A stretch of DNA of 64,000 bases from Sinorhizobium mexicanum (GTDB lineage Bacteria; Pseudomonadota; Alphaproteobacteria; Rhizobiales; Rhizobiaceae), in contig NZ_CP041239.1 of assembly GCF_013488225.1 (NCBI RefSeq), positions 1-64,000 on the forward strand, given 5' to 3'. A program made the position numbers and the translations under genes. The notes beneath the pieces were generated by a model that had not been told where the DNA came from, did no database searches, and worked only from the letters and a program-made list of their open reading frames with translations. This document shows positions 1 to 64,000 of the stretch, piece by piece. Position 1 is the stretch's first letter; every line of letters starts with the position of its first letter.

Positions 1-1521
1 TCGAAGAACCTGGTTGATCGGCTGGAACCGATGCCTTCAGTTCTTGGCGACAGCTTGTTGTCGGCTGACAAAATCGGCAGATCAGTACGTAGAATCAACC
101 GACTAGGGGGAACTTATGTCCGACGCTGTCGCTTGCGGTGGTCCCGGCGGGGAGCAACTAAAGTGATTCTAGTCGGTACGAATAGGGACTTCACAGTGCA
201 TGCAGGGTCTTTCGCCAGCAACGTGGAGGACACCAATACAGGGACAAGGCCGACCCAGTCCGCCGCTCCCTCAGCATTGTGCTCCAGAGGTTGGCGGAGA
301 CACTCGAGCATCGGGCCAGAGACGGTTTTCGCGGGAACTGGCTTGACCATAGAGGTGCTGTGATAATTCTTTTACTAGTCTGAGGCGCCGGGACGATGCT
401 GTGAAAGGCCAAATGCTCCACTAGATTCTGGCTTTTTGATCGGTTGCGAAGTATGGGGAAGACGTATTGCGTCCTCAAAACAGACTGCAAAAAGTTGTCA
501 CCTGACAAAAACGGAAATTTCCCCAACCGAATCAAAGCGTTAGTTTCAAATTGTCTCCGTTTGCTGTTGAAGGAAGGGTTTCGGTCGTTTTTTCGAGGCG
601 TTGATCGCCTATTTGTCGGACGCGGGGCATAAAGTCGTTGGTAATTCGCTTTGGAGCCAGTCAGACGATTGCGGTTCAGAGCTGGCGACGTGGGTGGCCT
701 AGACGAGCCAAGGGGCGCGTTTCGTCGTTTTGCCAGAATGACTGTCGAACACTTCCAATAGAGCATTAGTGATCGGTTGGCCCAGCGTATTTCCTGCGGC
801 GGCGACCGCAGCGCCGTCCATCTTCGAGACCGACCTGCTTGACACGGCTTTTGAGAATCCGGTTAACCGACTGCGGCGGTAGTCGCTCGCAGGTCGAGTT
901 GCCCATTGGTCGATGAGCCGGAACTCCGGTCCGCTGTTGATCCCGGCCATCCATAAGCCACCGTTTCAATGCTGGTCACCGGTCGGCAGATCAAGAGCAC
1001 ATGTTCGTCATCATCGCTCGTCATCGTCTTGGTGCGGCCGAGGCGGATTGAAACCCATGGCAGGGCAGGGGGGCTTCCTCGGCCGGGTTGGTACGGACCG
1101 GTTCCTCGCCGGTGATATCCTCCACGTGTGACGCTCTATTTGACCTGGCCCCGATCTGGTCCCTGGGACCTTCATTCGCCATTTGATCTTGCTACCGTAT
1201 GTTCGTGCCCCATTGATGTTCAAAGGCCCGAATGGGTCCTGAGTTCGATTGACGCAGCGCGCCTTCTGCTACGGCCGCCGCGTAAGATGCAGCGCGCTTA
1301 CACTTCACCAATTTGGTACAGTCCGTCCGGATGACGAGGGCCCGTAACGAAGTTCGGGGGCCGCGGTGGCAACGGTATTGTCGCGTTTCGATGAAGGCGT
1401 CACGGCGGCGGAGACCGGGATGAGTAAGGAGGAAAATCTCTACCAGCCCGGCCCCCCCCCCCAAACACAGCGACTGGAATGCAGGCTACGACGCTGCCAC
1501 GGAGGCAGACGACGCGACTAA
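1..1521. other. Left-end stretch with no supportable gene
   Basis: Short open frames occur on both strands, but none has a recognisable domain, a convincing ribosome-binding site or a coherent neighbour, and they overlap each other freely. I read this as non-coding or long-decayed DNA. A run of 11 C residues lies at 1452-1462, just before the damaged MNT-HEPN gene. Just left of it, around 1380-1450, a short stretch reads like coding sequence on the plus strand but ends at a stop at 1519, so it may be the tail of a lost gene. Confidence 0.5.
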
Positions 1522-2346
1522 ACTCGGCGAAGAATAGGGTCGTGCCCCGAGCCACTGTGCCCCGAGGCAGACTCGGCGACGGCTTTCCCGTGCGTTCCCG
1601 CGCTCATACGATCACGAGAGCGCTATGCCTCGGACTTCGACATTCTCGTCCTTGTCAGCGACCGCAAGCTCGCGGAGCCGCATTACTGGGACAGGGCCAC
1701 CGACCGGTTGAGGTGGGACAAGGCCATAGCGACGCCGGTCGGGCTGATCGCGCACGGTGCGAGAGAGGTCAACAACTACCTCGCCGAGGGACAGTTCTTC
1801 TTCGCCGATATCCTGCGCGAGGGGATTGTGCTCTACGAACTCGACGAGCGGCCGCTCGCGCAACCGAAGGCGCTTGGTCCGGGCGATGCTCTCAAGGCGG
1901 CAAGGGAGCATTTCGACAGGCAACACAGCAGCGCCCAACGGTTCCTTGAGCTTAGCCGTATGGCAATCTCCCGCAACTGGGACAATCACGCGGCGTTCCT
2001 GCTCCACCAAGCCGTTGAGGCCGCTTATCCCGCCCTGCTACTGACCCTGACGAACCACAGCCCTCCCTCGCATAACCTGACGTTCCTGCGCGGTCTGGCC
2101 GAAGACCGGGACCGGCGGCTCGTGGAGGCCTGGCCGCGCGAACAGCACCGCCACACCGTCTGGTTCAAAGTTCTCAACAAGGCTTATGTAAAGGCTCGCT
2201 ATTCCCGCCATTTTGAGGTCTCGAAGGAAGCGCTGTACTGGCTGATGGAGCGCGCCAACGTGCTGCTTCGGCTTGTCGAATGCATTTGCCGCGAGCATCT
2301 AGCGATACTCGAAGGGGAAGCGGTGAAACAAAGAGGCAAAAAGTAG
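1522..2346 (+). pseudogene. 5'-damaged MNT-HEPN protein (nucleotidyltransferase + HEPN)
   Basis: The frame is open from 1522, after a stop at 1519, to 2346. It first becomes recognisable around 1621, where RYASDFDILVLV matches the second half of the minimal-nucleotidyltransferase motif (S-D-x-D). The expected preceding GS-x-x-R-G loop is missing in all three frames. The first usable start is TTG 1708, giving 212 aa. The C-terminal 130 residues are a helical HEPN-type domain with the FLLHQAVEAAY and SHNLTFLRGLAED stretches typical of single-chain MNT-HEPN proteins. Intact relatives act as nucleotide-transferase/RNase toxin-antitoxin-like modules (family knowledge). Without its active-site loop this copy probably lacks transferase activity, but the HEPN part could still be made. 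It lies next to mobile-type genes and has no clear promoter. Confidence 0.6.
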
Positions 2347-2508
2347 CGTCTATCGCGACGAAGGTCGCTTGCTTGGGCTGCGCAGTTGCGTCACGGTTCG
2401 GGCGGAATTTGCTGCTTTGTCCGGAGCGCAGAAGCGTCTATCTGTGCTCGCGTACAAACAAGCCTTGTTCGCCCTGTGGCGGCACGGCAAATGATGAAGG
2501 AAGGCAAG

Positions 2509-2715
2509 ATGGCGACCGGTACGGTAAAATGGTTCAACGCGACGAAGGGCTTTGGTTTCATTCAGCCGGACGACGGCAGCGCCGATTTCTTTGTCCACAT
2601 TTCCGCGGTGGAGCGGGCTGGCCTGCGGGAGCTGAAGGATGGCCAGAAGATCAGCTACGAGCTGGTAAAGGATCGTAAGTCCGGCAAGATGTCGGCGGAC
2701 AATTTGCAGGCCTAG
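2509..2715 (+). CDS. Cold-shock domain protein (CspA family)
   Basis: This 68-aa protein consists of a single cold-shock OB fold. RNP1-like KGFGFI is at about residues 13-18 and RNP2-like FFVHIS at about 28-33, with [10 protein letters not shown] at the start as in rhizobial CspA proteins. I chose ATG 2509 because an AAGGAAGG ribosome-binding site lies 5 nt upstream. The in-frame ATGs at 2491 and 2494 would add residues that the family lacks. Members bind single-stranded RNA or DNA and melt structures at low temperature or in stationary phase. It is monocistronic and its 5' leader is about 160 nt of gene-free sequence, which is typical of csp genes with regulatory leaders. Confidence 0.93.
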
Positions 2716-2852
2716 GCCGCTTCCTCACACGCGAGCTTTGCAATAGCCGGGGTTGCTCCGCCTTTTCCATTTCGAAGCATGCGGCGACCGGAAACAGTGC
2801 TGCACCTGGCTCGGACGCGGCTTGAACGCTCTTTAATTCATGAATCAGGCTG

Positions 2853-3770
2853 TCAGGAGCGAACCAGCCCGAAGCGGCGCGCCTCCTCCAGTAGTGCCTG
2901 GACCGAAGACGGTTGCCATTTGCGGCCGCCACGTGGCGGTCGTTCATGCATCTGGTCCAATTGGGCGGCAATGTCGCGCAGCGACAGATCGGGATCGGCA
3001 ATGGCGATGCCGGCAACCAGACGCATCAGGTGATCCTCGGGCGGTCGGCGCGGCGATCGGGCAAGCAGCTCCGGTTCCGCGAGCTTTTCGCGCACCAGCC
3101 GGTGGACCGCCCGGCGCAACCGTTCGACGGTCCAGTCGTGCCCCCTGCGATTGAGGATGCGCACGACATTGTCCCAACTGTGTTGCGGGCGCAGTCGCCG
3201 TACAGTCGGCAGCCATGTCTGCGCCGACGAAATCAGCTCATCGAGGTAGGCGCGCTCGCGCGCCACTGAGACCGCACGGATTGCCTCCGGCCGGCGCTCT
3301 CGCAGCCCGGGGTTGCCGGCAAGCCGGCCGCGCGCCTTGGCAGCCTTCATCCCGGACTTCGTCCGTTCGGCGATCAGCGCGCGCTCGAGCTGGGCGACAG
3401 CGCCGAGCACCTGCAGGGAAAACATGCCTTGCGGCGTTGAGGTATCGATCGGATCGCGCAGCGAGCGGAAATGCACGCCGCGCTTCTCGAGGTCTTCGAT
3501 GACGTCCAGCAAGTGGCTGACCGAGCGGGCCAGGCGGTCGAGCCGGACGACGACGAGGACGTCGCCCGCGGTGAGATCCTTCAGCAGCTTCGCAAGCACC
3601 GGCCTTGCGCGTGATGCGCCGGATCCGTGCTCCTGGTGGATGCGGTGGCAGCCGGCCGCCCGCAATTCGTCGACCTGCGCGTCGTTGAGCTGATCGTCGG
3701 TGGAAACGCGGGCGTAGCCGATCAGCCTCTGCGGCAGGGGAGGGGGACTGAGGTTTGCAGCTCTCGTCAT
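2853..3770 (-). CDS. Serine recombinase (Tn3 resolvase/invertase family)
   Basis: This 305-aa protein has an N-terminal resolvase catalytic domain. GYARVST holds the nucleophile Ser23 and Arg21, and R-L-D-R-L-A-R-S at about residues 76-83 supplies the other conserved arginines. The linker and E helix follow. The C-terminal half, about 150 residues, is longer than the simple HTH of Tn3 resolvases and has two or more helical DNA-binding-like segments. The frame is open to 4262, but the sequence upstream of ATG 3770 is not conserved-looking, so that start was chosen. Serine recombinases cut and rejoin DNA at paired short sites. The gene is divergent from the RHE_PE00001-type gene across a 504-bp region, where its sites could lie. 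No transposase or terminal repeats were seen nearby. Confidence 0.85.
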   Translation of the reverse strand: MTRAANLSPPPLPQRLIGYARVSTDDQLNDAQVDELRAAGCHRIHQEHGSGASRARPVLAKLLKDLTAGDVLVVVRLDRLARSVSHLLDVIEDLEKRGVHFRSLRDPIDTSTPQGMFSLQVLGAVAQLERALIAERTKSGMKAAKARGRLAGNPGLRERRPEAIRAVSVARERAYLDELISSAQTWLPTVRRLRPQHSWDNVVRILNRRGHDWTVERLRRAVHRLVREKLAEPELLARSPRRPPEDHLMRLVAGIAIADPDLSLRDIAAQLDQMHERPPRGGRKWQPSSVQALLEEARRFGLVRS

Positions 3771-4274
3771 TGGATTTTTCCAGCCGTCTCGGGGGCGGGT
3801 TGTACAAACAAGAAATGTATCAGAAAAGGTTCCTTTGCAAGCGTGTTTTATGCTCCGAATGGAAGCCCGCCAGAATCGAAATGACGGTGCGGATGAGCCA
3901 CGGACCGCAAGCGGTCGCAAAACCGCGCCAGCGGGCTTCTGTGGGCGAAATGGCGCAAAATCAGCTGTTTCGAATGGGTCGGCTTCCCGGCCTGCCGTTT
4001 TGGATGGCCCAGGAGAGGGGAGAACCGTCTGGCGGCAGCTCGGCAGCCAGCCGCTGGCCCGAGGCTCCTCCACGCGATCGGGCCAAAGGGTCGGCTCAAA
4101 AGCCTGGATTTCCGGGGAATCCACCGTCCCGGCTGGCCGAGATAGCCGCGTCTGAGCCTCCATATCCATCCCTATCGATACTTGGGCCCTATCGATAGCG
4201 AGTACCCAACAACAAGCCATACCCGGTGAGGAACTATAACTTTGATATAGAGTTCTCTTCACAAATCATTTACC
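3771..4274. promoter_or_regulatory. Divergent intergenic region of recombinase and RHE_PE00001-type gene
   Basis: No gene is supported here. The region must hold both divergent promoters. Near the recombinase there is a TTGTACAA palindrome around 3800. Near the other gene there are two direct copies of CCCTATCGATA (4170-4197) and an imperfect inverted repeat with AACTATA/TATAGAGTT arms at about 4230-4252. Serine recombinases often act at sites immediately upstream of their own gene, so these repeats are candidates for a res-like or inversion site, or for operators. That role is inferred. Confidence 0.5.
4170..4197. repeat. Two direct CCCTATCGATA repeats
   Basis: The 11-bp word is present at 4170-4180 and 4187-4197, start to start 17 bp, and each copy contains the 8-bp palindrome TATCGATA. 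They lie about 80 bp upstream of the start of the 4275 gene. Both the spacing and the internal symmetry fit a DNA-binding site for a dimeric protein. Confidence 0.6.
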
Positions 4275-5414
4275 ATGATTTCAATGGTTTACGATCTCGC
4301 GAAACTGCCCATCCAGACCCTGCTGCGGCCGCTCTCCGACGCCGGCATCGCGCTCGCCCGTCTCGACGAACGCATTGCCCGTTCGGCGGTCGGCGAAGGC
4401 TTTCTCGAACGCATGCATTTCGCCGATGCCTGCGCCTCTCTGTGGATCGACGGCGAGCTCGTACACCTTGAAGACCTGGTGCTGCACGACGCCGGCCATG
4501 ACATCCGCACGCCGACGCACGAACTGACGATCGCCCGCGACGTGCTGCGCTCCCGCCGGCGCATCGCATCCCAGCCGCCGGGCTGGGCGCTGAGCCCCGA
4601 CGGTCTGCGCACCCTCCGGCAGGCGGGACCGGCTGTATCGCTTCGTGGCGACAGTCCAGTGGGTGTCGGAGCGACGGCGGACGCTGCTGCCGTCGAAGCA
4701 GGGGAGGGGGAGGACGCATCCGAGCAGGATTCCAGTCCGTTCGACGCCGAGCTGGCCGCGATCGATGCGCTGCTCGCCCGATCGGACGCGGCGATCGAAG
4801 CGGCGAAAGCGCCTGGCCGTGTCAGCAGGCGGGAAAAGGATCCGCTGGTCTACGATCTCGATTGGGACGAGGACGCGCGTCTCGAGGAATGGCGCGGCGT
4901 GCTCCAAAAAGTCGGCGATCTGCCGCCGGTGCTACAGGCGATCGTCGCCTTGGATGCCTGGAACGAGCTCGCGGTGTTGCAGCACGCGCCCTGGCTCGGC
5001 CGACTGCTGGCGGCGTCGTTGCTGCGCCAGGCCGGTGTCTCCACGGCGGCCCATCTCGCCGCCTTCAATCTTGGTCTGAAATCGATCCCCGTCGATCGGC
5101 GCCGACATCGCGATCGCGAGATCCGGCTGCTGGCGATCGCTCACGGCGTGACCGTGGTCGCCGAGATCGGACTGAAGGAACATGACCGGCTGGCGCTGGC
5201 GAGACAGATGATGGAGCGAAAACTCAACGGCCGGCGCACGTCATCGAAACTACCGGAGCTGATCGAGCTCGTTATGACAAAGCCGCTCGTCTCGGCCGGC
5301 ATGGTCGTGAAGACCCTTGAGGTCACGCCGCAGGCGGCGCGGCGGATTGTCGGCGAACTCGGCCTTCGCGAGATGACGGGGAGGGGGAGGTTTCGGGCGT
5401 GGGGCGTGATCTAG
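4275..5414 (+). CDS. RHE_PE00001/DUF1612-type helix-turn-helix protein
   Basis: This 379-aa protein resembles the RHE_PE00001 family found in rhizobia, often on plasmids. An N-terminal Fic/DOC-like helical segment ([31 protein letters not shown]) is followed by a variable acidic linker at about residues 130-190. A DUF1612-like middle domain comes next, then a C-terminal HTH in which [24 protein letters not shown] looks like a winged-helix recognition segment. No FIC active-site motif (HPFxxGNGR) is visible, so AMPylation is not expected. ATG 4275 is used, and ATG 4284 is a close alternative. It is divergent from the serine recombinase, an arrangement suggesting joint transfer or control. Its biochemical function is unknown to me. 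Confidence 0.75.
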
Positions 5415-5803
5415 TTGATTGAGAGAGGGCAGCGCCGCGCAGGCATTGGCTGTGACTTCAGCTTTGCCGATGGCTGCGGGGTTGATAGCCCTTTGCCAGC
5501 TTTCGCCGGGTGAGAATGAGAAAAAGATCGACTGCCTCCTCTTCTCGTTCAAAATGGTGGTTTATGCTTTGACCACGTTTTCCGATGCGTCCCCAAGAGC
5601 GGTTGAGGCAGGCTTCTCCAAACAATGTAGTCGTGACTTCCATGGCACAGAATCGTGCCATGTTCTTCGAGCTACCCAAGCGTTCGGCATAGAGATGGTA
5701 GTGTTGCGCGATCATGATGCCGACCTCTTTTTGAAGCTCTTGTTGAAGGGAAGCGGGCGCCGCGCCTACAGCGCACCGTTGGAGGCGCAGGCGACAGAGG
5801 ACC
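5415..5803. other. Convergent gap without a gene
   Basis: This lies between the ends of the rightward RHE_PE00001-type gene and the leftward defence operon. Two overlapping 125-132 aa frames on opposite strands show no domain or good start. No strong terminator hairpin was recognised, though both transcripts must end here. Confidence 0.5.
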
Positions 5804-6169
5804 TCAGTCTCGTTTGACACCCATCGGACGCCCATCCTTGCACCAATCGATACAACCCTGCTTGACCCAGAAATGGCACCCGCAGGCGTTCAACTGATGG
5901 ACAGATGGTTGCACGGTTGGCCGCCGCCAGAAGTCAGTAACAACCCCCCATCTCGGGCGCCGTGCGGGGTTGAGCGAAAGATTGATGATTTTGCCACAAC
6001 CGCCGGGGCAGGTGAAACATGCCCATTTCTCGATATCGCCGTCGCGGACGACGAACATTTTTCCATCTGGCAGAATTGCGTCGCCCGGGAGGGTCGAAGT
6101 GGACTCTACCAATAAATCAAATTTCAACAGGCCAAAGAACCTGAGGGCACGCGAGAGCAACGACCTCAT
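5804..6169 (-). CDS. DUF6527-type Cys-rich protein of a ubiquitin-like module
   Basis: This 121-aa protein carries a zinc-binding-like cysteine set: C51, C54 and C58 in WACFTCPGGCGK, then C96, C98, C106 and C110 in CGCHFWVKQGCIDWC. The family (DUF6527) is known as a small partner encoded beside bacterial E1/E2/JAB genes. ATG 6169 lies 2 nt after the stop of the JAB-E1 gene, so it is translationally linked as the last gene of the operon. The Cys array suggests a zinc ribbon that could bind a partner or nucleic acid. An E3-like or adaptor role is a guess from context only. Confidence 0.72.
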   Translation of the reverse strand: MRSLLSRALRFFGLLKFDLLVESTSTLPGDAILPDGKMFVVRDGDIEKWACFTCPGGCGKIINLSLNPARRPRWGVVTDFWRRPTVQPSVHQLNACGCHFWVKQGCIDWCKDGRPMGVKRD

Positions 6170-6171
6170 AA

Positions 6172-7569
6172 TTAGCTCACCATATCAAGGAAGGGCACGA
6201 CGTCGCCGGCACCACGAGACCAGTCGGAGTTGCAAACGGGACAACCATCGCGTTTTCTATGCGCCAAGAAGCGGTCGTCTCGGCTGTGCCACCGGCGCAC
6301 GCGATTGGAGATCATCCCCTCGCTCCCGTGAAAGCCGGTGATGGCCGCGATCATCTCATTCACTGCCACGGTCGCCATTTCGGTTGTGAATGTGACCACC
6401 GCCGGTGCGGGATCGCCACCGCCGATGACATAGGCTTCCTCCTTGCGCTTCTGGAATTCCTCCGGACGGGTGCGCTCAAGATCTTCCTCATGAGCCCGCG
6501 CGGCGTTGACGACACCGGAGCAGATCAAGCATGGACGGCCGGGCAATGCGGTTGTGACGCGCCCATTCAGATCATTAATTTGCCTCTCGTTGGCGGCAAC
6601 CATACGGAGACCCACATCGATCAGTGGGATACCGTAGAAGTAGGCCAGGCGGTTGATAAAGGTGCGACCCGAATTATCGTCCGTGCACCCGAAGATGAAA
6701 TCCGCCGACTTCAAGCCATCGCGAACTTCGGTCGACTTGACCCAAGCCTTGCTTGTGATCACATGGCAGCCGACGCCCATGGTTTCGATCTCGCGCTTGA
6801 GGATTTCGACCTTCGCCATGCCCACATCAGGCCGATGCGATCCATGCACGCGATTGAGATTGGTTTCGGCGAGCGTGTCGTTGTCGATCAGATAGATGTA
6901 GCCTACCCCAAGCCTAGCGAGCAGCAGGGCGACAGGGCTACCGGTGCCACCGCAGCCCACCACGCAAACGCGAAGCGAGCGGAGGGTCTTATTGAAGCCA
7001 GCACCGAAGAGCCGACGCTGGCGATCAAGGTGTTCCGCTTCGGCGCTTTCCGTTGCTTCAGCAGCATGCCGGATGAAGCGTCCACCGACGATCTGAACCG
7101 TATCTGCGACTATATAGGTGTTTGCAGCGGTCCAGATTCGGGCACTGACAGACCCATCGCCACCAAGAACGATGCTGACCAAGCCACGAACGCCCTTCAA
7201 ATGTGCCGTGCGGGCTAGTTCCTGTTCGTTCCGATCATCCTGATCCGAGAAAAAGGCGTAGCTTCCAGGGTGCGTATGAACAATCGCCGGCACTTTTCCA
7301 GCGATCATCGCGTCGCCAAGAAGACGCATGAAGCCAACGGTGCTCCAGGTCACGTGCACCGGCGAAGCGCTTATGTGGTCGGCAGCGGGAATATCGATAA
7401 CCCGATGGCTGACCAGACGAAGCCGCGGCTGCCTGGACCAGAGGTCGGCGCCGATATCAGAGGCACCAAGCAGCATATAGGCAGCCGCTTCCGGGGCGTC
7501 GCGCGCGGGAAACGGAGGACGGAGCAGTTCCATGTGCTGCTCCAGAATTGTGATGTCGAGCGCCGTCAT
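6172..7569 (-). CDS. JAB deubiquitinase-like + ThiF/E1 adenylyltransferase fusion
   Basis: This 465-aa two-domain protein has a JAB/MPN metalloprotease at residues 15-165: E27, then H98-x-H100-P...S108-x-x-D111, the complete zinc set. Residues 185-450 form a ThiF/MoeB/E1 adenylation domain: nucleotide loop VGCGGTGS (204-211), DNDTLAETNLNR (229-240) and CTDD (295-298). C347/C350 and C443/C446 form two CxxC pairs that probably hold structural zinc. Beyond these I see no obvious separate thioester cysteine. ATG 7569 was chosen because it follows the upstream stop by 1 nt, and the longer open frame to 7698 overlaps the E2 gene. E1s activate a ubiquitin-like C-terminus with ATP, while JAB proteins trim or remove it. 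The fusion puts both activities in one chain. Confidence 0.88.
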   Translation of the reverse strand: MTALDITILEQHMELLRPPFPARDAPEAAAYMLLGASDIGADLWSRQPRLRLVSHRVIDIPAADHISASPVHVTWSTVGFMRLLGDAMIAGKVPAIVHTHPGSYAFFSDQDDRNEQELARTAHLKGVRGLVSIVLGGDGSVSARIWTAANTYIVADTVQIVGGRFIRHAAEATESAEAEHLDRQRRLFGAGFNKTLRSLRVCVVGCGGTGSPVALLLARLGVGYIYLIDNDTLAETNLNRVHGSHRPDVGMAKVEILKREIETMGVGCHVITSKAWVKSTEVRDGLKSADFIFGCTDDNSGRTFINRLAYFYGIPLIDVGLRMVAANERQINDLNGRVTTALPGRPCLICSGVVNAARAHEEDLERTRPEEFQKRKEEAYVIGGGDPAPAVVTFTTEMATVAVNEMIAAITGFHGSEGMISNRVRRWHSRDDRFLAHRKRDGCPVCNSDWSRGAGDVVPFLDMVS

Positions 7570-7570
7570 C

Positions 7571-8437
7571 TTAGGCAGCCTTTGCAAATGCGAGTTCGGC
7601 ACGGGCGACCATGGTGCGGATGCCGTCGATACCCGCGCGCCAATCGGCATGGCGTGACCAACGCTGCCAGTTCTGGCCGGCAAACTGATGCGATACATCG
7701 GCGCAATTGGCGTAGCGCCCCGACGCCTTCAGCTTAATCCAAGGCATAGTGTAGAACATGTCGACACTGGCATCCGGATAGCCACAAGGGAGCTGAATCA
7801 TGATGTCGACGGTGTCGTGATCGAACTTGCCGGGAGGGAGCGGGAAGTTCTTGATCACAACCCCGCTCGCCTCTCCGTCGCCAACGATCTCATAGGCCAA
7901 ACCATTGTTCTCGAGAAACTGGCGATCGGTTGACGGAAGGGCGGCCAGCCCCTCCGTCGTTTCGCAGATGACGGTAATGAAGCGCTCAATACCCTTGCCG
8001 GACAGATCGACAAGATCCGTGTCGGCGATAGGACGGTCATGGCCGCCACGAACCTCAAGATAGATCGTGTAGCGCTCGTCGATGCCCGCAAGAGTGCGGA
8101 GCGCCTTGCCGCTGATCAGGTTCTTGCCCCAGGACATCTGGCGCTGCTCAATGGTAAAGTTGAAGGAGCGATCCGTCTCGAAGTAGGCGAATGCCTCTGT
8201 GCCCTTGCCGCGCAAGTCGAAGGTTTCGTCGAGGCGCACGTCCTCGAATTCGCCATTCAGCAAGATCGCGAAAAGGGAATAGTTCTCCACGTCGCGGATG
8301 CCTGCTGCGGCCAGGATCTGGCGCCCGACGGGGATCGGGTCTGCGACGGACGAGTTGTTGAAGTTCACGCCATCCGTGGTGAAGCGGACGCGGTATGCAG
8401 TGTTGGCGGTATCGGCCGCACGGTTCTCGATTGTCAT
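7571..8437 (-). CDS. Multiubiquitin (MUB) domains fused to prokaryotic E2-like domain
   Basis: This 288-aa protein appears to have two beta-grasp repeats of the bacterial multiubiquitin type at about residues 14-88 and 90-157. A prokaryotic E2/UBC-like domain (Prok-E2_E type) follows at about 165-285. The E2 part shows LPCGYP (216-221), DMFYT (226-230) and NCAD, where C245 sits where the catalytic cysteine of classical E2s would be expected (positional inference). The WQRWSRH and WRAGIDG motifs follow. No terminal Gly-Gly is visible on either repeat. ATG 8437 is used because 12 extra upstream codons look non-coding. The gene lies 86 nt after the helicase gene and 1 nt before JAB-E1, placing the ubiquitin-like protein, E2, E1 and protease in one transcript. 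Confidence 0.82.
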   Translation of the reverse strand: MTIENRAADTANTAYRVRFTTDGVNFNNSSVADPIPVGRQILAAAGIRDVENYSLFAILLNGEFEDVRLDETFDLRGKGTEAFAYFETDRSFNFTIEQRQMSWGKNLISGKALRTLAGIDERYTIYLEVRGGHDRPIADTDLVDLSGKGIERFITVICETTEGLAALPSTDRQFLENNGLAYEIVGDGEASGVVIKNFPLPPGKFDHDTVDIMIQLPCGYPDASVDMFYTMPWIKLKASGRYANCADVSHQFAGQNWQRWSRHADWRAGIDGIRTMVARAELAFAKAA

Positions 8438-8523
8438 AACTCTATTTCTCCATGGGCTTCTGCGGAACTGCATGCCCTACGAAGAGACAATCGGAGCGAC
8501 CGGAGCGAACCGGTAAGGGGTCC

Positions 8524-11500
8524 TCAAATTTTTTTTACGAGTGTGCCTGGTGGCAACGGACCGCAGATGAAAAAGGCTGGGCATCGGGGGCAAGTGCGGC
8601 TACTGCGATCTGGCGGAAGGTCGCCAGTCATGATCGCCGAGATGACATCGTCAACGGCTACCCGCCGCGCATTGAACTTCTTTGCATCGATCTCGATTGG
8701 TGTCGGTTCTTCTTCCGCGAGGTGCACGATCTGGACGAGCGCACCAGGGAACGAATTGCGTGCCCCGAAGAACATCGAGGTTGAAGCTGCGTCCGTAAGG
8801 GACGATTTGGTTGCGTGGCCCGTCCGTATGCGCCGAACCAGTTTTCGGCCAGAAGCATCTACAAGTATATCGTCCACGCGAATCTGAACCCTGGCCGCGC
8901 CCGAAGCAAGGCTTAGGTCGGGATGCGTGAGCTTTGTCATACCGGCGCGACTGTCGAGGAGTTTCTTGATGAGGGACCGAGCAATCGCTCGATATTCATC
9001 TGCGTATCCATTCTCACTGACGGCGGTTTCCTCAAGTGCTGACACAAGACGGCGATCGACCTCTGCCGCGTCGACAAGCTCAGGCGATCTTAAAACCACC
9101 CAGTCCACAACCATCTGGACGGCGTCATGCATCTTCATGAAGGTCGTTTCCACCCTCGTCCCGCCTACCCCAAGCAGGTGCGAATAGTAGAAGCGCCGGG
9201 GACAGCTGTCATGGGTTCCGAGCCGGGTGTCCTCGATGGTAACCGGACCCTCGAATACAACTTCCACGTGACTCTCATCCTCAGCCACCAATTCCAACGC
9301 CGGATCCACGCGACATTGAACCAAGGGTGGGACAATCCTGTCGATGTACTCGGAGTGGCCCCATTTCCGACCACCCTTCTGCATGGTGGGCGTGTAGATC
9401 GTCAGGCAGTCTCGTGCTCGCGACATCGCCACATAAAATAAGCATTCCTGCTCATCGAGATGCGCCTGTGTTCGGACTTCCCTGCCAGTTCCGACAAGAC
9501 CTCGCACCAAGCCGTCGGGCGTTTCGATACCTTGGAACAGATTGGGCGAGCGTGGCAGGCTTCCCGTGTTCACCCCTGGGAAGTGTATTGCCCGGAACTC
9601 TAGTCCCTTGGAGCCGTGGATAGTCATCAAACGGACGGCGTTGAGACCCTGAGCTGAGGAAGGGAGTTGTCTTAGGTCACGCTCATCGGCAAGGCGGACC
9701 AATCGGCGGATACGGTCGAGCAACCGCCCGATCGGCGATCCTTGGCCCGGAGCTGGGTTTCGAACGAAGTTCATCAGCTGCCATATCGCGATGCCTTTGG
9801 CGCGCGCTGAGATGGCGGAGTTCGACGCCAGATCTGCAGCAATTCTAGTGCGGTCGAGTAGCAAGGTAGCCAGCACGTCCCACGGATACGAGTCCGCGCT
9901 AAACCCCTCCATCGCGCGGCTCAAGGCGTTGAGCGCGGATCGACCCGCAAGCGTGAGTTCTGGGAATCGGTCAGGGTTTCCCATCCACGCAGGAGCAGGT
10001 CGAGTGTCGGCTGCGAGCCGCTGTACGATGTGTGCGGCATCCCCGATGCTCATTTGGAACTGTGGCATCGCCGCGGACCTCACGATGCCCATCGCGCGTC
10101 CATCCACCAGTATAGATAGGAGTGATAGCAGGTCCTTGATCTCAGGACGTTCAAAGATGCTGCCCAGATGTAGAACCGGAATGCCCAGGCTTTCGAGCGC
10201 GGCGCCGAACTTGGCCAATTTGTCGTTCCCGGTGCAAAGGATTGCTTGGTCCCGATACTCAATGCCTTCCGCTCGGAAAGCCTCGATGGCCTCCGCGACC
10301 GCCTCAATCTCGTCCGCTGCAAAATCGACTTGTCGGTGTTCGGGCTTGCGGCCACACGCGCCCCGATAGGCTTCTAGTCCGGAGTCCTTACCTTTGGCGA
10401 CATTCATCGTCTCAGCGAACCTCGAGAACGTTTTCACGATCTCGTCGGTCGAACGGTAATTGATTGAAAGCCGGCCGTCTTTGGTCCCAGGGAAATCGCT
10501 GGCGAAATTGGTCAGGTTGACGGATGAAGCGCCCCTGAAACGGTAGATGGACTGTTTCGCATCGCCGACAGCCCAAAGATGCTGCCCTGACGGCCGAAGC
10601 TTCTTGAGCAAGGTGACGCTGCTGCGATTGACGTCTTGGTACTCGTCGACCAAAACGTGAGCATAGCGTTCCGATAGCTCGTTTCGAACATCTTCGTGCT
10701 CGGTCAAGAGCTTGACCGGCAATGTGACGAGGTCGCCGAAATCGAGGCGCTGCAGCGCGCCTTTGATTTCCTCATACCGTCGATACACCCGCGCTACTTC
10801 GATCTGCTTCTCCGCCGCGATTTTTGCATCATTATCACCTGTTCTTTCCGCGGCTTCGGCCATCGCGATCGCCAGACCTTCGAATTCCGTTGGCGAGGCT
10901 AACTCGTCCTTCGCCCGAGATATGGCTGATAAAATCCTGTCGAGATTTTCGGTGGGGTCCCAGAGGTTTTTGTAGTGCTGAAGGCCGAGCTTAGGGGCCT
11001 CAACCTCGAGCAGGCCAATAGCATCGGCGCGGTCGATCATTTTTGGATCGTCGGGGATTCCAAGACGGTCGTGAAACCGTCGAACCAAGTCCAGACCGAA
11101 AGAATGGAACGTCCCGATCCACATTGCCGCCGCGGCCTCGGCATCGACAGCGGCGATCCGATCGAACAATTCGCCTGCGGCTTTATTAGAGAACGTGAGG
11201 ACAAGAATGCTGCGTGGATCAACGCTCTTGGACAGTAGCCACTTGATGCGGCCAACCAAGGTCTGGGTCTTGCCCGTACCCGGGCCTGCTTCGAGCAAGT
11301 AGGGTTCGCCCCAATGTTCCGCGGCGGACCTCTGCTTCTCGTTCAGGGCGCGCTCTTCAGTCGGCTTGCGCTCTTCCGCCACGACGGTGGGCAGGAGAAG
11401 CGCGTCGAGCAACTGCTGGATTATCGAAGATCGAGGAGCGCCAATCCTTTCGGCGATCTGGGCGGACGTCATTGAGCCGTCGACATGCAGTGACTTGGCC

Positions 11501-11934
11501 GTAGCGCGGGGCAGAAGAAGTTCGCGCGCGAATAGGTCCATTTGAACCTCGCGGCGTTGCCGACGGCTATAATCTTCCACCCGCTCGGCCCCAACCGGCG
11601 GCATTTCGGATGGCCGAGCAGTATCGATCTCGCCCGCTTCATAGCGCCGGGTCCTGTCGCCCAGCTCCACATGTCCCACTTCATGGGCCACGAGGAAGGC
11701 ATCCTCGAAATCCGATCCGGTCGCCTCGTGCATGATCATGGGCAGGTCTGGATCGAAGATGGCCCTTGCGCCGTTGAGCATCGGGCTGCCCTTCTCGACC
11801 CGCTGAACTTCTACGCCGGCCCTTTCGGCAGCCGTGACAGCCAGTTGATAGGGTTTCGAGACATCGGCGCCTCTGGCGATCAGCTCTGCGTTGATTTCTG
11901 CAGCACGTTGGCGGCCGATCTCGATCGCGTCCAT
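8524..11934 (-). CDS. ImmA/IrrE peptidase - UvrD helicase - Fe-S PD-(D/E)XK nuclease fusion
   Basis: This 1136-aa fusion has three parts. Residues 1-190 are an ImmA/IrrE-type zinc peptidase with H84-E85-V-G-H88. Residues 195-880 are a superfamily-1A UvrD/PcrA-like helicase: Walker A AGPGTGKT at 216-223, DEYQD at 430-434, then DAKQSIYRFRG, MTIHGSKGLEF and YVAMSRARD. The C-terminal part has one early Cys (DSCPRRFYY) and C1115, C1118 and C1124 as CxxCx5C, the four-cysteine Fe-S pattern of AddB/Cas4-type nucleases. ATG 11934 directly follows the upstream TGA by 1 nt, and an in-frame TTG at 11949 is less likely. ImmA-type peptidases cleave repressors in mobile elements (family knowledge). Here it may sense or release the operon's regulators, which is inference. 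Confidence 0.88.
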   Translation of the reverse strand: MDAIEIGRQRAAEINAELIARGADVSKPYQLAVTAAERAGVEVQRVEKGSPMLNGARAIFDPDLPMIMHEATGSDFEDAFLVAHEVGHVELGDRTRRYEAGEIDTARPSEMPPVGAERVEDYSRRQRREVQMDLFARELLLPRATAKSLHVDGSMTSAQIAERIGAPRSSIIQQLLDALLLPTVVAEERKPTEERALNEKQRSAAEHWGEPYLLEAGPGTGKTQTLVGRIKWLLSKSVDPRSILVLTFSNKAAGELFDRIAAVDAEAAAAMWIGTFHSFGLDLVRRFHDRLGIPDDPKMIDRADAIGLLEVEAPKLGLQHYKNLWDPTENLDRILSAISRAKDELASPTEFEGLAIAMAEAAERTGDNDAKIAAEKQIEVARVYRRYEEIKGALQRLDFGDLVTLPVKLLTEHEDVRNELSERYAHVLVDEYQDVNRSSVTLLKKLRPSGQHLWAVGDAKQSIYRFRGASSVNLTNFASDFPGTKDGRLSINYRSTDEIVKTFSRFAETMNVAKGKDSGLEAYRGACGRKPEHRQVDFAADEIEAVAEAIEAFRAEGIEYRDQAILCTGNDKLAKFGAALESLGIPVLHLGSIFERPEIKDLLSLLSILVDGRAMGIVRSAAMPQFQMSIGDAAHIVQRLAADTRPAPAWMGNPDRFPELTLAGRSALNALSRAMEGFSADSYPWDVLATLLLDRTRIAADLASNSAISARAKGIAIWQLMNFVRNPAPGQGSPIGRLLDRIRRLVRLADERDLRQLPSSAQGLNAVRLMTIHGSKGLEFRAIHFPGVNTGSLPRSPNLFQGIETPDGLVRGLVGTGREVRTQAHLDEQECLFYVAMSRARDCLTIYTPTMQKGGRKWGHSEYIDRIVPPLVQCRVDPALELVAEDESHVEVVFEGPVTIEDTRLGTHDSCPRRFYYSHLLGVGGTRVETTFMKMHDAVQMVVDWVVLRSPELVDAAEVDRRLVSALEETAVSENGYADEYRAIARSLIKKLLDSRAGMTKLTHPDLSLASGAARVQIRVDDILVDASGRKLVRRIRTGHATKSSLTDAASTSMFFGARNSFPGALVQIVHLAEEEPTPIEIDAKKFNARRVAVDDVISAIMTGDLPPDRSSRTCPRCPAFFICGPLPPGTLVKKI

Positions 11935-11935
11935 G

Positions 11936-12484
11936 TCACGCCTCGTCAACCAGCTCGGCGATTTCTTCCGGCGTGTGGCCGCATTGCGCCAAAACCGATG
12001 CCAGTTCCATTTGAGAGGTTACGTTCGGTTTTGTGTCGGCCTTATAGCTTGCGCCGGCTGCAAGAACGCGCGGAGCGTTGAGGTAGGAAGTCAGCTCTTC
12101 GATGCCGGTGCCCAATGCTTGGGCCAAGCGAGCGAGGAATCGCTTGGGAATGGACGCGAAAATCACCGCTCGATCGCGTAGTTGCATGATGACGGCCGTC
12201 TTCACACCTATCGTAGTCGCCACGTCCTTGGTGAAGCGCTTGGCGGACAGCGGTTCACCCGTAATCTGCGAAAATCTCGACCACGATGCCGCGACGACAG
12301 GGGAGTCGAGGTCAAGCGGTATCTCGCTCGCGTCGTCGAAGTCGAGCTCCAGCAATAAGTTCAAGAGATCTGACCGAAGGTCTGGATAGGTAGTTAGATA
12401 TCGATCCAGGGTCTCTTTGTCGTGGTTCGGCTCGACCGCGAATGCGGCGAGAATGTTTTCAATGTCATTTGGATGCCGGTTCAT
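11936..12484 (-). CDS. Small HTH-like protein paired with sigma-like factor
   Basis: This 182-aa acidic protein of an unnamed family is ATGA-overlapped with the sigma-like gene before it and followed after 1 nt by the ImmA-helicase gene. Residues about 85-135 (KRFTKDVATTIGVKTAVIM, then a helix rich in R and A and IPKRFLARLAQALG) look like a helix-turn-helix. The N-terminal 60 residues are helical and Leu/Asp-rich. Position and size suggest an anti-sigma or co-regulator, possibly the target of the neighbouring ImmA-type peptidase, since such peptidases are normally encoded next to the repressor they cut. That link is inference. ATG 12484 was chosen, and the 25 upstream codons of the open frame lie inside the sigma-like gene. 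Confidence 0.65.
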   Translation of the reverse strand: MNRHPNDIENILAAFAVEPNHDKETLDRYLTTYPDLRSDLLNLLLELDFDDASEIPLDLDSPVVAASWSRFSQITGEPLSAKRFTKDVATTIGVKTAVIMQLRDRAVIFASIPKRFLARLAQALGTGIEELTSYLNAPRVLAAGASYKADTKPNVTSQMELASVLAQCGHTPEEIAELVDEA

Positions 12485-13275
12485 TCTAAATCCTCCATAG
12501 CCTTCCGGAGCTTGCCAATAGCTCTCTTCCTGCGGTTGCGGACCGTTTGGTCGTTGCATCCGAGGAGGCCGGATATCGTGATGACTTCGGGGTCGCTCGA
12601 GGCATCGTTGTAGCCCTTGAGGGAGAGCAGAATAACTTCACGTTCTTCTGCGGGTAGCTTGTTGATCGCAACACCGAGCGCGGACCGGTAAGCCGGATCG
12701 TCAATTTTTTCGGACTTAAATGGATCGTATGATCCGGCAGCCTTCTCGACTTCGGGCGAAATCGTTTCGTCGTCGTCGTAGGACAATGGCTGATTTCGTT
12801 TTTCTTCCAGATCGGCCTTTGCGCGCGCTGTCAGACGCAACGCCTTTATGGCCGCTGCAAAATTCACCTCAAAATAATCCAGCGCAGCTAGATAGCCGTT
12901 ACGGTCCTCGATCAATTTGACCTCGAAAGCAAAGACTACCGCTTCGATAATCTTTTCAGCGCGGGAGCTGACGGCCTGCTTTTCACCTACATAGTGATAC
13001 GCCCCCGGCGTCGCAGCGGCCCGCTCGATCCTGGCAATCAATGCCTTGTACATAAGTTCGAACGGGACACTAGAATTGTCCCGCTTCGATTTACGGACGA
13101 AGTGCAGGAGGCATTCCGAAGGCAGGAAGTCAGGATGCCCCGGGGATGAGATTCGCATACGTTCGATCAAGTCGTCTCGAGGTATCCTCTCGAGGTATTC
13201 GATCAACGACTCGATTTCTGGCCTGCGACGATACGGCTTGCCATCAGGATAAGTCTGTCTTAGCGGCTCGACCAA
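12481..13275 (-). CDS. Sigma-70/ECF-like regulatory protein
   Basis: This 264-aa protein has a C-terminal sigma region-4-like domain. LPAEEREVILLSLKGYND is followed by a helix-turn-helix GCNDQTVRNRRKRAIGKLRK at about residues 235-258. The N-terminal part has SECLLHFVRKSKR and MYKALIARIERAA, resembling a divergent region 2. It begins with TTG 13275 behind a GGGGGA ribosome-binding site, and no better ATG exists upstream. As first gene of the six-gene operon it probably controls that operon or a target set. It overlaps the next gene by ATGA. Sigma-like factors are unusual as first genes of defence operons. Whether it binds RNA polymerase core cannot be told from sequence. Confidence 0.72.
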   Translation of the reverse strand: MVEPLRQTYPDGKPYRRRPEIESLIEYLERIPRDDLIERMRISSPGHPDFLPSECLLHFVRKSKRDNSSVPFELMYKALIARIERAAATPGAYHYVGEKQAVSSRAEKIIEAVVFAFEVKLIEDRNGYLAALDYFEVNFAAAIKALRLTARAKADLEEKRNQPLSYDDDETISPEVEKAAGSYDPFKSEKIDDPAYRSALGVAINKLPAEEREVILLSLKGYNDASSDPEVITISGLLGCNDQTVRNRRKRAIGKLRKAMEDLE

Positions 13276-13732
13276 TAATCCCCCTCAGCTACTTGTAGGT
13301 TGTACATATTTGACGTCGCGGGTCGTTCCGCAAGGCGTTGTCCCACCTAAATTGTTGAATAAGTAAGGGACTTCGCCTTCATTCGAGGCTATTTCTACTC
13401 CGATTCCTACACTCACCTATCTCTCGAGATTGCTAATTCCGCTCAGGTTGCAGTTGCTCGTTTACCAGATGACACTGGTCGCGTCCGCTCTTTGCGGGCT
13501 TCCGAGCTATTGAGACTGAAGCGTTCTAAAGTACCGGCGAACCGCTGCAGACAAGCTCACGACCTAGCGATGTCGGCTCCGCTCATCCGACAAACAAGAA
13601 TGCATTGCCGGTACCTCAGACAGTCGCCGCTGTCGTCAGACGACATATTTGGACCCCGGCCCCAATGCGTTGCTAACCCTCCAAAGCGTTCGACGAAGTC
13701 CGTTCGCGCCTGCCTTCGATTGGTGCCAAATG
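13276..13732. promoter_or_regulatory. Gap carrying promoter of the six-gene operon
   Basis: This is 457 bp between two leftward genes. No coding frame is convincing. The segment just right of 13275 must hold the leftward promoter, and a purine-rich ribosome-binding site lies at about 13280-13286. The rest, up to 13732, shows no recognised repeats, although a leftward terminator for the methylase gene is expected. Confidence 0.45.
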
Positions 13733-16700
13733 TCAAGGCCTCAGAGCCCAGGCCACAGTCGGCGTAGGCACGCGATCTAGCACGGCGTCATATACGCGGT
13801 CACTTACACGATATGCCTTCCGAACGGCGCCTTCCAAGGCGCTTTCAACTTCCACAATTCGGTGCCATCGTGTGTCGACTGCACTTTTGGCCTTGCGATA
13901 GGCAGATCGAACGAAAGCGATCTGGGTGGGGGTAAGAGGACCGAAGAGTTCAGTTGCCTTGCGGCTGAACTCCGTCTCCGAAATCGCCCAAAATTTCTCG
14001 ACTCTCGTCAGCTTCGCCTCGGGTGTTGCTGCCGCAAAATCGGCGTTAGCTTCTCTCAGTGCCTGCCGCAGAGCCTCCCACTCACCTTGAAGTGCGACAG
14101 CGGCGTCGCCGATGGCAGCTGACGAAGCTCTGCTCATCCGCGGCACGGGAATACTAGCCAGATCCAGTTTGCTGACCTTCGGGAATTTGTCTCCAAACAA
14201 ACGGTTCGTGAAACGCTCGTAGGTGGCTGAAACGAAGCGACTATTGAGTAGTCCCAGCAGCGTTCGGAGCGGGACGCCCCGTGCGTTGTAGATTGCGAAG
14301 AGGGTGTTTAGATACAGAACTGGATCTGTCGGCGTCTGAAGGCACGCTGACATTCCCTGCCAGAATATCTGCTGAACGAGGATGCGCGGTCGAGCATAGT
14401 GATCCAGTTCGCGCTTATCTCGAAGCAGATCAGAGTACTGCAGCCACTGGGTCGTGCTTGGCTCAATGAAATATCTCTGAACGTCGTTGGCGTCGACATA
14501 GGGATACCAGTCACTGCCCTCACGCGTAGGACTGTGGAAACCGCGATTCTGGATGAACTCCCTCGGCACCTTCGTGTGGTGATAGACCTGAATGCCAACG
14601 GTCACGTCAGCGACCGCGTCAAGTCGCATGCAACGGCCCGCAATTTGGTCCAATTCGTCCGCAATGCGTGATGGATAGATTACTTCGAAGCGATGGTTGG
14701 GCTGTTTTGCCTGAAAGCCTTGCGTTGTATCATGCGCTATAAACCAGTCGCGCTCCGCAAGCTGCTTGAGCTTTGCAGTCTCGGAACGGCCGCGCGAAAG
14801 GGCAGCTATCTGCATTGTGCTCAATCCCACAGCATCCACGCTGGCGAGCGGCTCGCGGCGCTTCTTAGCAACGAGCAGCATGGCATCGTGATTTACGTCC
14901 CTGAAGATCTTCCACGTATTGGTGATCTCCAGCAACTCGAAGTGCCGCAGGAGCCAAGCCCGAAACGAGCCATAGCCATCTACAGTTAGCCAGGAGTTTG
15001 GGAGTACGAAGGCCAACATTCCCTCCGGCCGGAGCATTTCCCAGGTCCTGATGACGAATAGAGCATAGGAATCCCGCTCTTCTCCGCTGAAAGGAAAACG
15101 CTCATCTATTTCACGTGCTGACCACCCATCGAGTTCAGCTCCCCATGGTGGATTCCCGATCACAACGTCGTAGGCTTCGTCATCGCCGCTGCGAAGCGAG
15201 TCACCGACAGTGATAGAGCTGTCAAGTGTCTCTAGCTTTTCGCCCCGGCGTGCAGTCCGCAGCCAAATGCTTAGCCGGGAAATCTCCACCGACTCAGGCA
15301 GCAGATCCCGGCCATACAGGTTCTGGCGGAGGATCAGTCTATCCAAATCAAGCAACGATCTCTGCCGTCGCGACCCTTGCAATTCTGCCAGTGCACGGTT
15401 TGTCTTTTCGTGCTCATCATGCAACTGGGCCAAAGCCTCCACCAGGAAAGCCCCAGACCCACAAGCCGGGTCCATCACTTTCAACGAGCCGAGCCGATCG
15501 GCATAGTTGGTAAGGAGCACCATCTGCCGGCGACGAGCCGCACCGCGCCCTGCGCCAATTTTCGGATGGCCCGTGGCGGCAGTCTCGGCTTCCTCAAGCA
15601 AACGCTCAAATACTCGCCGCAGAGCGCGTTCAACCAAGTACGAGGTGACCTCCTGGGGCGTATAATAGACTCCGCCGACCTGCTGACTGGTGACCTCGAT
15701 CTCGCCGATTCCGCGAACGCGCGCCGGCCCGTTGCTTATGTCTTTCAGGCTCTGTTCGAATATGGCTCCTAGGGCTTGTTCATCCAGGTCTTCTGCGAAA
15801 TCGTAAACGTCGAATCCGAATACCCCCACGATCTCCAAGCTCTGCCGTCGTCCGCGCCCTACTCGGAATCTCTTCTCAAACAGGGCGTTTGGAATTTGGA
15901 CCGCATCGAAATAGGCGTCGTGCGCAAACAGACCGCCATTGAAAGCATTGAGCGCCACACCATCTACACCCCCGCCGATGTTCAATGCGGAGAACAGATC
16001 GCGGTACTCGCGCCAGTAGGCACCCTCCCGGCCATCAGCGCGAGCTCTTTGCACTACCTGGCGTAGTGTATTTCTCGGTACTAGCTCCGCGGGATGATCC
16101 TCGCAAAATGCGACAAAGAGGACTCGGTTCAAGAGCTTGTGAGTCTTCCCGTACAGCTGACTAGAGGTCATTCCCGCCGATGCCGGCTGCGCACTTAGGC
16201 ATGCTATCAGTTCATTTTGGACGGCCTTGTAGAGACCGTAGAATCCTTCTGTAAGTTCCCGACCTGCCGAGATTGATTCTCGAAACGCGCGGCTGGCCAC
16301 GGGTTCGCGGCCACGACCAAGCAGCCCCTCGGGCCTAAGCAACACGTAAAACTCAAAGAGGCGCTCTCGGTCGCGAAGGTCGTTCAAAGCCCAAGAGTGA
16401 TAAGCTCCGGTGTAGCCATTCTTATAGAGGCGCACTTCACGCAGATTGGTAACGAGAACCCATTCTATGCCGGGTTTCTGCGTCGCGTAACGAAACCCCT
16501 GCTCAACCGGGGTTTCTCGATTGGCTCTTCCCACCTGCGGCTGATCCAGATCGGTCTTGGCGTCTTTAATCTCTCCGACTGCGCCCCACTCCTCCACCCC
16601 CGCGGTAAGGTCAAATCGACCGAGGACGAAATCAGGGGTATGTCGGCCGCTCGAACGCTTCGGCATGAGCGAAGCTTCAACCGTTCGGCCGATCTGCTCG

Positions 16701-16909
16701 TAACCTAAGACTGTACCAAGGATCTCGCTGTTGAAGGTCTGCTCGGCGGAACTCTCCGTTAGCTTATTGAGAACGCCCCTTTCAAGCTGGCCAATCCAGT
16801 GATTCACCGCGGTGATGGCAGCGGCTGGCAGCGAAAGACCACGCTCGCTTTCGCCGCGCAAAACGTTACGAAGCACCCTCGAATTGAACAGTGACTGGAC
16901 CTTGGACAT
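13733..16909 (-). CDS. Eco57I-type fused restriction endonuclease / N6-adenine methylase
   Basis: This 1058-aa protein combines modification and cleavage. The N-terminus has a PD-(D/E)XK nuclease: P92-D93, then E113-I-K115. An N6-adenine methyltransferase core follows, with SAM motif DPACGSG at 480-486 and catalytic NPPW at 586-589. The C-terminal third has TaqI/BREX-PglX-like target-recognition character (HHTKVPREFIQNRGF, LLGLLNSRF). Length and order fit type IIG enzymes of the Eco57I family, with no separate S or R subunit nearby. ATG 16909 has AGGGG upstream. It is flanked by the WYL regulator and the ubiquitin-like operon, all leftward but with 300-460 bp gaps, so it is probably its own unit. 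Its recognition sequence cannot be read from the protein. Confidence 0.9.
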   Translation of the reverse strand: MSKVQSLFNSRVLRNVLRGESERGLSLPAAAITAVNHWIGQLERGVLNKLTESSAEQTFNSEILGTVLGYEQIGRTVEASLMPKRSSGRHTPDFVLGRFDLTAGVEEWGAVGEIKDAKTDLDQPQVGRANRETPVEQGFRYATQKPGIEWVLVTNLREVRLYKNGYTGAYHSWALNDLRDRERLFEFYVLLRPEGLLGRGREPVASRAFRESISAGRELTEGFYGLYKAVQNELIACLSAQPASAGMTSSQLYGKTHKLLNRVLFVAFCEDHPAELVPRNTLRQVVQRARADGREGAYWREYRDLFSALNIGGGVDGVALNAFNGGLFAHDAYFDAVQIPNALFEKRFRVGRGRRQSLEIVGVFGFDVYDFAEDLDEQALGAIFEQSLKDISNGPARVRGIGEIEVTSQQVGGVYYTPQEVTSYLVERALRRVFERLLEEAETAATGHPKIGAGRGAARRRQMVLLTNYADRLGSLKVMDPACGSGAFLVEALAQLHDEHEKTNRALAELQGSRRQRSLLDLDRLILRQNLYGRDLLPESVEISRLSIWLRTARRGEKLETLDSSITVGDSLRSGDDEAYDVVIGNPPWGAELDGWSAREIDERFPFSGEERDSYALFVIRTWEMLRPEGMLAFVLPNSWLTVDGYGSFRAWLLRHFELLEITNTWKIFRDVNHDAMLLVAKKRREPLASVDAVGLSTMQIAALSRGRSETAKLKQLAERDWFIAHDTTQGFQAKQPNHRFEVIYPSRIADELDQIAGRCMRLDAVADVTVGIQVYHHTKVPREFIQNRGFHSPTREGSDWYPYVDANDVQRYFIEPSTTQWLQYSDLLRDKRELDHYARPRILVQQIFWQGMSACLQTPTDPVLYLNTLFAIYNARGVPLRTLLGLLNSRFVSATYERFTNRLFGDKFPKVSKLDLASIPVPRMSRASSAAIGDAAVALQGEWEALRQALREANADFAAATPEAKLTRVEKFWAISETEFSRKATELFGPLTPTQIAFVRSAYRKAKSAVDTRWHRIVEVESALEGAVRKAYRVSDRVYDAVLDRVPTPTVAWALRP

Positions 16910-16925
16910 TGGACCCCTGACGCAT

Positions 16926-16963
16926 GAATCTGATTCGTGAATCGGTGCATTCAGACACGATTC
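16926..16963. promoter_or_regulatory. Cluster of four GANTC sites upstream of methylase gene
   Basis: GAATC occurs at 16926-16930, GATTC at 16932-16936, GAATC at 16939-16943 and GATTC at 16959-16963. Sites two and three form the palindrome GATTC-GT-GAATC. GANTC is the target of the cell-cycle methylase CcrM in alphaproteobacteria. The cluster starts 17 bp upstream of the methylase start codon, within its likely 5' leader or promoter. The rest of the 16910-17209 gap shows no gene. Confidence 0.6.
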
Positions 16964-17209
16964 GCGTCAACCTTTTCTAAGCAATGCTGCTTTCTGGGCG
17001 GGCGATGTAGTGCACGCACGGCCCGGCTATTGCCGATAGAGTTGAGTTCCATAGGTAAGGGTTTCGACGTCCGTATCGGACTAGGGTTGATTGGAACAGA
17101 GAAGAAGGTCCAACGGCATCTTGGGACGACATCACGAAGTCCCGAGAACGTCCGACCGGCCGAAAAGATGGTGCATTGCGGCACGCCGATACTCGGTAGA
17201 AAGGTCAAT

Positions 17210-18127
17210 CTATTGTCCATCTAGCGAGTTGTCTTCTCGTGCGTTTCGCACGAGCTCCTTTGTCCGCTCCTTAGCCTCTTGGAGCTGCTCCATTACTGTT
17301 TCGGAATTCTCAAGCTCGAGCTGCAACCGCCCGGGCGAAAGCTCTTTCGACGCCGAAAGGTCCAGGTTCATGCGGCGAATAAAGTAGAACGCAAGAGAGG
17401 CTCTCATTTCGAGATCGAGGTGACCGTCGACCATTCCGTAGTCAAGTTGTATCGTCTTGCTCTGCTGCGGCGAGAGGCCGCGGTGCGGCCTAAGTCGAAG
17501 CATAATTTTTGTAGCCCACTCGATGTCGTGATCGGGATCGAATTGTACCGGCTTTGTGTCTCCGATCTCGTCGATGCGTGAGAGCACGAAATCGCGGAAG
17601 TCCTCCTTATCGCAGCACCAGGCACGAACGTGCCACCGATGACCGTCAAACGCGAGAGCATGAGGCGCGATCGCACGCCGACGCGCGCCTGTAAGCGCAT
17701 GATAGCGGATATCGAGCGCCACGCGTTCCCGCATTGCCATCAGCAGTTTCCGCAAGCACTCAGTTGAGACGCTTCGGGCGATGTCCGGCGCGACCTCAAC
17801 CGGGGGCACCTCCCTGAACCACAGGTCGGATTTCGGGATGACACCCGAGAGCGCTGCCCGCAATTGCAGGAGCAGCCGGTCGGCAGAGGGAATCAGGAAG
17901 CGCGGCTTGAACACTGCCGACGGCTTGTAGCCTCTCGCGGTTGGTTTCAGATTCCCGGGAGCGATCTCCCTATAATTCCTAAGATCAACCGAGGCTTGCG
18001 GCGTGGAAATGCCGAATGTCGATTCCAGGTCGCTTCTGATCACCCGGTTCTCCCAGAACATCTTCCATTCGACGAGCTCAAAGCGTCGTTGCTGGGTCCA
18101 GGTGCGTCGATCATCGGTTTCGGACAT
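17210..18127 (-). CDS. WYL-domain transcriptional regulator (BrxR/CapW-like)
   Basis: This 305-aa protein has an N-terminal winged-helix segment (residues 10-60, with FGISTPQASVDLRNYRE as recognition helix) and a central WYL domain at about 140-230 (IRYHALTG, HALAFDGHRWHVRAWC, FRDFVLSRI). A C-terminal WCX-like extension follows. WYL regulators such as BrxR and CapW bind palindromes upstream of defence operons and repress them until a signal is sensed (family knowledge). The gene diverges from the AddB/AddA-McrBC cluster. The perfect inverted repeat at 18161-18176 lies between them, so autorepression and control of the cluster are the natural reading. ATG 18127 begins MSETDD. Confidence 0.88.
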   Translation of the reverse strand: MSETDDRRTWTQQRRFELVEWKMFWENRVIRSDLESTFGISTPQASVDLRNYREIAPGNLKPTARGYKPSAVFKPRFLIPSADRLLLQLRAALSGVIPKSDLWFREVPPVEVAPDIARSVSTECLRKLLMAMRERVALDIRYHALTGARRRAIAPHALAFDGHRWHVRAWCCDKEDFRDFVLSRIDEIGDTKPVQFDPDHDIEWATKIMLRLRPHRGLSPQQSKTIQLDYGMVDGHLDLEMRASLAFYFIRRMNLDLSASKELSPGRLQLELENSETVMEQLQEAKERTKELVRNAREDNSLDGQ

Positions 18128-18160
18128 GAGAACCTCTATCCAGACTTGACATGTATATAA

Positions 18161-18176
18161 ACTATAGCCCTATAGT
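18161..18176. promoter_or_regulatory. Operator palindrome ACTATAG-CC-CTATAGT
   Basis: Perfect 7-bp arms (18161-18167 and 18170-18176) flank a 2-bp spacer. A TTGACA box at 18146-18151 precedes it on the plus strand, and TATAGT at 18171-18176 can serve as a -10 (spacing 19 bp). The site therefore overlaps the rightward promoter and lies 34 bp from the WYL start codon. Size and symmetry fit a dimeric WYL repressor. Confidence 0.72.
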
Positions 18177-18307
18177 AACGATGCGGGTTGAAGTGGCACA
18201 ATCCGCTTTCCAGACGAAAGAGGCAAGCCGGAAATAAGGGAACCCACAAGGCTGGAAGCTGCCGCGCTCGAGAGCCGCGCGAAACGGATGTCCAAAGTAG
18301 GGATTTG

Positions 18308-18499
18308 ATGATGGCCAAGAATACTGGAGATGGGTACCGACGCGGCGCCGTAACCGGCAGAACTCAGTTCGAGCGCTCGGATGGAATGTACCAGAAACGC
18401 GATGAGCGCACGGGACAATTCATGGAGGTGAAGCAGACGCCGGGCAAGTTCAAAGGGGTGGCCAAGGAGCCCGACGGCCGCGACACAGAGAACTCGTGA
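18308..18499 (+). CDS. 63-aa basic protein, first gene of the AddAB-McrBC cluster
   Basis: This small hydrophilic protein starts MMAKNTGDGYRRG and contains RTQFER, MYQKRDERTGQF and a GKFKGVAKEPDGR tail. It looks real because its sequence is compositionally coherent and similar short proteins of this pattern recur in proteobacteria. It also sits directly behind the WYL operator. ATG 18308 or 18311 can be the start, whereas the longer frame to 18188 runs through the promoter. No membrane segment or known domain was seen. Its function is unknown. A DNA-binding or inhibitory role would fit charge and position but is unproven. Confidence 0.65.
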   Translation: MMAKNTGDGYRRGAVTGRTQFERSDGMYQKRDERTGQFMEVKQTPGKFKGVAKEPDGRDTENS

Positions 18500-18657
18500 G
18501 GATAGTTCGGATTTGGCGCGGCAAGGCGTTTGGTGCCAGCGCCGCGCCAGGTTCGTCGCTCACTCTCCAACATGATTGATCCTCCGCGGTCGACGAATTG
18601 TTTGTTTACGGCTTGAGTGGGGGTGGCGCTATTCAAGCGCAAGCAGGGGCTAAAAAC

Positions 18658-21342
18658 ATGCATTTGGTATTCGGATTGTCTGCAGACGGACGCGTGTATC
18701 CCGAGGCAACCGGGGCGGCGGGCGCCATCGACGCGGCCGTGGTGGGCCCCGCCGGTCTTGTCAGCGCAATTGAGGTGCAGCTCGGACTGCTCGGCCCGAG
18801 CGCTTCCCGTGCCGTACGGATCGCGAGCTACCTCTCCAAGCTCCAGTCTGCGGGCGTTGGCCGCTTCTGGAATGGGTCTTTCGGGAAGGATCCCTGGTCC
18901 ACTGCGGCGACCCTATTGGAATGGCGCGACAACCTCATCGCGGCAGGATGGCAGGGCAAACCCGTCGGGGCGGGCCGGATCGACGACCTGGCCGCGGCGG
19001 AGCTTGCCGGCACGATGTTGCCCCTTGGTCTGACCGATCGCGCAGTTCGCTTGCTCACGGCGTTGCCAAGCCGTCCCGGCCTTCGGATCAAACAGCTGAC
19101 ACTGACGGAGCCGCGGAAATTACTGCCCTCGCTGTGGCGGCGGCTGATAGAGGCGCTACAGCTTGCCGGTGTCTCGGTCGATCAGCACGACGGTTGTGCA
19201 GCCGCCGCAGAAGCCTCCGACCTTCGAAAGGTACAGAGCGCGCTCGCCGGCGAAAGACGAGAGCCGCTCGAAGGAGACGGCACGTTCGTTGTAGTCGAGG
19301 CCGATACGGAACTCATGGCCGCGGAAGCTGTTGCCGATTGGCTGGCTGCCAGTCCGCCTGAGGAACGCGCGGGAACCGTTGTTCTGGCCCCGAGCGGAGA
19401 CACGGCACTACTCGATCATGCATTGCGGACACGCGGCCTTCCTGCCCTTGGACTTTCAGTTTCATCGGCCTGGCGTGGTGCGCTCCAGGTGTTGCCGCTC
19501 GCATACGCCGCTGCTTGGCAACCATTTGATCCGCGAGTCCTTCTCAATCTACTCATGCTTCCTCGTCCGCCGATCTCACGTTGGGCGGCAAGGCGACTTG
19601 CCCGCGCCTTGAGCTCGGAGCCAGGTATCGGTGGTGCCGCCTGGCTCAATGCTTGGGGCGAGATCGATGCGCGGCTCTTGGAGATGCACGTCGAGCTTGA
19701 GCCGAAGGACGCGAGGAAGAAGGTTGATGCTGTGATTGCCGAATGGCGCACGTGGACTGATGTCGGTCGCTTCGACAAGATCGCAGGAATTCCGCTTATT
19801 GAGGCGCAGGCGATTGCGGGCCGAGTGGCCGCATGGGCGTTGCGCGCTGATGCGGGGCGCAACGACGGGCTCTTGTTAGCAGTCGCCGGTGCGGCGGGTG
19901 CCGTCGTGGACGCGCTCAACCGGTTGGAGCTGGAGGTCATTCCGGCATTGCTCCTTGAGCGAATCGTCGGTCAGGTGCTGTCAGAAGGCGTAGCCAATCC
20001 AGCGCATGTTCCGGAGGCAGGAGATGTGCGCGCTGTTCGTTTCCCCGGAGCAATTTGGTCTGCGGCGCCTCGGATAATTTGGTGGGGGTTCGTTGGCCCA
20101 GGCGAACGCGTCTTCCGCTGCCCTTGGGACCGAGCTGAGGTCAAGGCTCTCGAGGCAGCGGGCGTTACCCTCGAGCCTTCCGCCGAGGCAGCGCGTAGGA
20201 TTGGAGCCGGCTACACTCAGGTCCTGCAGCGCTCGTCAGAGCGGGTGCTTTTTGTGCGGCCGGCGCTTTCACGAGATGACCACACCACGTTGCACCCTCT
20301 GGCTCACCAGTTGAAGCCCATCCTTGAAGGCGCTGCCGACGGGGTGGCGTTCAAAGCGGAGCGTGCCCTGCGCGAACCCGCTGCAATACTCTCAGGACGG
20401 GTTCTCGCCCGTCAGACCGCCGAGGTCACGCAACCGCCCGTCGGGGCTGCTAGGTGGGCCTTGCCTTCGAGCGCGGCCGCCTTGATGGAGGGACGGCGAG
20501 AGAGCGCGACGTCGCTTCGCCGGCTCCTGAACTGCCAGTTTGGTTGGTTCGCTCAGGATGTGCTGGGCGTGCGGCCCGGCCGCTTCGCCGAGATTCCAGG
20601 GCCGGACCAGCTCTTCGGAAACCTGGCACATGAGATTGCGAGACAGTTACTACCCGCCGGGCCGCCGCCGCCGCTCGAGGGTGTTCGCGCCACCGCCAGG
20701 GATCTGTTTGAAGTCCTGCTGCCGCAGATTGCCGCTCCGCTGTTGCAGCCCGAACTTGCTGGCGAGCTCTCCGCCGCCCGCGACCTTGTGCCAGCTGCGT
20801 TGGTGTCGCTCGTGCGTTTGCTGCATGAGCGCAAACTGGAAGTCGTTGGCTCGGAACTGGAACGCGAAGGTTCTCACCAAAATCTCGCCCTTCAGGGCAG
20901 GTTGGACCTGCTCGTCCGCCGCGGGTCGCGGGTTGCTGTCCTTGACCTGAAATGGACCCGCTCCGAGCGGCGCTATCGGGAGGAAATCGCCGAAGGGAGC
21001 GCCGTTCAGTTGGCCGTATATCGTGCGATTGCGAATGACGCCGGCGCCCAGGGTTCAGGAGGCTACTTCCTGCTGCGCCAGCGCAGCATCCTGGCCGGTG
21101 AGGGGTCGATCCTCACCGACCAACCGATCGAATCCGAACGCTCTGACAGCGAAACGCTGGACATGGTTGCGGGTGATTGGAAGCACTGGCGTGATCTCGC
21201 CTCATCGGGCGTTTTGGTGGCGGCCGGTTTCGAGGACGCCTCCGAGCACCGGCCCGAGGGTCTTGCGTTCGAGGCGCCGAAGGAACCTTGCCGCTTCTGC
21301 GATTTAACGAGTCTGTGCCGTGTCCAAGTGGAGGCCATCTGA
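18658..21342 (+). CDS. AddB-like PD-(D/E)XK nuclease with Fe-S cysteines
   Basis: This 894-aa protein resembles the AddB nuclease subunit. Its C-terminal PD-(D/E)XK domain has D750 in GRLDLL, D763-L-K765 and a downstream QLAVY motif. The four Fe-S ligands are C626 (LLNCQFGW) and C878, C881 and C887 (CRFCDLTSLC). The N-terminal 600 residues are helicase-like, but I find no Walker A, so this part is probably structural. It is shorter than canonical AddB (about 1150). ATG 18658 has AGGGG 8 nt upstream, and a TTG at 18598 is a weaker choice. Its stop overlaps the next start (TGATG), implying coupled synthesis of the two subunits. A housekeeping addAB would not lie beside a WYL repressor and mcrBC. 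Confidence 0.85.
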   Translation: MHLVFGLSADGRVYPEATGAAGAIDAAVVGPAGLVSAIEVQLGLLGPSASRAVRIASYLSKLQSAGVGRFWNGSFGKDPWSTAATLLEWRDNLIAAGWQGKPVGAGRIDDLAAAELAGTMLPLGLTDRAVRLLTALPSRPGLRIKQLTLTEPRKLLPSLWRRLIEALQLAGVSVDQHDGCAAAAEASDLRKVQSALAGERREPLEGDGTFVVVEADTELMAAEAVADWLAASPPEERAGTVVLAPSGDTALLDHALRTRGLPALGLSVSSAWRGALQVLPLAYAAAWQPFDPRVLLNLLMLPRPPISRWAARRLARALSSEPGIGGAAWLNAWGEIDARLLEMHVELEPKDARKKVDAVIAEWRTWTDVGRFDKIAGIPLIEAQAIAGRVAAWALRADAGRNDGLLLAVAGAAGAVVDALNRLELEVIPALLLERIVGQVLSEGVANPAHVPEAGDVRAVRFPGAIWSAAPRIIWWGFVGPGERVFRCPWDRAEVKALEAAGVTLEPSAEAARRIGAGYTQVLQRSSERVLFVRPALSRDDHTTLHPLAHQLKPILEGAADGVAFKAERALREPAAILSGRVLARQTAEVTQPPVGAARWALPSSAAALMEGRRESATSLRRLLNCQFGWFAQDVLGVRPGRFAEIPGPDQLFGNLAHEIARQLLPAGPPPPLEGVRATARDLFEVLLPQIAAPLLQPELAGELSAARDLVPAALVSLVRLLHERKLEVVGSELEREGSHQNLALQGRLDLLVRRGSRVAVLDLKWTRSERRYREEIAEGSAVQLAVYRAIANDAGAQGSGGYFLLRQRSILAGEGSILTDQPIESERSDSETLDMVAGDWKHWRDLASSGVLVAAGFEDASEHRPEGLAFEAPKEPCRFCDLTSLCRVQVEAI

Positions 21343-24300
21343 TGCGTCGACTTAACACCATCACGGCAGCCGCTGGTGCCGGCAAAACCACGCGTATCGT
21401 CGCCGACATTGCGCGAGAGGTCACCATCCGTTCGCCAGAAGAAATCTTAGCTACCACCTTTACGATCAAAGCCGCTGACGAACTTGTCGAGCGCGCCCGG
21501 GCGAAGCTCTTCGACGGGGGGAACACTGATGCCGCCGTGCGTCTTCTTGGGGCAAGTTTTGGCACCGTGAACGCTGTGTGCGGCCAGATCGTCAGCGACT
21601 TTGCGATGGATCTGGGGCGCTCGCCGTCAACGAGTGTTATCGGCGAAGGCAACGAGGCTCTGGTCTTCAGTGTAGCCGCGGATGCCGCCATTGCGGCAAG
21701 AGCCAGCGTGCTGAACCCTCTGGCCGAACGCTTCGGCTACAATGACCCGAGGCGTCCGGATAGCGGTGAGCCACCGGACTGGCGGCGCACGGTCCGAGCC
21801 ATCGTCAATCTGGCACGAGCCAACGGTCTCGATGCCACAGGCCTACTAGCGTCGGCAGAGCTCTCGGTCGAAACCTACCGAGCGCTCCAGCCGCCGCCAG
21901 CTGTGGACGGTGCAGCGCTGGATACAGCAATCGCCGCGGCGCTCGCGGCCGTCATGGCCGCCCGTCCGGCAAAGTTAAGCAAGACTGCGGAAGGGCATCT
22001 GCCAACCATTCGTGCTGCGCATGAGCGCGCGTTGCGAGGGGAAACGCTCAACTGGCCGATATGGGCAAAACTGACGAAGGTCGCCTGCGCCCGGACCAAG
22101 GATGGACCGGCCTACGCAGAAGCCTTGGACGATCTGATCGCTGCTGCCGGGCGTCATGTGGATCACCCCCGGCTGCGGGCCGAGACCGAGCAGTTCGCTC
22201 GTGAGACGTTCAGTTGTGCAGCGGAGGCCCTGACCTCCTATCAACACTGGAAGGCCGAGCGTGGTCTTCTCGATTTCACGGATCAGGAGGCACTCGCCCT
22301 CGAGGTGTTGAAGGATCCTATTCGCGTTGGGCGGCTGCGCGAACGTGTTGGCCGGGTGTTCGTGGATGAGTTTCAGGATTCCAGCCCGCTGCAGCTGGCG
22401 GTGTTCTCGGCTTTGGCGGAAGTCGCTGAGGAAAGCACCTGGGTCGGCGACCCGAAACAGGCAATATATGGCTTCCGCGGAGCCGATACGGAACTCACCC
22501 AAGCCGCTTTTACTGGCGCCGGCGTCACCGCGGAACCGCAAGACGTCCTCGCCAAATCCTGGCGGAGTCGTCCCGGGGTGATCGAGCTGTCGAACGCTTT
22601 GTTTACCCCAGCTTTCGAGCGGATGGGCTTGCCGGCGGCTCAGCATGCATTTTCCGGAGCCGAGCGCTCGGACCTCGGGTTCGATCAGCCGCCAATCGCC
22701 TGGTGGCCGCTCCTTGGCAAAGTCGAGGAACAAGCGCAAGCGCTGGCGGAGGGAATCCGTGACTGCCTGGCGGATGCCTCGCAGTGGATGGTCGAAGGCC
22801 TGCGACGCGAGCACCGACCACTCAGATCGGGCGATGTTGCCGTCCTTTGCCGTACGAATATCGATGTTGCCCGTTTTGCACGGGCACTCAGCCGAGCTGG
22901 TTTGCCGGTCGCGGTGGAGCGCTCTGGTCTGGCACGTACCCCGCACGTCGAGCTGGTTCTGGCGGCCTGCCGTTGGCTGGCCGACGCGACCGACCGGTTG
23001 GCGCTCGCTGAACTGGCCCGGTTCTTCGGCGACGATGCGGTGTCAAACGACTGGCTGATTGCAGCGGCCGCTGAGGACTCCGTCGCTGCGCTGCGCGCAA
23101 GAGTTCCTGTCGCAGATGAGCTTGAGCGGCTTCGCGAACGGGTACTGAACCTGACGCCCGCCGAACTCGTGGATTCGGTGCTCGCCTTGCCGGCAATGAT
23201 GGCGCAAATTGAGCAGTGGGGTGACCCTGCTATTCGTTTCGACGATCTTGAAGCGCTTCGGGGCTTCGCCACCGCCTATGAAAACGAATGCGCCTCCTCC
23301 GGGGCACCGGCGACGCTGCACGGCCTGCTCCTCAGCCTCGAGGGTGCCGATCCAAAGCGACCACCGAGTCTCGCCAAGGACGCAATTCAGGTGATGACCT
23401 ATCATGGTGCGAAGGGTCTGGAGTGGCCTATGACCGTCTTGACGGGGCTTGCATGGGAGCCGAGGGCGCGGGTGTTCGAGCCGGTCGCGGAGGTAAATGG
23501 CGAGCTCGACTGGCGCGCGCCCCTCGAGAGGCGGTGGATCCGATTCTGGCCGTGGCCTTATGGCCAGTCTGGTAAAGACAGCGCGCTGGAAGTTGCGGCG
23601 TTCGCTTCCGAGCATGGTCAGGGCGCCTGGCGCCGCGCCGTGCAGGAAGACATCCGACTCCTCTATGTCGGGGTGACGCGTGCTCGTGATTACCTCGTGT
23701 TCGCGCCGCCAGCCAAAGGGGCATTGAATTGGCTGAGATTGCTGGATGACCCTGATGGTGCTCCACACGTTGTCCCACCGCCGGCGGACGACAATCTATT
23801 GACGGTCGGCGGCCGAACATTTGTTGCGCATGTCCGGCCGCTTGCAGCGGATGAAGCCCCGGAGGAGCGTTACGCGCAACCATCTTTCGTCCGGCCGCGA
23901 AGCGCTCCTGCTGAACGGCCACCGCTATACCTGCGACCCAGCGACGCCGAAGGAGGCGATTGGAGGGTTGTGGAACGAGTGAACCTCGGTGGGCGCTTGC
24001 CGATCGATGGGGTCGCAGACATGGCTGCGCTCGGGGAAGCCTTGCATGCCATCATTGCCTACGATGATGGCAGCCGGGAGACAGCGCAACGGCTTGCAGA
24101 CGCCGACGCGATGCTCACCAGTTGGGGGGTGAAAGGGTTCGCCGCGGTCGATGCGCTGACCGCGTGCGACAGACTTTCTGTTTGGCTCAGAAACCGCTGG
24201 CCAAACGGAAGTATGCTTCCTGAGGCGCCGATGACCGCGCGCTTTGGCGACCAGCTCGTTCAAGGCAGGATCGATCTGCTCGTGAACCTGGAAGATAGCT

Positions 24301-24491
24301 CTGCAATTATAGATCATAAGAGCTTCCCTGGACGGATGGAGCAGTGGGAGGGGCTCGCTCTCCACCACGCTCCTCAGCTTGGGCTTTATGGCGAAGCCGT
24401 CGCTATGGTGTCGGGGCGATCGTGCGAGGAGCTTTGGATTCACATGCCTGTCGTCGGTGCTCTGCTGCGGGTGGCGCGCGTGACGGAATGA
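21342..24491 (+). CDS. AddA-like UvrD helicase-nuclease
   Basis: This 1049-aa superfamily-1A helicase has Walker A AAGAGKT at 10-16, DEFQD at 342-346, VGDPKQAIYGFRGAD, MTYHGAKGLEWP and LLYVGVTRARD. A C-terminal RecB-type nuclease follows, with GRIDLL and IIDHKSF as the D...D-x-K pair. Order and size match AddA. With the preceding AddB-like gene it would make a two-motor-like helicase-nuclease that degrades DNA ends. The start is ATG 21342, overlapping the upstream TGA by one base. The frame is open 54 nt further upstream, but that part lies in the AddB-like gene. A 131-nt gap with a possible promoter separates it from mcrB. Confidence 0.88.
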   Translation: MRRLNTITAAAGAGKTTRIVADIAREVTIRSPEEILATTFTIKAADELVERARAKLFDGGNTDAAVRLLGASFGTVNAVCGQIVSDFAMDLGRSPSTSVIGEGNEALVFSVAADAAIAARASVLNPLAERFGYNDPRRPDSGEPPDWRRTVRAIVNLARANGLDATGLLASAELSVETYRALQPPPAVDGAALDTAIAAALAAVMAARPAKLSKTAEGHLPTIRAAHERALRGETLNWPIWAKLTKVACARTKDGPAYAEALDDLIAAAGRHVDHPRLRAETEQFARETFSCAAEALTSYQHWKAERGLLDFTDQEALALEVLKDPIRVGRLRERVGRVFVDEFQDSSPLQLAVFSALAEVAEESTWVGDPKQAIYGFRGADTELTQAAFTGAGVTAEPQDVLAKSWRSRPGVIELSNALFTPAFERMGLPAAQHAFSGAERSDLGFDQPPIAWWPLLGKVEEQAQALAEGIRDCLADASQWMVEGLRREHRPLRSGDVAVLCRTNIDVARFARALSRAGLPVAVERSGLARTPHVELVLAACRWLADATDRLALAELARFFGDDAVSNDWLIAAAAEDSVAALRARVPVADELERLRERVLNLTPAELVDSVLALPAMMAQIEQWGDPAIRFDDLEALRGFATAYENECASSGAPATLHGLLLSLEGADPKRPPSLAKDAIQVMTYHGAKGLEWPMTVLTGLAWEPRARVFEPVAEVNGELDWRAPLERRWIRFWPWPYGQSGKDSALEVAAFASEHGQGAWRRAVQEDIRLLYVGVTRARDYLVFAPPAKGALNWLRLLDDPDGAPHVVPPPADDNLLTVGGRTFVAHVRPLAADEAPEERYAQPSFVRPRSAPAERPPLYLRPSDAEGGDWRVVERVNLGGRLPIDGVADMAALGEALHAIIAYDDGSRETAQRLADADAMLTSWGVKGFAAVDALTACDRLSVWLRNRWPNGSMLPEAPMTARFGDQLVQGRIDLLVNLEDSSAIIDHKSFPGRMEQWEGLALHHAPQLGLYGEAVAMVSGRSCEELWIHMPVVGALLRVARVTE

Positions 24492-24622
24492 TGGTCCCCT
24501 GTAACGACGAGGCCGTGCAGTCGTCCGGCGACGCATTACCATTGCCTCCATACAAATTTTCTGCGATCGCAAGGATTGTTTTGTGGGGGCAACAACATAT
24601 TAAAGTTGAACGAGGGGATTAA

Positions 24623-27109
24623 GTGAGGGAAGAAGAATTTAAAGCTTGGCTTGAGGCCGGGGGCGCGAGAGCTGAGACTGCACGGAAAACGCGCGCTTAT
24701 GCAGTCAGAACAATAGAAAGCAATTTAGCAGCGCTTGAATCTCCCCATGCGGATCTCGACAGCGCATGGAGGGAGGATCGCTTTCAACAGCTCCGCCATA
24801 AGTTGAAGGAGCTGCGAGAAGATTTCCGAAAAGGCGGCATCGACTATCAAATTCTGATGCCTAAATCAGACAACCCCGATAATCGACTGTCGAGTTGGGG
24901 ATCGTGGCTCGGGCAGTATGGGCAGTTTCTGAGTGGTGAGCCCCGCGGCCAACGCGATGCCGATCGCATCCGACAGTACGTCCTTGAGAGCTACATTGAG
25001 CCTGGGCGCGAGCGCGATGCCCCAACCGTCGATGTGTTGGTCCGTGAGATCAACGATGCGCTCGGCCTTAATCAAGCATGGCCCAATATCTGCCAAGCTA
25101 TCACAAACTCCATCTTTCTTGACATGGCCGAAGTCGAAGCTCCCGAACGGATCGGAGCCCCCCAAAGTTCGGCGACAGTCTTCCGGTATCGGTTGAACGA
25201 AGCGGCTCAATTGGAAATCGATGCAGCTAAAACAACTCCCTTCGTCCTCTTCGATGCAGCTGGGGCGGCCTTTAAACCGGTCGTCAATCAGAACCGCCAA
25301 ACTGGGCAATCAGCCTACCGAATCAAGCCAGCGGGCGCCAGCAATAGGGCAGACGAGGCGGTTGAGGTGGAAACAATCGCGGAGGTAGCGCGCGCATTGT
25401 TAATCGATGGTCGGCCCGCGAGGATGCAATCCGTTAACGGTGGGAGTGTGAACTATCTCAGCTACGGTAAACAGAAACTCGTGCGCTATGAGCTTGACCC
25501 GGCGATCGCAAAACAAATTGGAGTTCCGGCTACAGGTGAGCTTGGCCAATCCGCGAGCGAGGGTCGGGGGATGATGCACAATAAAGTGGAGCTGCAGGTG
25601 GCCAAACCAACGAATCTCATTCTTTATGGGCCGCCCGGTACGGGAAAGACCTACGCGACGGCAACAGAAGCCATCCGATTGTGCGGGGAGCCCGTGCCCC
25701 AAGATCGGGACGAGCTCATGGCCGCCTATCGTCGCCTGTTGGATGCCGGTCGCATCGAGTTTGTCACGTTTCACCAATCCACTTCGTACGAGGATTTTGT
25801 TGAGGCGCTGCGGCCTACGCAACTAGGCGATGATGGATCCGCTGGTTTCGAGCTTAGACCTGAGCAAGGAGTTTTTCGTAGAATCGCGCGGCGCGCGGAG
25901 ACAAGCACCGGACCGGGTGAAACGAGCTTCTCAATTGCAGATCGCCAGGTTTTCAAAATGTCGATCGGTGAGGCTGCCAACCCTGAGGACGCCCATCTAT
26001 TCGAGGAGGCTATTGCCGGCGGCTACACGCTGCTCGGGTTCGAGGAAATCGATTGGAGCGACCAACGTTTCGCCAACCGTGAAGCGATCATCGAAACTGT
26101 TCGCGTTCAAGGAGTCTTAGAAAAAAACGAACCCAACGCGATGAGTGGGCGGGTCCAAATGCCCTTCATCTTCCGCAATTGGGTTAAGACAGGCGATATC
26201 GTGATCGTGTCGAAGGGCAATAGCCTGTTCCGCGCGATCGGCGAGGTTACAGGCGATTATCAGTTCTTGCCGCGCGAGGGCGGGACCTATGGACACCGTC
26301 GTGCAGTTCGGTGGTTGTGGGTTGACCGTGCAGGCGTGCGTGTAAGCGAGATCTATGCGCGTAACTTCACAATGAAGTCGATTTATCAGTTGACCGATTC
26401 AGATTTGAACGTGCCGGCGCTCGAACGCTATATCGCCAGCCAGCAAGACACGGGGACCGGCGCCCCCGAATCCTTTGTGCTGATTATTGATGAGATCAAT
26501 CGTGCCAACATTTCGAAGGTATTCGGCGAGCTAATCACCTTACTCGAGCCGGACAAACGCATTGGTCAGACGAATGCACTAAAGGTTCGGCTGCCTTACT
26601 CGGGGGACATGTTTGGTGTGCCTTCAAATCTCCACATCATCGGCACGATGAATACGGCAGATCGTTCGATCGCACTGCTCGACACCGCGCTTCGACGTCG
26701 CTTTGAGTTCCGCGAGTTGATGCCCCGCGCCTCCTTGCTCCAGCCGGTTAATGGCATTAGCCTTGCCAAAATGCTCGCCACCATAAATGAGCGCATCGAG
26801 TACCTGTTTGATCGCGAGCATCAGATCGGCCATGCGTATTTCATAAATTGTAAGTCCCTTGCAGATGTAAACGAGGTGATGCAGCACAAGGTCATCCCCT
26901 TGCTTGCCGAGTACTTCTATGAGGATTGGGCGAAAGTCGCGGCGGTCCTCGGCGATGGTCACGACAGCGAGGGCGACCGCGAGGGTAACTTCATTGATCG
27001 ACGTCGGTTAAAACCGCCCAAGGGCATGATGAACGATGACGATGCCACGCCCCGCTATCGTTGGAGCGTTCGGGAAAAGTTCTCATATGACGACTTCTTA
27101 GCCGAATGA
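24623..27109 (+). CDS. mcrB: McrB-type AAA+ GTPase with EVE/PUA-like insert
   Basis: This 828-aa protein has an N-terminal 330-residue region of unclear fold, then an McrB AAA+ module: Walker A GPPGTGKT at 336-343, FVTFHQSTSYEDFVEALRP, Walker B IIDEINRAN at about 620 and the McrB signature MNTADRS at 676-682. Between Walker A and B lies a large insert. About residues 485-570 (VKTGDIVIVSKG, AIGEVTGDYQF) look like an EVE/PUA-type modified-base reader. McrB translocates on DNA with GTP and loads the McrC nuclease onto modified DNA. GTG 24623 follows a CGAGGGG ribosome-binding site. The end overlaps mcrC by ATGA. The reader insertion in mid-AAA+ is unusual relative to E. coli McrB, whose reader is N-terminal. 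Confidence 0.88.
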   Translation: MREEEFKAWLEAGGARAETARKTRAYAVRTIESNLAALESPHADLDSAWREDRFQQLRHKLKELREDFRKGGIDYQILMPKSDNPDNRLSSWGSWLGQYGQFLSGEPRGQRDADRIRQYVLESYIEPGRERDAPTVDVLVREINDALGLNQAWPNICQAITNSIFLDMAEVEAPERIGAPQSSATVFRYRLNEAAQLEIDAAKTTPFVLFDAAGAAFKPVVNQNRQTGQSAYRIKPAGASNRADEAVEVETIAEVARALLIDGRPARMQSVNGGSVNYLSYGKQKLVRYELDPAIAKQIGVPATGELGQSASEGRGMMHNKVELQVAKPTNLILYGPPGTGKTYATATEAIRLCGEPVPQDRDELMAAYRRLLDAGRIEFVTFHQSTSYEDFVEALRPTQLGDDGSAGFELRPEQGVFRRIARRAETSTGPGETSFSIADRQVFKMSIGEAANPEDAHLFEEAIAGGYTLLGFEEIDWSDQRFANREAIIETVRVQGVLEKNEPNAMSGRVQMPFIFRNWVKTGDIVIVSKGNSLFRAIGEVTGDYQFLPREGGTYGHRRAVRWLWVDRAGVRVSEIYARNFTMKSIYQLTDSDLNVPALERYIASQQDTGTGAPESFVLIIDEINRANISKVFGELITLLEPDKRIGQTNALKVRLPYSGDMFGVPSNLHIIGTMNTADRSIALLDTALRRRFEFRELMPRASLLQPVNGISLAKMLATINERIEYLFDREHQIGHAYFINCKSLADVNEVMQHKVIPLLAEYFYEDWAKVAAVLGDGHDSEGDREGNFIDRRRLKPPKGMMNDDDATPRYRWSVREKFSYDDFLAE

Positions 27110-28404
27110 TCCGTCGTACAATTCTCGAATGGGAAACAATCAAATACGGCACGGCCTCGGATGAAATTCCGGCCCATGCTGCCGACCGCATTGCTGCGGT
27201 GGCGACAGTATCGCCGCTAGGTGGCCGGGGTGGGGGCGGCGTCTTGGAACACGGACGTAGTCGCCTTCGAGCGAAAGGGGTTGTCGGCGTCATTGCCGCT
27301 GAAGGCTGTGCGTTGGAAATACTGCCCAAGATTGACTTCCCAGGCGAGGATGGCGCCGAGTTGACCGGCCGTATTCGACGTCGTCTCGTCCACATGCTCG
27401 CCGTCGCGCTGGATCTGAAGATCGATGCGGGACAGATCACCGCGTTGGATTGGCAACGTGAGACCCTGCTCGAGATCCTTATTAGATTGTTCTCCGAGAA
27501 GCTCGTCGATGCCGTCCGTCAGGGTATGCCGCGCCGTTATGTCGAGCATACTGACGACCTGCCCGTGTTGCGCGGAAGGCTTGACGTAATGCGGCAGTTC
27601 ACGGCACTCGCCGCCGAACCATCCCGCCTTGCCTGCCGATACGATGCGCTAACGGCCGACGTCGCCCTCAATCGGATCATGAAGGCAGCTGTCGCGCGAC
27701 TTGCGCGGATTGCACGCAACACTGACAATCAACGGCGGTTGCACGAGTTGGCATTCGCATATGCCGACATTGCGGCTGTGCCAGTTGCGGCTCTGCGCTG
27801 GGATGAAGTCGTGCTTGATCGCACAAACAACCGCTGGCGTGAGTTGATCAATCTCGCCCGCCTTTTGCTCGGTGAGCGGTTTCAGACGACCTCCGCAGGC
27901 GGTAGCAGCGGGTTTTCTCTGCTGTTCGAAATGCACACGTTGTTTGAGGAATACGTCGCCCGGATGTTGAAGCGCGCGCTGGCCGACACAAATCTTCGCG
28001 TTGTCAGCCAGGGAGGGCGGCTTTATTGCCTCGAAACAGATGATCGACGCGGTCTGTTCCAGACCCGTCCCGATATCTTAGTGAAGTGTGGCGAAGAGAT
28101 CGTGCAGATCATCGATACGAAGTGGAAGCGGATCTCGCCTCGCGTGGATGATCCGAAGCAGGGTGTGGCGCAGGGTGACGTCTATCAGATGATGGCTTAT
28201 GGGCAACTTTACCAATGTGACCGACTGACATTGCTCTACCCACATCACTCGGCGATTACACGAACCGATGGCATCCAAGCAGCGCATAAAGTCAACGGTA
28301 TGGATCGTTGGTTGAAAATGGCTACAGTTGACGTTAGCCGAAGCGACATGCTCTGCGAGCGTTTGCGGACTCTCGCGTGCTCCGATTCCGCCATGGTTGA
28401 CTAA
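27106..28404 (+). CDS. mcrC: McrC nuclease subunit
   Basis: This 432-aa protein has the McrC layout: an N-terminal beta-rich segment (LEILPKIDFP), the central helical arm (PVLRGRLDVMRQF and FDALTADVALN-like stretches) and a C-terminal PD-(D/E)XK nuclease. The nuclease has RPDILVK and IIDTKWK as the D...D-x-K catalytic pair, followed by DVYQMMAYGQLY. It pairs with the preceding McrB through a 4-nt overlap, giving a complete type IV restriction pair. McrC also stimulates McrB GTPase (family knowledge). Nothing appears truncated. Confidence 0.9.
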   Translation: MIRRTILEWETIKYGTASDEIPAHAADRIAAVATVSPLGGRGGGGVLEHGRSRLRAKGVVGVIAAEGCALEILPKIDFPGEDGAELTGRIRRRLVHMLAVALDLKIDAGQITALDWQRETLLEILIRLFSEKLVDAVRQGMPRRYVEHTDDLPVLRGRLDVMRQFTALAAEPSRLACRYDALTADVALNRIMKAAVARLARIARNTDNQRRLHELAFAYADIAAVPVAALRWDEVVLDRTNNRWRELINLARLLLGERFQTTSAGGSSGFSLLFEMHTLFEEYVARMLKRALADTNLRVVSQGGRLYCLETDDRRGLFQTRPDILVKCGEEIVQIIDTKWKRISPRVDDPKQGVAQGDVYQMMAYGQLYQCDRLTLLYPHHSAITRTDGIQAAHKVNGMDRWLKMATVDVSRSDMLCERLRTLACSDSAMVD

Positions 28405-28479
28405 TGATGCGCAGTGCATTGCCCCGGGTTGAAAAGCATTCAAAGCAAATTTCTAGGTACTCCAGTGGGGGCAAAGCGG

Positions 28480-29751
28480 ATGTCACGGCACTTCGCAAAC
28501 GAGGCTGATTTTCATCAGCGCATAATCGACAATCCAGACGCTTTTCCTGACATATTTCGCGGAACTCCCGCTGCAAAAACGCTATTCTGGGCCCATGAGC
28601 TCACTTTGCACGACGCCGGTCGCCGGGGCGGAAACGGAAGTGCAGACCTGCTGACAGTAGATTGCACCGGAATGGTTTGGCTTATCGAGGTGAAGTTCAA
28701 CTTCTCTCGAGAATCCGGCGCGCGGATCTGGCGTGACCAACTCACCCGGTATCGCAAAGCTCTCATGACGATGTCGTGGCAGGAGATCGTTCGTTATACT
28801 CATCGCTTTCTGACTGGTTTTGAGAAGACGAAGCCTCAGATTTCTTTCCGCACGGATGCGCGCAGCTTGGAAGAATGCATTGTCGACTGGCTGGCCGCCA
28901 GCAACGGCGATGCGGTTCCTAGCGCTTCGATTGTGTCGATGATGGCGGAGCGATTACGGACGGGCAATTTTGGGATAATGCTCGTGTCGGATTACTTTGA
29001 CGCATCCAACTTGGTCGAAGCGCAGTCTTTTGCGGGCACGGAACATATCGGTCCGGTAGCGTATGCTGTCATTGATCCGGATGCGACCGGATTCAACTGG
29101 AATGTAAAGTATTTCCGTCCGGTCATCGATCAATCCTCAGCGGCGGAAACTTTTGCGACGAGCAACTTTGTGACGAGAACAATGCCGCTTGTCACACCGT
29201 CTCGGCTGCGATCGCTGGTTTCCCCAGCCTGTTGCGATCTACTCGATACCGTCGTTTATCCGCGACTTCGGGCGCTCGGATGGAATGAACAGCACCAGCC
29301 AAAAGCCAGCGCGTTTGATGCTTTTATCCCGGCTGGTCAACATTCCTTGCCATTGCTTGTTGTGGGGACATCCGAACGTGATGCCAGAGCATTAGAGCGC
29401 CATACCAAGATCGAAGGCGGCCAAACATTAAAAATCAACCCGAGGTTCAAAGCAGTCCTCAATCAGACGGGAAATCTGACCTTTGTAAACGCCTATATGA
29501 AACGCTTCTATGGACTGGGCTGGCGTGGCCGGCGGCGCCAGAACAAGCATTTGCGCTGGGGGGTTGAGGACATCTCGGCCGACGAAATCAGAGCTTCGGA
29601 AGCTGCAATGATCTACTATCCTAGTGAGGAGCGACGGGACCACGACGGCAGGGAAGGTGACGTCGAAAGCCTATCGCAGTTTTTCACCGTTTTTGAGGAA
29701 ATGATTGCCTTGATGCCCGAGGCTAGCGCGAAGGCCGCCGGAGAGATCTAG
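28480..29751 (+). CDS. PD-(D/E)XK-like nuclease-superfamily protein downstream of mcrBC
   Basis: This protein is 423 aa from ATG 28480. The frame is open to GTG 28414, which gives 445 aa and cannot be excluded. Residues 50-75 carry SADLLTVDCTGMVWLIEVKF, in which D56 and E70-V-K72 fit a PD-(D/E)XK metal site. The remaining 300 residues have no domain I recognise. A basic GWRGRRRQNKHLRWG segment near residue 350 could contact nucleic acid. It follows mcrC in the same direction after a 75-nt gap and is probably cotranscribed. A nuclease effector or accessory factor of the cluster is the best guess. Confidence 0.68.
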   Translation: MSRHFANEADFHQRIIDNPDAFPDIFRGTPAAKTLFWAHELTLHDAGRRGGNGSADLLTVDCTGMVWLIEVKFNFSRESGARIWRDQLTRYRKALMTMSWQEIVRYTHRFLTGFEKTKPQISFRTDARSLEECIVDWLAASNGDAVPSASIVSMMAERLRTGNFGIMLVSDYFDASNLVEAQSFAGTEHIGPVAYAVIDPDATGFNWNVKYFRPVIDQSSAAETFATSNFVTRTMPLVTPSRLRSLVSPACCDLLDTVVYPRLRALGWNEQHQPKASAFDAFIPAGQHSLPLLVVGTSERDARALERHTKIEGGQTLKINPRFKAVLNQTGNLTFVNAYMKRFYGLGWRGRRRQNKHLRWGVEDISADEIRASEAAMIYYPSEERRDHDGREGDVESLSQFFTVFEEMIALMPEASAKAAGEI

Positions 29752-30031
29752 GCGCGACCAGAGATTGGCTCGTCGTTTCACAAGGGAGGCCCGCGTTCAC
29801 GGATTCTCATTGCGATGGAGAGAAAGGACAAGGGCAGTTCTTCCGAGCCCAGCGCACAGCGTGTTGCCAGGATGTTCACGGTTCGGGCCAAAAAGATCGC
29901 ATAATGTATCGTCGGGAACTGCGCTGGTCGACGCGTCGAATGCGAGGTCGGTTCGGACCAGACTTCGGAGTGGCTCTGGAATTTGTCATGCGGGTGCATT
30001 ACACTGACTATGAGTGAAGGGAGACTGGCAA
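29752..30031. other. Gap before the toxin-antitoxin pair
   Basis: No gene is supported in these 280 bp. The right part must contain the promoter of the toxin-antitoxin operon, and GAAGGGAGA, the antitoxin ribosome-binding site, ends it. Confidence 0.4.
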
Positions 30032-30340
30032 ATGGTTTCAAATGCACTGGTCCAGACTCGGATAGATGCTGACGTCAAAGAGCGCGCCACGGCGGTCCTA
30101 GAAAACATGGGCTTGACGGTCTCGGATGCCGTTCGAATCCTATTAACCCGGACGGCGAATGAAGGCGCCCTGCCGCTGGAACTTGTCAGCCATAGCGAGG
30201 CCTATGATGCCTGGTTCCGCGCCAAGGTATTGCAGGCGCTCGAGGACACCCGATCCGACGTCGATGATGCCGATGCCGATGCGCACTTTCGCGCGCGCCG
30301 GGCGGCGGCCTTGCGCAAGGCCGTGGTGGGTGACCGATGA
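30032..30340 (+). CDS. RelB/DinJ-family antitoxin
   Basis: This 102-aa protein has the RelB/DinJ ribbon-helix-helix N-terminus: QTRIDADVKERATAVLENMG, then LTVSDAVRILLTR. An acidic, disordered-looking C-terminal tail (DTRSDVDDADADAHF) probably wraps the toxin. ATG 30032 has a GAAGGGAGA ribosome-binding site, and the longer start at 30014 lies inside that site. It overlaps the toxin gene by ATGA. Antitoxins of this kind neutralise the toxin and repress their own promoter. Confidence 0.9.
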   Translation: MVSNALVQTRIDADVKERATAVLENMGLTVSDAVRILLTRTANEGALPLELVSHSEAYDAWFRAKVLQALEDTRSDVDDADADAHFRARRAAALRKAVVGDR

Positions 30341-30630
30341 GGCTTGTCTGGGCACGGTACGCCCTTGACGATCGGGACACCATCTTCAGTCGCATTGAAA
30401 GCGAGAACCCGAAGGCGGCAATTCATGTCGACGAGGAGATCGTCCGCGCAGCACGTCGCCTTCTCGACTTTCCCGAAAGTGGTCGGCCTGGCCGGATTGC
30501 CGGAACGCGCGAGCTTGTCATCCCGCGCACGCCTTACATTGCTGCCTATGTGGTGATGGCGGATAGGGTTCGTATTCTGCGTGTGTTGCATGGCGCTCAG
30601 ATGTGGCCCGACGAGCTTGATGACAAGTAG
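30337..30630 (+). CDS. ParE/RelE-superfamily toxin
   Basis: This 97-aa protein shows the RelE/ParE fold signature: WARYALDDRDTIFSRI, a middle ARRLLDFPESGRPGRI, then TRELVIPRTPYIAAYVV and VRILRVLHGAQMWP at the end. The last motif, with R, H and W, is typical of this superfamily. The antitoxin is RelB/DinJ-like while the toxin looks closer to ParE, a common mixed pairing. Target, either ribosome-bound mRNA or gyrase, cannot be settled by eye. Confidence 0.88.
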   Translation: MRLVWARYALDDRDTIFSRIESENPKAAIHVDEEIVRAARRLLDFPESGRPGRIAGTRELVIPRTPYIAAYVVMADRVRILRVLHGAQMWPDELDDK

Positions 30631-30664
30631 ACGCGGCCGCTGCCTCACCGGGAGAACTGCTCTG

Positions 30665-31135
30665 ATGGTAACTGACGCTGAGGATGATGGCACACGCGAC
30701 GACGATCTCGCCTGGCGATGGCACGACAATCTCATCTACGGGATACGGTTCGATATTGGCGATCCGGAAAGGCAAGATTGGCGCAGCGACCTGGTACTCG
30801 ACATCGACTTCATCGTCGAGTGGCTTTGTGAGGGTTCCGGGGAGGCTCGCTTCCGCGTGGCGCCAGCCACGCTGATGTTCCACGACGTCGCTGATCTGCA
30901 GCTGTCCATAGATCACGGCGACAGCGAGGGGCGGACCGCCTTGAGCGAACCATCCATCGACCGGGTCACTCGGGAGCGCTTGGTGCGACCGTTCGAGTTT
31001 TGGCGTTGGACGATCAGCTTGAACTCGCCTCCGGGCGGCAAGATCGCGTTCTGTGCCAGCGGGTACTCCCAAATGCTCCGGGCCGATCCCCGGTTAGTAA
31101 GCGAGCAACATCTGCCGCGTGACGAGCGCCCTTGA
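30665..31135 (+). CDS. Hypothetical 156-aa acidic protein
   Basis: ATG 30665 begins MVTDAEDDGTRDDD. The protein is acidic with beta-rich stretches (NLIYGIRFDIGD, DLVLDIDFIVEWLC, ATLMFHDVADLQLSID, FEFWRWTISLNSPPGGKIAF). The IDFIVEW and FHDVADLQL pattern resembles proteins of unknown function that are often immunity-like or stand-alone. It follows the toxin-antitoxin pair by 34 nt in the same direction, so it may share that transcript. I do not recognise the family with certainty. Confidence 0.6.
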   Translation: MVTDAEDDGTRDDDLAWRWHDNLIYGIRFDIGDPERQDWRSDLVLDIDFIVEWLCEGSGEARFRVAPATLMFHDVADLQLSIDHGDSEGRTALSEPSIDRVTRERLVRPFEFWRWTISLNSPPGGKIAFCASGYSQMLRADPRLVSEQHLPRDERP

Positions 31136-31140
31136 GGCCA

Positions 31141-32010
31141 TTAACTGCGATCAAGTCCTCGCGACGAGACTTCGGCGATCTTTTGCTCGACCCATGCGGA
31201 CAGTTCGGCCCAAAGCTGCTGATCCAGCCCAACGTGGCGCGCAATGTCGATGATCCGTTGATAGGAGATTGGCGTGACAGCGGCTTTGCCGCTGCTATGC
31301 CTCGGATTGATCAGTCCCAGCTTAGCCTTCCGTGCTGTCGGAAAATTTGGGTGGTCGGCAAATGCGGCGACGGCGGCGGTCTGAAGCTTACGGTGCTCGC
31401 CTATGGCCGCCGCGAGCACCGCATTCCGCATCCATTGATACGCGTCGCTCGCGAAGGGGCAGGGCGCATAGTCTCCCGCGGGGTCCAATGCGAAGACCTT
31501 GGGAATGTAATCCCAATAGCGAATCCCTTTGCCTGCGAGGCTACATCGGGAACGCACACCGCTAAGTGGATTGACCTGCTCGGCATAGCTCCCAGTGCAC
31601 TGGGGCTTTCTGGTGCGTGACCCGGCGGTTTGGCTGCATTTCCCACCCGGCTCGGTAAACTTGCATTCGATCACGAGCGCAGCGTTCGAGCCGACTGCAA
31701 GGGCATCGACCTGCGTGGGCCGGGATTCGCGCAAGAGCCGATCCTTATCCGTCCATTCGAGCGTTATCGACCAGGGACCGCCGGGTGCCACGCCCACATG
31801 CTGAGCAATAGCATCGAGGACGCGATCGCGATCGATGCTCATCTTGAGTGTGCCGAATACATCAATCGCGATCGCTTGCGATGAATGAGGCTTGTGCGCC
31901 TGAATTCTGTTGGCGCGGTCACGATGCCAGGGAAATGTGACCCAATCGCCGATGGCGCCGTGACTGGCTGGAAACAGGTTCTCTCGAACCGTCGTGAAAT
32001 CAGATGCCAT
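31141..32010 (-). CDS. PGN_0703-like putative restriction endonuclease
   Basis: This 289-aa protein has a PD-(D/E)XK core: Q100-V-D102 and E115-C-K117 in ALVIECKF, with an SYAEQV segment behind it. Cysteines cluster in residues 124-160, KCSQTAGSRTRKPQC and SRCSL. The C-terminal FADHPNFPTARK and ISYQRIIDIAR stretches match the pattern of PGN_0703-like nucleases. It is convergent with the preceding plus-strand gene, their ends only 5 nt apart, and heads leftward after the DUF2726 gene. Biochemical activity is inferred from the catalytic set. Confidence 0.72.
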   Translation of the reverse strand: MASDFTTVRENLFPASHGAIGDWVTFPWHRDRANRIQAHKPHSSQAIAIDVFGTLKMSIDRDRVLDAIAQHVGVAPGGPWSITLEWTDKDRLLRESRPTQVDALAVGSNAALVIECKFTEPGGKCSQTAGSRTRKPQCTGSYAEQVNPLSGVRSRCSLAGKGIRYWDYIPKVFALDPAGDYAPCPFASDAYQWMRNAVLAAAIGEHRKLQTAAVAAFADHPNFPTARKAKLGLINPRHSSGKAAVTPISYQRIIDIARHVGLDQQLWAELSAWVEQKIAEVSSRGLDRS

Positions 32011-32133
32011 GGGCGACCAGCCATTCAGATGCGGTCAGGCTATCCGTGGGTGTCAGCCCCATGAAGGTGAGCCGACGTGTAGTGGCGCTTGGGAGCACGT
32101 CAGCGGAGAAGCAGGGGGAGCGGAATCCCATCG

Positions 32134-32910
32134 TCAGCGCGAACCGCATTTCGGGAGTTCCGGCTTGTCCACCAACTTTTCGACCAATCGCTTTAGGTCT
32201 GACGGAGTGGTCTGCCCGGCCACGACCTCGTAATAGCCGATTCCCGCCCGCCGCAGCGCCTCTTTCTTGACGGCATCGCGCGCGGCCGCGGCGCCCTGAT
32301 GATGCGCTCCGCCCTGGTACTCGATGGCGTGCCGAGGCTGGCAGTTACCATCCACCAGCAGGAGGTCGACTCGCTTCGCGTTGACGCAACTGAACGCGTT
32401 CGCGTCTTTACTGCGGAGGATTTCTCCCAACGAGACTTGTGCCATCACCTGCCAAGTCGGATTGCAGCCGATCACCAGGCGATCGAGCTCCTTGAAGACG
32501 CGCGCCTCGCTCTTGTTGAGCAGCGGCTGAATCGTGAAGCTCGAGCCCATGACAATCCGCAGCTGTTCGGCGGCGTCGGGCCGTTTCGGTGAGTCCGGAA
32601 TACTCGTGGGAACCCATGGCCCTGAAGCGATGTTCGTCCCAGGACCTCCCTGCCAGCGTGAGCGGTTTCTTGCCCGCCATGCCTGCCTTCGTATCCGGCT
32701 CAATGCCTGCTCAACCGTAATGCCAGCAAAGGCGCCGACGACCAGAACGGCGACGAGGAGGTGAGGCTTTTCGATGAGCGCTAGGATCTCAGCCGGGCTT
32801 ACGCTGATGCCGCCCGCAGCACCGACCGCGAGCGCGCCGATGACAAGTCCAGGTGCCGTGAACAGCACCGGCCTCCTTTGCGGGCGATAGTACATGCCCC
32901 TCTCCGCCAT
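32134..32910 (-). CDS. DUF2726 protein with N-terminal membrane hairpin
   Basis: This 258-aa protein has two hydrophobic segments (residues 15-36 and about 48-68) followed by a basic linker and a DUF2726 domain at 125-250. LNKSEARVFKELDRLV, VMAQVSLGEIL, KRVDLLLVDGN and AIEYQGGAHH are all present. DUF2726 is related to the VSR/PD-(D/E)XK fold: VDLLLVD and EYQG would supply the acidic residues. ATG 32910 is used, and M6 is an alternative. It faces leftward, upstream of the PGN_0703-like gene with a 123-nt gap. A membrane-anchored nuclease is inferred. Confidence 0.78.
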   Translation of the reverse strand: MAERGMYYRPQRRPVLFTAPGLVIGALAVGAAGGISVSPAEILALIEKPHLLVAVLVVGAFAGITVEQALSRIRRQAWRARNRSRWQGGPGTNIASGPWVPTSIPDSPKRPDAAEQLRIVMGSSFTIQPLLNKSEARVFKELDRLVIGCNPTWQVMAQVSLGEILRSKDANAFSCVNAKRVDLLLVDGNCQPRHAIEYQGGAHHQGAAAARDAVKKEALRRAGIGYYEVVAGQTTPSDLKRLVEKLVDKPELPKCGSR

Positions 32911-33067
32911 TTCGCGCGTAGATGGTAACCGCGCGAGCCTGGCGAGGAAAAGCTACACAAAAGAGTTAGTACGGCGGCTTCAGCGCCGCATCACCTCGGC
33001 CAGCCGGGCAGAGGAATGGACAACACACCGCGGCACGGCTTCTCACGCCCGTTTGGACGTTCGTGGA

Positions 33068-35419
33068 CTATGCCGCCTCCCACACCTGGTTTAGGATCTT
33101 GGCTGCAAGCGCGGCCTTGTCCTGGGGCAAGAAGCGGCCATAGTGACTGGCGACCATTTCGGCGGTGTCCTGGATGGCATAGCTCGCCTGCTCGTAGGAG
33201 CCCGTCTGCTTGAGAATATGGGTGGCGAGCACGTCACGGACATTATGCGGCCCATGCGGCAGCAGGCCCTTGATCGCGCCGCGACCGGTATAGGGATTGT
33301 AGATGCCATAGCGTTGGATCGTCAGGCGCCAGGCTTCATAGAAGGTCGTCTGGTTGTACGCCGCGTCCCGGCTGTTGGCCTTCACCGTCTTCACGAACAG
33401 AGTGCCGGAATCGTCGGCGCCAGCGAGGAGCACGCCGCGATGCCGCTCGATGTAGGCGTTGAGGTATTTGTAGAGGTCGAGAAGGTCCGGCAGGATCAGG
33501 CGGAAGGGTTTCGAGCCGAAGAAGGAGGAGTTGGCATTCTTGAAAGCGTTCGCCGGGACGAGCACCTCCCAGCCGCAGTCGCGATCGCTCCAGCGGATTT
33601 CGCCACGCTTCATATCCTCAAGCCGGCGCTCCGATGTCGGGAAATGCCCGCGCGGGCAGACAAGCAATTGCCGCAGGTTCTTCTGGCGAAGGCCGAGGTG
33701 CAGGCCGAGCCGCAACATCAGGAACGACCTGACAGCCTCGGCGGCGGCCCGCGGATAGCGATCCTCGTCCGGCATGCGCTTGAGAATCTCGTCTGTGATC
33801 TTGCGATACTCGGCGAGCGGGCTGTCCGCCTCGAGCACGCACATGATCGGTTCGAACGGATCTCGATGAACCCGCATCACCCGCTGGATCTCCTTCGAAC
33901 GATGCGACGCGTGTTTGAAGCACGTGTTGCAGGCCGCATGCCAATCCCGTTTGGCCGCCGCGATTTCCGCCGCGGAGATCAGTCCGGGGATCGGCTTCAC
34001 TTGTTGGATGAGTTCCGGATGTTGCCAAAGCCAACCCGTTTCGGCGCGCAGCAGATTCAGAAGAACGCTCAGCATGTCCTCTTCCCAGGTGGTGTAGAAG
34101 CCTCGTCGGCGCTCACGCCACTGCAGATACCAGTCCCAGACTCCGGGGAAAACCAGGATGCCGAAGGTCAGCTGGCTCAGCGGAACGCCATAGCCTTTGA
34201 CCGGGCCCTTCGGAGATGCCGCCAGGGCACCGAACATCAGGCCGAGATGTTCGATCTTCTGCGCAGCCGTTTCCTCTCCCCAGACGCCGTTTCGCTGGAA
34301 CCCGAGTGCCGTCAGCGTCGCCGTCTTGAAACGGATGAGATTGGCCATTTCGATGGCCAGTCGGGGAGGGGCGTCGACCACACCGGAGAGAAGATCGGGA
34401 TCCTCGATCGCCGTGTCGTCCTCCCGCCAATCCGGGCCCTCGGCTGGCGCTCGCGGTGAAGGAGACCCGCCGTAGGAAATCGCCGGGAAGCGGATGGCGT
34501 AACGCTGCCTCGTCGCCATAGCCTGGAAACGACGGTAGTCGGTGGAACCGGAAATGATCACCCGGCGAACCCATTCCAGGATTTCCTCGCGCTTGGCAAA
34601 GGACAGGCTGTTGAAGTTGTCCGGCAGATGCCAGGCGAGCCGGCGCCGCTCCGCGGCACCGATATCGCTTCCAACCTCGTGGCCCGACGCCGATCGCGCC
34701 TGGTGCGGCAGCTTGGCTTTGAAGTAGCCGTCGGGAAGCCGGTACCGTCGTTCGATGCGAGAGAGGATATCGAAGCTCGCGAGAGACCGCGGCACCTTGG
34801 TGGCCGCCGTCCAGCTCAGGAGCGTTTTGTGATCGAAGGTATCTTCTTCGCGGACAACGGCGCGATGCAGATGCCAATAGCTGTCGCCGTGCCGGCGCAT
34901 GTGATAAATCAACGCCTGTTGAAACCCTTCGGGCTCCTCGGTCCAGTCGAACAGCGGCGTCGGAAATTCCTCGATCGGCTTTGGCTGAACGCCCGGTTTC
35001 GCTCTGGTCTGCTCTCGTTCAACGCTACCCATCGCCGCCGAGGAGCGCCTCCGAGTCATCACTATTTTAGCCGAACCGGCTGCAGCCTTTGCTTTTCTCT
35101 TGGGCCGCTCGACTACGGGGCGGTCATCCTCTGCCGGTCGTTCCTTGCCCAACCACCGGATGATGGCTTCAAGGCCAGAACGAACGGTCTTCTTCAGCTC
35201 CGCCGTCATCTCATCTTCGATGCCGCAGGCCTCCGTGACCGCCTGCCAATCGATCCGCCCGTTCCGCAGGGGCGGCGTCTTTCGGTAGATGACCAGACTA
35301 ATGAGATAAGGCCTGATGTTCTCAAGCGCCCGCTTCGAGGCGAACGGAGCGATACGGACGTCGCAGAATTCAGAGATCTTGCGCTGGAAGTGAAGGGATG
35401 AAGTAGACTGGTTTCTCAT
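33068..35419 (-). CDS. Large tyrosine-recombinase-like protein (783 aa)
   Basis: The C-terminal 250 residues show a tyrosine-recombinase fold. A first arginine occurs in LGLHLGLRQKNLRQL (about 590), H725-N-V-R728 follows, and H759-Y760 ends the motif in ASHYGRFLP. The first 500 residues have no family I know, though a run of CxxC-like cysteines (ACNTCFKH) occurs at about 490-500. At 783 aa it is more than twice the size of phage integrases, resembling the large integrase-like proteins found at ends of genomic islands. It lies alone, leftward, next to the HNH gene. Integration or excision of this island would be a natural role but no att site was located. Confidence 0.68.
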   Translation of the reverse strand: MRNQSTSSLHFQRKISEFCDVRIAPFASKRALENIRPYLISLVIYRKTPPLRNGRIDWQAVTEACGIEDEMTAELKKTVRSGLEAIIRWLGKERPAEDDRPVVERPKRKAKAAAGSAKIVMTRRRSSAAMGSVEREQTRAKPGVQPKPIEEFPTPLFDWTEEPEGFQQALIYHMRRHGDSYWHLHRAVVREEDTFDHKTLLSWTAATKVPRSLASFDILSRIERRYRLPDGYFKAKLPHQARSASGHEVGSDIGAAERRRLAWHLPDNFNSLSFAKREEILEWVRRVIISGSTDYRRFQAMATRQRYAIRFPAISYGGSPSPRAPAEGPDWREDDTAIEDPDLLSGVVDAPPRLAIEMANLIRFKTATLTALGFQRNGVWGEETAAQKIEHLGLMFGALAASPKGPVKGYGVPLSQLTFGILVFPGVWDWYLQWRERRRGFYTTWEEDMLSVLLNLLRAETGWLWQHPELIQQVKPIPGLISAAEIAAAKRDWHAACNTCFKHASHRSKEIQRVMRVHRDPFEPIMCVLEADSPLAEYRKITDEILKRMPDEDRYPRAAAEAVRSFLMLRLGLHLGLRQKNLRQLLVCPRGHFPTSERRLEDMKRGEIRWSDRDCGWEVLVPANAFKNANSSFFGSKPFRLILPDLLDLYKYLNAYIERHRGVLLAGADDSGTLFVKTVKANSRDAAYNQTTFYEAWRLTIQRYGIYNPYTGRGAIKGLLPHGPHNVRDVLATHILKQTGSYEQASYAIQDTAEMVASHYGRFLPQDKAALAAKILNQVWEAA

Positions 35420-35585
35420 GGCGATAAGCAGTTCACGTGATCCTTGGCTGATTTGGTGCCGGGCGGGCCTGCTAAGCCGATATGGTTAACGAAAACTGAA
35501 TCTCTTCAGGATGGACGTGCGAGCGCCGTGAAAGTCTTGATTTCAACTCTGTCGAGCAGGCCCGAGAATCTGCTATAGCCGCAAT

Positions 35586-36497
35586 ATGGGATTCGGGGTT
35601 TTCATTCATCGCTCAGATTCGATCTACGACGACAGTCCGGCGGAACGATATCAGTTTCCGAGACAATATTTGGGACGTGTCCAGGCGTGCATCGGAGATT
35701 GGATCATTTACTACGAGCCGAGGAAGGTTGCTGGGACGCGCGGGTACTTTGCCATCGCCAAAGTCGGTCAGGTTATTCCAGACCCCAAAGCGCCCGGCAT
35801 GTACGTCGCGCTGATGGAGCCGGGGACCTATCTCGATTTCATCAACCCGGTTCCCTTTAGCAATGCCGAAGGGGTGATCGAACGCGGCGTGCTGAATGAC
35901 GACGGCCGCATCTCCGGACGGGCGCAATCCGCCGTAAGGCCGATCTCTCCGGGTGATTTCAATCGCATTCTGTTACTAGGTTTCGATGAACACGAGCCGG
36001 AGTTGCCACGGGTCGGCGAGCCAGAGATAGTCAATCCGGCGCCGGGACTGGGCGAGCAACCGCAGGGTCCCTTCGTTTTTGAACAGGAACGTGATCGCGT
36101 CGCTCAGCTTACGTCTCGAATCGTTCGCAATCGTTTTTTCCGCCGCCTTGTCCTCAAAGCCTACGACAAACGATGCGCGATCACCGGGCTGAAGCTGATT
36201 AACGGCGGCGGTCGTGCCGAAGTCGACGCCGCGCATATTCGCCCGGTGGAAGCCAAAGGCCCCGATATTCTGAGCAATGGCATTGCCCTTTCCGGAACAG
36301 CGCACTGGATGTTCGACCGGGGCCTAATCAGCCTTTCCGACGATTTGGACATCCTTGTTTCACGGCAGGTGAACGACCCGGAGAGCATCCGGTTGCTCAT
36401 CAACAGAACGGGGCGAGCGATCGTGCCGCATCGGGCTTTCGAAAGGCCGCATCCGCACTTCCTCCGATGGCACCGCGAAAACTGCTTCAAACATTAA
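35586..36497 (+). CDS. HNH endonuclease with N-terminal PUA/SRA-like domain
   Basis: This 303-aa protein has a beta-rich N-terminal domain at 1-110 (CIGDWIIYYEPRKVAGTRGYF) that looks like an EVE/PUA/SRA-type reader. A C-terminal HNH nuclease follows at about 180-280: YDKRCAITGLKL, VDAAHIRPVEAKGPDILSNG and AHWMFDRGLISL supply C, HI and H residues. Such fusions belong to type IV-like restriction enzymes that cut modified DNA. ATG 35586 is preceded by a divergent 166-bp gap shared with the integrase-like gene. Confidence 0.85.
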   Translation: MGFGVFIHRSDSIYDDSPAERYQFPRQYLGRVQACIGDWIIYYEPRKVAGTRGYFAIAKVGQVIPDPKAPGMYVALMEPGTYLDFINPVPFSNAEGVIERGVLNDDGRISGRAQSAVRPISPGDFNRILLLGFDEHEPELPRVGEPEIVNPAPGLGEQPQGPFVFEQERDRVAQLTSRIVRNRFFRRLVLKAYDKRCAITGLKLINGGGRAEVDAAHIRPVEAKGPDILSNGIALSGTAHWMFDRGLISLSDDLDILVSRQVNDPESIRLLINRTGRAIVPHRAFERPHPHFLRWHRENCFKH

Positions 36498-36907
36498 GGC
36501 TGCAGGGATTTCACAGCGAGCATCATGGGGTCCGCGGTTCGATTCTCCTCAAGGCGAGGCATGCGCAGTCGACGGTTAGATGGGCGATAGATCGACCGCC
36601 TCCGCGGCTTCCCCTACAAGGTTCTCCAAGCCGAAACACAGCCGGTGGCAACCGTCATCTCTCGGCGCGCATCCAAAAAACGTTCAGGCAGGCAGTCGCT
36701 CACTGCGGTCAACGTCGGCCGAGGTGCGCCAAAAGCGGTCGTCTCGAACATGGTTGGCGGTGACCAAAATGGGGCCGATGAACGAACCCGCTGCGCGGGA
36801 GTGCGCCCGCGTTTGAGGTAGAGGGCACAGGCCGGTCGTCGCGTGTGCATTGAGCGTGGTTTGGCTGAGGCAGAGCATGGCGGGCTTCTTCAACAAGGAG
36901 CCTGACC
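36498..36907. other. Gap left of the IS91-type element
   Basis: No gene is visible. Around 36690-36770 the DNA carries short degenerate words (GCAGTCGCTCACTGCGGTCAACG, split here by eye into GCAGTCGC and GCGGTCAACG; also GCGGTCGTCTC) of a kind dispersed in alphaproteobacterial intergenic DNA. The left end of the IS91 element should fall within this gap or just before 36908. Confidence 0.4.
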
Positions 36908-37816
36908 ATGACCCATCCCGTTCTCGATGCACCGATCAGCCCGCTACGCCAACGGCTAATCGATGACATGAACATGCGGCGTTTCTCGCGGGAAACGCAG
37001 CGCAACTATCTCCGTGACATCGGACGCTTGGCGACATTCCTCGGGCGTTCACCAGACACGGCGACCGCCGACGACCTGCGGCGGTTCCAGATCGAGCAGC
37101 AGGAGGATGGCGTTCCCGTGCCGACCATGAACAGCATCGTGTCGGCGCTGCGCTTCTTCTTTACCCATACGGTCGACCGGCCGGACCTGGCCCGCAAGCT
37201 GGTTCGTCTGGCGCATCCGCGCAAGCTGCCCGTGGTGCTCAGTCGCGACGAGGTCGCGCGCCTCCTCAACGCCACCACCTGCCTCAAACACCAAGTCGCG
37301 CTCTCGGTCGCCTACGGCGCAGGCCTGCGGGTCGCCGAGGTGTCGATGCTGAAGGTCGCCGACGTCGACAGTGAGCGCATGCTGTTGCGTGTCGAGCGCG
37401 GCAAGGGCGGGCGCTATCGCAATGCCATGCTGTCGCCGGACCTGCTCACGCTTCTGCGTGAGTGGTGGAAGGTCGGACGTCAGCAAGGCGTGATGCACCG
37501 CGACGGCTGGCTGTTCCCAGGGCAGCACGCGATGAAGCCGATTAGCACGCGGCAGCTCTATCGTATCGTCGTCGAGGCGGCGCAGGCCGCCGACATCGCC
37601 AAGCGGGTCGGGCCGCACACGCTGCGTCACAGCTTCGCGACACACCTGTTGGAGGACGGCACCGATATCCGGATCATCCAGGTCCTGCTCGGGCACGCCA
37701 AGCTGAACAGCACCGCCTTCTACACCAAGGTCGCGACCCGGACAGTGCGCACGGTCACGAGCCCGTTCGACAAGCTCGGGCTGTTCAAGCCGGGAGAGAA
37801 CTCGCCCGACGGCTGA
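36908..37816 (+). CDS. XerC-like tyrosine recombinase of IS91 element
   Basis: This 302-aa protein is complete. The N-terminal SAM-like domain reads RLIDDMNMRRFSRETQRNYL. The catalytic residues are R in YGAGLRVAEVSML, H-T-L-R-H in PHTLRHSFATHLL, H in LLGHAKLNST and Y in TAFYTKVATR. It lacks Xer-specific context (no dif-like site seen) and is linked to the next gene, as in IS91 relatives. The stop at 37816 is followed by GTG 37820. Confidence 0.9.
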   Translation: MTHPVLDAPISPLRQRLIDDMNMRRFSRETQRNYLRDIGRLATFLGRSPDTATADDLRRFQIEQQEDGVPVPTMNSIVSALRFFFTHTVDRPDLARKLVRLAHPRKLPVVLSRDEVARLLNATTCLKHQVALSVAYGAGLRVAEVSMLKVADVDSERMLLRVERGKGGRYRNAMLSPDLLTLLREWWKVGRQQGVMHRDGWLFPGQHAMKPISTRQLYRIVVEAAQAADIAKRVGPHTLRHSFATHLLEDGTDIRIIQVLLGHAKLNSTAFYTKVATRTVRTVTSPFDKLGLFKPGENSPDG

Positions 37817-37819
37817 GCC

Positions 37820-39013
37820 GTGCGCGTCTCGATCGAGGTCGCCGACATCTTCCGTGCCGCAGGACCCGCCTATCGGGCCGCCCATGCCGGCCAACTGAGC
37901 CTCGCCCAGCTCAAGGTGATGTCGGCTATCGAGAACTGCCGCACTGCTGCCCTTGGCGGTCATGTCGAAGCCTGCGAGGACTGCGGCCACTGGCGCGTCG
38001 CCTACAACTCCTGCCGTAACCGCCACTGTCCCAAGTGCCAGGGCGCGGCAGCGCGGACATGGTTCGCCAAGCGTGAGGCCGACCTCTTGCCGGTCGGATA
38101 TTTCCACGTTGTATTTACGTTGCCCACCGAGGTTGCCGACATTGCCTTCCAGAACAAGGCGCTCGTCTACGACCTGCTGTTTAAGCCAGCGTCGGAGACG
38201 ATGCTGACGATCGCGGCTGATCCCAGGCACCTCGGAGCCAGGATTGGTATCACCGCCGTGCTTCACACCTGGGGCTCGGCGATGACCCACCATCCCCACG
38301 TGCACATGATCGTGCCGGGCGGCGGTATTGCACTCAACGCAAGCCACTGGATATCGTCGCGGCCGGCATTCCTGCTTCCGGTGCGTGTGCTCGGCAAGCT
38401 GTTCCGTCGATTGTTCCTCACCCGGCTGCTCGCGCTGTACGAGGTGGACCGGCTTACCTTCTTCGGATCGTTGGCGCACCTCGCCGAGCGACGCGCCTTC
38501 CTGCGTCACTTGGCGCCGGTCCGGAAGAAGCACTGGGTGGTCTACGCGAAGGCGCCCTTCGCCGGACCGGAAGCAGTGCTCGCTTACCTGTCGCGATACA
38601 CCCACCGGGTCGCGATCTCGAACAGCCGCCTGATCGCCTTCGACGCGAGCGGCATCACCTTCCGCTACAAGGATTATCGCCGCGCCGGCGCCGACCGGCA
38701 GCAGGTCATGACGCTCGGCGCTGACGAGTTCATCCGCCGCTTCCTGCTCCATGTCCTGCCGCGAGGCTTCCACCGCATCCGGCACTACGGATTGCTCGCC
38801 GGCTCCGCCCGCAAGGCCAGCCTCCTGCTTGCGCGCGAACTGCTAAACATCGCCGCGCCGCCCGATGACGGCACCCCGAAAAAGCCGGAGGACTTCAGCC
38901 CGATATGCCCCTGCTGCGGCGGACGCATAGTCGTCATCGAGGTGTTCGAACGGTGGAGGCAGCCTCGTGGACCCCCGGACACTTCGAAAGCGAACCGGGA
39001 GACCGTCCCATGA
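37820..39013 (+). CDS. IS91-family transposase (HUH, zinc finger)
   Basis: This 397-aa transposase has an N-terminal zinc finger: C in ENCRTAALGG, then EACEDCGHW, SCRNRHCPKC. The HUH metal motif is HPHVHMIVPGGG. The Y2-like catalytic region is YLSRYTHRVAISNSRL, with at least one conserved tyrosine. GTG 37820 starts MRVSIEV. No frameshift or truncation is visible, so the element may be active. Confidence 0.92.
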   Translation: MRVSIEVADIFRAAGPAYRAAHAGQLSLAQLKVMSAIENCRTAALGGHVEACEDCGHWRVAYNSCRNRHCPKCQGAAARTWFAKREADLLPVGYFHVVFTLPTEVADIAFQNKALVYDLLFKPASETMLTIAADPRHLGARIGITAVLHTWGSAMTHHPHVHMIVPGGGIALNASHWISSRPAFLLPVRVLGKLFRRLFLTRLLALYEVDRLTFFGSLAHLAERRAFLRHLAPVRKKHWVVYAKAPFAGPEAVLAYLSRYTHRVAISNSRLIAFDASGITFRYKDYRRAGADRQQVMTLGADEFIRRFLLHVLPRGFHRIRHYGLLAGSARKASLLLARELLNIAAPPDDGTPKKPEDFSPICPCCGGRIVVIEVFERWRQPRGPPDTSKANRETVP

Positions 39014-39645
39014 CCCGGCATGACATGCTTCAACCCCAAGCCGCAGGCGCTCAAACTCCGGCAACGGATCCACGCGTGCCCATGGCGATCATCGACGCCG
39101 ACAGAGCCACAACCAGCCGTGTGCCGGGTCGACAACACCGCGCTGAGGCGCAACGAAGCGGCCCGTCCGCATCCAACCTGTTACCTCCCGGCGACGCGCC
39201 AGCCATCGCCGACATCTGCCGAAATCCGAAATCTCCATAACCTTCGCCCTGTGGCCCGCGGGTTCCTTCCTCGGGGACTTTCGTACGCCCGCCGGCGCCC
39301 GAAACTCTTCACGAGAGCGGCCGAACCGCTTTCGGTTTGCGGCGAGCGATAGCGGACGTTCAGCATGCAAGGCGCAGTGTCTTGGCTGACCCGAAGCGGA
39401 CCTCGCCCCCTTAGGATGCTAAGCTTCGCCTTGGGTGAAAGGCGTCCCTTCGCCTTGCTCAACTGAACGAGCAAGTTGCGCCAAATGCGGAACTTGCCGG
39501 ACGGCGCTGCAAAGGCGCAAAACGCTCCCCTCGCAGACATAGCTCCATTGAAGGCCTGCAACTCTGAGAGGTCAGGAACATGGTGGTGTCTTAGGTCGCA
39601 GGGGGATTTTCGCGACCGATGTGCATGCCGCTATCCTGCTGCATG
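39014..39645. other. Gap right of the IS91-type element
   Basis: The first part probably contains the right terminus of the element. Around 39300-39370 short words with GCGGCCGAACCGC and GCGGACGTTCAGC occur, similar in kind to those left of the element. No gene with a credible start or domain was seen. The remaining part leads to the regulatory dyad at 39646. Confidence 0.4.
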
Positions 39646-39675
39646 TATCCTTCAATCGTAATCGATTGAAGGATA
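39646..39675. promoter_or_regulatory. Perfect 13-bp inverted repeat (operator candidate)
   Basis: TATCCTTCAATCG (39646-39658) and CGATTGAAGGATA (39663-39675) are perfect reverse complements around TAAT. No U-run follows, so it is more likely an operator than a terminator. It also overlaps GAAGG, which could serve the short downstream frame as ribosome-binding site. Confidence 0.65.
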
Positions 39676-39680
39676 AAAAC

Positions 39681-39725
39681 ATGCAGAAATTCAAATGGCT
39701 ACAGCGACCCTTGCGCGTCCAATAA
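39681..39725 (+). CDS. Possible 14-residue leader peptide
   Basis: ATG 39681 opens a 14-codon frame, MQKFKWLQRPLRVQ, ended by TAA at 39723, with GAAGG 8 nt upstream. Its last codons lie in a stem-loop (39699-39742), so ribosome position could change the structure. No regulatory amino-acid run is obvious. This is a candidate only, and chance is a real alternative. Confidence 0.3.
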   Translation: MQKFKWLQRPLRVQ

Positions 39726-39742
39726 GACGCGCGGCGCTGTAG
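39699..39742 (+). other. Two-tier hairpin in the 5' leader
   Basis: The outer arms CTACAGCG (39699-39706) and CGCTGTAG (39735-39742) are perfect complements, as are the inner arms GCGCGTC (39713-39719) and GACGCGC (39726-39732) around CAATAA. The stem is GC-rich without a following T-run. It lies between the candidate leader peptide and the gene at 39776. Confidence 0.5.
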
Positions 39743-39775
39743 CGTAGCTTTTCAGCACAAAGGAGCTTCCCCATC

Positions 39776-40981
39776 ATGTCGGAAAAATCTGAGAAGGGCC
39801 TCGATCGCCGCGACTTTGTGATTGCATCAATCGCCACCGTGGGCGCGTCCGCTGTCCTCGCCCGCAACGCTGGCCCTGCGCAAGCCCAGGACACGTCTGC
39901 ATCCTCCGGCAATACGGCATCGGTGGCACCACTGGGGACGACTTATACGGGCGATGTGATCGACGGGAAGAAAGTCGTCAGCATGCTCGACGTGAACGAC
40001 CTGGAGCCTGGAAGGAAGCACCTTCTGTATTTCCAGGGCGTGCAGATGCCCAGCGGACAGCACTGGTATGTCTCCGTGACGGTCGCCAAGGGGGCGAAGC
40101 CGGGCAAGCGTGGCGTTCTTACCAGCGGTGTACACGGCGACGAGATTAGCAGCATACATACGGTCCAGACCGTGATGAACCAGCTCGACCCCGCTGAGAT
40201 GTCGGGCACGGTGACGGCGGTCACGGACGTGTCCCCTCCAGCCCTGCAAAGCATGCAGCGCAGATGGCCCAACCAGGGCAGAGGCATCGACCTGATCGAT
40301 TTGAACCGGGTGTGGCCCGGGAACGAGAACGACGTCACTGCACCCGGCCGACACGCCTGGCTCCTGTTCAACAGGCTGCTGCGGCCGAACGCCGACTTCG
40401 CGCTCGACTTCCACACCGGCACAACCGGATTCGAAGTCACCGACTTCAATGTCGGCGGCATGGACGTACCCGAGGTCAAGGCGATGGTGGAGCTCTATCC
40501 GATCAGCCAGATCTACGACAACCATATCTATCCGGGCGTCCTGCAGAACGCGTTCATGGACGTGGGCATCCCGGCCTTTACGCCGGAGGTCGGCGCCGCG
40601 CGCGTGCTGGACCTCGAAATGATCCCACTGTTCGTGGAAGGGACGATGAACGTCCTCAAACATCATGGGATCGTTGCCGGGCCGATGGGCCGTACAGCCA
40701 AGGACGTGACTGTCTTTATCGGCGACAGTTCCTTCCCGATCCTGGCCACGGAGGGAGGGATCGTCGAGCATCTGGTCAAGCTGAACGACAAGGTCGAGCC
40801 CGGACAGAAGATAGCCGTCCAGCGCAACAGCTTCGGCGAAGTGGTTGCAGAATATACGAGCGGGGTGTCCGGAGAGCTAATCGGCCAGCGAAGCGATGCA
40901 ATGGCGGAACCCGGCAACCCCTTGGTATTCATCCTTTTCCACAAGGCGACCCCGGAGGGCGTTGAGACCTATCCCGAGTAG
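39776..40981 (+). CDS. Tat-exported succinylglutamate desuccinylase/aspartoacylase-family protein
   Basis: This 401-aa protein starts with a Tat signal: RRDFV at residues 11-15, a hydrophobic segment and an AQAQD cleavage region near 38. The mature part is an M14-like zinc hydrolase of the AstE/ASPA family: HGDE near 120 (H and E ligands), DLNRVWPG and DFHTGT near 215 supplying the third ligand. The C-terminal domain is beta-rich (GGIVEHLVKLNDKVEPGQKIA). Export of this family is less common than the cytosolic AstE. Substrate is unknown. AAGGAG precedes ATG 39776, and the long structured leader described above lies upstream. Confidence 0.85.
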   Translation: MSEKSEKGLDRRDFVIASIATVGASAVLARNAGPAQAQDTSASSGNTASVAPLGTTYTGDVIDGKKVVSMLDVNDLEPGRKHLLYFQGVQMPSGQHWYVSVTVAKGAKPGKRGVLTSGVHGDEISSIHTVQTVMNQLDPAEMSGTVTAVTDVSPPALQSMQRRWPNQGRGIDLIDLNRVWPGNENDVTAPGRHAWLLFNRLLRPNADFALDFHTGTTGFEVTDFNVGGMDVPEVKAMVELYPISQIYDNHIYPGVLQNAFMDVGIPAFTPEVGAARVLDLEMIPLFVEGTMNVLKHHGIVAGPMGRTAKDVTVFIGDSSFPILATEGGIVEHLVKLNDKVEPGQKIAVQRNSFGEVVAEYTSGVSGELIGQRSDAMAEPGNPLVFILFHKATPEGVETYPE

Positions 40982-41548
40982 TCCACCCGCCCGCAAGCAA
41001 ACCTTCACATTTGCGAACGGCGTTGCGCGGGCTGTATTTGCCGTGGCTGCTCAATGGCGGTTTGGAAACCCATTCGAGACGTTTGCGCACATTTCCCGGA
41101 ATGACCGAAAATGCCGTCGCGACGTTGACCACGAATGACCGCAACGGCTCGAGAGCGGAGACTGGCGCTTCCAGGATAACTTCCGCTCCTGGCGCAACCT
41201 CGACCTATAGCGTCGTCGTCGGCGAGTCTGCTTTCAGGAAGTGGCAAACCTGATCTCTACGGCCGACATGAGGCGCAAGACAGTCGCCGAGCTTACTTGC
41301 GGCGAAGGTCTGCTGGCGAGCCCCATCCGGTCCTTCCAGGTGTCGCCGTCAGCGGCACAGGTGGGTGGAATCCAGCAATTCGCTGGCAGAGTATCGAATG
41401 GCAGCATTGCCTGCACTGCGGGCGTTCATCGCCCTCGAGTGAACTTTACCCAAAACGGAAGCCCATCTGATCCAGTCGAACTCTCACTCATGGCCGGACG
41501 CGCTCGTTCGGGCAAGCGAGTGCCACGGTACTTTGACCATCGAATGGT
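40982..41548. other. Gap without a supportable gene
   Basis: Frames of up to 121 aa exist but have no domain or good start. The segment 41040-41170 contains degenerate GAGACGTTTGCGCAC and GACCGCAACGGCTCG words like those flanking the IS91 element. Convergent ends of the hydrolase gene and the chromate operon fall here, but I saw no clear terminator. Confidence 0.4.
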
Positions 41549-42754
41549 CTACCGTTCCTCCGGCGGCTTGAGTTGCCGGAACTGCAGCAACAATAGAAGG
41601 TCGTAGGTGATCTTCAGCGCGGCACAGATGACGAGCGGCAAAGACCGATAGGAGGCGGCAAAGAGAGCACCCGCAAGGGCAGGGCTCGCCGCTGCGGCCA
41701 GACTGCGCGGCACGGATGTGAAGCTCGCGGCGGCGGCCCGCTCCGCCTCCGTCACAACGGCCATCACATAGGACGAACGCGTCGGCACGTCCATCTGCGA
41801 CAGCGCCGCTCGGACCAGCAGCAGGGCAAGCGCCAGAGGCAAGGTGGGCGCGAACGCAGCCAGCAGAAGTGCGATGCTCGACGGAATGTGGGTGAACACC
41901 ATGGTGTTGATGAGACCGATACGCCGCGATAGCCATGCGGCGACAGGAAACGAGAACGCCGACAGCACGCCTGCCCAGAAGAAGAACACCCCGGCTTGCG
42001 CGAGCGACAGATCGAAACGTTCGAACAGCCACAGCGCCAGCAGCGACTGGACGACGAAGCCGCCGGCGAAGGCGTCGAGGCTGAACAGGGCTGCGAGCTT
42101 CAGAACGACGGGGCGCGAAGGACCGAGCGCAGCGGTTTTGGCAGTTTCGTGGCTGGCGATGCGCTTCGGTATGCGGGCATACAGAAGGCCGCCGGCAATG
42201 CCCAGGAGCGCGTAGAGCACGAACATCAGCTTGATTGCCGTCAATCGTCCCAGCCCCGTGACAATTGTGAAATCCGGCAGGGCGGACGCGAGCGCGCCGG
42301 CGGCACTGGCGAGCGCTCCGACGAGGCTGTAGCGGGCAAACATCCTCGTCCGCTCCGCATCGGTCACTTCGCGTGTGAGCGCCGCGTGCTCCAGCGGCAC
42401 GAAGACACTCACGCTGCCTGCCGACGGATTGATTGTGCCGGCAAATGCGACCACCAGCAGCAGCAGATAATCGTGCACCAGGGACATGGCGACGCCCGTG
42501 GCGGTCATCAGGCTCGCGGCGGCGAGCAGCAACCAGCGAAGATCGTGGCGCGCGCCGAGGAACCCGACGGCAATCGTCAAGAGCGCAGAGCCAAAGAGCG
42601 ATGCCGTCGCAATGAGGCCGACCTGCAGCGGCGCGAATCCGAGGGCGAGCAGATAGACCGGCAAGAGGATAGCCACGAACCCGTCGCCGAAGTCGCGTAA
42701 AGTGCGCGCTCCGAAAAGATATGTTGCCGGATGGGTGCTTTGCACGGATCTCAC
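41549..42754 (-). CDS. MFS transporter, third gene of the chromate operon
   Basis: This 401-aa major-facilitator protein has about 12 hydrophobic segments and an RDFGDGFVAILLPVYLLALGF first helix. Loops contain GARHDLRW and RIPKR. GTG 42754 is used, 42 nt after chrA. Members export small molecules. In chromate clusters a third-gene MFS is common but its substrate is unclear. A longer overlapping frame in another phase is a shadow. Confidence 0.78.
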   Translation of the reverse strand: MRSVQSTHPATYLFGARTLRDFGDGFVAILLPVYLLALGFAPLQVGLIATASLFGSALLTIAVGFLGARHDLRWLLLAAASLMTATGVAMSLVHDYLLLLVVAFAGTINPSAGSVSVFVPLEHAALTREVTDAERTRMFARYSLVGALASAAGALASALPDFTIVTGLGRLTAIKLMFVLYALLGIAGGLLYARIPKRIASHETAKTAALGPSRPVVLKLAALFSLDAFAGGFVVQSLLALWLFERFDLSLAQAGVFFFWAGVLSAFSFPVAAWLSRRIGLINTMVFTHIPSSIALLLAAFAPTLPLALALLLVRAALSQMDVPTRSSYVMAVVTEAERAAAASFTSVPRSLAAAASPALAGALFAASYRSLPLVICAALKITYDLLLLLQFRQLKPPEER

Positions 42755-42796
42755 GGCATCTATCGCCCAGCGGCCTCCTGCGCTCAGCTTTAGCGT

Positions 42797-44203
42797 TTAC
42801 GACATCATCAGCGTCCACGTCATACCGGCGACGGCACAGGCCAGCAGCGTCGCAATCACTGATACACGGAACCGGAAGATTGCAATCCCTGCTGCCACGG
42901 TCAGCACGAGCGACGGCAGAACGAGCGAGCTCAGCACCGGCACGTCGAGCGAGAACCGGCCGAGGTTCCGGGTGACGACCTCGGAAAACAGCGTGTGCAG
43001 GCCGAACCAGACAGCCAGATTGAGGATCACCCCGACGACGGCGGCGGTGATCGCCGACATCGCGCCGGTGAGCGCCACGTTGTTGCGCAGCCGTTCGATG
43101 AACGGCGCTCCGAGGAAGATCCAGAGGAAGCAGGGGACGAAGGTCACCCAGGTCGTCAGGATCGCCGCAAGCGTCGCCGCCGTCATCGGGTTCAGCGATC
43201 CAGGATCGCGGTAGGCTCCCATGAAGCCGACGAACTGAACCACCATGATCAGCGGGCCAGGCGTCGTCTCGGCCATTCCGAGACCGTCGAGCATCTCACC
43301 GGGTTTCAGCCAGCCGTAATGCTGAACCGCCTCCTGGGCGACATAGGCAAGGACCGCGTAGGCTCCGCCGAAGGTAACGACCGCCATCTTGCTGAAGAAC
43401 ACGCCGATCTGGGTGAAGACGTTGTCGACGCCGAGGAAGGCTGTCAGCAGCGCCAACGGCACGAACCAGAGCGCAAAGAACACAGCCGACACCCGCAGCG
43501 ACCAGGCGAGGTTCGGGCGAGCATGAATCGGCGTTTCTTCGCCAAGAACCGAGTCCTCGTCCTTGAGGATGGGTCCCGTGCCCGCCTTGTGACCGCCGCC
43601 GATCTGGAAGAGCGGTGAACCGGACCGGCCGCCGACATAGCCAATGATGCCGGCGGCCAGGATGATCAGCGGAAACGGCACGCGGAAGAAAAAGATGGCG
43701 ACGAAGGCGGCCGCGGCGATGCCGATCATCAGTCGGTTTTTGAGCGCCCTGCTGCCAATCCGAAAGACGGCATGGACGACGACCGCAAGCACCGCTGCCT
43801 TGAGGCCGAAGAACAAGCCCTCGACAACGGTAACGTTGCCGAAGGCGGCATAGATGTAGCTCAGACCCAGAATGGCGAGGAAACCGGGCAGCACGAAGAG
43901 CGTACCGGCAACGAGGCCGCCGGCAGTGCGGTGCAAGAGCCAGCCGATATAGACGGCGAGCTGCTGCGCTTCGGGTCCGGGCAGCAGCATGCAGTAGTTC
44001 AACGCGTGCAGGAAGCGATGCTCTCCGATCCAGCGCTTCTCGTCGACGAGGATGCGGTGCATCACCGCGATCTGCCCGGCAGGGCCGCCGAAGCTCAACG
44101 CCGCCACTCTCAGCCAGACCCAGACGCCTTCGCTGAACGGGATGCCGTGGCTGTACGGCTGCCGCGCCGCATCGGGCGCGGCCTTGTCGGCAAGCTCGGT
44201 CAT
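42797..44203 (-). CDS. chrA: Chromate efflux transporter ChrA
   Basis: This 468-aa membrane protein is a duplicated CHR protein. The N-terminal half has VWLRVAALSFGGPAGQIAVMHR and LLPGPEAQQLAVYIGWLLHRTAGG, and the C-terminal half FFSKMAVVTFGGAYAVLAYV and AETTPGPLIMVVQFVGF. Both copies of the GGP/GG(A)-type motif are intact. ChrA exports chromate using proton motive force. The start is ATG 44203, 1 nt after the chrB stop. An earlier ATG at 44212 would overlap chrB and has a poorer ribosome-binding position. Confidence 0.93.
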   Translation of the reverse strand: MTELADKAAPDAARQPYSHGIPFSEGVWVWLRVAALSFGGPAGQIAVMHRILVDEKRWIGEHRFLHALNYCMLLPGPEAQQLAVYIGWLLHRTAGGLVAGTLFVLPGFLAILGLSYIYAAFGNVTVVEGLFFGLKAAVLAVVVHAVFRIGSRALKNRLMIGIAAAAFVAIFFFRVPFPLIILAAGIIGYVGGRSGSPLFQIGGGHKAGTGPILKDEDSVLGEETPIHARPNLAWSLRVSAVFFALWFVPLALLTAFLGVDNVFTQIGVFFSKMAVVTFGGAYAVLAYVAQEAVQHYGWLKPGEMLDGLGMAETTPGPLIMVVQFVGFMGAYRDPGSLNPMTAATLAAILTTWVTFVPCFLWIFLGAPFIERLRNNVALTGAMSAITAAVVGVILNLAVWFGLHTLFSEVVTRNLGRFSLDVPVLSSLVLPSLVLTVAAGIAIFRFRVSVIATLLACAVAGMTWTLMMS

Positions 44204-44204
44204 C

Positions 44205-45026
44205 TCAGGCATCCTTTTTCGGCGACGGCCAGTTATGCGTTTCGTCGGTCGCATCACGGCACCAACGGTAGAAGGCGTCATAGAGCAGCATCCCCGCCTC
44301 GAGCTGCTCGAGATCATCGGCGTACATGCGCGACAGGCCGAGCGATGCCGCGAGCAGGCCCGGCGCCTCCGGAGCGAGGTCGAGGCGGGCAGTGTCCGCG
44401 CCGCGCACGATGGTCGCGAGCCGCAGCATCGGTTCCGTCGCAAGGCCGAATTCCTCGACCATGACATCGAAGGTGCAAAGCTCGCCCCTATGGCTCCAGC
44501 GAACGGGAGAGTCGATGTCGAAGGGGGTTGCAGCAAAACGTTCGCCGACCATTTCGACCTCGGGCGGCGACACGTACAGGAAGACCGCCCGCGGATCGAC
44601 AAAACGGCGGATCAGCCAAGGGCAGGCGATGCGGTCGATCTTCGGCCGCGCCCGCGTTACCCAGACAGTGCGTCCGCTGGCATCCCGCTCCGGCATCGCG
44701 GATATAGGCACGGCCGGATGGCCGCCCTCTGCCCAGGCTTCGAAACCGCCCTCGAGCACCTCGGCGGCAATGCCATAGTTCCGGAGCCAGGCGGCGACAC
44801 CGGCGCTGAGTTTCTTGCCGCGATGGCAGACGACGACGGCGGAGTCGCTATCGATCTCCGCAGCCCAGTCCTGCACGTTGCGATAATCGCGCCGTACCGA
44901 TCCCGGTACCAGGCGCGGGTCGACCTCGAAGTCCTCGTCGATGCGGACGTCGATCAGCGCAGGGCACTTCGGGGTGCCGATCAAGCGGGCGAGTTTGTCA
45001 GGTGAAATTTCAAGAAGTGACGACAT
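44205..45026 (-). CDS. Rhodanese-like + ChrB-like chromate resistance protein
   Basis: This 273-aa protein has an N-terminal rhodanese domain (residues 5-100: ALIDVRIDEDFEVDP and the catalytic loop CHRGKK, Cys present) and a C-terminal ChrB-like domain at 125-270 (RPKIDRIACPWLIRRFVDPRAVF, FLYVSPPEVE, FDVMVEEFGL). ChrB proteins of this sort sense or reduce chromate and regulate chrA. Rhodanese supplies sulfur-transfer or thiol chemistry. ATG 45026 begins MSSLLEIS. It is translationally coupled to chrA. Confidence 0.88.
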   Translation of the reverse strand: MSSLLEISPDKLARLIGTPKCPALIDVRIDEDFEVDPRLVPGSVRRDYRNVQDWAAEIDSDSAVVVCHRGKKLSAGVAAWLRNYGIAAEVLEGGFEAWAEGGHPAVPISAMPERDASGRTVWVTRARPKIDRIACPWLIRRFVDPRAVFLYVSPPEVEMVGERFAATPFDIDSPVRWSHRGELCTFDVMVEEFGLATEPMLRLATIVRGADTARLDLAPEAPGLLAASLGLSRMYADDLEQLEAGMLLYDAFYRWCRDATDETHNWPSPKKDA

Positions 45027-45201
45027 GGCGCGTCCTCCGGGTGAGCGGTTGAATGGACGCGATACTTCGGCTGTCGCCTCGTGGGGTGATCGCAACCCCA
45101 TGCGCGATTTTTTGCTCGCTTTGACCGGAGCTGTCAAGGCGGATCGATCGCTCGGTCAGCGCATGAATGGACAAAGAGGACAGAGGGTAGTTTGGCCGCT
45201 A

Positions 45202-46074
45202 TTACGCCTTCAGGGGTCCTGCGGACTGCGCAATCAGGTATCGGAGCCCCTTGGCTCCGACGTCACCTTGCTCGACAATCCTGAAGCCGTTTTGGCTGAG
45301 ATCGGTCGCGACCTTACCCAGATCGACGTGGCCGTGCCGGTGGAAACGGAAAATGTGGTTCTGCCTCGCTGACTTTGCAAAGTCGACGATCAGCACGCGC
45401 CCGCCCGGCTTCAAAACCCGCAAAGCTTCTCTGCCGAATTCCGCGCGGCCCGTCTTCGGCAGGTGATGCAACATAAGGGTGCTGAGGACGACGTCGAATT
45501 CCCCGTTCTGGTACGGCAGTTGCTGGGCGGTGGCGGTTGTGAAACTGATCCGGAGCCCCGCTCGATGGGCTTTTGCCGTCGCGCGTGCGACCATCTCGGC
45601 TGATGCATCGACCCCGTCTACACGTCCCGCCGGTCCGACCTGCTGCTTGGCGAGCAACGCCACGGTGCCGGTGCCGCAGCCGATATCGAGGACCGCTTCT
45701 CCCGGCTTCAGCCTCGCGAAACTCAGCATCTTCTCGCGGAAAGCGCGCTCGCGGCCGTAGGTCAGAAACCAGGCCAGAATGTCGTAGAGGGCGGCGGAGT
45801 GCAGCAGGATGCCGATATGCGGCGTCTTCGCCGCTCCGGGGACCGATTTTTCGGTGGTGGCGGTCAGTGAACGGTGAGCGCGGGGCCAGATAACCAAGAC
45901 GGCAATGATCGCGAGTGCGCCGACATGAAGGAGGAGAACAGGAATTCCCAGGGAGAAGATCGCATTTGCCTGCCCTAGCAGGGCAAGCGCCGCGACCACC
46001 AGGACGAGTTTGATAACGACTGCCGCCCGCAGCGGAAGCCTTCCGTGAATTTTCTCAAAAAAGCTGGGGTGCAT
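45202..46074 (-). CDS. SAM-dependent methyltransferase with N-terminal membrane segments
   Basis: This 290-aa protein has two hydrophobic helices at about 17-35 and 43-63, then a class-I methyltransferase: SAM loop D130-I-G-C-G-T-G136, VDGVDASAEMV, FDVVLSTLMLHHLP and LKPGGRVLIVDF. ATG 46074 has GGAGAG upstream. Divergent from a TetR regulator across a perfect palindrome, it is the obvious regulated target. Its substrate is unknown; a lipid is possible given the membrane anchor. Confidence 0.85.
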   Translation of the reverse strand: MHPSFFEKIHGRLPLRAAVVIKLVLVVAALALLGQANAIFSLGIPVLLLHVGALAIIAVLVIWPRAHRSLTATTEKSVPGAAKTPHIGILLHSAALYDILAWFLTYGRERAFREKMLSFARLKPGEAVLDIGCGTGTVALLAKQQVGPAGRVDGVDASAEMVARATAKAHRAGLRISFTTATAQQLPYQNGEFDVVLSTLMLHHLPKTGRAEFGREALRVLKPGGRVLIVDFAKSARQNHIFRFHRHGHVDLGKVATDLSQNGFRIVEQGDVGAKGLRYLIAQSAGPLKA

Positions 46075-46125
46075 GGCGTCTCTCCTGTCGGCCTGGTTCG
46101 CTTCGAACCGTCTGCAGGAGCATAA

Positions 46126-46150
46126 GATACTGGACGGCGTGTCCAGTATC
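46126..46150. promoter_or_regulatory. TetR operator candidate
   Basis: Arms GATACTGGAC (46126-46135) and GTCCAGTATC (46141-46150) are perfect reverse complements around GGCGT. The site lies between the divergent methyltransferase and TetR genes. A smaller palindrome, CCAATATTGG, at 46181-46190 precedes the TetR start. Confidence 0.75.
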
Positions 46151-46228
46151 CGTTTTACTGGGCGCGGCGCGCCATAACGCCCAATATTGGACAGGTTGGT
46201 GGCTTGTGACCGAAAAGGGACAGCATCA

Positions 46229-46825
46229 GTGACCGCCGGATCGATCGATCGCCGTGTCGCCCGAACCCGGAGCCGCCTGCAACAGGCGCTGCTCAAGCTG
46301 ACTGCCGAAAAAGAATATGGAGCGGTCACCGTCGAGGACATCTGCAGGGAAGCCGATGTCGGACGCTCGACCTTCTACACGCATTATCCCGATAAGGAGT
46401 GCCTGAGAAAGGCAACGATCGACGAGCATATGAAGAGCCTGCAGGCGCGCGGTGCCGAGCGTCATTCGATGCGAGACTTCGAGAGCTTCTCCTTCAGCGG
46501 GCCGGCATTTGCGCATGCTTATGCAACGCGGGAGATGCATCGGGGGCTGATGGGCGGGACAAAGCGCGAAATACCGAAAGAGATCCGCGACTGGATCAGC
46601 GGGCAAATACGCCGCGAACTGGCTGGCATCGCAGATGGTGGCAAGGATCGGGTGAGGCTTGAGATCGCCACGCGCTTCGTTACCGGCGCGTTCTTCGAGG
46701 TCATGCACTGGTGGCTTGACGGAGATGGAAGACTGCCTCCGCAAGAGGTCGACCGGATGTTCCAGAAATTGGCCTTCGACGGGGTAGGCACGGCTCTCGC
46801 CGCGCACGACGATGGCGGCGGCTAA
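46229..46825 (+). CDS. TetR-family regulator
   Basis: This 198-aa protein starts at GTG 46229 behind AGGGA. The N-terminal TetR HTH is intact: TRSRLQQALLKLTAEKEYGAV and VEDICREADVGRSTFYTHYPDKECL. The C-terminal ligand domain is TetR_C-like without a recognisable specificity. A longer frame to TTG 46187 crosses the CCAATATTGG palindrome and is less likely. It probably represses itself and the methyltransferase. Confidence 0.88.
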   Translation: MTAGSIDRRVARTRSRLQQALLKLTAEKEYGAVTVEDICREADVGRSTFYTHYPDKECLRKATIDEHMKSLQARGAERHSMRDFESFSFSGPAFAHAYATREMHRGLMGGTKREIPKEIRDWISGQIRRELAGIADGGKDRVRLEIATRFVTGAFFEVMHWWLDGDGRLPPQEVDRMFQKLAFDGVGTALAAHDDGGG

Positions 46826-47028
46826 ACCGCTATGCTCGCAAGCGACCATTGAAGTGAGCGGAAAGGCATGGGGGAGTCGGGAAAAGTGGCCGATAAGGGA
46901 GTTGCCCTAAGGATCGGCGAGGCCATGGAGGGCAGGTTTTCCACCGATGGCGCTTTGACATTATTAAGTCGCATATTCGGAATTCGGTTCATCCGATGTT
47001 CCAAGTCATACAGCAGCAGGGCGGCGAC

Positions 47029-47403
47029 ATGAATTTCATCAGGATCGTGGCAGTGTTTGCCATCTCAACGCCCGCTATCCCAGCTTTGGCGGATCCCTAT
47101 CAGGAGGCCGTGGACGGGCTGATGCGAGCGTCTTTCCGGCATATGGAGCAGACCTACATCTGCCGCGGCCTGACCGGTCTTTCGCGGTACCAGGACGCAC
47201 TCGTTGCGGCTGAAAATGCCGTCCGTTTAACCGGGGTGCCCACCGACTTGGCAATGTCGACTGTGGCGAAAATGGCTTCCAATATTGAGACAGCACCTCA
47301 GCGAGTGCGTCAGCCCAGTCTCAGCGATTGCGCGGTCGGCGTCACCCGTACGAAGCAGGAGCTTCTGGGCTGGGGGGCGAAGTTTCGTCGCGCACAAGAG
47401 TGA
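47029..47403 (+). CDS. Exported small hypothetical protein
   Basis: This 124-aa protein has an N-terminal signal peptide (MNFIRIVAVFAISTPAIPALA, cleavage near ADP). The mature part is alpha-helical with two cysteines, in TYICRGL and SDCAVG, that could form a disulfide in the periplasm. ATG 47029 is preferred over ATG 46996, because the extra 11 residues would spoil the signal. It is convergent with the metal cluster. I do not recognise the family. Confidence 0.65.
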   Translation: MNFIRIVAVFAISTPAIPALADPYQEAVDGLMRASFRHMEQTYICRGLTGLSRYQDALVAAENAVRLTGVPTDLAMSTVAKMASNIETAPQRVRQPSLSDCAVGVTRTKQELLGWGAKFRRAQE

Positions 47404-47467
47404 CTTCCCCAGGGCCGCCATTTTGGCTTCGTTGGCATCACGTCAGCCAAGGGCGCGACCACCGACA

Positions 47468-48187
47468 TCACCGCATGAAGATCTCGTGAATCGCGACCGC
47501 GACGAGGATCACGCCGGCGGCCGCCTCGAGCGTCTTCGCTGCCGTGACCAGCAGCTCACGCCGGGTGGCGAGCAACCTCTCGATCCGCGTCCGGAAGAAC
47601 ACCGTGGCCAGCGCGACGCTTGAGAGCGTCAGTGTCACCCCGGTCATCATCACGATCGCGAACATGATACCGGCCTCAGGTACACCGCGCGACATGGCGA
47701 AGGTCATGACAAATAAGGTCAGAGGACAGGGGATGAGGCCGGCCATGAAGCCGACGGCGACGCTCTCGCCTTCGCCATGGTGATGCGGGGGGCGGAACAG
47801 GGCGCTCCAAAGCATCCAGACGCCGATCGCGCCGAGCAGGCCGCGGCTGACGTCCTCCAGCAGCGGGGCCGAACCGGCGCTGCCGAGCATGACCGAGACC
47901 AGCGGTAGCGAGAACAGCGCGATCAGCACTGCCATGGTCACGTGCGTCACCGACAGCGCGATCGACACCGTGAGACCGCGGGTCATCCCTGCCGACGATC
48001 CCGTCAGGTAGGTGGCGAGCACGGCCTTGCTGTGGCCAGGCGTCAGCGCATGCACCGCGCCGAAGACGATGCCCATGGGGAGAAAGGCGAGGAAGGCCGT
48101 CCAGCCGCCGCCATTCGCGAAGGTTTTGATGTGTTCGGCGAAGGCGAGATAGATGTCCCGCTGAATGTCTATTATCGTTTGCAGCAA
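47468..48187 (-). CDS. NicO-family nickel/cobalt-type permease
   Basis: This protein is about 239 aa if it starts at TTG 48187, directly after the preceding stop. The start is uncertain, and the open frame extends to 48352 inside the upstream gene. Six or more hydrophobic segments are present. The NicO motif HALTPGHSKAVLA and an FRPPHHHGEGE loop are present, followed by AGLIPCPLTLFVMTF. These permeases (RcnA/HupE-like) move Ni2+ or Co2+, usually outward in RcnA types. It is the last gene of the leftward metal operon. Confidence 0.83.
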   Translation of the reverse strand: MLQTIIDIQRDIYLAFAEHIKTFANGGGWTAFLAFLPMGIVFGAVHALTPGHSKAVLATYLTGSSAGMTRGLTVSIALSVTHVTMAVLIALFSLPLVSVMLGSAGSAPLLEDVSRGLLGAIGVWMLWSALFRPPHHHGEGESVAVGFMAGLIPCPLTLFVMTFAMSRGVPEAGIMFAIVMMTGVTLTLSSVALATVFFRTRIERLLATRRELLVTAAKTLEAAAGVILVAVAIHEIFMR

Positions 48188-48192
48188 AGCCC

Positions 48193-48627
48193 TTATGCCC
48201 AGTTGAGTGCGATGCCCGCGACGGTCAGGTAGCGTGTTATCTTGGAGATCGCCACCAGCACCACAAAATGCGTTAGTGGCTCTTTCATGACCCCTGCGGC
48301 CACGGTGATCGGGTCGCCGACGATCGGCATCCAGCTCAAGAGCAGCGACCACTTGCCGTAACGGTGATACCAGCGTTGAGCCCGTTCAAGCCCGGCGTCG
48401 CTTGCCGGGAACCAGTGCCTGCTCCGGAAACGCTCGATGCCGCGGCCGATCAGCCAGTTCACGACTGAGCCGAGCACATTGCCGAGGCTCGCTATGGCAA
48501 TGAGCAGCCATGGCGAGTAGCCGGCGACCAGCAACCCTGCCAACGCAGCCTCCGACTGCATCGGTAGGATCGTGGCGGCAGCGAGCGCCACCGCAAACAG
48601 CCCCGCGTATGCGGTGAGGTCGCTCAT
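48193..48627 (-). CDS. YqaA/DedA-like VTT-domain membrane protein
   Basis: This 144-aa protein has four hydrophobic segments and the VTT signature SLGNVLGSVVNWLIGRGIERF, followed by RWYHRYGKWSLLLSWMP and GDPITVAAG. YqaA-type relatives are small DedA-related proteins of inner membrane with poorly defined roles in envelope homeostasis and phospholipid flipping. ATGA-overlapped with the upstream MFS gene. Why it sits in a metal-efflux cluster is unknown. Confidence 0.85.
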   Translation of the reverse strand: MSDLTAYAGLFAVALAAATILPMQSEAALAGLLVAGYSPWLLIAIASLGNVLGSVVNWLIGRGIERFRSRHWFPASDAGLERAQRWYHRYGKWSLLLSWMPIVGDPITVAAGVMKEPLTHFVVLVAISKITRYLTVAGIALNWA

Positions 48628-49946
48628 CGTTCCGCAGGCCAGTCGGGATGGTGGCTGTCGATCACGAAGACATGGGTATGCTTGTGTGCGTTACCGACTG
48701 GCGTCGCTCCGGCGAGGTGGGGATGGTCCTCGGCAAGCTCTTCGTGGACGTGCTCGATCTCGTCGGGATCATGCGCGGGCCAGAGCCGCGTCGCAGCGAC
48801 GATCGCGGTTGTGGCGATCACGCCGAGTGTGCCGAACGTCGCCGGCAGACCGACCGTCGCGCCAAGCCATCCGGCGAGCGGATAGGTGATCAGCCAGCAG
48901 GCATGCGACAGCGCGAACTGTGCCGCAAAAAGCGCCGGCCGGTCCTCCGGATGCGATGACCGGCGCAGCAGCCGGCCGGATGGCGTCTGCGTCAGCGAAT
49001 AGCCGAGGCCGATGGCGACCCACAGCGGCAGCAGCAGTGCAAAGCTCTGGACGAACACGCCGATGAACAGACCGGCGGCGAGTACCGCGGCACCCGCCAG
49101 CATGGCAGCCCGGTCCGGCCTTTTGTCGAGAAGTCGTGGCAGCAGCAGCGCGGCGATCATCGAGCCACCGCCGAAAGCCGCTAGAGCGATAGCCGTCGCA
49201 CGCTGCGTGAGCCCGAATTCCGCCTGGACCAGCACCACGGTGTTGACGATGACCATCGATCCGGCCGCCGCCACCGCGAGGTTGAGCGCGAGCAGGCCGC
49301 GCAGCCGCGGCGTGGCAAGATAGATGCGCAGACCCCGTGTCGTCCGGTCATAGATGCCGCGCCGCTCCGCCGCCTTCGGGCTCGGCAGCACGACCGAGAT
49401 GACCAGGGCCGCCGAAGCGAGGAAGCCGATCACGGTGCCCGCGAACAGACTATGGAAGCTGACAACGGTCAGCAGAGCGGCTGCGAGCATCGGACTTGCG
49501 ACGCTCTCGAGATCATAGGCAAGACGCGACAGCGAAAGCGCCCGCGTATACTCCTTCTCGTCTGGCAGGACGTCGGGAATGGTCGCCTGGAAGGTCGGCG
49601 TGAAGGCGGCCGACGCCGATTGCAGCACGAAGATCAGGACATAGACCTGCCAGACCTCGCTGACGAACGGCAGCAACAGCGCTACCGCGCCACGGACGAG
49701 ATCGAGGCAGACGAGCATCGCGCGGCGCGGAAGCCGCTCGGCGAAGGCGGCGGCGACGGGCGCGACGCCGACATAGGCGATCATCTTGATGGCGAGCGCC
49801 GTGCCGAGCACCGCCCCCGCCTCGGCCCCCGCCAGATCATAGGCGAGAAGGCCGAGTGCGACGGTGGCGAGGCCGGTTCCGACAAGCGCGATCACCTGGG
49901 CGAGGAAGAGGTGGCGGTAAGTGCGGTTGGCGAGGACTTTCAGCAT
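48624..49946 (-). CDS. MFS efflux pump with His-rich C-terminus
   Basis: This 440-aa major-facilitator protein has about 12 helices and GGSMIAALLLPRLLDKRP in the central part. The C-terminal tail is rich in His: EHVHEELAEDHPHL and AHKHTHVFVIDSHHPDW. This resembles NreB-type metal-export tails that buffer or sense Ni2+ or Co2+. Family members of this type give nickel/cobalt resistance. It follows the rcnA remnant and overlaps the VTT gene. Confidence 0.85.
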   Translation of the reverse strand: MLKVLANRTYRHLFLAQVIALVGTGLATVALGLLAYDLAGAEAGAVLGTALAIKMIAYVGVAPVAAAFAERLPRRAMLVCLDLVRGAVALLLPFVSEVWQVYVLIFVLQSASAAFTPTFQATIPDVLPDEKEYTRALSLSRLAYDLESVASPMLAAALLTVVSFHSLFAGTVIGFLASAALVISVVLPSPKAAERRGIYDRTTRGLRIYLATPRLRGLLALNLAVAAAGSMVIVNTVVLVQAEFGLTQRATAIALAAFGGGSMIAALLLPRLLDKRPDRAAMLAGAAVLAAGLFIGVFVQSFALLLPLWVAIGLGYSLTQTPSGRLLRRSSHPEDRPALFAAQFALSHACWLITYPLAGWLGATVGLPATFGTLGVIATTAIVAATRLWPAHDPDEIEHVHEELAEDHPHLAGATPVGNAHKHTHVFVIDSHHPDWPAER

Positions 49947-49949
49947 GAC

Positions 49950-50120
49950 TTAGATCTGAGCCCACTCATCGACAGCGGATGTTGCCACGGCTACCGCCGG
50001 CTGCGCCGAAAGGAAGTGATCGGGCTCCAGCCCATGCAGCGCGCCGAGCAGGATGGCGCTTGGAACGAACAGCCAGGCATGGGCGGACCCCTGCGCAATC
50101 AGATCGGCGAAAGCGGGCAT
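49950..50120 (-). pseudogene. rcnA remnant (N-terminal fragment, 56 aa)
   Basis: ATG 50120 opens a 56-codon frame ending at TAA 49950. The start MPAFADLIAQGSAHAW and the motif PSAILLGALHGLEPDH match the first helix of RcnA-type nickel/cobalt exporters, where HGLEPGHSK continues. Here the next residues (FLSAQPAVAV) diverge and the protein ends. It appears to be a truncated copy, perhaps left by the deletion that brought the MFS gene next to the regulator. Confidence 0.6.
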
Positions 50121-50129
50121 TGGCAGACC

Positions 50130-50405
50130 TCAGAGATATTTCGTGATCGACTTGAACTCGTCGATTGACTGGCGCTGGTCGCGAGGAAGTGCGCCGACCG
50201 TCTCCTCGAGACAATGGTCCAGGTGGTCCTGGATTAGCGTCCGCTTCGCCTGCGTGATCGCCTTCTCCACCGCGTGGAGTTGCTGGGCGATGTCGAGGCA
50301 GTGCCTGCCGCCCTCGATCATGGCGATGACGCTTTTCAGATGTCCTTCGGCTCGTTTCAGCCGCTTGACGATTTCCGGATGGGTTTCGTGCCTGTTCTCT
50401 GTCAT
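50130..50405 (-). CDS. CsoR/RcnR-family metal-sensing repressor
   Basis: This 91-aa protein is a DUF156-type four-helix repressor with RLKRAEGHLKSVIAMIEGGRH. The metal ligands by position are C36, H61 and C65, with a His-containing N-terminus (H6, H9). E. coli RcnR has Cys-His-His, whereas M. tuberculosis CsoR and cyanobacterial InrS have Cys-His-Cys, as here. Gene context argues for nickel or cobalt, fingerprint for Cu or Ni. It is 9 nt from the rcnA remnant and has a perfect G/C-tract palindrome in its promoter. Confidence 0.9.
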   Translation of the reverse strand: MTENRHETHPEIVKRLKRAEGHLKSVIAMIEGGRHCLDIAQQLHAVEKAITQAKRTLIQDHLDHCLEETVGALPRDQRQSIDEFKSITKYL

Positions 50406-50415
50406 GGCTCCGTCC

Positions 50416-50434
50416 TATCCCCCTGGAGGGGATA
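50416..50434. promoter_or_regulatory. CsoR/RcnR-type operator
   Basis: TATCCCC (50416-50422) and GGGGATA (50428-50434) are perfect inverted arms around CTGGA. G/C tracts bounded by A/T symmetry are the hallmark of CsoR/RcnR operators. It lies 11 bp before the repressor's start codon and about 50 bp before the divergent His-rich gene, so it can control both. Confidence 0.7.
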
Positions 50435-50486
50435 TTGCAACCATGCAGCCTTACTCGAATGCGCGAACACCAGTATCAGTGCGGCC

Positions 50487-50843
50487 ATGTTGCTTCGTCC
50501 GGGCCTGCGACTGCAGACAATTCTCGCCGCCTTCGCGGCCGTCATTGCCATGCTGATGTACGCGTTGTCAGCGCCGAGCTCCCATTCACCGCGCCTGCAT
50601 TCCGCCAGCGTGAAGGTAATGGATGCTGGCAGGCATTACGATCATGGCGACCACTCCCATGACGACTTCGAGCTTGCCGATGCGGCGGGAGACGTCACAT
50701 ACCACCACCATGCCGACCATACGCATGAGAAGGCCGAACTTGCGTTCGATGGCAATCACGGGTGGTTCTGGCGTAACCGCACGAGCGAGCCGGCGACCGT
50801 CACCTTGAAGACGAGGGTGCATAGTCGGACATCAAGCGCATGA
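50487..50843 (+). CDS. Exported His-rich metal-binding-like protein
   Basis: This 118-aa protein has an N-terminal hydrophobic segment (RLQTILAAFAAVIAMLMYALS) and a mature part with repeated His clusters: HYDHGDHSHDDFE and YHHHADHTHEK. That composition points to periplasmic metal buffering, and it is divergent from the CsoR/RcnR-type repressor. It lacks cysteines. An RcnB-like role is suggested by context but sequence family is not that of RcnB. Confidence 0.72.
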   Translation: MLLRPGLRLQTILAAFAAVIAMLMYALSAPSSHSPRLHSASVKVMDAGRHYDHGDHSHDDFELADAAGDVTYHHHADHTHEKAELAFDGNHGWFWRNRTSEPATVTLKTRVHSRTSSA

Positions 50844-51018
50844 TGTAATTCGAGGGGGGCATGTCGCCGGCGGCACACGCCGGCGACAGCTCGCCACCGG
50901 CCAACAGGCGAGCATTGTCAGGGCCTGATTTGAACGAGGTCCGGCACACGATGTGTCCTAGCCGGAACCAAGCATGGAATGCAGGCGTTAAACTTCATTG
51001 CGCAACTGACAAAGAATC

Positions 51019-51606
51019 ATGAGTTCTTCCGTGCCCTGTCGAACCGCAATGGTCGCCGCCGTTCTCGTCGCTCTGGCACCGTTGTCAGCCCATTCCGCCA
51101 GCAACACTGTCCGGGCTGTGGAAGAATTCCACCACATTTGTCTGGCCGAGGGGCCGGATTTCCTGCGGATGAGCCAGGATGCGTATGGTCGCGATTGGGA
51201 ATTGCTGGCCGAAGTCGCTTTTGATGACCTGGCACCGATCGCCAATCCGGACATGGTCCGGGTCTGGCTGACGACCAAACCCGATGGTGGTCTGCCGGCG
51301 GGGACCATCATCGCCTTCACCGAAGCATCGCTCGACGGCAAGCCCGTACATACATGCACATTGGCGCTACCCCACATCGATCCGGGAGAGTTTCAGAAGG
51401 CTTTCTTCACCCGGACAGATGCCGAAAAAATCTCTGAAGAGCGCAGCTCAGCGGAGGTAAACCGGCTCTACATCCTCATGGTTTCTGGGCGGCAGCAATT
51501 CGTCCGAATGGTGCTTCCAACTTCAAGCACCTCTGGAAAGCCGCTCATTGTCGCGAGCTCGATTATGAGACGAGACATCGTCGAGAAGAACGGTACGAAC
51601 GAATAA
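51019..51606 (+). CDS. Exported hypothetical protein
   Basis: This 195-aa protein has a signal peptide (RTAMVAAVLVALAPLSAHSA, cleavage near HSA). The mature part has C41 and C118 in HHICLAEG and VHTCTLAL, a possible periplasmic disulfide, and a beta-rich C-terminus. ATG 51019 is preceded by a weak purine stretch. It follows a gap of about 175 nt after the His-rich gene. No family is recognised. Confidence 0.65.
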   Translation: MSSSVPCRTAMVAAVLVALAPLSAHSASNTVRAVEEFHHICLAEGPDFLRMSQDAYGRDWELLAEVAFDDLAPIANPDMVRVWLTTKPDGGLPAGTIIAFTEASLDGKPVHTCTLALPHIDPGEFQKAFFTRTDAEKISEERSSAEVNRLYILMVSGRQQFVRMVLPTSSTSGKPLIVASSIMRRDIVEKNGTNE

Positions 51607-51648
51607 GCAACAGCCCGGATAGAGGCGGCCGTTTTAAGTTCGCCCTGC

Positions 51649-52347
51649 TCAGCGCAACCGGAGAATGTCGGCCAGCCGATCCTGCTTTCTCTCCGTTGGG
51701 CCGAGGTCCATCCCCGACAAGACATCCTCCAGATGCCTCTTCATCAGGTCGGCTGCCCGCGACCCGTCGCCGTTTGCTATCGCTTCGACCAAGGTTTCGT
51801 GAGCATGGCTCTCGCAGGTCGTCTCGCGCCTTTTCCAGTAAAGCGCCACCACCAGCGACGAGTTGGAAACCAGCTCGCGGACGAAATCCGTCAGGACCGT
51901 ATGGTTGGCGATCTCGGCAATTTCTATGTGAAATTGTGCAGATGCGGCGATCGCCTGGCTCGCGTCGCCTGAGCTGACCGCCTCGTGTTCGACGTGCATG
52001 TGCTTGCGCAGCTTGGCGATGTCTGACTTCTTCGCGGTCTCGGCTGCAATTGCTGCAACTTTCGGTTCGATCAGTATGCGCGCCTCAAAGACTTCGCGCG
52101 CTTCTGCCTTGCTGGGACTGGAAATGAATGTGCCGCGATTTGGCTGCAGACGCGCTAGCCGGTCATGGGTCAGCGCTTGAAGCGCTGATCGTACCACGGT
52201 TCGGCTAACGGCGTAGATCGACGCGAGCTCGTCCTCCGGAAGCTTGGTGCCCGGTGTCAGCCTGTGACTGACGATCGCATCGCGCAGGGCGATGTAGATC
52301 GGCCACCAACTGGTCTGTTTCTCCGCTGATCTGTCCTCGTTGAACAT
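51649..52347 (-). CDS. GntR/FadR-type regulator with FCD domain
   Basis: This 232-aa protein has an N-terminal winged helix (RLTPGTKLPEDELASIYAVSRTVVRSALQAL, with AVSRTVVRSAL the recognition helix) and an FCD ligand domain. The FCD part shows EARILIEPKVAAI, FHIEIAEIANH and SHAHETLVEAI, with metal-binding His/Asp typical of this fold. It is the last leftward gene of the catabolic operon but has a 193-nt gap before it. TTGTATACA sites near the operon starts are its likely operators. Confidence 0.9.
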   Translation of the reverse strand: MFNEDRSAEKQTSWWPIYIALRDAIVSHRLTPGTKLPEDELASIYAVSRTVVRSALQALTHDRLARLQPNRGTFISSPSKAEAREVFEARILIEPKVAAIAAETAKKSDIAKLRKHMHVEHEAVSSGDASQAIAASAQFHIEIAEIANHTVLTDFVRELVSNSSLVVALYWKRRETTCESHAHETLVEAIANGDGSRAADLMKRHLEDVLSGMDLGPTERKQDRLADILRLR

Positions 52348-52540
52348 TGAGTTGCTTCCATAGCGTCCGTAACCTGGGATTTATTATCAAATTCTCATTG
52401 CGTCTACTGGTGTACCTCACTCCCGGCGAAGTTGGCCGGGCATTCGGAGCGAAGGGGACCGAAGTTGGCTGCGAAGCTAGAGCAACTAGAAACCAGTGCG
52501 CCTTCGAGCAGCAATTCCTTGGCAAAATTCCCCGCTTCAC

Positions 52541-53731
52541 TCATTCGACTGTAATCAATGCCTGCCCGTCGCGTGCGATTGGCTGACCCCGCTTGAGCAC
52601 AAGCTTGCGCTTGGGACGGGCCGCGACTGCTTCCGGGATCGTCTCGGCATCGATCAGCACCAGATCCGCATGGGCGCCCTCGTGGAGTCCGTAGCTTTCG
52701 AGTTTCAGCACGTCGGCGCCCCCCTGTGTGCAGACGTGCAAGGCGTATTCGACGTCGCTATCATTGCGGAAATTGTTGCGCAGGCCGATGAACAACGCGC
52801 GCTCGAGCATGTCGAGATTCCCGTAGGGACCCCAGGTATCGCGAATCCCGTCAGAGCCGGCGCACAGGCGGACGCCGGCTCGGCGCAGTTCGTCCGCGGC
52901 TGGAGCGGGCCAACCAGCCGGCGCCGTCGTAGCGATCGCGATGTCTTCGCGGGCCAACTGCTCCACCAAGGCATTGACGCGCAAACGATCGGTCATGCCA
53001 AGGCAAAAGGCGTGGCTGACTGTCACCTTGCCCCGCATGCCGAGCGCGCGCGTGCGCTCGATGATCAGCTCCAACGAAAACGCGCCGAGGGCATCGGGCT
53101 CATGCAGGTGAATGTCGATCGGTTTGCCGTGCTTCTCTGCAAGACCGAAGACCGCATCGAGCTGCCCCTTCGGATCCCGGTCGATGCCGCAGGGGTCGAG
53201 GCCGCCGACGACGTCGGCGCCGGCGGCAAGCGCTGCGTCCATGAGTTCCAAGGTGCCCGGACGGATCATCATGCCGGACTGCGGAAAGGCGACGATTTCC
53301 ATGTCGACGACATCGCGAAAATGCTGTCGCGTCTCTGCCACGCCCTCGAAACACCAGAGCTTCTGGTCGGTGTCCACGTCCACATGACTGCGGATGGCAG
53401 TGGTGCCATGCGACGCGGCAAGGGCTACCTGCCGGGCCGATTGGCGGCGAGGATCGATGTCGAGTTCGCGGCGCAGCCGGCGCTCGGTCGATATTTTGTC
53501 CTCGAGAGTAGGCCCGGCCTGGTGGGCGTGCCATCCCATGCCCCACAGGGATTTGTCGAGATGCGCATGCGCCTCGACAAACCCTGGAATAGCGATCGCG
53601 CCGTTCCCGTCTTCCACTTTGACGTTCTCGGGTTCGCCGCTCCCAATCGAGGCAATTCGTCCGTCGCGAATCAGGATGTTCGTAGCTGCGCCGCCAAAGG
53701 GTCGAATATTTTTGAGTAGGAGTCCTGACAT
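52541..53731 (-). CDS. Cytosine-deaminase-like amidohydrolase
   Basis: This 396-aa metal-dependent hydrolase of the CodA/amidohydrolase superfamily has H55-A-H57 in EAHAHLDKS, DIHLHEPDALGAF with two further His, HAFCL and D in GSDGIRDTW. All metal ligands appear present. CodA-like enzymes deaminate cytosine or related heterocycles. Together with the neighbouring racemase-like and flavin-reductase genes, a cyclic amidine or amide is likely, but the exact substrate is open. It begins 12 nt after the flavin-reductase gene ends. Confidence 0.88.
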   Translation of the reverse strand: MSGLLLKNIRPFGGAATNILIRDGRIASIGSGEPENVKVEDGNGAIAIPGFVEAHAHLDKSLWGMGWHAHQAGPTLEDKISTERRLRRELDIDPRRQSARQVALAASHGTTAIRSHVDVDTDQKLWCFEGVAETRQHFRDVVDMEIVAFPQSGMMIRPGTLELMDAALAAGADVVGGLDPCGIDRDPKGQLDAVFGLAEKHGKPIDIHLHEPDALGAFSLELIIERTRALGMRGKVTVSHAFCLGMTDRLRVNALVEQLAREDIAIATTAPAGWPAPAADELRRAGVRLCAGSDGIRDTWGPYGNLDMLERALFIGLRNNFRNDSDVEYALHVCTQGGADVLKLESYGLHEGAHADLVLIDAETIPEAVAARPKRKLVLKRGQPIARDGQALITVE

Positions 53732-53742
53732 CTGAGCGCCGC

Positions 53743-54465
53743 CTAGCGTTCGAGTTTCTGAAGGGAGTGGTTTCCATCCTGGTCCGACGGGGTGCCGATC
53801 TCGGTAGCGCGGCTCTTGACAGGCGTCGGCTCGCCATAACCCGCAGCGATGTCGTGGTGAGCAAGTTCGGCGGGCTTCTTCAGCACAAACTGGCTGTCGG
53901 CAACGATGTAGTTGTCAGCATGCAGGCGCGCGATTGGCTGGTAGACCTCAGGAAGCACATAGCGACCACGTTCGTCTAGGCACTCGTCGCGCACATACAT
54001 CTGCACGACTTCGCCGATGACGATCGTGCGGCGGCCGTAGTCGAGAATTTGCGAGACGCGGCATTCCATGGCGCAGGGCGATTCCTTGATGCGGGACGCC
54101 GCCACCTTGAGCGATGGCACGCTCGTCAGCCCTGAAACTGCGATCTCATCGACATCGCTGGGGAAATTGATGCCGGTGACAATCATCTCCTTGGCGATCG
54201 CCATGTCGACCATGTGGACGACGAATTCACCCGAGCGGCGGATATTGGCCACCGTGTCCTTCGAACTGCCGTCCGGCCGGGTTTGCATGCCGAGGATCAG
54301 CAGCGGCGGATCGTGGGAGAATACGTTGAAGAAGCTCATTGGAGCGGCGTTGTTGCGGCCGTGCTCGTCAACGGTGGTGACGAGCGCGATCGGCCGCGGC
54401 CCAACGAAGCTGCACAAGAGGCGGTAGCGGTCCTTTTCCGGGAGTTCGGCAAAATCGAAATCCAT
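53743..54465 (-). CDS. Flavin-reductase-family protein
   Basis: This 240-aa protein shows the flavin-reductase-like split barrel: FVGPRPIALVTTVDEHGRNNAAPMSF, FNVFSHDPPLLILGM and TVANIRRSGEFVVHMVD. It would use NAD(P)H to reduce FMN or FAD, or reduce a substrate directly. In catabolic operons it often supplies reduced flavin to a monooxygenase, but none is visible here. The start is ATG 54465, and it begins 2 nt after the preceding stop. Confidence 0.87.
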   Translation of the reverse strand: MDFDFAELPEKDRYRLLCSFVGPRPIALVTTVDEHGRNNAAPMSFFNVFSHDPPLLILGMQTRPDGSSKDTVANIRRSGEFVVHMVDMAIAKEMIVTGINFPSDVDEIAVSGLTSVPSLKVAASRIKESPCAMECRVSQILDYGRRTIVIGEVVQMYVRDECLDERGRYVLPEVYQPIARLHADNYIVADSQFVLKKPAELAHHDIAAGYGEPTPVKSRATEIGTPSDQDGNHSLQKLER

Positions 54466-54467
54466 GG

Positions 54468-55253
54468 CTAGCTCCGTTCGGCTGCAGTGCGGCCGGCAAG
54501 TTGATGATCGATGCCCCGGACCAGGGCGGCTGGAGCATACTCGGCAAGCTTTCCGGCGTAGGATTTTGGCAGCGGAAACGCCAGATCTCCGATCTTCGAG
54601 GTGCGCAGTCCCATCCCCACAATGGCCTCGGCGAACTTTACTGCGGCGGCCACACCATCGACGACGGGAAGGCCGAGCCTTTCCTGCAGGTGCTTCGCCA
54701 GATTCGACATGCCGGCGCACCCGAGAACGATGGCTTCCGCCTGGTCATCGCGAACGGCCTTCTCGCACTCGGCAAATATGACGGCGCGCGCGCTTGAATC
54801 GGGGTTTTCGAGTTCGAGCACGGGTACGTCGGTGGCGCGCACCCGGCGGCAATGGTTCTGCATGCCGTAGCTGCGAACCAGGTGCTCCGACATGATCCGT
54901 GTACGCTCAAGCGTGGTCACGATGGAAAAGCTGGTCGCCAAAAAAGTTGCCGCGTGCATTGCGGCCTCGGCGACCCCCAAGACAGGCGACGCAGTAATTT
55001 CACGCGCAGCGAGGAGTCCCGGATCGCCAAAGCAGGCTATGACATAGGCGTCGGCCGGCACTCCTCCCCGTATCTCGTCGATCACCCCCATCACGCTGAG
55101 GGCCTCGTCGTAGTGCCCTTCGATCGATGCTGCGCCTGAGCGAGACGTCGCAAGGACAATCTCGCTATCAGCCGCTGCGACCTTACGAGCGGTATGCCCC
55201 ATGAGCTCCGTCATGGCCGCAGTCGTGTTTGGATTTATCAGTTTGATGAGCAT
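54468..55253 (-). CDS. Asp/Glu/hydantoin racemase-family protein
   Basis: This 261-aa protein has MLIKLINPNTTAAMTELM at the N-terminus, CFGDPGLLAAREI around the first catalytic Cys and VLGCAGM around the second, matching the two-cysteine racemase mechanism. Hydantoin racemases, maleate isomerases and arylmalonate decarboxylases share this fold. ATG 55253 has GAGG upstream, and the extra ten codons of the open frame lie in the intergenic promoter. It is the first gene of the leftward catabolic operon. Confidence 0.85.
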   Translation of the reverse strand: MLIKLINPNTTAAMTELMGHTARKVAAADSEIVLATSRSGAASIEGHYDEALSVMGVIDEIRGGVPADAYVIACFGDPGLLAAREITASPVLGVAEAAMHAATFLATSFSIVTTLERTRIMSEHLVRSYGMQNHCRRVRATDVPVLELENPDSSARAVIFAECEKAVRDDQAEAIVLGCAGMSNLAKHLQERLGLPVVDGVAAAVKFAEAIVGMGLRTSKIGDLAFPLPKSYAGKLAEYAPAALVRGIDHQLAGRTAAERS

Positions 55254-55570
55254 TTGGACCTCGTTGTATACAATTAGTAACACAATTAAATGCGATGTCT
55301 ACAAAGCAATCTCATAGTCTCGTGCAGCATGAACATGCTGCTGGGCGCCTTTCCTCGCTTTTGTGGCGCAAAACGACCGCTGCGCTCGATGTCATCCTTC
55401 ATACTCCGCCACTCCTCACGCGGCTTCGAGGGTTTCGTCAAACAAAAATAAAATACAATCTTGACCATGGATTGTATACATGAGACAGTGGACTTGTCTA
55501 TACAAGAACGGCGCTAAAAAAGCCGAGGTGATCGACGCGCCGGGGAGCATTAAAAGAGGAGGAGCATCGC
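55254..55570. promoter_or_regulatory. Divergent catabolic promoter region
   Basis: This 317-bp AT-richer region lies between the leftward racemase operon and the rightward ABC operon. TTGTATACAA (55264-55273) sits 10 bp before the racemase start. ATTGTATACAT (55471-55481) lies about 90 bp before the binding-protein gene, and both contain TTGTATACA. Such symmetric TTGTATACAA sites suit GntR/FCD dimers. No gene is present. Confidence 0.65.
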
Positions 55571-57148
55571 ATGTCAGTGAACAGACGTACCTTCCTGCAG
55601 GGAGCAGGCGGCGCCGTGGCGTTGGCCTTGGCGCAGGGCGCATTGTCGAAGATTGCCTACGCACAGGGTGCGTCGGGCACTTTGCGGGTCGCCATCGCAA
55701 AACCAGCCGGCAACCTCGACCCGCAGAGCCACTACGCGATTTGGGCCATCCAGGACCTCATGTTCGAGCCGCTTGTGAAGTACGGCAAGGGCGGCCAGAT
55801 CGAGCCGTGCCTGGCAACCGATTGGAAGATAGAGGACGGCGGCAAGACGCTGCATCTGACGCTGCGCCAGGGCGTCATGTTCCAGGACGGCACCAAGTTC
55901 GATGCCGCCGCGTGCAAATGGAACCTCGAACGCTGGATGGGGCTCGACCAGTTCAGTTGGATGAACTGCTCGAAGCACTTCCAGTCACTGGACGTCGTCG
56001 ACGACTACCATATCACCCTGCATTTCAAGGACCCGGTCCTCGCGCTCATGCAGGAGCTCTCCTACACCCGGCCGACGCGCTTCCTTTCGCCCAAATCAGT
56101 TGGTGCCGACGGTAAGTTCAAGGAGCCGGTGGGCACCGGGCCTTGGGTTCAGGTCAGTGCGGACGACAGCCAGAGCGTCTTCGAGCACTTTGATGGCTAT
56201 TGGGGCGACAAACCGACCTATGAGCGCCTCGAGGCCAAGGTCATCCCCGATGCACGGTCGCGAGTTGCGGCATTGCGCTCCGGCGAAATCGACCTGATCG
56301 GTGGATTCTGGATTGCGCCCTTGACCCCGGAAGAGGGCAAGCAGCTCGAGGCGGCCGGCGTCAACGTCGTCGTCGATCCGGGCAACGTCACGCTGGTGAT
56401 GGCGTTCAATCCCGACCGCGCCGAGGCGCTCAAGGATCCGCAGGTGCGCAAGGCGGTCAGCATCGGCATCGATCGCGCGGCTATCTCCAAGGTGCTCTAC
56501 CATGGCTACGCGAAGCCCGCCGGCAACATGTTCTCGGGCGCCTTGCCCTATGCCGGAACGCAATATGACCCGCCCGTGCGCGATGCTGCGGCCGCATCGG
56601 CGCTGCTCGAAAAGGCCGGTTGGACGGGAAGCCCCATCCGATCCAAGAACGGCAAGCCGTTGACGCTCGAACTGGTCGTCAGCCCGGACGCTGTGCCGGG
56701 GTCGCGTGTGATCGCCGAAGTCATCCAGTCCGAAATGAAGGAGATTGGCATCGATCTCGTGATCCGCTCGGTCGACCATGCCTCCAAGCACACCGACATG
56801 CTGGAGCAGAAGTACGATCTCGGCTTCTTCCTGACCTATGGTGCTCCCTACGATCCGTTCGGCTCCATCGTGGGCCTGTGCCTGTCGACCTTCCACAACG
56901 ATGTCGAGGGCAAGCTGGTCACCGATCCAGTCAATCTCGATCCGTTGATCAATGCGGCGACGGCCGCGACCGGAGATCAGATCCAGCCGACGATTCAGAA
57001 GGTCTACGACTGGCTGCGCGACAACGACGCGATCGCGCCACTGGTCTACGTGCCGAGCATCTGGGCGCACTCCAAGCGGATCCAGGGCTTCACTAGTCCA
57101 GTGACCGAATACGACATGCCGTACGAAAACATCGTCTTGGCCGAATAA
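55571..57148 (+). CDS. Family-5 solute-binding protein (Tat signal)
   Basis: This 525-aa ABC binding protein of the dipeptide/oligopeptide class has an RRTFLQ Tat motif at residues 5-10 and a cleavage region near AYAQG. The mature part begins TLRVAIAKPAGNLDPQ, with FEPLVKY, the family-5 signature (DGTKFDAAACKWNLERW) and NPDRAEALKDPQVRKA. GAGGAG precedes ATG 55571. It captures the transporter's substrate in the periplasm. A paralogue lies at 61941. Confidence 0.92.
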   Translation: MSVNRRTFLQGAGGAVALALAQGALSKIAYAQGASGTLRVAIAKPAGNLDPQSHYAIWAIQDLMFEPLVKYGKGGQIEPCLATDWKIEDGGKTLHLTLRQGVMFQDGTKFDAAACKWNLERWMGLDQFSWMNCSKHFQSLDVVDDYHITLHFKDPVLALMQELSYTRPTRFLSPKSVGADGKFKEPVGTGPWVQVSADDSQSVFEHFDGYWGDKPTYERLEAKVIPDARSRVAALRSGEIDLIGGFWIAPLTPEEGKQLEAAGVNVVVDPGNVTLVMAFNPDRAEALKDPQVRKAVSIGIDRAAISKVLYHGYAKPAGNMFSGALPYAGTQYDPPVRDAAAASALLEKAGWTGSPIRSKNGKPLTLELVVSPDAVPGSRVIAEVIQSEMKEIGIDLVIRSVDHASKHTDMLEQKYDLGFFLTYGAPYDPFGSIVGLCLSTFHNDVEGKLVTDPVNLDPLINAATAATGDQIQPTIQKVYDWLRDNDAIAPLVYVPSIWAHSKRIQGFTSPVTEYDMPYENIVLAE

Positions 57149-57160
57149 CAGGAGGGTGCC

Positions 57161-58096
57161 TTGATCCACTTCATCAGCAAGCGGCTGAAGCATTCCCTGG
57201 TCCTTTTGTTCCTGGCGTCCGTGGTCTGCTTCACACTCGTGGTGTCGGCACCCGGCAATGTTGCCGTCCTGATCGCCGAGCTTCGGGGGGCCGTCGCCAC
57301 ACCCGGTTATGTCGAACAGGTTGCCGAAGAGATTGGACTGAACAAGCCACTGCTGATGCGCTACGTGGATTGGCTTGGTGACGCTGTTCGCGGGGACTTC
57401 GGCATCTCCTATAGAACCGGACAGGACGTCAGCGCGGACCTCGCGAACCGGATGTTCGTGACGGGAATCTTGATTGCGGGCTCGGCTGCGATCGCCACTC
57501 TGATCAGCCTGGCTTTGGGGTTCCTTGGTGCCTTCTGGCCCTACAAACTGCCGGACCGCGTTTCGCGCGGTCTGGCGCTCCTTGGCGCATCGACACCGAC
57601 TTTCTTCGTCGGCGCGCTGATGATCTACGCCTTCTCCGTCACCTTCCAACTCCTGCCGTCGTTCGGTTTCGCCGGCCCGAAAAGCTGGATTCTGCCATGG
57701 CTCACCGTCGCCGTTCTGCCGGCCGCCGTCCTCAGTCGCGTCGTGCGGGTTGGGTTGGAGGAGGCTATGGCCAGCCCCTTTGTTTTGACCGCCAAAAGCA
57801 AGGGTCTCGGTCGCACCGCTATATTGTTTCGCGAGGCGCTACCCAACATCACGCCCCTCTTCATCAATGCGCTCGGCACCCAAGTCGGCTTGATGACTGC
57901 GACCGCCATCATCGTCGAGCCGCTGTTCGCCTGGCAGGGCCTGGGAGACTATTTCCTGGCCGGCGTGCGTTTCCGCGATTTCATGGTGGTGCAGGCGTGC
58001 CTGCTCATCTTTCTCACCTTCTTCATCGTGGTGAATCTGATCGTCGATCTGGCGGTTCTGCTGACCGATCCACGCATCCGCCGCCAATGGAGCTGA
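57161..58096 (+). CDS. DppB-type ABC permease
   Basis: This 311-aa permease starts at TTG 57161 behind GGAGGG. It has the DppB N-terminal helix (LKHSLVLLFLASVVCFTLVV), a conserved periplasmic loop (EEIGLNKPLLMRYVDWLGD), about six transmembrane helices and an EAA-like segment (LNKEAL-type region near LPNITPLFINALGTQ). It forms the transmembrane channel with the next gene. The stop overlaps that gene's ribosome-binding site. Confidence 0.92.
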   Translation: MIHFISKRLKHSLVLLFLASVVCFTLVVSAPGNVAVLIAELRGAVATPGYVEQVAEEIGLNKPLLMRYVDWLGDAVRGDFGISYRTGQDVSADLANRMFVTGILIAGSAAIATLISLALGFLGAFWPYKLPDRVSRGLALLGASTPTFFVGALMIYAFSVTFQLLPSFGFAGPKSWILPWLTVAVLPAAVLSRVVRVGLEEAMASPFVLTAKSKGLGRTAILFREALPNITPLFINALGTQVGLMTATAIIVEPLFAWQGLGDYFLAGVRFRDFMVVQACLLIFLTFFIVVNLIVDLAVLLTDPRIRRQWS

Positions 58097-58098
58097 TC

Positions 58099-58995
58099 AT
58101 GAACATGCTCAAAGTTATTCTGGCCCGATTGAACAAGATGCCGCGCGCGGCGCTGATCACCATCGGCCTATTCGTTGCCCTTGGCACCTTCGCGCCCTGG
58201 CTGGCCCCGCAGGATCCGAGTGCTCAAAACCTTCTGGACGCGGGCATGGGGCCAAGTGCCGCGCATTGGCTGGGAACCGACAACCTCGGCCGCGACACTT
58301 TCAGCCGACTGATCATTGCCGCGAACACATCGCTGATCAGTGTTGGCTCGGTGCTCATCATTGCGATGACGATCGGCATCGCAATGGGAACGATCGCCGG
58401 CTACCACCGCGGCTGGGTGGACGATCTCTTGATGCGCATCGTCGACGTCGGCCTCTCCATCCCGAGCCTGATCATCGCGCTTGCGGTGATCGGCATCGTT
58501 GGTCCGGGCTACTGGACTATGGTGCTCGCACTGGCGCTCGCCTGGTGGCCCATGAGCGGTCGCATAAGCCGTGCGGTTGCCGTCAGCATCATGAGCAAGC
58601 CGCATATCGAGGCGTTGCGTGTGCTGGGTGCCAGCCCCTGGCGCATCTATTTCGGCCATCTTCTCCCCGGCACGATCGGTTCGGTGATGGTCTATGCGAC
58701 GGCAGACGCCGGCACGGCCGCCCTGGCGGTCGCGACGCTGAGCTTCCTTGGACTCGGCATTCAGCCGCCGACGCCAGAGTGGGGCCAGATGCTTGTGGAC
58801 GCATTGCCCTATCTCGAATCTGATCCGCGCCAGGTTCTCCTGCCTGGGCTTGCGCTCACGGCAGCCGTCATCGGCTTCAACACTCTCGGCGAATCCATCG
58901 CGCTCAACCGCATACCGAAACCCCTCACGAGGCGCATGCTTACAGCGCGTCGGCTTGAGGTCGTAAGCTGGAGCAAGGAGAATCCCGATGCGTGA
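58099..58995 (+). CDS. DppC-type ABC permease
   Basis: This 298-aa permease has an N-terminal DppC domain (DPSAQNLLDAG, HWLGTDNLGRDTFSRLI) and an EAA loop region EALRVLGASPWRIYFGHLLPG. GGAG at 58089-58092 lies 6 nt before ATG 58099. The frame is open further upstream, but that is inside dppB. A basic C-terminal tail (RRMLTARRLEVVSWSKENPDA) reads into the start of the next gene. Confidence 0.92.
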   Translation: MNMLKVILARLNKMPRAALITIGLFVALGTFAPWLAPQDPSAQNLLDAGMGPSAAHWLGTDNLGRDTFSRLIIAANTSLISVGSVLIIAMTIGIAMGTIAGYHRGWVDDLLMRIVDVGLSIPSLIIALAVIGIVGPGYWTMVLALALAWWPMSGRISRAVAVSIMSKPHIEALRVLGASPWRIYFGHLLPGTIGSVMVYATADAGTAALAVATLSFLGLGIQPPTPEWGQMLVDALPYLESDPRQVLLPGLALTAAVIGFNTLGESIALNRIPKPLTRRMLTARRLEVVSWSKENPDA

Positions 58996-59983
58996 CGAAC
59001 CGCTCCTGAACGTTAGCAATCTGACCGTTAGTTTGTTGACTGCGAAATCGGCGGTCCGCCCCGTCGACGGTGTCAGCTACTCGGTCCGGCAGGGCGAATG
59101 TCTCGCCATCGTCGGCGAAAGCGGCAGCGGCAAGACGGTGATGAACTTCGCGCCGCTCGGCTTGATGCCGACCGGTGTGACGACAATGCTGTCTGGCTCC
59201 GTCAAGCTCGAGGGGCGCGAATTGATCGGCTTGCCCGAGGCCGAAATCCAGAAGCTCCGCGGCAAGTCGGTCGGCTTCATCTTCCAGGATCCGATGAGCG
59301 CCCTCAACCCGGTACGCCGGATCGGGCGTCAGATTGCCGAAATGGCCGAGCTGCATCTCAACATGACGCCCAAGGCGGCCGAGGCTCGCGCCCTTGAGCT
59401 CGTAAAGCTCGTTGGCATTTCCGACCCTATGGCACGGCTCCGGCAATATCCGCACGAGCTTTCCGGCGGACTGCGACAGCGCATCGTCATCGCCATTGCG
59501 CTTGCGGGCGAGCCGAAGCTCTTGATCGCCGACGAGCCGACGACCGCGCTCGATGTGACGGTTCAGGCGCAGATCTTGCGGCTGCTGAAGGACGTACAGA
59601 GTCGTCTCAACATGGGGATGGTGCTGATCACCCACGACATGGGCGTGGTCGCGGGAGCGGCGGACAATATCGTCGTCATGTATGCTGCCCGCCCCGCCGA
59701 ATGCGGCCCCGTCGACAAGGTCCTGGTGAACCCCCGTCATCCGTACACCAAGGGCCTGATCAACGCGATACCGAGGCGGGAAGACCCGATCGGTTCCGAA
59801 TTCCGTGGGCTTCCGGGCGTGCCGCCGACGCTCGGCGCCCCGATCAAGGGCTGTGCCTTCGCACCGCGCTGCGAACTCGCCGTGGCCGCGTGCTCGCATA
59901 ACCGACCGGCAATGGTGCCGACTGGTGACGGCAATGTTTCTGTGGCCTGCTCGGTCGTCAATCAAGGAAAGGCTGCGGCATGA
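58988..59983 (+). CDS. DppD-type ABC ATPase
   Basis: This 331-aa nucleotide-binding protein has Walker A GESGSGKT at about 41-48, signature LSGGLRQR at about 160, Walker B LLIADEPTTALD and an H-loop THDMGV. A C-terminal oligopeptide-transporter domain contains CAFAPRCELAVAAC, with cysteines that in some relatives bind Fe-S. It starts inside the end of dppC. Confidence 0.92.
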   Translation: MRDEPLLNVSNLTVSLLTAKSAVRPVDGVSYSVRQGECLAIVGESGSGKTVMNFAPLGLMPTGVTTMLSGSVKLEGRELIGLPEAEIQKLRGKSVGFIFQDPMSALNPVRRIGRQIAEMAELHLNMTPKAAEARALELVKLVGISDPMARLRQYPHELSGGLRQRIVIAIALAGEPKLLIADEPTTALDVTVQAQILRLLKDVQSRLNMGMVLITHDMGVVAGAADNIVVMYAARPAECGPVDKVLVNPRHPYTKGLINAIPRREDPIGSEFRGLPGVPPTLGAPIKGCAFAPRCELAVAACSHNRPAMVPTGDGNVSVACSVVNQGKAAA

Positions 59984-60975
59984 CGAACTCACCTGTACTC
60001 AAGGTCGAAAACCTTCAGACCCGCTTCAAAAGCGTACAGCGGGGTAAATTCATCCATGCAGTCGACGACGTTTCGATCGAGCTTTATCCGGGAGAGATTG
60101 TCGGCCTTGTTGGCGAATCCGGTTGCGGAAAGTCGACGCTCGGCCGAACTATCGTAGGACTCGAGAAGGCAAGCGCCGGGCGCGTTTTGCTCGACGGAGT
60201 TGACCTCAGCACTCTCTCAGGCGCAGCACTACGCAAAAGCCGCCGGGCACTGCAATATGTGTTCCAGGATCCCTATTCGTGTCTGAACGATCGCCAGACG
60301 GTCGGTGAAGCCATCGATGAAGCCCTGCTCATCGACGGACTCAGCTCGCACGCTGAGCGTGATCGCCGTACCAAGGAGCTGCTGGATCAGGTCGGCCTTG
60401 CAACCTCCGTCAAGGACCGGCACACACGCGAGCTCTCGGGCGGCCAGCGTCAGCGCGTTGCGATTGCCCGGTCGCTTGCTGTCAATCCAAGAGTGCTGAT
60501 CTGCGACGAGCCGGTGAGCGCCCTGGATCTCTCCATTCGGGCGCAGGTGATGAACCTGTTCCTGCGGCTGCAGAAGGACCTGGGGGTGGCGTGCCTGTTC
60601 ATCGCCCACGATCTTGCCCTGGTGCGACAGGCGGCCTCACGGGTCTATGTGATGTATCTCGGCAAGATCGTGGAGCAGGGACCCTCCCAGGAGCTTTACG
60701 ACCATCCGAGCCATCCTTACTCGCAGATGCTGCTGGCGTCGGTTCCAGAGGTGGATCCGCGCGTCGAGAAGCTCCGCAATGGGCCGCTGCTGGTGGGGGA
60801 GGTGCCGAGTCCGACGAATCCGCCCTCCGGCTGCAGGTTCAGGACCCGCTGCCCTCTTGCCGTCGAGAACTGCTCTCAGAAGATGCCGGCGGTGCACGGC
60901 CTCTCATCCGGCCACAGTGCCGCTTGCCTATTCGCCTCCGAGCTTCACGAAGGTCGGCGTTCTGCACTTCACTGA
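59980..60975 (+). CDS. DppF-type ABC ATPase
   Basis: This 331-aa protein has Walker A GESGCGKST, signature LSGGQRQR, Walker B VLICDEPVSALD and the oligopeptide C-terminal region with CRFRTRCPLAVENC. It starts by a 4-nt ATGA overlap with dppD and ends the five-gene operon. Only the two ATPases with both permeases and the binding protein make a complete importer. Confidence 0.92.
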   Translation: MTNSPVLKVENLQTRFKSVQRGKFIHAVDDVSIELYPGEIVGLVGESGCGKSTLGRTIVGLEKASAGRVLLDGVDLSTLSGAALRKSRRALQYVFQDPYSCLNDRQTVGEAIDEALLIDGLSSHAERDRRTKELLDQVGLATSVKDRHTRELSGGQRQRVAIARSLAVNPRVLICDEPVSALDLSIRAQVMNLFLRLQKDLGVACLFIAHDLALVRQAASRVYVMYLGKIVEQGPSQELYDHPSHPYSQMLLASVPEVDPRVEKLRNGPLLVGEVPSPTNPPSGCRFRTRCPLAVENCSQKMPAVHGLSSGHSAACLFASELHEGRRSALH

Positions 60976-61192
60976 AGAAGCGGGTCGCCGTGATTTTTGG
61001 GGAGTGCCCGCGAACGGCGCTCAGGAAACTCGCGGGAGGGTCAGCAGGGCCGAGTTCGATGCGCTCCTGGGCGGATCCATGGCCGAACGCTTGCGGAAAA
61101 TCCGGAGAGGTTGGGAAGTGCCTCGGTGGCAATTTTCGACGCGAATCCCGGAGAAGTTCCCCTGCGGGAAGTCGCGCCGCTTCCCGCTAATT

Positions 61193-61222
61193 CGCCCGGT
61201 GCCAAGGCACCGGGCGTTTTCT
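61193..61222 (+). terminator. Strong rho-independent terminator
   Basis: CGCCCGGTGCC (61193-61203) and GGCACCGGGCG (61206-61216) form a perfect 11-bp stem with an AA loop, followed by TTTTC. It lies about 220 bp after the dppF-type stop codon and isolates the first importer operon from the second. Confidence 0.85.
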
Positions 61223-61940
61223 CACATGCGCCCCGTGGCGATCTGCCCCGCGAGGCGAACCGTCGGCAAATCACGTTACAGCCTGCTCAGGCGGTCCCAT
61301 GTGCTTAAAGCAGCTACAAGCACCTCCGATGCCTCACTCGATGATGCCGGGTGACCCTAGCTGACCATCGACCACTGGTATGCACGCCCGTCCTCGACCT
61401 GGAGAAGACTGCGCCGGGGCTGATGAGCTCGTCCTGATCAGGAACAGCACGACCCTCGTCAGCCTCTTCTTGGATCTTGGTGAAGCCGGTGACATCGCGT
61501 CCTGAACAAACGGAGTGTCGTACGGAAGAGACCAGAGATGGTTTCTTGCATCCGTGTTGATGTCCGCAACGGGGACAAACCGTGCCATTCGTCGTGTCCC
61601 AAGCTATGACCGCATAGGGTCGATCTTGGCGGTTCAGACCGTGTCGCAGTAGCGACCTATTCCCCCGTGTGGTCAGGTTCGACAACCTGCGACGATCGTT
61701 AACGGGTTGCCGAGCCGGACTTAAGACCCCACGCCATATGACGCGGCCAGACCTCCCTTGCGCTGCCATTTGATGTTCTCTTTCTGTATGTGCTCATAAC
61801 TTTTGCATATGAACTCTCCCTCATTTCATATTGGAACGCGTCTAAACGCGCTGGCATGTTTCCTGCGTCGAGAGTTTCGCGGTCGATGGGGGCGGCCCTT
61901 CGAGGCCTCTCCACGCTAGACAAGTAAAAAGAGGGTGAAC
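61223..61940. promoter_or_regulatory. Promoter region of second importer, no gene
   Basis: Several overlapping short frames have no domain. The 61800-61835 part carries ATATGAA (61807-61813) and TTCATAT (61825-61831), perfect inverted arms 11 bp apart, a possible operator. The GAGGG ribosome-binding site of the second binding-protein gene ends the region. Confidence 0.5.
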
Positions 61941-63509
61941 ATGGAAACTACACGAAGAAATCTGCTGGTCGGCAGTGCCACGCTCGGCGTCCTGGCATCG
62001 CTTGCCTCTCCATTTGGTATCCAAGCATTCGCCGCAGACGGCGATACGTTGCGGATCGCGCTTAACAAGCCTGCAGGCAACCTTGACCTCAATAAGTACA
62101 TCGCGGTCTGGGCCGTCCAAGCGATGATCTTCGAGCCGCTTGTCCGCTACGGGGAAGGCGGTCACATCGAACCCGCGCTCGCAGAGAGCTGGACTGTCTC
62201 CGAAGACGGAAAGCTTCTGACCTTCAAGCTGCGCCAAGATATCAAGTTCAGCGACGGCACCCCGTTCGATGCTGACGCTGCGAAGTGGAATTTCGACCGC
62301 TGGATCGGCAAGGAGGACAGCAGTTGGCTTCTGATTTCGGCAGCGCATGAGAAAACAGAAGTCGTCGATCAGTATACCATTTCGCTTCATCTCAAGCAGG
62401 CCGTTCCGTCGGCGCTGCCGGAGCTGACAACGATCCGTCCGGTGCGTTTCCAAAGCCCCAACGCCACGAATCCCGATGGAAGCATGAAGGATCCGGTTGG
62501 TACCGGTCCATGGGCTGTCACCAAGAACGATGCTACTGGGACCGAGTTGGTTCGCAATGATCTGTATTGGGGCCAAAAGCCGAGTTTCGACAAGGTAAGC
62601 CTCGTTGTGATGCCGAACGCCCGGAGCCGTCTTGAAGCGCTCCGGGCTGGGCTGGTCGACATCATCGGCGGCGCATTTGTCGCGGCCATCTCGCCGCAGG
62701 AGGCTTCCACCCTCGAAAGTTCAGGAACCGCTGTCATCAAGGAACTTGGAACTGACACGATGGTCCTCGGTTTCAATCCGGACCGGGTGATCATCCAGGA
62801 TCCGTTGGTGCGGCAGGCGATCGGTCTTTGTCTGGACAAGACTGCTATATGCACCAAGTTGTTGCGCGGCTTCGCTACGCCGACTTCTAATCTCTTTCCG
62901 GAAGTGATCCCCAATTCAGGCAAGCGCGTCCCAGTCTCGGGGCGCGACGTAGCCAAGGCGAAGGAGCTTCTCGATCAGGCCGGATGGAAAGGAGAGGGCG
63001 TTCGCCAGAAGGACGGAAGGCCGCTTTCTCTGGAATTGGTCATCTCCGAAGATGCAGTCGCGGGATCCAGGGCGCTCGGTGAGGTCATCCAGAACCAGGT
63101 CAAGGAAGCCGGGATCGATATTCAGCTCAAGCTCGTCGATCATGTCAGCCGTCATGATGACATTCCGCAGTTGAAGTATGACATGGCCCTCTTCATCTCG
63201 GCGGGTGCGCCCTACGATCCGCATTCATCCCTGACGACGTATTTCCTGAGCACCTACCGCACCGGAACTGACGGCAAGATGTTCATGGATGCTAAGAATC
63301 TCGATCCGCTCGTACTCGCTGCGCTCTCTGCAAGTGCCGCAGATGCGCCAGCCGCCTACCAGGCATTCTATGACTGGCTGGAAGATCACCATGCGATTGT
63401 GCCGATCTATCACGCATCGCGGATCTGGGCACATGGCGAACGAGTCAAGAACTTCCACATTCCGCCAACCGAGTACGAGATGCCCCACGAAGGCATCAGC
63501 TTGAGCTGA
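61941..63509 (+). CDS. Family-5 solute-binding protein, second copy
   Basis: This 522-aa protein is a clear paralogue of the product at 55571: TLRIALNKPAGNLDLNKY, IFEPLVRYGEGGHIEPALAES and DGTPFDADAAKWNFDRW correspond in order. It has a Tat-like RRNLL start and an AFAAD cleavage region. ATG 61941 fits the ribosome-binding site better than the in-frame GTG 61935. It begins the second importer operon. Confidence 0.92.
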   Translation: METTRRNLLVGSATLGVLASLASPFGIQAFAADGDTLRIALNKPAGNLDLNKYIAVWAVQAMIFEPLVRYGEGGHIEPALAESWTVSEDGKLLTFKLRQDIKFSDGTPFDADAAKWNFDRWIGKEDSSWLLISAAHEKTEVVDQYTISLHLKQAVPSALPELTTIRPVRFQSPNATNPDGSMKDPVGTGPWAVTKNDATGTELVRNDLYWGQKPSFDKVSLVVMPNARSRLEALRAGLVDIIGGAFVAAISPQEASTLESSGTAVIKELGTDTMVLGFNPDRVIIQDPLVRQAIGLCLDKTAICTKLLRGFATPTSNLFPEVIPNSGKRVPVSGRDVAKAKELLDQAGWKGEGVRQKDGRPLSLELVISEDAVAGSRALGEVIQNQVKEAGIDIQLKLVDHVSRHDDIPQLKYDMALFISAGAPYDPHSSLTTYFLSTYRTGTDGKMFMDAKNLDPLVLAALSASAADAPAAYQAFYDWLEDHHAIVPIYHASRIWAHGERVKNFHIPPTEYEMPHEGISLS

Positions 63510-63538
63510 TCGGTCAATCTCCCACGGAGGAAACAATC

Positions 63539-64000
63539 ATGGGACGTCTCGTGCTCCGGCGGATGCTGGGTGCAGTCACGTTGATTGCTATCGCTTCGAT
63601 CTTCTGCTTCATGCTCATCGCAACGTTCCCGGGGAACGTTGCGCTGGTCATCGCTGAGCAGAGATCGGCTACTGTCTCGACCGCGGTGGTTGAGCAGATC
63701 GAAAAAGAATATGGACTCCGCGACCCTCTCCTGGTGCGGTATGGCCGTTGGCTTGGTGAAACGGCAAGTGGCAATCTTGGACGGTCGCTTCGCACAAACG
63801 AGGACGTGGCCAGCACGCTGATGCAGCGCGCTGTGCCAACGGCGACCCTGATCATGTGCGGCGGCGTGTTTGCTCTGTTCTTCGGGCTGACACTCAGCTT
63901 CCTCGGCGCATTGTTCCCGAGAACGATCATCGACCGAGGGACCCGCGCAATAGCGCTGGTGGGAGCTTCCATGCCGAAGTTCTTCGTCGCAGCGCTGCTT
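63539..64000 (+). CDS. DppB-type ABC permease, cut by window end
   Basis: The first 154 residues are present and the gene continues past the window. ATG 63539 follows CGGAGG. GRLVLRRMLGAVTLIAIASIFCFMLI is the first helix, and YGLRDPLLVRYGRWLGET resembles the loop of the first importer's permease. It is the second copy of that gene order. Confidence 0.9.
   Translation, partial: MGRLVLRRMLGAVTLIAIASIFCFMLIATFPGNVALVIAEQRSATVSTAVVEQIEKEYGLRDPLLVRYGRWLGETASGNLGRSLRTNEDVASTLMQRAVPTATLIMCGGVFALFFGLTLSFLGALFPRTIIDRGTRAIALVGASMPKFFVAALL

Follow-up and report, generated by a model that had tools for sequence, protein, structure and literature searches.

A putative sigma factor, protease and helicase chassis heads interchangeable ubiquitin-like conjugation modules in Sinorhizobium mexicanum and related loci

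Results

Gene content of the locus

The window, that is the whole stretch analysed, comprises the first 64,000 nucleotides of contig NZ_CP041239.1 from Sinorhizobium mexicanum. It contains six closely spaced open reading frames, all on the minus strand, together with two promoter-like elements and a predicted leader hairpin (Table 1). The open reading frames and junction sequences bear out the coordinates, the six genes and the spacing that an earlier note on this DNA had described. Type IIG RM, McrBC and WYL genes lie elsewhere in the window. The relatives discussed below are the 80 listed of 278 genome relatives, and counts are limited to loci where the contig reaches far enough. As judged from sequence comparison, the gene set is more than a chance neighbourhood, the order being repeated in the 80 listed relatives and in 9/9 further helicase-positive genomes.

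Table 1 Genes and regulatory features of the six-gene locus.
Feature	Position	Strand	Remarks
ECF-like sigma factor gene	13275-12481	-	264 aa, TTG start; region 4 clear, region 2 plausible
HTH-like gene	12484-11936	-	182 aa; 4-nt ATGA overlap with sigma gene
ImmA (M78) protease - UvrD helicase - Fe-S PDDEXK pseudonuclease gene	11934-8524	-	ATG at 11934; 1-nt gap after HTH gene
polyUbl-E2 gene (BubA-BubB-like)	8437-7571	-	ATG at 8437; 86-nt gap (8438-8523) after helicase gene
JAB-E1 (ThiF) fusion gene (BubCD-like)	7569-6172	-	ATG at 7569; 1-nt gap after polyUbl-E2
DUF6527 gene (protein Y of 6e)	6169-5804	-	2-nt gap after JAB-E1
P1, promoter-like element copy inside sigma gene	12664..12691	-	TTACCGGT-N15-CGATC, one mismatch
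P2, promoter-like element in 86-nt gap	8489..8516	-	TTACCGGT-N15-CGATT; -35 8516-8509, -10 8493-8489
Leader hairpin	8447..8485	-	3' arm contains Shine-Dalgarno GGAG (8451-8448); predicted by folding

The front trio

Pfam assigns Peptidase_M78, UvrD-helicase, UvrD_C and PDDEXK_1 domains to the helicase protein, the last at 22.7 bits against a cut-off of 22. The HExxH of the M78 part is kept in 79/79 covered listed relatives, Walker A in 80/80 and the four-Cys signature in 78/78 covered ones. In the PDDEXK domain, H941 is found in 80/80 and D1026 in 79/80 listed relatives, whereas motif III (D-x-K) is gone: none of the 80 has an acidic residue at 1040 and only six have K at 1042. The domains and cysteines of the ImmA-UvrD-[Fe-S]nuclease named in the earlier note stand, but we reject an active nuclease. 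The last step of that note's model, in which an effector nuclease-helicase cuts DNA under the control of ubiquitin-like tagging, could draw on the recognised PDDEXK_1 match and the conserved Cys, H941 and D1026 residues; with the catalytic motif missing in 80/80 relatives, we consider it very unlikely.

The idea that a homologue of 1764 aa (P0022) unites a helicase with a tagging gene was rejected: Pfam assigns it helicase, M78 and nuclease domains, together with a repeat of the C-terminal part, and its other matches are low-scoring and below cut-off. Scanning IMG/VR yielded 28 relatives, all partial (23-45% identity, starting at residue 190 at the earliest) and none with the ImmA part, on which grounds a phage-borne system was rejected.

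The sigma-like protein is recognised in region 4 by Sigma70_r4_2 (PF08281; 27.8 bits, cut-off 25.7), while the Pfam search gave no match for region 2. It scores below the curated cut-off of NCBIfam TIGR02937 (30 bits vs 42.9), and whole-chain structure alignments gave an rmsd of about 15-19. An AGG codon in the sigma gene, a candidate internal translation start, is strongly constrained among relatives and absent from the window. The HTH-like protein belongs to no Pfam family. It is small and helical, with an XRE-like HTH at 78-139, for which the fold match is weak and generic, and a conserved flexible YKADxKP segment. It is a probable repressor or anti-sigma factor and a candidate substrate of ImmA.

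The ubiquitin-like conjugation module

The E1/E2/JAB module with multiubiquitin proteins reported earlier is present, with the correction that the fourth gene encodes a polyUbl-E2 fusion. Its product contains two Multi_ubiq stretches (PF14452, 1.8e-32) and Prok-E2_E (PF14462, 7.9e-44) in Pfam and matches multi-ubiquitin (9d5b, 2.7e-23) and BubB (9eae, 3.7e-12) in the PDB. The JAB-E1 protein combines Prok-JAB (PF14464) and ThiF (PF00899) and matches BubCD (9ea4, 2.3e-31); aligned to BubCD, it retains the Asp mutated in the D104A entry. The DUF6527 protein (PF20137, 76.2 bits) has C54, C58, S89, C96 and H99 identical in 49/49 aligned sequences. By these profile and structure matches, the conjugation module of the window is of the Bub/6e type.

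A constant chassis with exchanged modules

Among the listed relatives, the sigma gene accompanies the helicase in 78/78 and the HTH gene in 79/79. A ubiquitin-like conjugation module, of which there are several kinds, lies directly downstream of the helicase in 77/78 listed relatives with enough sequence, and 10/10 helicase-positive genomes in two samples carry such a module, with chances of 1e-5 and 9e-10 for the co-occurrence. From the helicase side, the idea of the earlier note that the two trios form one system is borne out, and they are not almost always apart, the pattern which that note had named as fatal to it. From the side of the ubiquitin-like genes the link is partial: 5/17 and 6/15 Multi_ubiq-positive genomes in the two samples have the helicase. 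The absence of the helicase from 21/31 Multi_ubiq-positive genomes of the samples would suit two units that are neighbours by chance; given 77/78 listed relatives and 10/10 sampled genomes with both, such a coincidence is extremely improbable, and independent neighbours were rejected on the 77/78 relatives and the further helicase-positive genomes.

The module type changes 14 times along the helicase tree, where the minimum possible is 7. Over a stretch that begins 22 nt into the sigma gene and ends 11 nt beyond the P2 -10 box, the DNA of loci L067 and L079 is 82.9% identical; the modules that follow differ. L079 carries an E2_A-ThiF-JAB protein and a metallo-beta-lactamase-like neighbour behind the same chassis, as do L069 and L081 by profile match. 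As shown by this comparison, a fixed chassis of putative ECF-like sigma factor, XRE-like protein and ImmA-UvrD-pseudonuclease heads interchangeable ubiquitin-like modules, the gene set being widespread in bacteria. Because differing modules replace one another behind a single chassis, the proposed DNA sensor would seem to require tagging in itself. In 19/80 listed loci (raw count), the genes after the module are SbcDC-like or AddB-like.

Promoter-like elements at the junction and within the sigma gene

A P2-type element, TTACCGGT-N15-CGATT, is located at the junction in 77/78 listed relatives compared with 118/4000 random windows, and P2 is the sole exact copy in the 7.14-Mb genome. The P1 site shows extreme codon constraint within the sigma gene (56 relatives) and scores above 95% of background windows in 51/52 loci. 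P1 sits ahead of the HTH and helicase genes, P2 ahead of the tagging genes. In 50 whole genomes, 51/58 exact element copies fall at P1/P2 places (control 2). The element is not private to the system, with 26 exact matches in 398 genomes at large against about 10 control matches. Exceptions are genome G398, where both sites are absent even when one mismatch is allowed, G479, where P2 is missing, and locus L085, where the junction site is missing.

The earlier note had held that a promoter or terminator at 8438-8523 would separate the halves. A promoter-like element is indeed present in this gap, while no terminator-like site is listed on its minus strand; generic sigma-70 promoters and terminators occur at chance level (5 vs 3.7 and 11 vs 10.3). 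Since a further copy lies within the sigma gene and copies at other places are rare, the element probably links the two halves. No clear element was seen in an alignment of seven rhizobial regions upstream of the sigma gene, and a matrix scan placed one there in only 9/52 loci (2.6 expected); the idea of a conserved promoter upstream of that gene was rejected.

Two explanations compete with the reading set out in the Discussion. In the first, the element is the operator of the XRE-like HTH protein, which would repress both halves until ImmA cleavage in the style of CapH/CapP, and the sigma-like protein has some other role. The XRE-like fold, the constant adjacency of the HTH and ImmA genes and a palindrome, ACCGGT, within the element are what an operator would predict. 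The element's two blocks are asymmetric, however, its spacer is fixed at 15 in 76/77 loci, it lies 43-58 nt upstream of the start codon in 47/49 with the leader between, and the sigma gene is present in every listed relative covered, which makes an operator unlikely. In the second, the front trio does no more than regulate in response to DNA damage, as a large version of CapP with its partners, and the tagging modules behind it are common immune cargo that has no functional contact with the helicase. Consistent with this, CapW and CapH+CapP control many unrelated immune operons, 219/544 Bub operons carrying one of these according to the available part of PMC13373217, and element copies precede a SAVED/HNH plus DncV-like (CBASS-like) gene pair in L049 and an AbiE pair in L087. 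We regard it as rather unlikely, since the cargo behind the chassis is a ubiquitin-like module in 77/78 listed loci and a mere regulator would seem to need no processive helicase with an Fe-S domain. The two conserved promoter-like sites probably turn on the tagging enzymes.

A predicted leader hairpin

Folding of the window leader gives z = -2.4. The ribosome site has an unpaired probability of 0.001 in read-through RNA and of 0.55 when the RNA starts 7 nt after CGATT, a start with which it is more than half open in only 19/44 leaders. RNAalifold on MAFFT alignments found no common pairs, so that the hairpin rests on single-sequence folding, and the model built from the leader alignment held sequence only. 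In read-through RNA, the leader behind P2 is predicted to mask the ribosome site of the first tagging gene.

Discussion

Taken together, these data suggest that the operon is a self-contained DNA-damage or infection response that turns on ubiquitin-like protein tagging, a reading to which we assign a probability of about 0.55. The helicase would travel along DNA that is damaged or invading, the Fe-S pseudonuclease helping it to bind, and its movement would activate the ImmA protease to cleave the XRE-like protein. Cleavage would free the sigma factor, which may then fire P1, yielding more sensor and inhibitor, and also P2; the release of a sigma-like protein through the peptidase, as the earlier note had proposed, is plausible. 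RNA started at P2 would lack the hiding arm and be translated, while read-through RNA would not. The Bub-type E1/E2/JAB/DUF6527 set could then tag proteins, perhaps at DNA ends.

More tentatively, and at somewhat less than even odds, the system may give bacteria a self-contained and mobile equivalent of the ubiquitin response to DNA damage in eukaryotes. A protease-helicase that tracks along DNA would free a sigma factor dedicated almost entirely to the two promoters of its own operon, with occasional firing at a neighbouring CBASS or AbiE locus; translation would be open only to RNA that starts at P2; and tagging cassettes, often followed by Mre11-Rad50-like (SbcDC) or AddAB-like genes, would be swapped at the promoter behind a constant sensor. 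If true, bacterial ubiquitin-like conjugation would have DNA as its probable trigger, a transcription switch of its own and one partner protein that stays constant. Thanks to the P1 and P2 elements, a simple reporter would be enough to test the circuit, and the SbcDC-like or AddB-like genes after the module hint that ubiquitin signalling at DNA ends has a parallel in bacteria.

Comparison with known systems

In the available part of Iyer et al. 2006 (PMC1779556), the 6e type of operon consists of polyUbl, which may also be joined to E2, an E1 linked to JAB or to another domain, and a metal-binding protein. The window module has the same polyUbl-E2, JAB-E1 and metal-binding protein, and the PDB chains that its proteins match bear the names BubB and BubCD. 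Unlike Bub/6e, the window operon begins with genes for an ECF-like sigma factor, an XRE-like protein and an ImmA-UvrD protein; the words "helicase" and "sigma factor" are absent from the 2006 text (PMC1779556). A literature search whose scope lay outside the two main Bub papers found no description of the six-gene set. A 2026 paper (PMC13373217, available part) says of phage protection by Bub operons that it "has not been demonstrated".

CapH+CapP and CapW likewise place an HTH protein beside an ImmA-type peptidase (HExxH) ahead of an immune or ubiquitin-like operon (PMC13373217, same part). The stand-alone peptidase of the two-gene CapH+CapP regulator is not what the window encodes: here it is fused to a UvrD helicase and an Fe-S pseudonuclease, with an extra sigma factor and two internal promoter-like elements. 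ImmA-type proteases that sense ssDNA have precedents in CapP (PMC13373217) and PprI (PMC10904395), both in the available parts of these texts. PprI (IrrE)-DdrO of Deinococcus pairs an M78-family protease with an XRE repressor and has DNA as its signal (PMC10904395, same part), much like the M78 protease, XRE-like protein and proposed DNA signal of the window, but its protease is single-domain and comes without sigma factor or tagging genes.

E2-E1-JAB modules of the 6A-MBL and CBASS Cap2/Cap3 type stand behind the same chassis in L079 and differ from the module of the window. In the leader control of T4 gene e, the ribosome site is hidden in read-through RNA and exposed in RNA from an internal promoter; the window differs in that the operon belongs to a host and brings along a sigma factor, and in that its leader control is only predicted. 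Finally, the AddB/RecB-type PDDEXK helicase-nucleases resemble the window protein in joining a UvrD helicase to a C-terminal Cys4 PDDEXK domain, whereas the window protein lacks catalytic motif III and carries an N-terminal ImmA domain.

Gene order in the window and among relatives

Our reading of the window bore out the six-gene operon of the earlier note together with its junctions (see table). A front trio, or chassis, of sigma, HTH and helicase genes precedes a ubiquitin-like (Ub-like) conjugation module, which we assign to the Bub/6e type because its top PDB matches are multi-ubiquitin proteins, 'Citrobacter BubB' and 'Citrobacter BubCD'.

Features of the window and of relatives' loci (L) and genomes (G)
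Feature	Position	Strand	Remark
Operon	13275-5804	-	six genes
Gene 1		-	sigma-like protein
Gene 2		-	small HTH-like protein
Gene 3		-	ImmA(M78)-UvrD-PDDEXK protein (helicase)
Gene 4		-	polyUbl-E2 fusion
Gene 5		-	JAB-E1 fusion
Gene 6		-	DUF6527 protein
Junction gap	8438-8523		holds promoter-like element P2
Serine resolvase	2853-3752	-	just downstream of operon
DUF1612/HTH_13 protein	4275-5414	+	just downstream of operon
Type IIG restriction-modification gene	13733-16909	-	other side of operon
WYL protein	17210-18127	-	other side of operon
Second AddAB-like pair	18598-24491	+	other side of operon
McrBC	24623-28401	+	other side of operon
chrB-a RNA	45024-45104	-	81.1 bits
Second Ub-like set	L013:3952-8461		WYL, Ubl, E2, JAB-E1, DUF6527-like; immediately upstream of chassis
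Example of CAA/AGG pattern	L016:9211-9290		behind sigma-gene element
SbcDC-like genes	L032:13418-15067		straight after chassis and junction element; sole such relative without Ub-like genes
Exact element copy	L049:15960-15988	+	beside operon
Exact element copy	L087:8370	-	beside operon
polyUbl	L087:13391-14257		C-terminal RGG, as in eukaryotic ubiquitin; commonest modules differ
Plasmid copy L187	G016:C3:178000-197500		helicase gene broken by one TGA; remaining five genes open

A 21-sequence helicase alignment, searched against one genome per species, found 278 relatives. The best 80 of these were analysed (46-59% identity; L011, L050 and L078 partly covered; 57 after dereplication at 90% helicase identity), neighbouring genes being identified with profiles built on the window and a handful of loci. 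The profiles picked up the sigma gene in 78 of the 80 loci and the HTH gene in 79; the missing cases are contigs that begin too far downstream (L011, lacking both genes, and L078, lacking sigma). In L050 and L078 the contig ends within the helicase, so the downstream count covers 78 loci; 77 of them carry a Ub-like conjugation gene set immediately downstream, the contig stopping inside the module in L080 and a few others. The exception, L032, has SbcDC-like genes in its place. The relatives belong to Pseudomonadota, Planctomycetota, Acidobacteriota, Verrucomicrobiota and Myxococcota, and one archaeal MAG (L030) may be contamination.

Two less selected samples, both including the window's genome, gave a similar picture from the helicase side. 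Among 150 relatives of the window's genome, all 5 with the helicase (E 1e-150 or better) fell within the 17 with Multi_ubiq; among 398 genomes of the phylum, all 6 with the helicase (at least 907 bits, all remaining matches at most 224) fell within the 15 with Multi_ubiq (13 above cut-off). The chance of such co-occurrence is 1e-5 and 9e-10, respectively. The nine non-window helicase loci of both samples, two of which (L015, L018) were already counted among the 80, all show the order sigma-HTH-helicase-Ubl-E1, and DUF6527 is present too in 8. The converse association fails, as the helicase is absent from 21 of the 31 Multi_ubiq-positive genomes. The helicase family is thus a dedicated partner of Ub-like modules, which are also found without it. 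The proposal that the two trios form one system is supported when read from the helicase, and the association is partial when read from Multi_ubiq.

A promoter-like element at the junction and in the sigma gene

The helicase stop and the following start codon are a median of 81 nt apart (range 16-507; 74 of 76 loci measured), with differing modules behind. The gap starts with TTACCGGT, followed by 15 nt and CGATT. Allowing up to two mismatches and a spacer of 13-17, we found this element (P2) at the junction in 77 of 78 loci (50 exact, 24 with one mismatch, 3 with two), the spacer being 15 in 76 and 14 in one; at these settings L085 had none. As a control, 118 of 4000 random 220-nt windows of the same loci matched.

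The earlier note held that a promoter in this gap would separate the trios. A promoter-like element is indeed there, but a second copy (P1), some 4.2 kb further upstream, is embedded in the sigma gene and codes for the conserved YRSxLxAAI of region 4. Codon choice was compared at 105 alignment columns whose amino acid is conserved, with the helicase gene of each locus as the codon-use reference. The six most biased columns all lie within the element stretch (Arg AGG 33/47, expected 4.0; Ile ATT 46/54, expected 12.2; Arg CGG 48/54, expected 13.6; Ala GCG 54/55, expected 20.2; Pro CCA 27/52, expected 8.2; Gln CAA 33/45, expected 12.8), and protein conservation is insufficient as the cause of this copy. 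Scored with a matrix built from 56 junction sites only, the sigma-gene site ranked above 95% of background windows in 51 of 52 loci, as did the junction (also 51 of 52); upstream of the sigma gene this held for 9 of 52, with 2.6 expected. When both strands of the 80 loci (1.61 Mb) were scanned more strictly, with a spacer of 15 and one mismatch allowed, 73 sites fell at the junction, 64 in the sigma gene and 6 elsewhere; the reversed motif, as control, gave 4. Of those 6, the one in L050 is the sigma-gene site on a cut contig, and three precede the sigma gene (L057, its near-duplicate L086, and L060).

Behind P1, a CAA codon and a rare AGG codon, then ATG or TTG, are retained in the sigma genes of many relatives, possibly an internal ribosome site with a region-4-only product. 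This pattern is not seen in the window.

The window's 7.14-Mb genome holds a single exact element, at P2; one mismatch adds four, P1 among them (reversed-pattern control, 4). Across 50 whole genomes of relatives there were 58 exact matches versus 2 control matches. Assigned by contig and position, 51 of the 58 coincide with P1 or P2, 2 are next to the operon and 5 lie in other places. Of the two neighbouring copies, that in L049 differs from the locus's own P2 at 1 of 28 positions and lies about 75 nt before the likely start (start codon chosen by us) of a SAVED/HNH gene, with a DncV-like nucleotidyltransferase gene behind it. This gene order resembles that of CBASS, and in L049 a CBASS-like operon may be a further target of the sigma factor. 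The copy in L087, on the other strand, precedes an AbiEi/AbiEii pair by about 380 nt. In the 398 phylum genomes, 26 exact matches occurred in 25 genomes (control 10 by our count), which argues against the element being private to the operon at large. In nine helicase-positive genomes searched at one mismatch, both sites were absent from G398, P2 from G479 and the sigma-gene site from G333; G016, G060 and G479 carried several additional copies.

Predicted folding of the leader

The leader, from the P2 -10 box (CGATT) to the first tagging gene's start codon, spans 43-58 nt in 47 of 49 loci measured (L040, 33; L079, 29). Single-sequence folds of 48 leaders gave a mean z of -2.9 against dinucleotide shuffles, 44 being below -1. 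The Shine-Dalgarno is predicted to be mostly paired in 38 of the 44 leaders where it is recognisable, with a mean unpaired probability of 0.26 compared with 0.47 when the preceding stretch is shuffled (36/44 lower, p 6e-7). With a modelled RNA start 7 nt after the -10 box the mean becomes 0.46 and 19 of 44 sites are over half open, 14 of which are closed in read-through RNA; for the window's ribosome site the predicted value rises from 0.001 to 0.55. ECF-type transcription starts 5-8 nt after the -10. Since the modelled start at 7 nt makes the site more open, the predicted hiding arm would begin about where an ECF-type start is expected. Against this reading, RNAalifold found no common pairs among the leaders, and the predicted opening is partial.

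Exchange of module types

Behind the chassis we distinguished the window's kind (polyUbl-E2 fusion, JAB-E1, DUF6527); polyUbl with separate E2, JAB-E1 and DUF6527; the commonest, polyUbl or single Ubl with DUF6791-ThiF and DUF6527; a metallo-beta-lactamase-like (MBL) gene with E2_A-ThiF-JAB (identified by Pfam in L079 and by profile in L069 and L081); and two one-off sets, in L017 and in L087, where JAB (in L087 also ThiF) scores below the Pfam cut-off. On the helicase tree (FastTree, 56 rows) these types require 14 changes, with a minimum possible of 7 and a shuffled mean of 22.2. In blastn, L067 and L079 share one similar stretch only (82.9% identical; L067 8639-13450), which begins 22 nt inside the sigma gene and ends 11 nt beyond the P2 -10 box; thereafter one runs into polyUbl/E2/JAB-E1 and the other into MBL and E2-E1-JAB. 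These comparisons indicate that module types are exchanged behind a constant chassis, and in this pair the promoter-like element remains with the chassis while leader and module differ.

Genomic surroundings

The restriction-modification, WYL, AddAB-like and McrBC genes beside the operon form a DNA-defence island. The helicase family occurs in 90 PLSDB plasmid records, 45 of them Acinetobacter. On the same strand downstream of the helicase, SbcD+SbcC-like genes were found in 12 of 80 loci and AddB-like genes in 7 of 80, counts without a control; representatives are Metallophos, AAA_27 and PDDEXK_1 proteins.

Proposed mechanism and comparison with known systems

Gene order, module exchange, the two elements, codon constraint and residue conservation are established by sequence comparison; leader folding is predicted. 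We propose that the element would serve the operon's own sigma factor as its promoter, that the HTH protein would be an ImmA substrate or anti-sigma factor and that DNA would be the trigger. Translation of the tagging genes would require the P2 start, and tagging may serve defence or repair.

The literature searched yielded no earlier description of the gene set or the element; the main Bub and Bil papers lay outside its scope, and prior mention of the helicase neighbour is possible. In Iyer et al. 2006 (PMC1779556) the trio polyUbl/E2, JAB-E1 and DUF6527 is row 6e, the fused polyUbl-E2 form included, and the words 'helicase' and 'sigma factor' are both absent from its main text. For an ImmA-type protease that senses ssDNA, precedents are CapP (PMC13373217) and PprI (PMC10904395).
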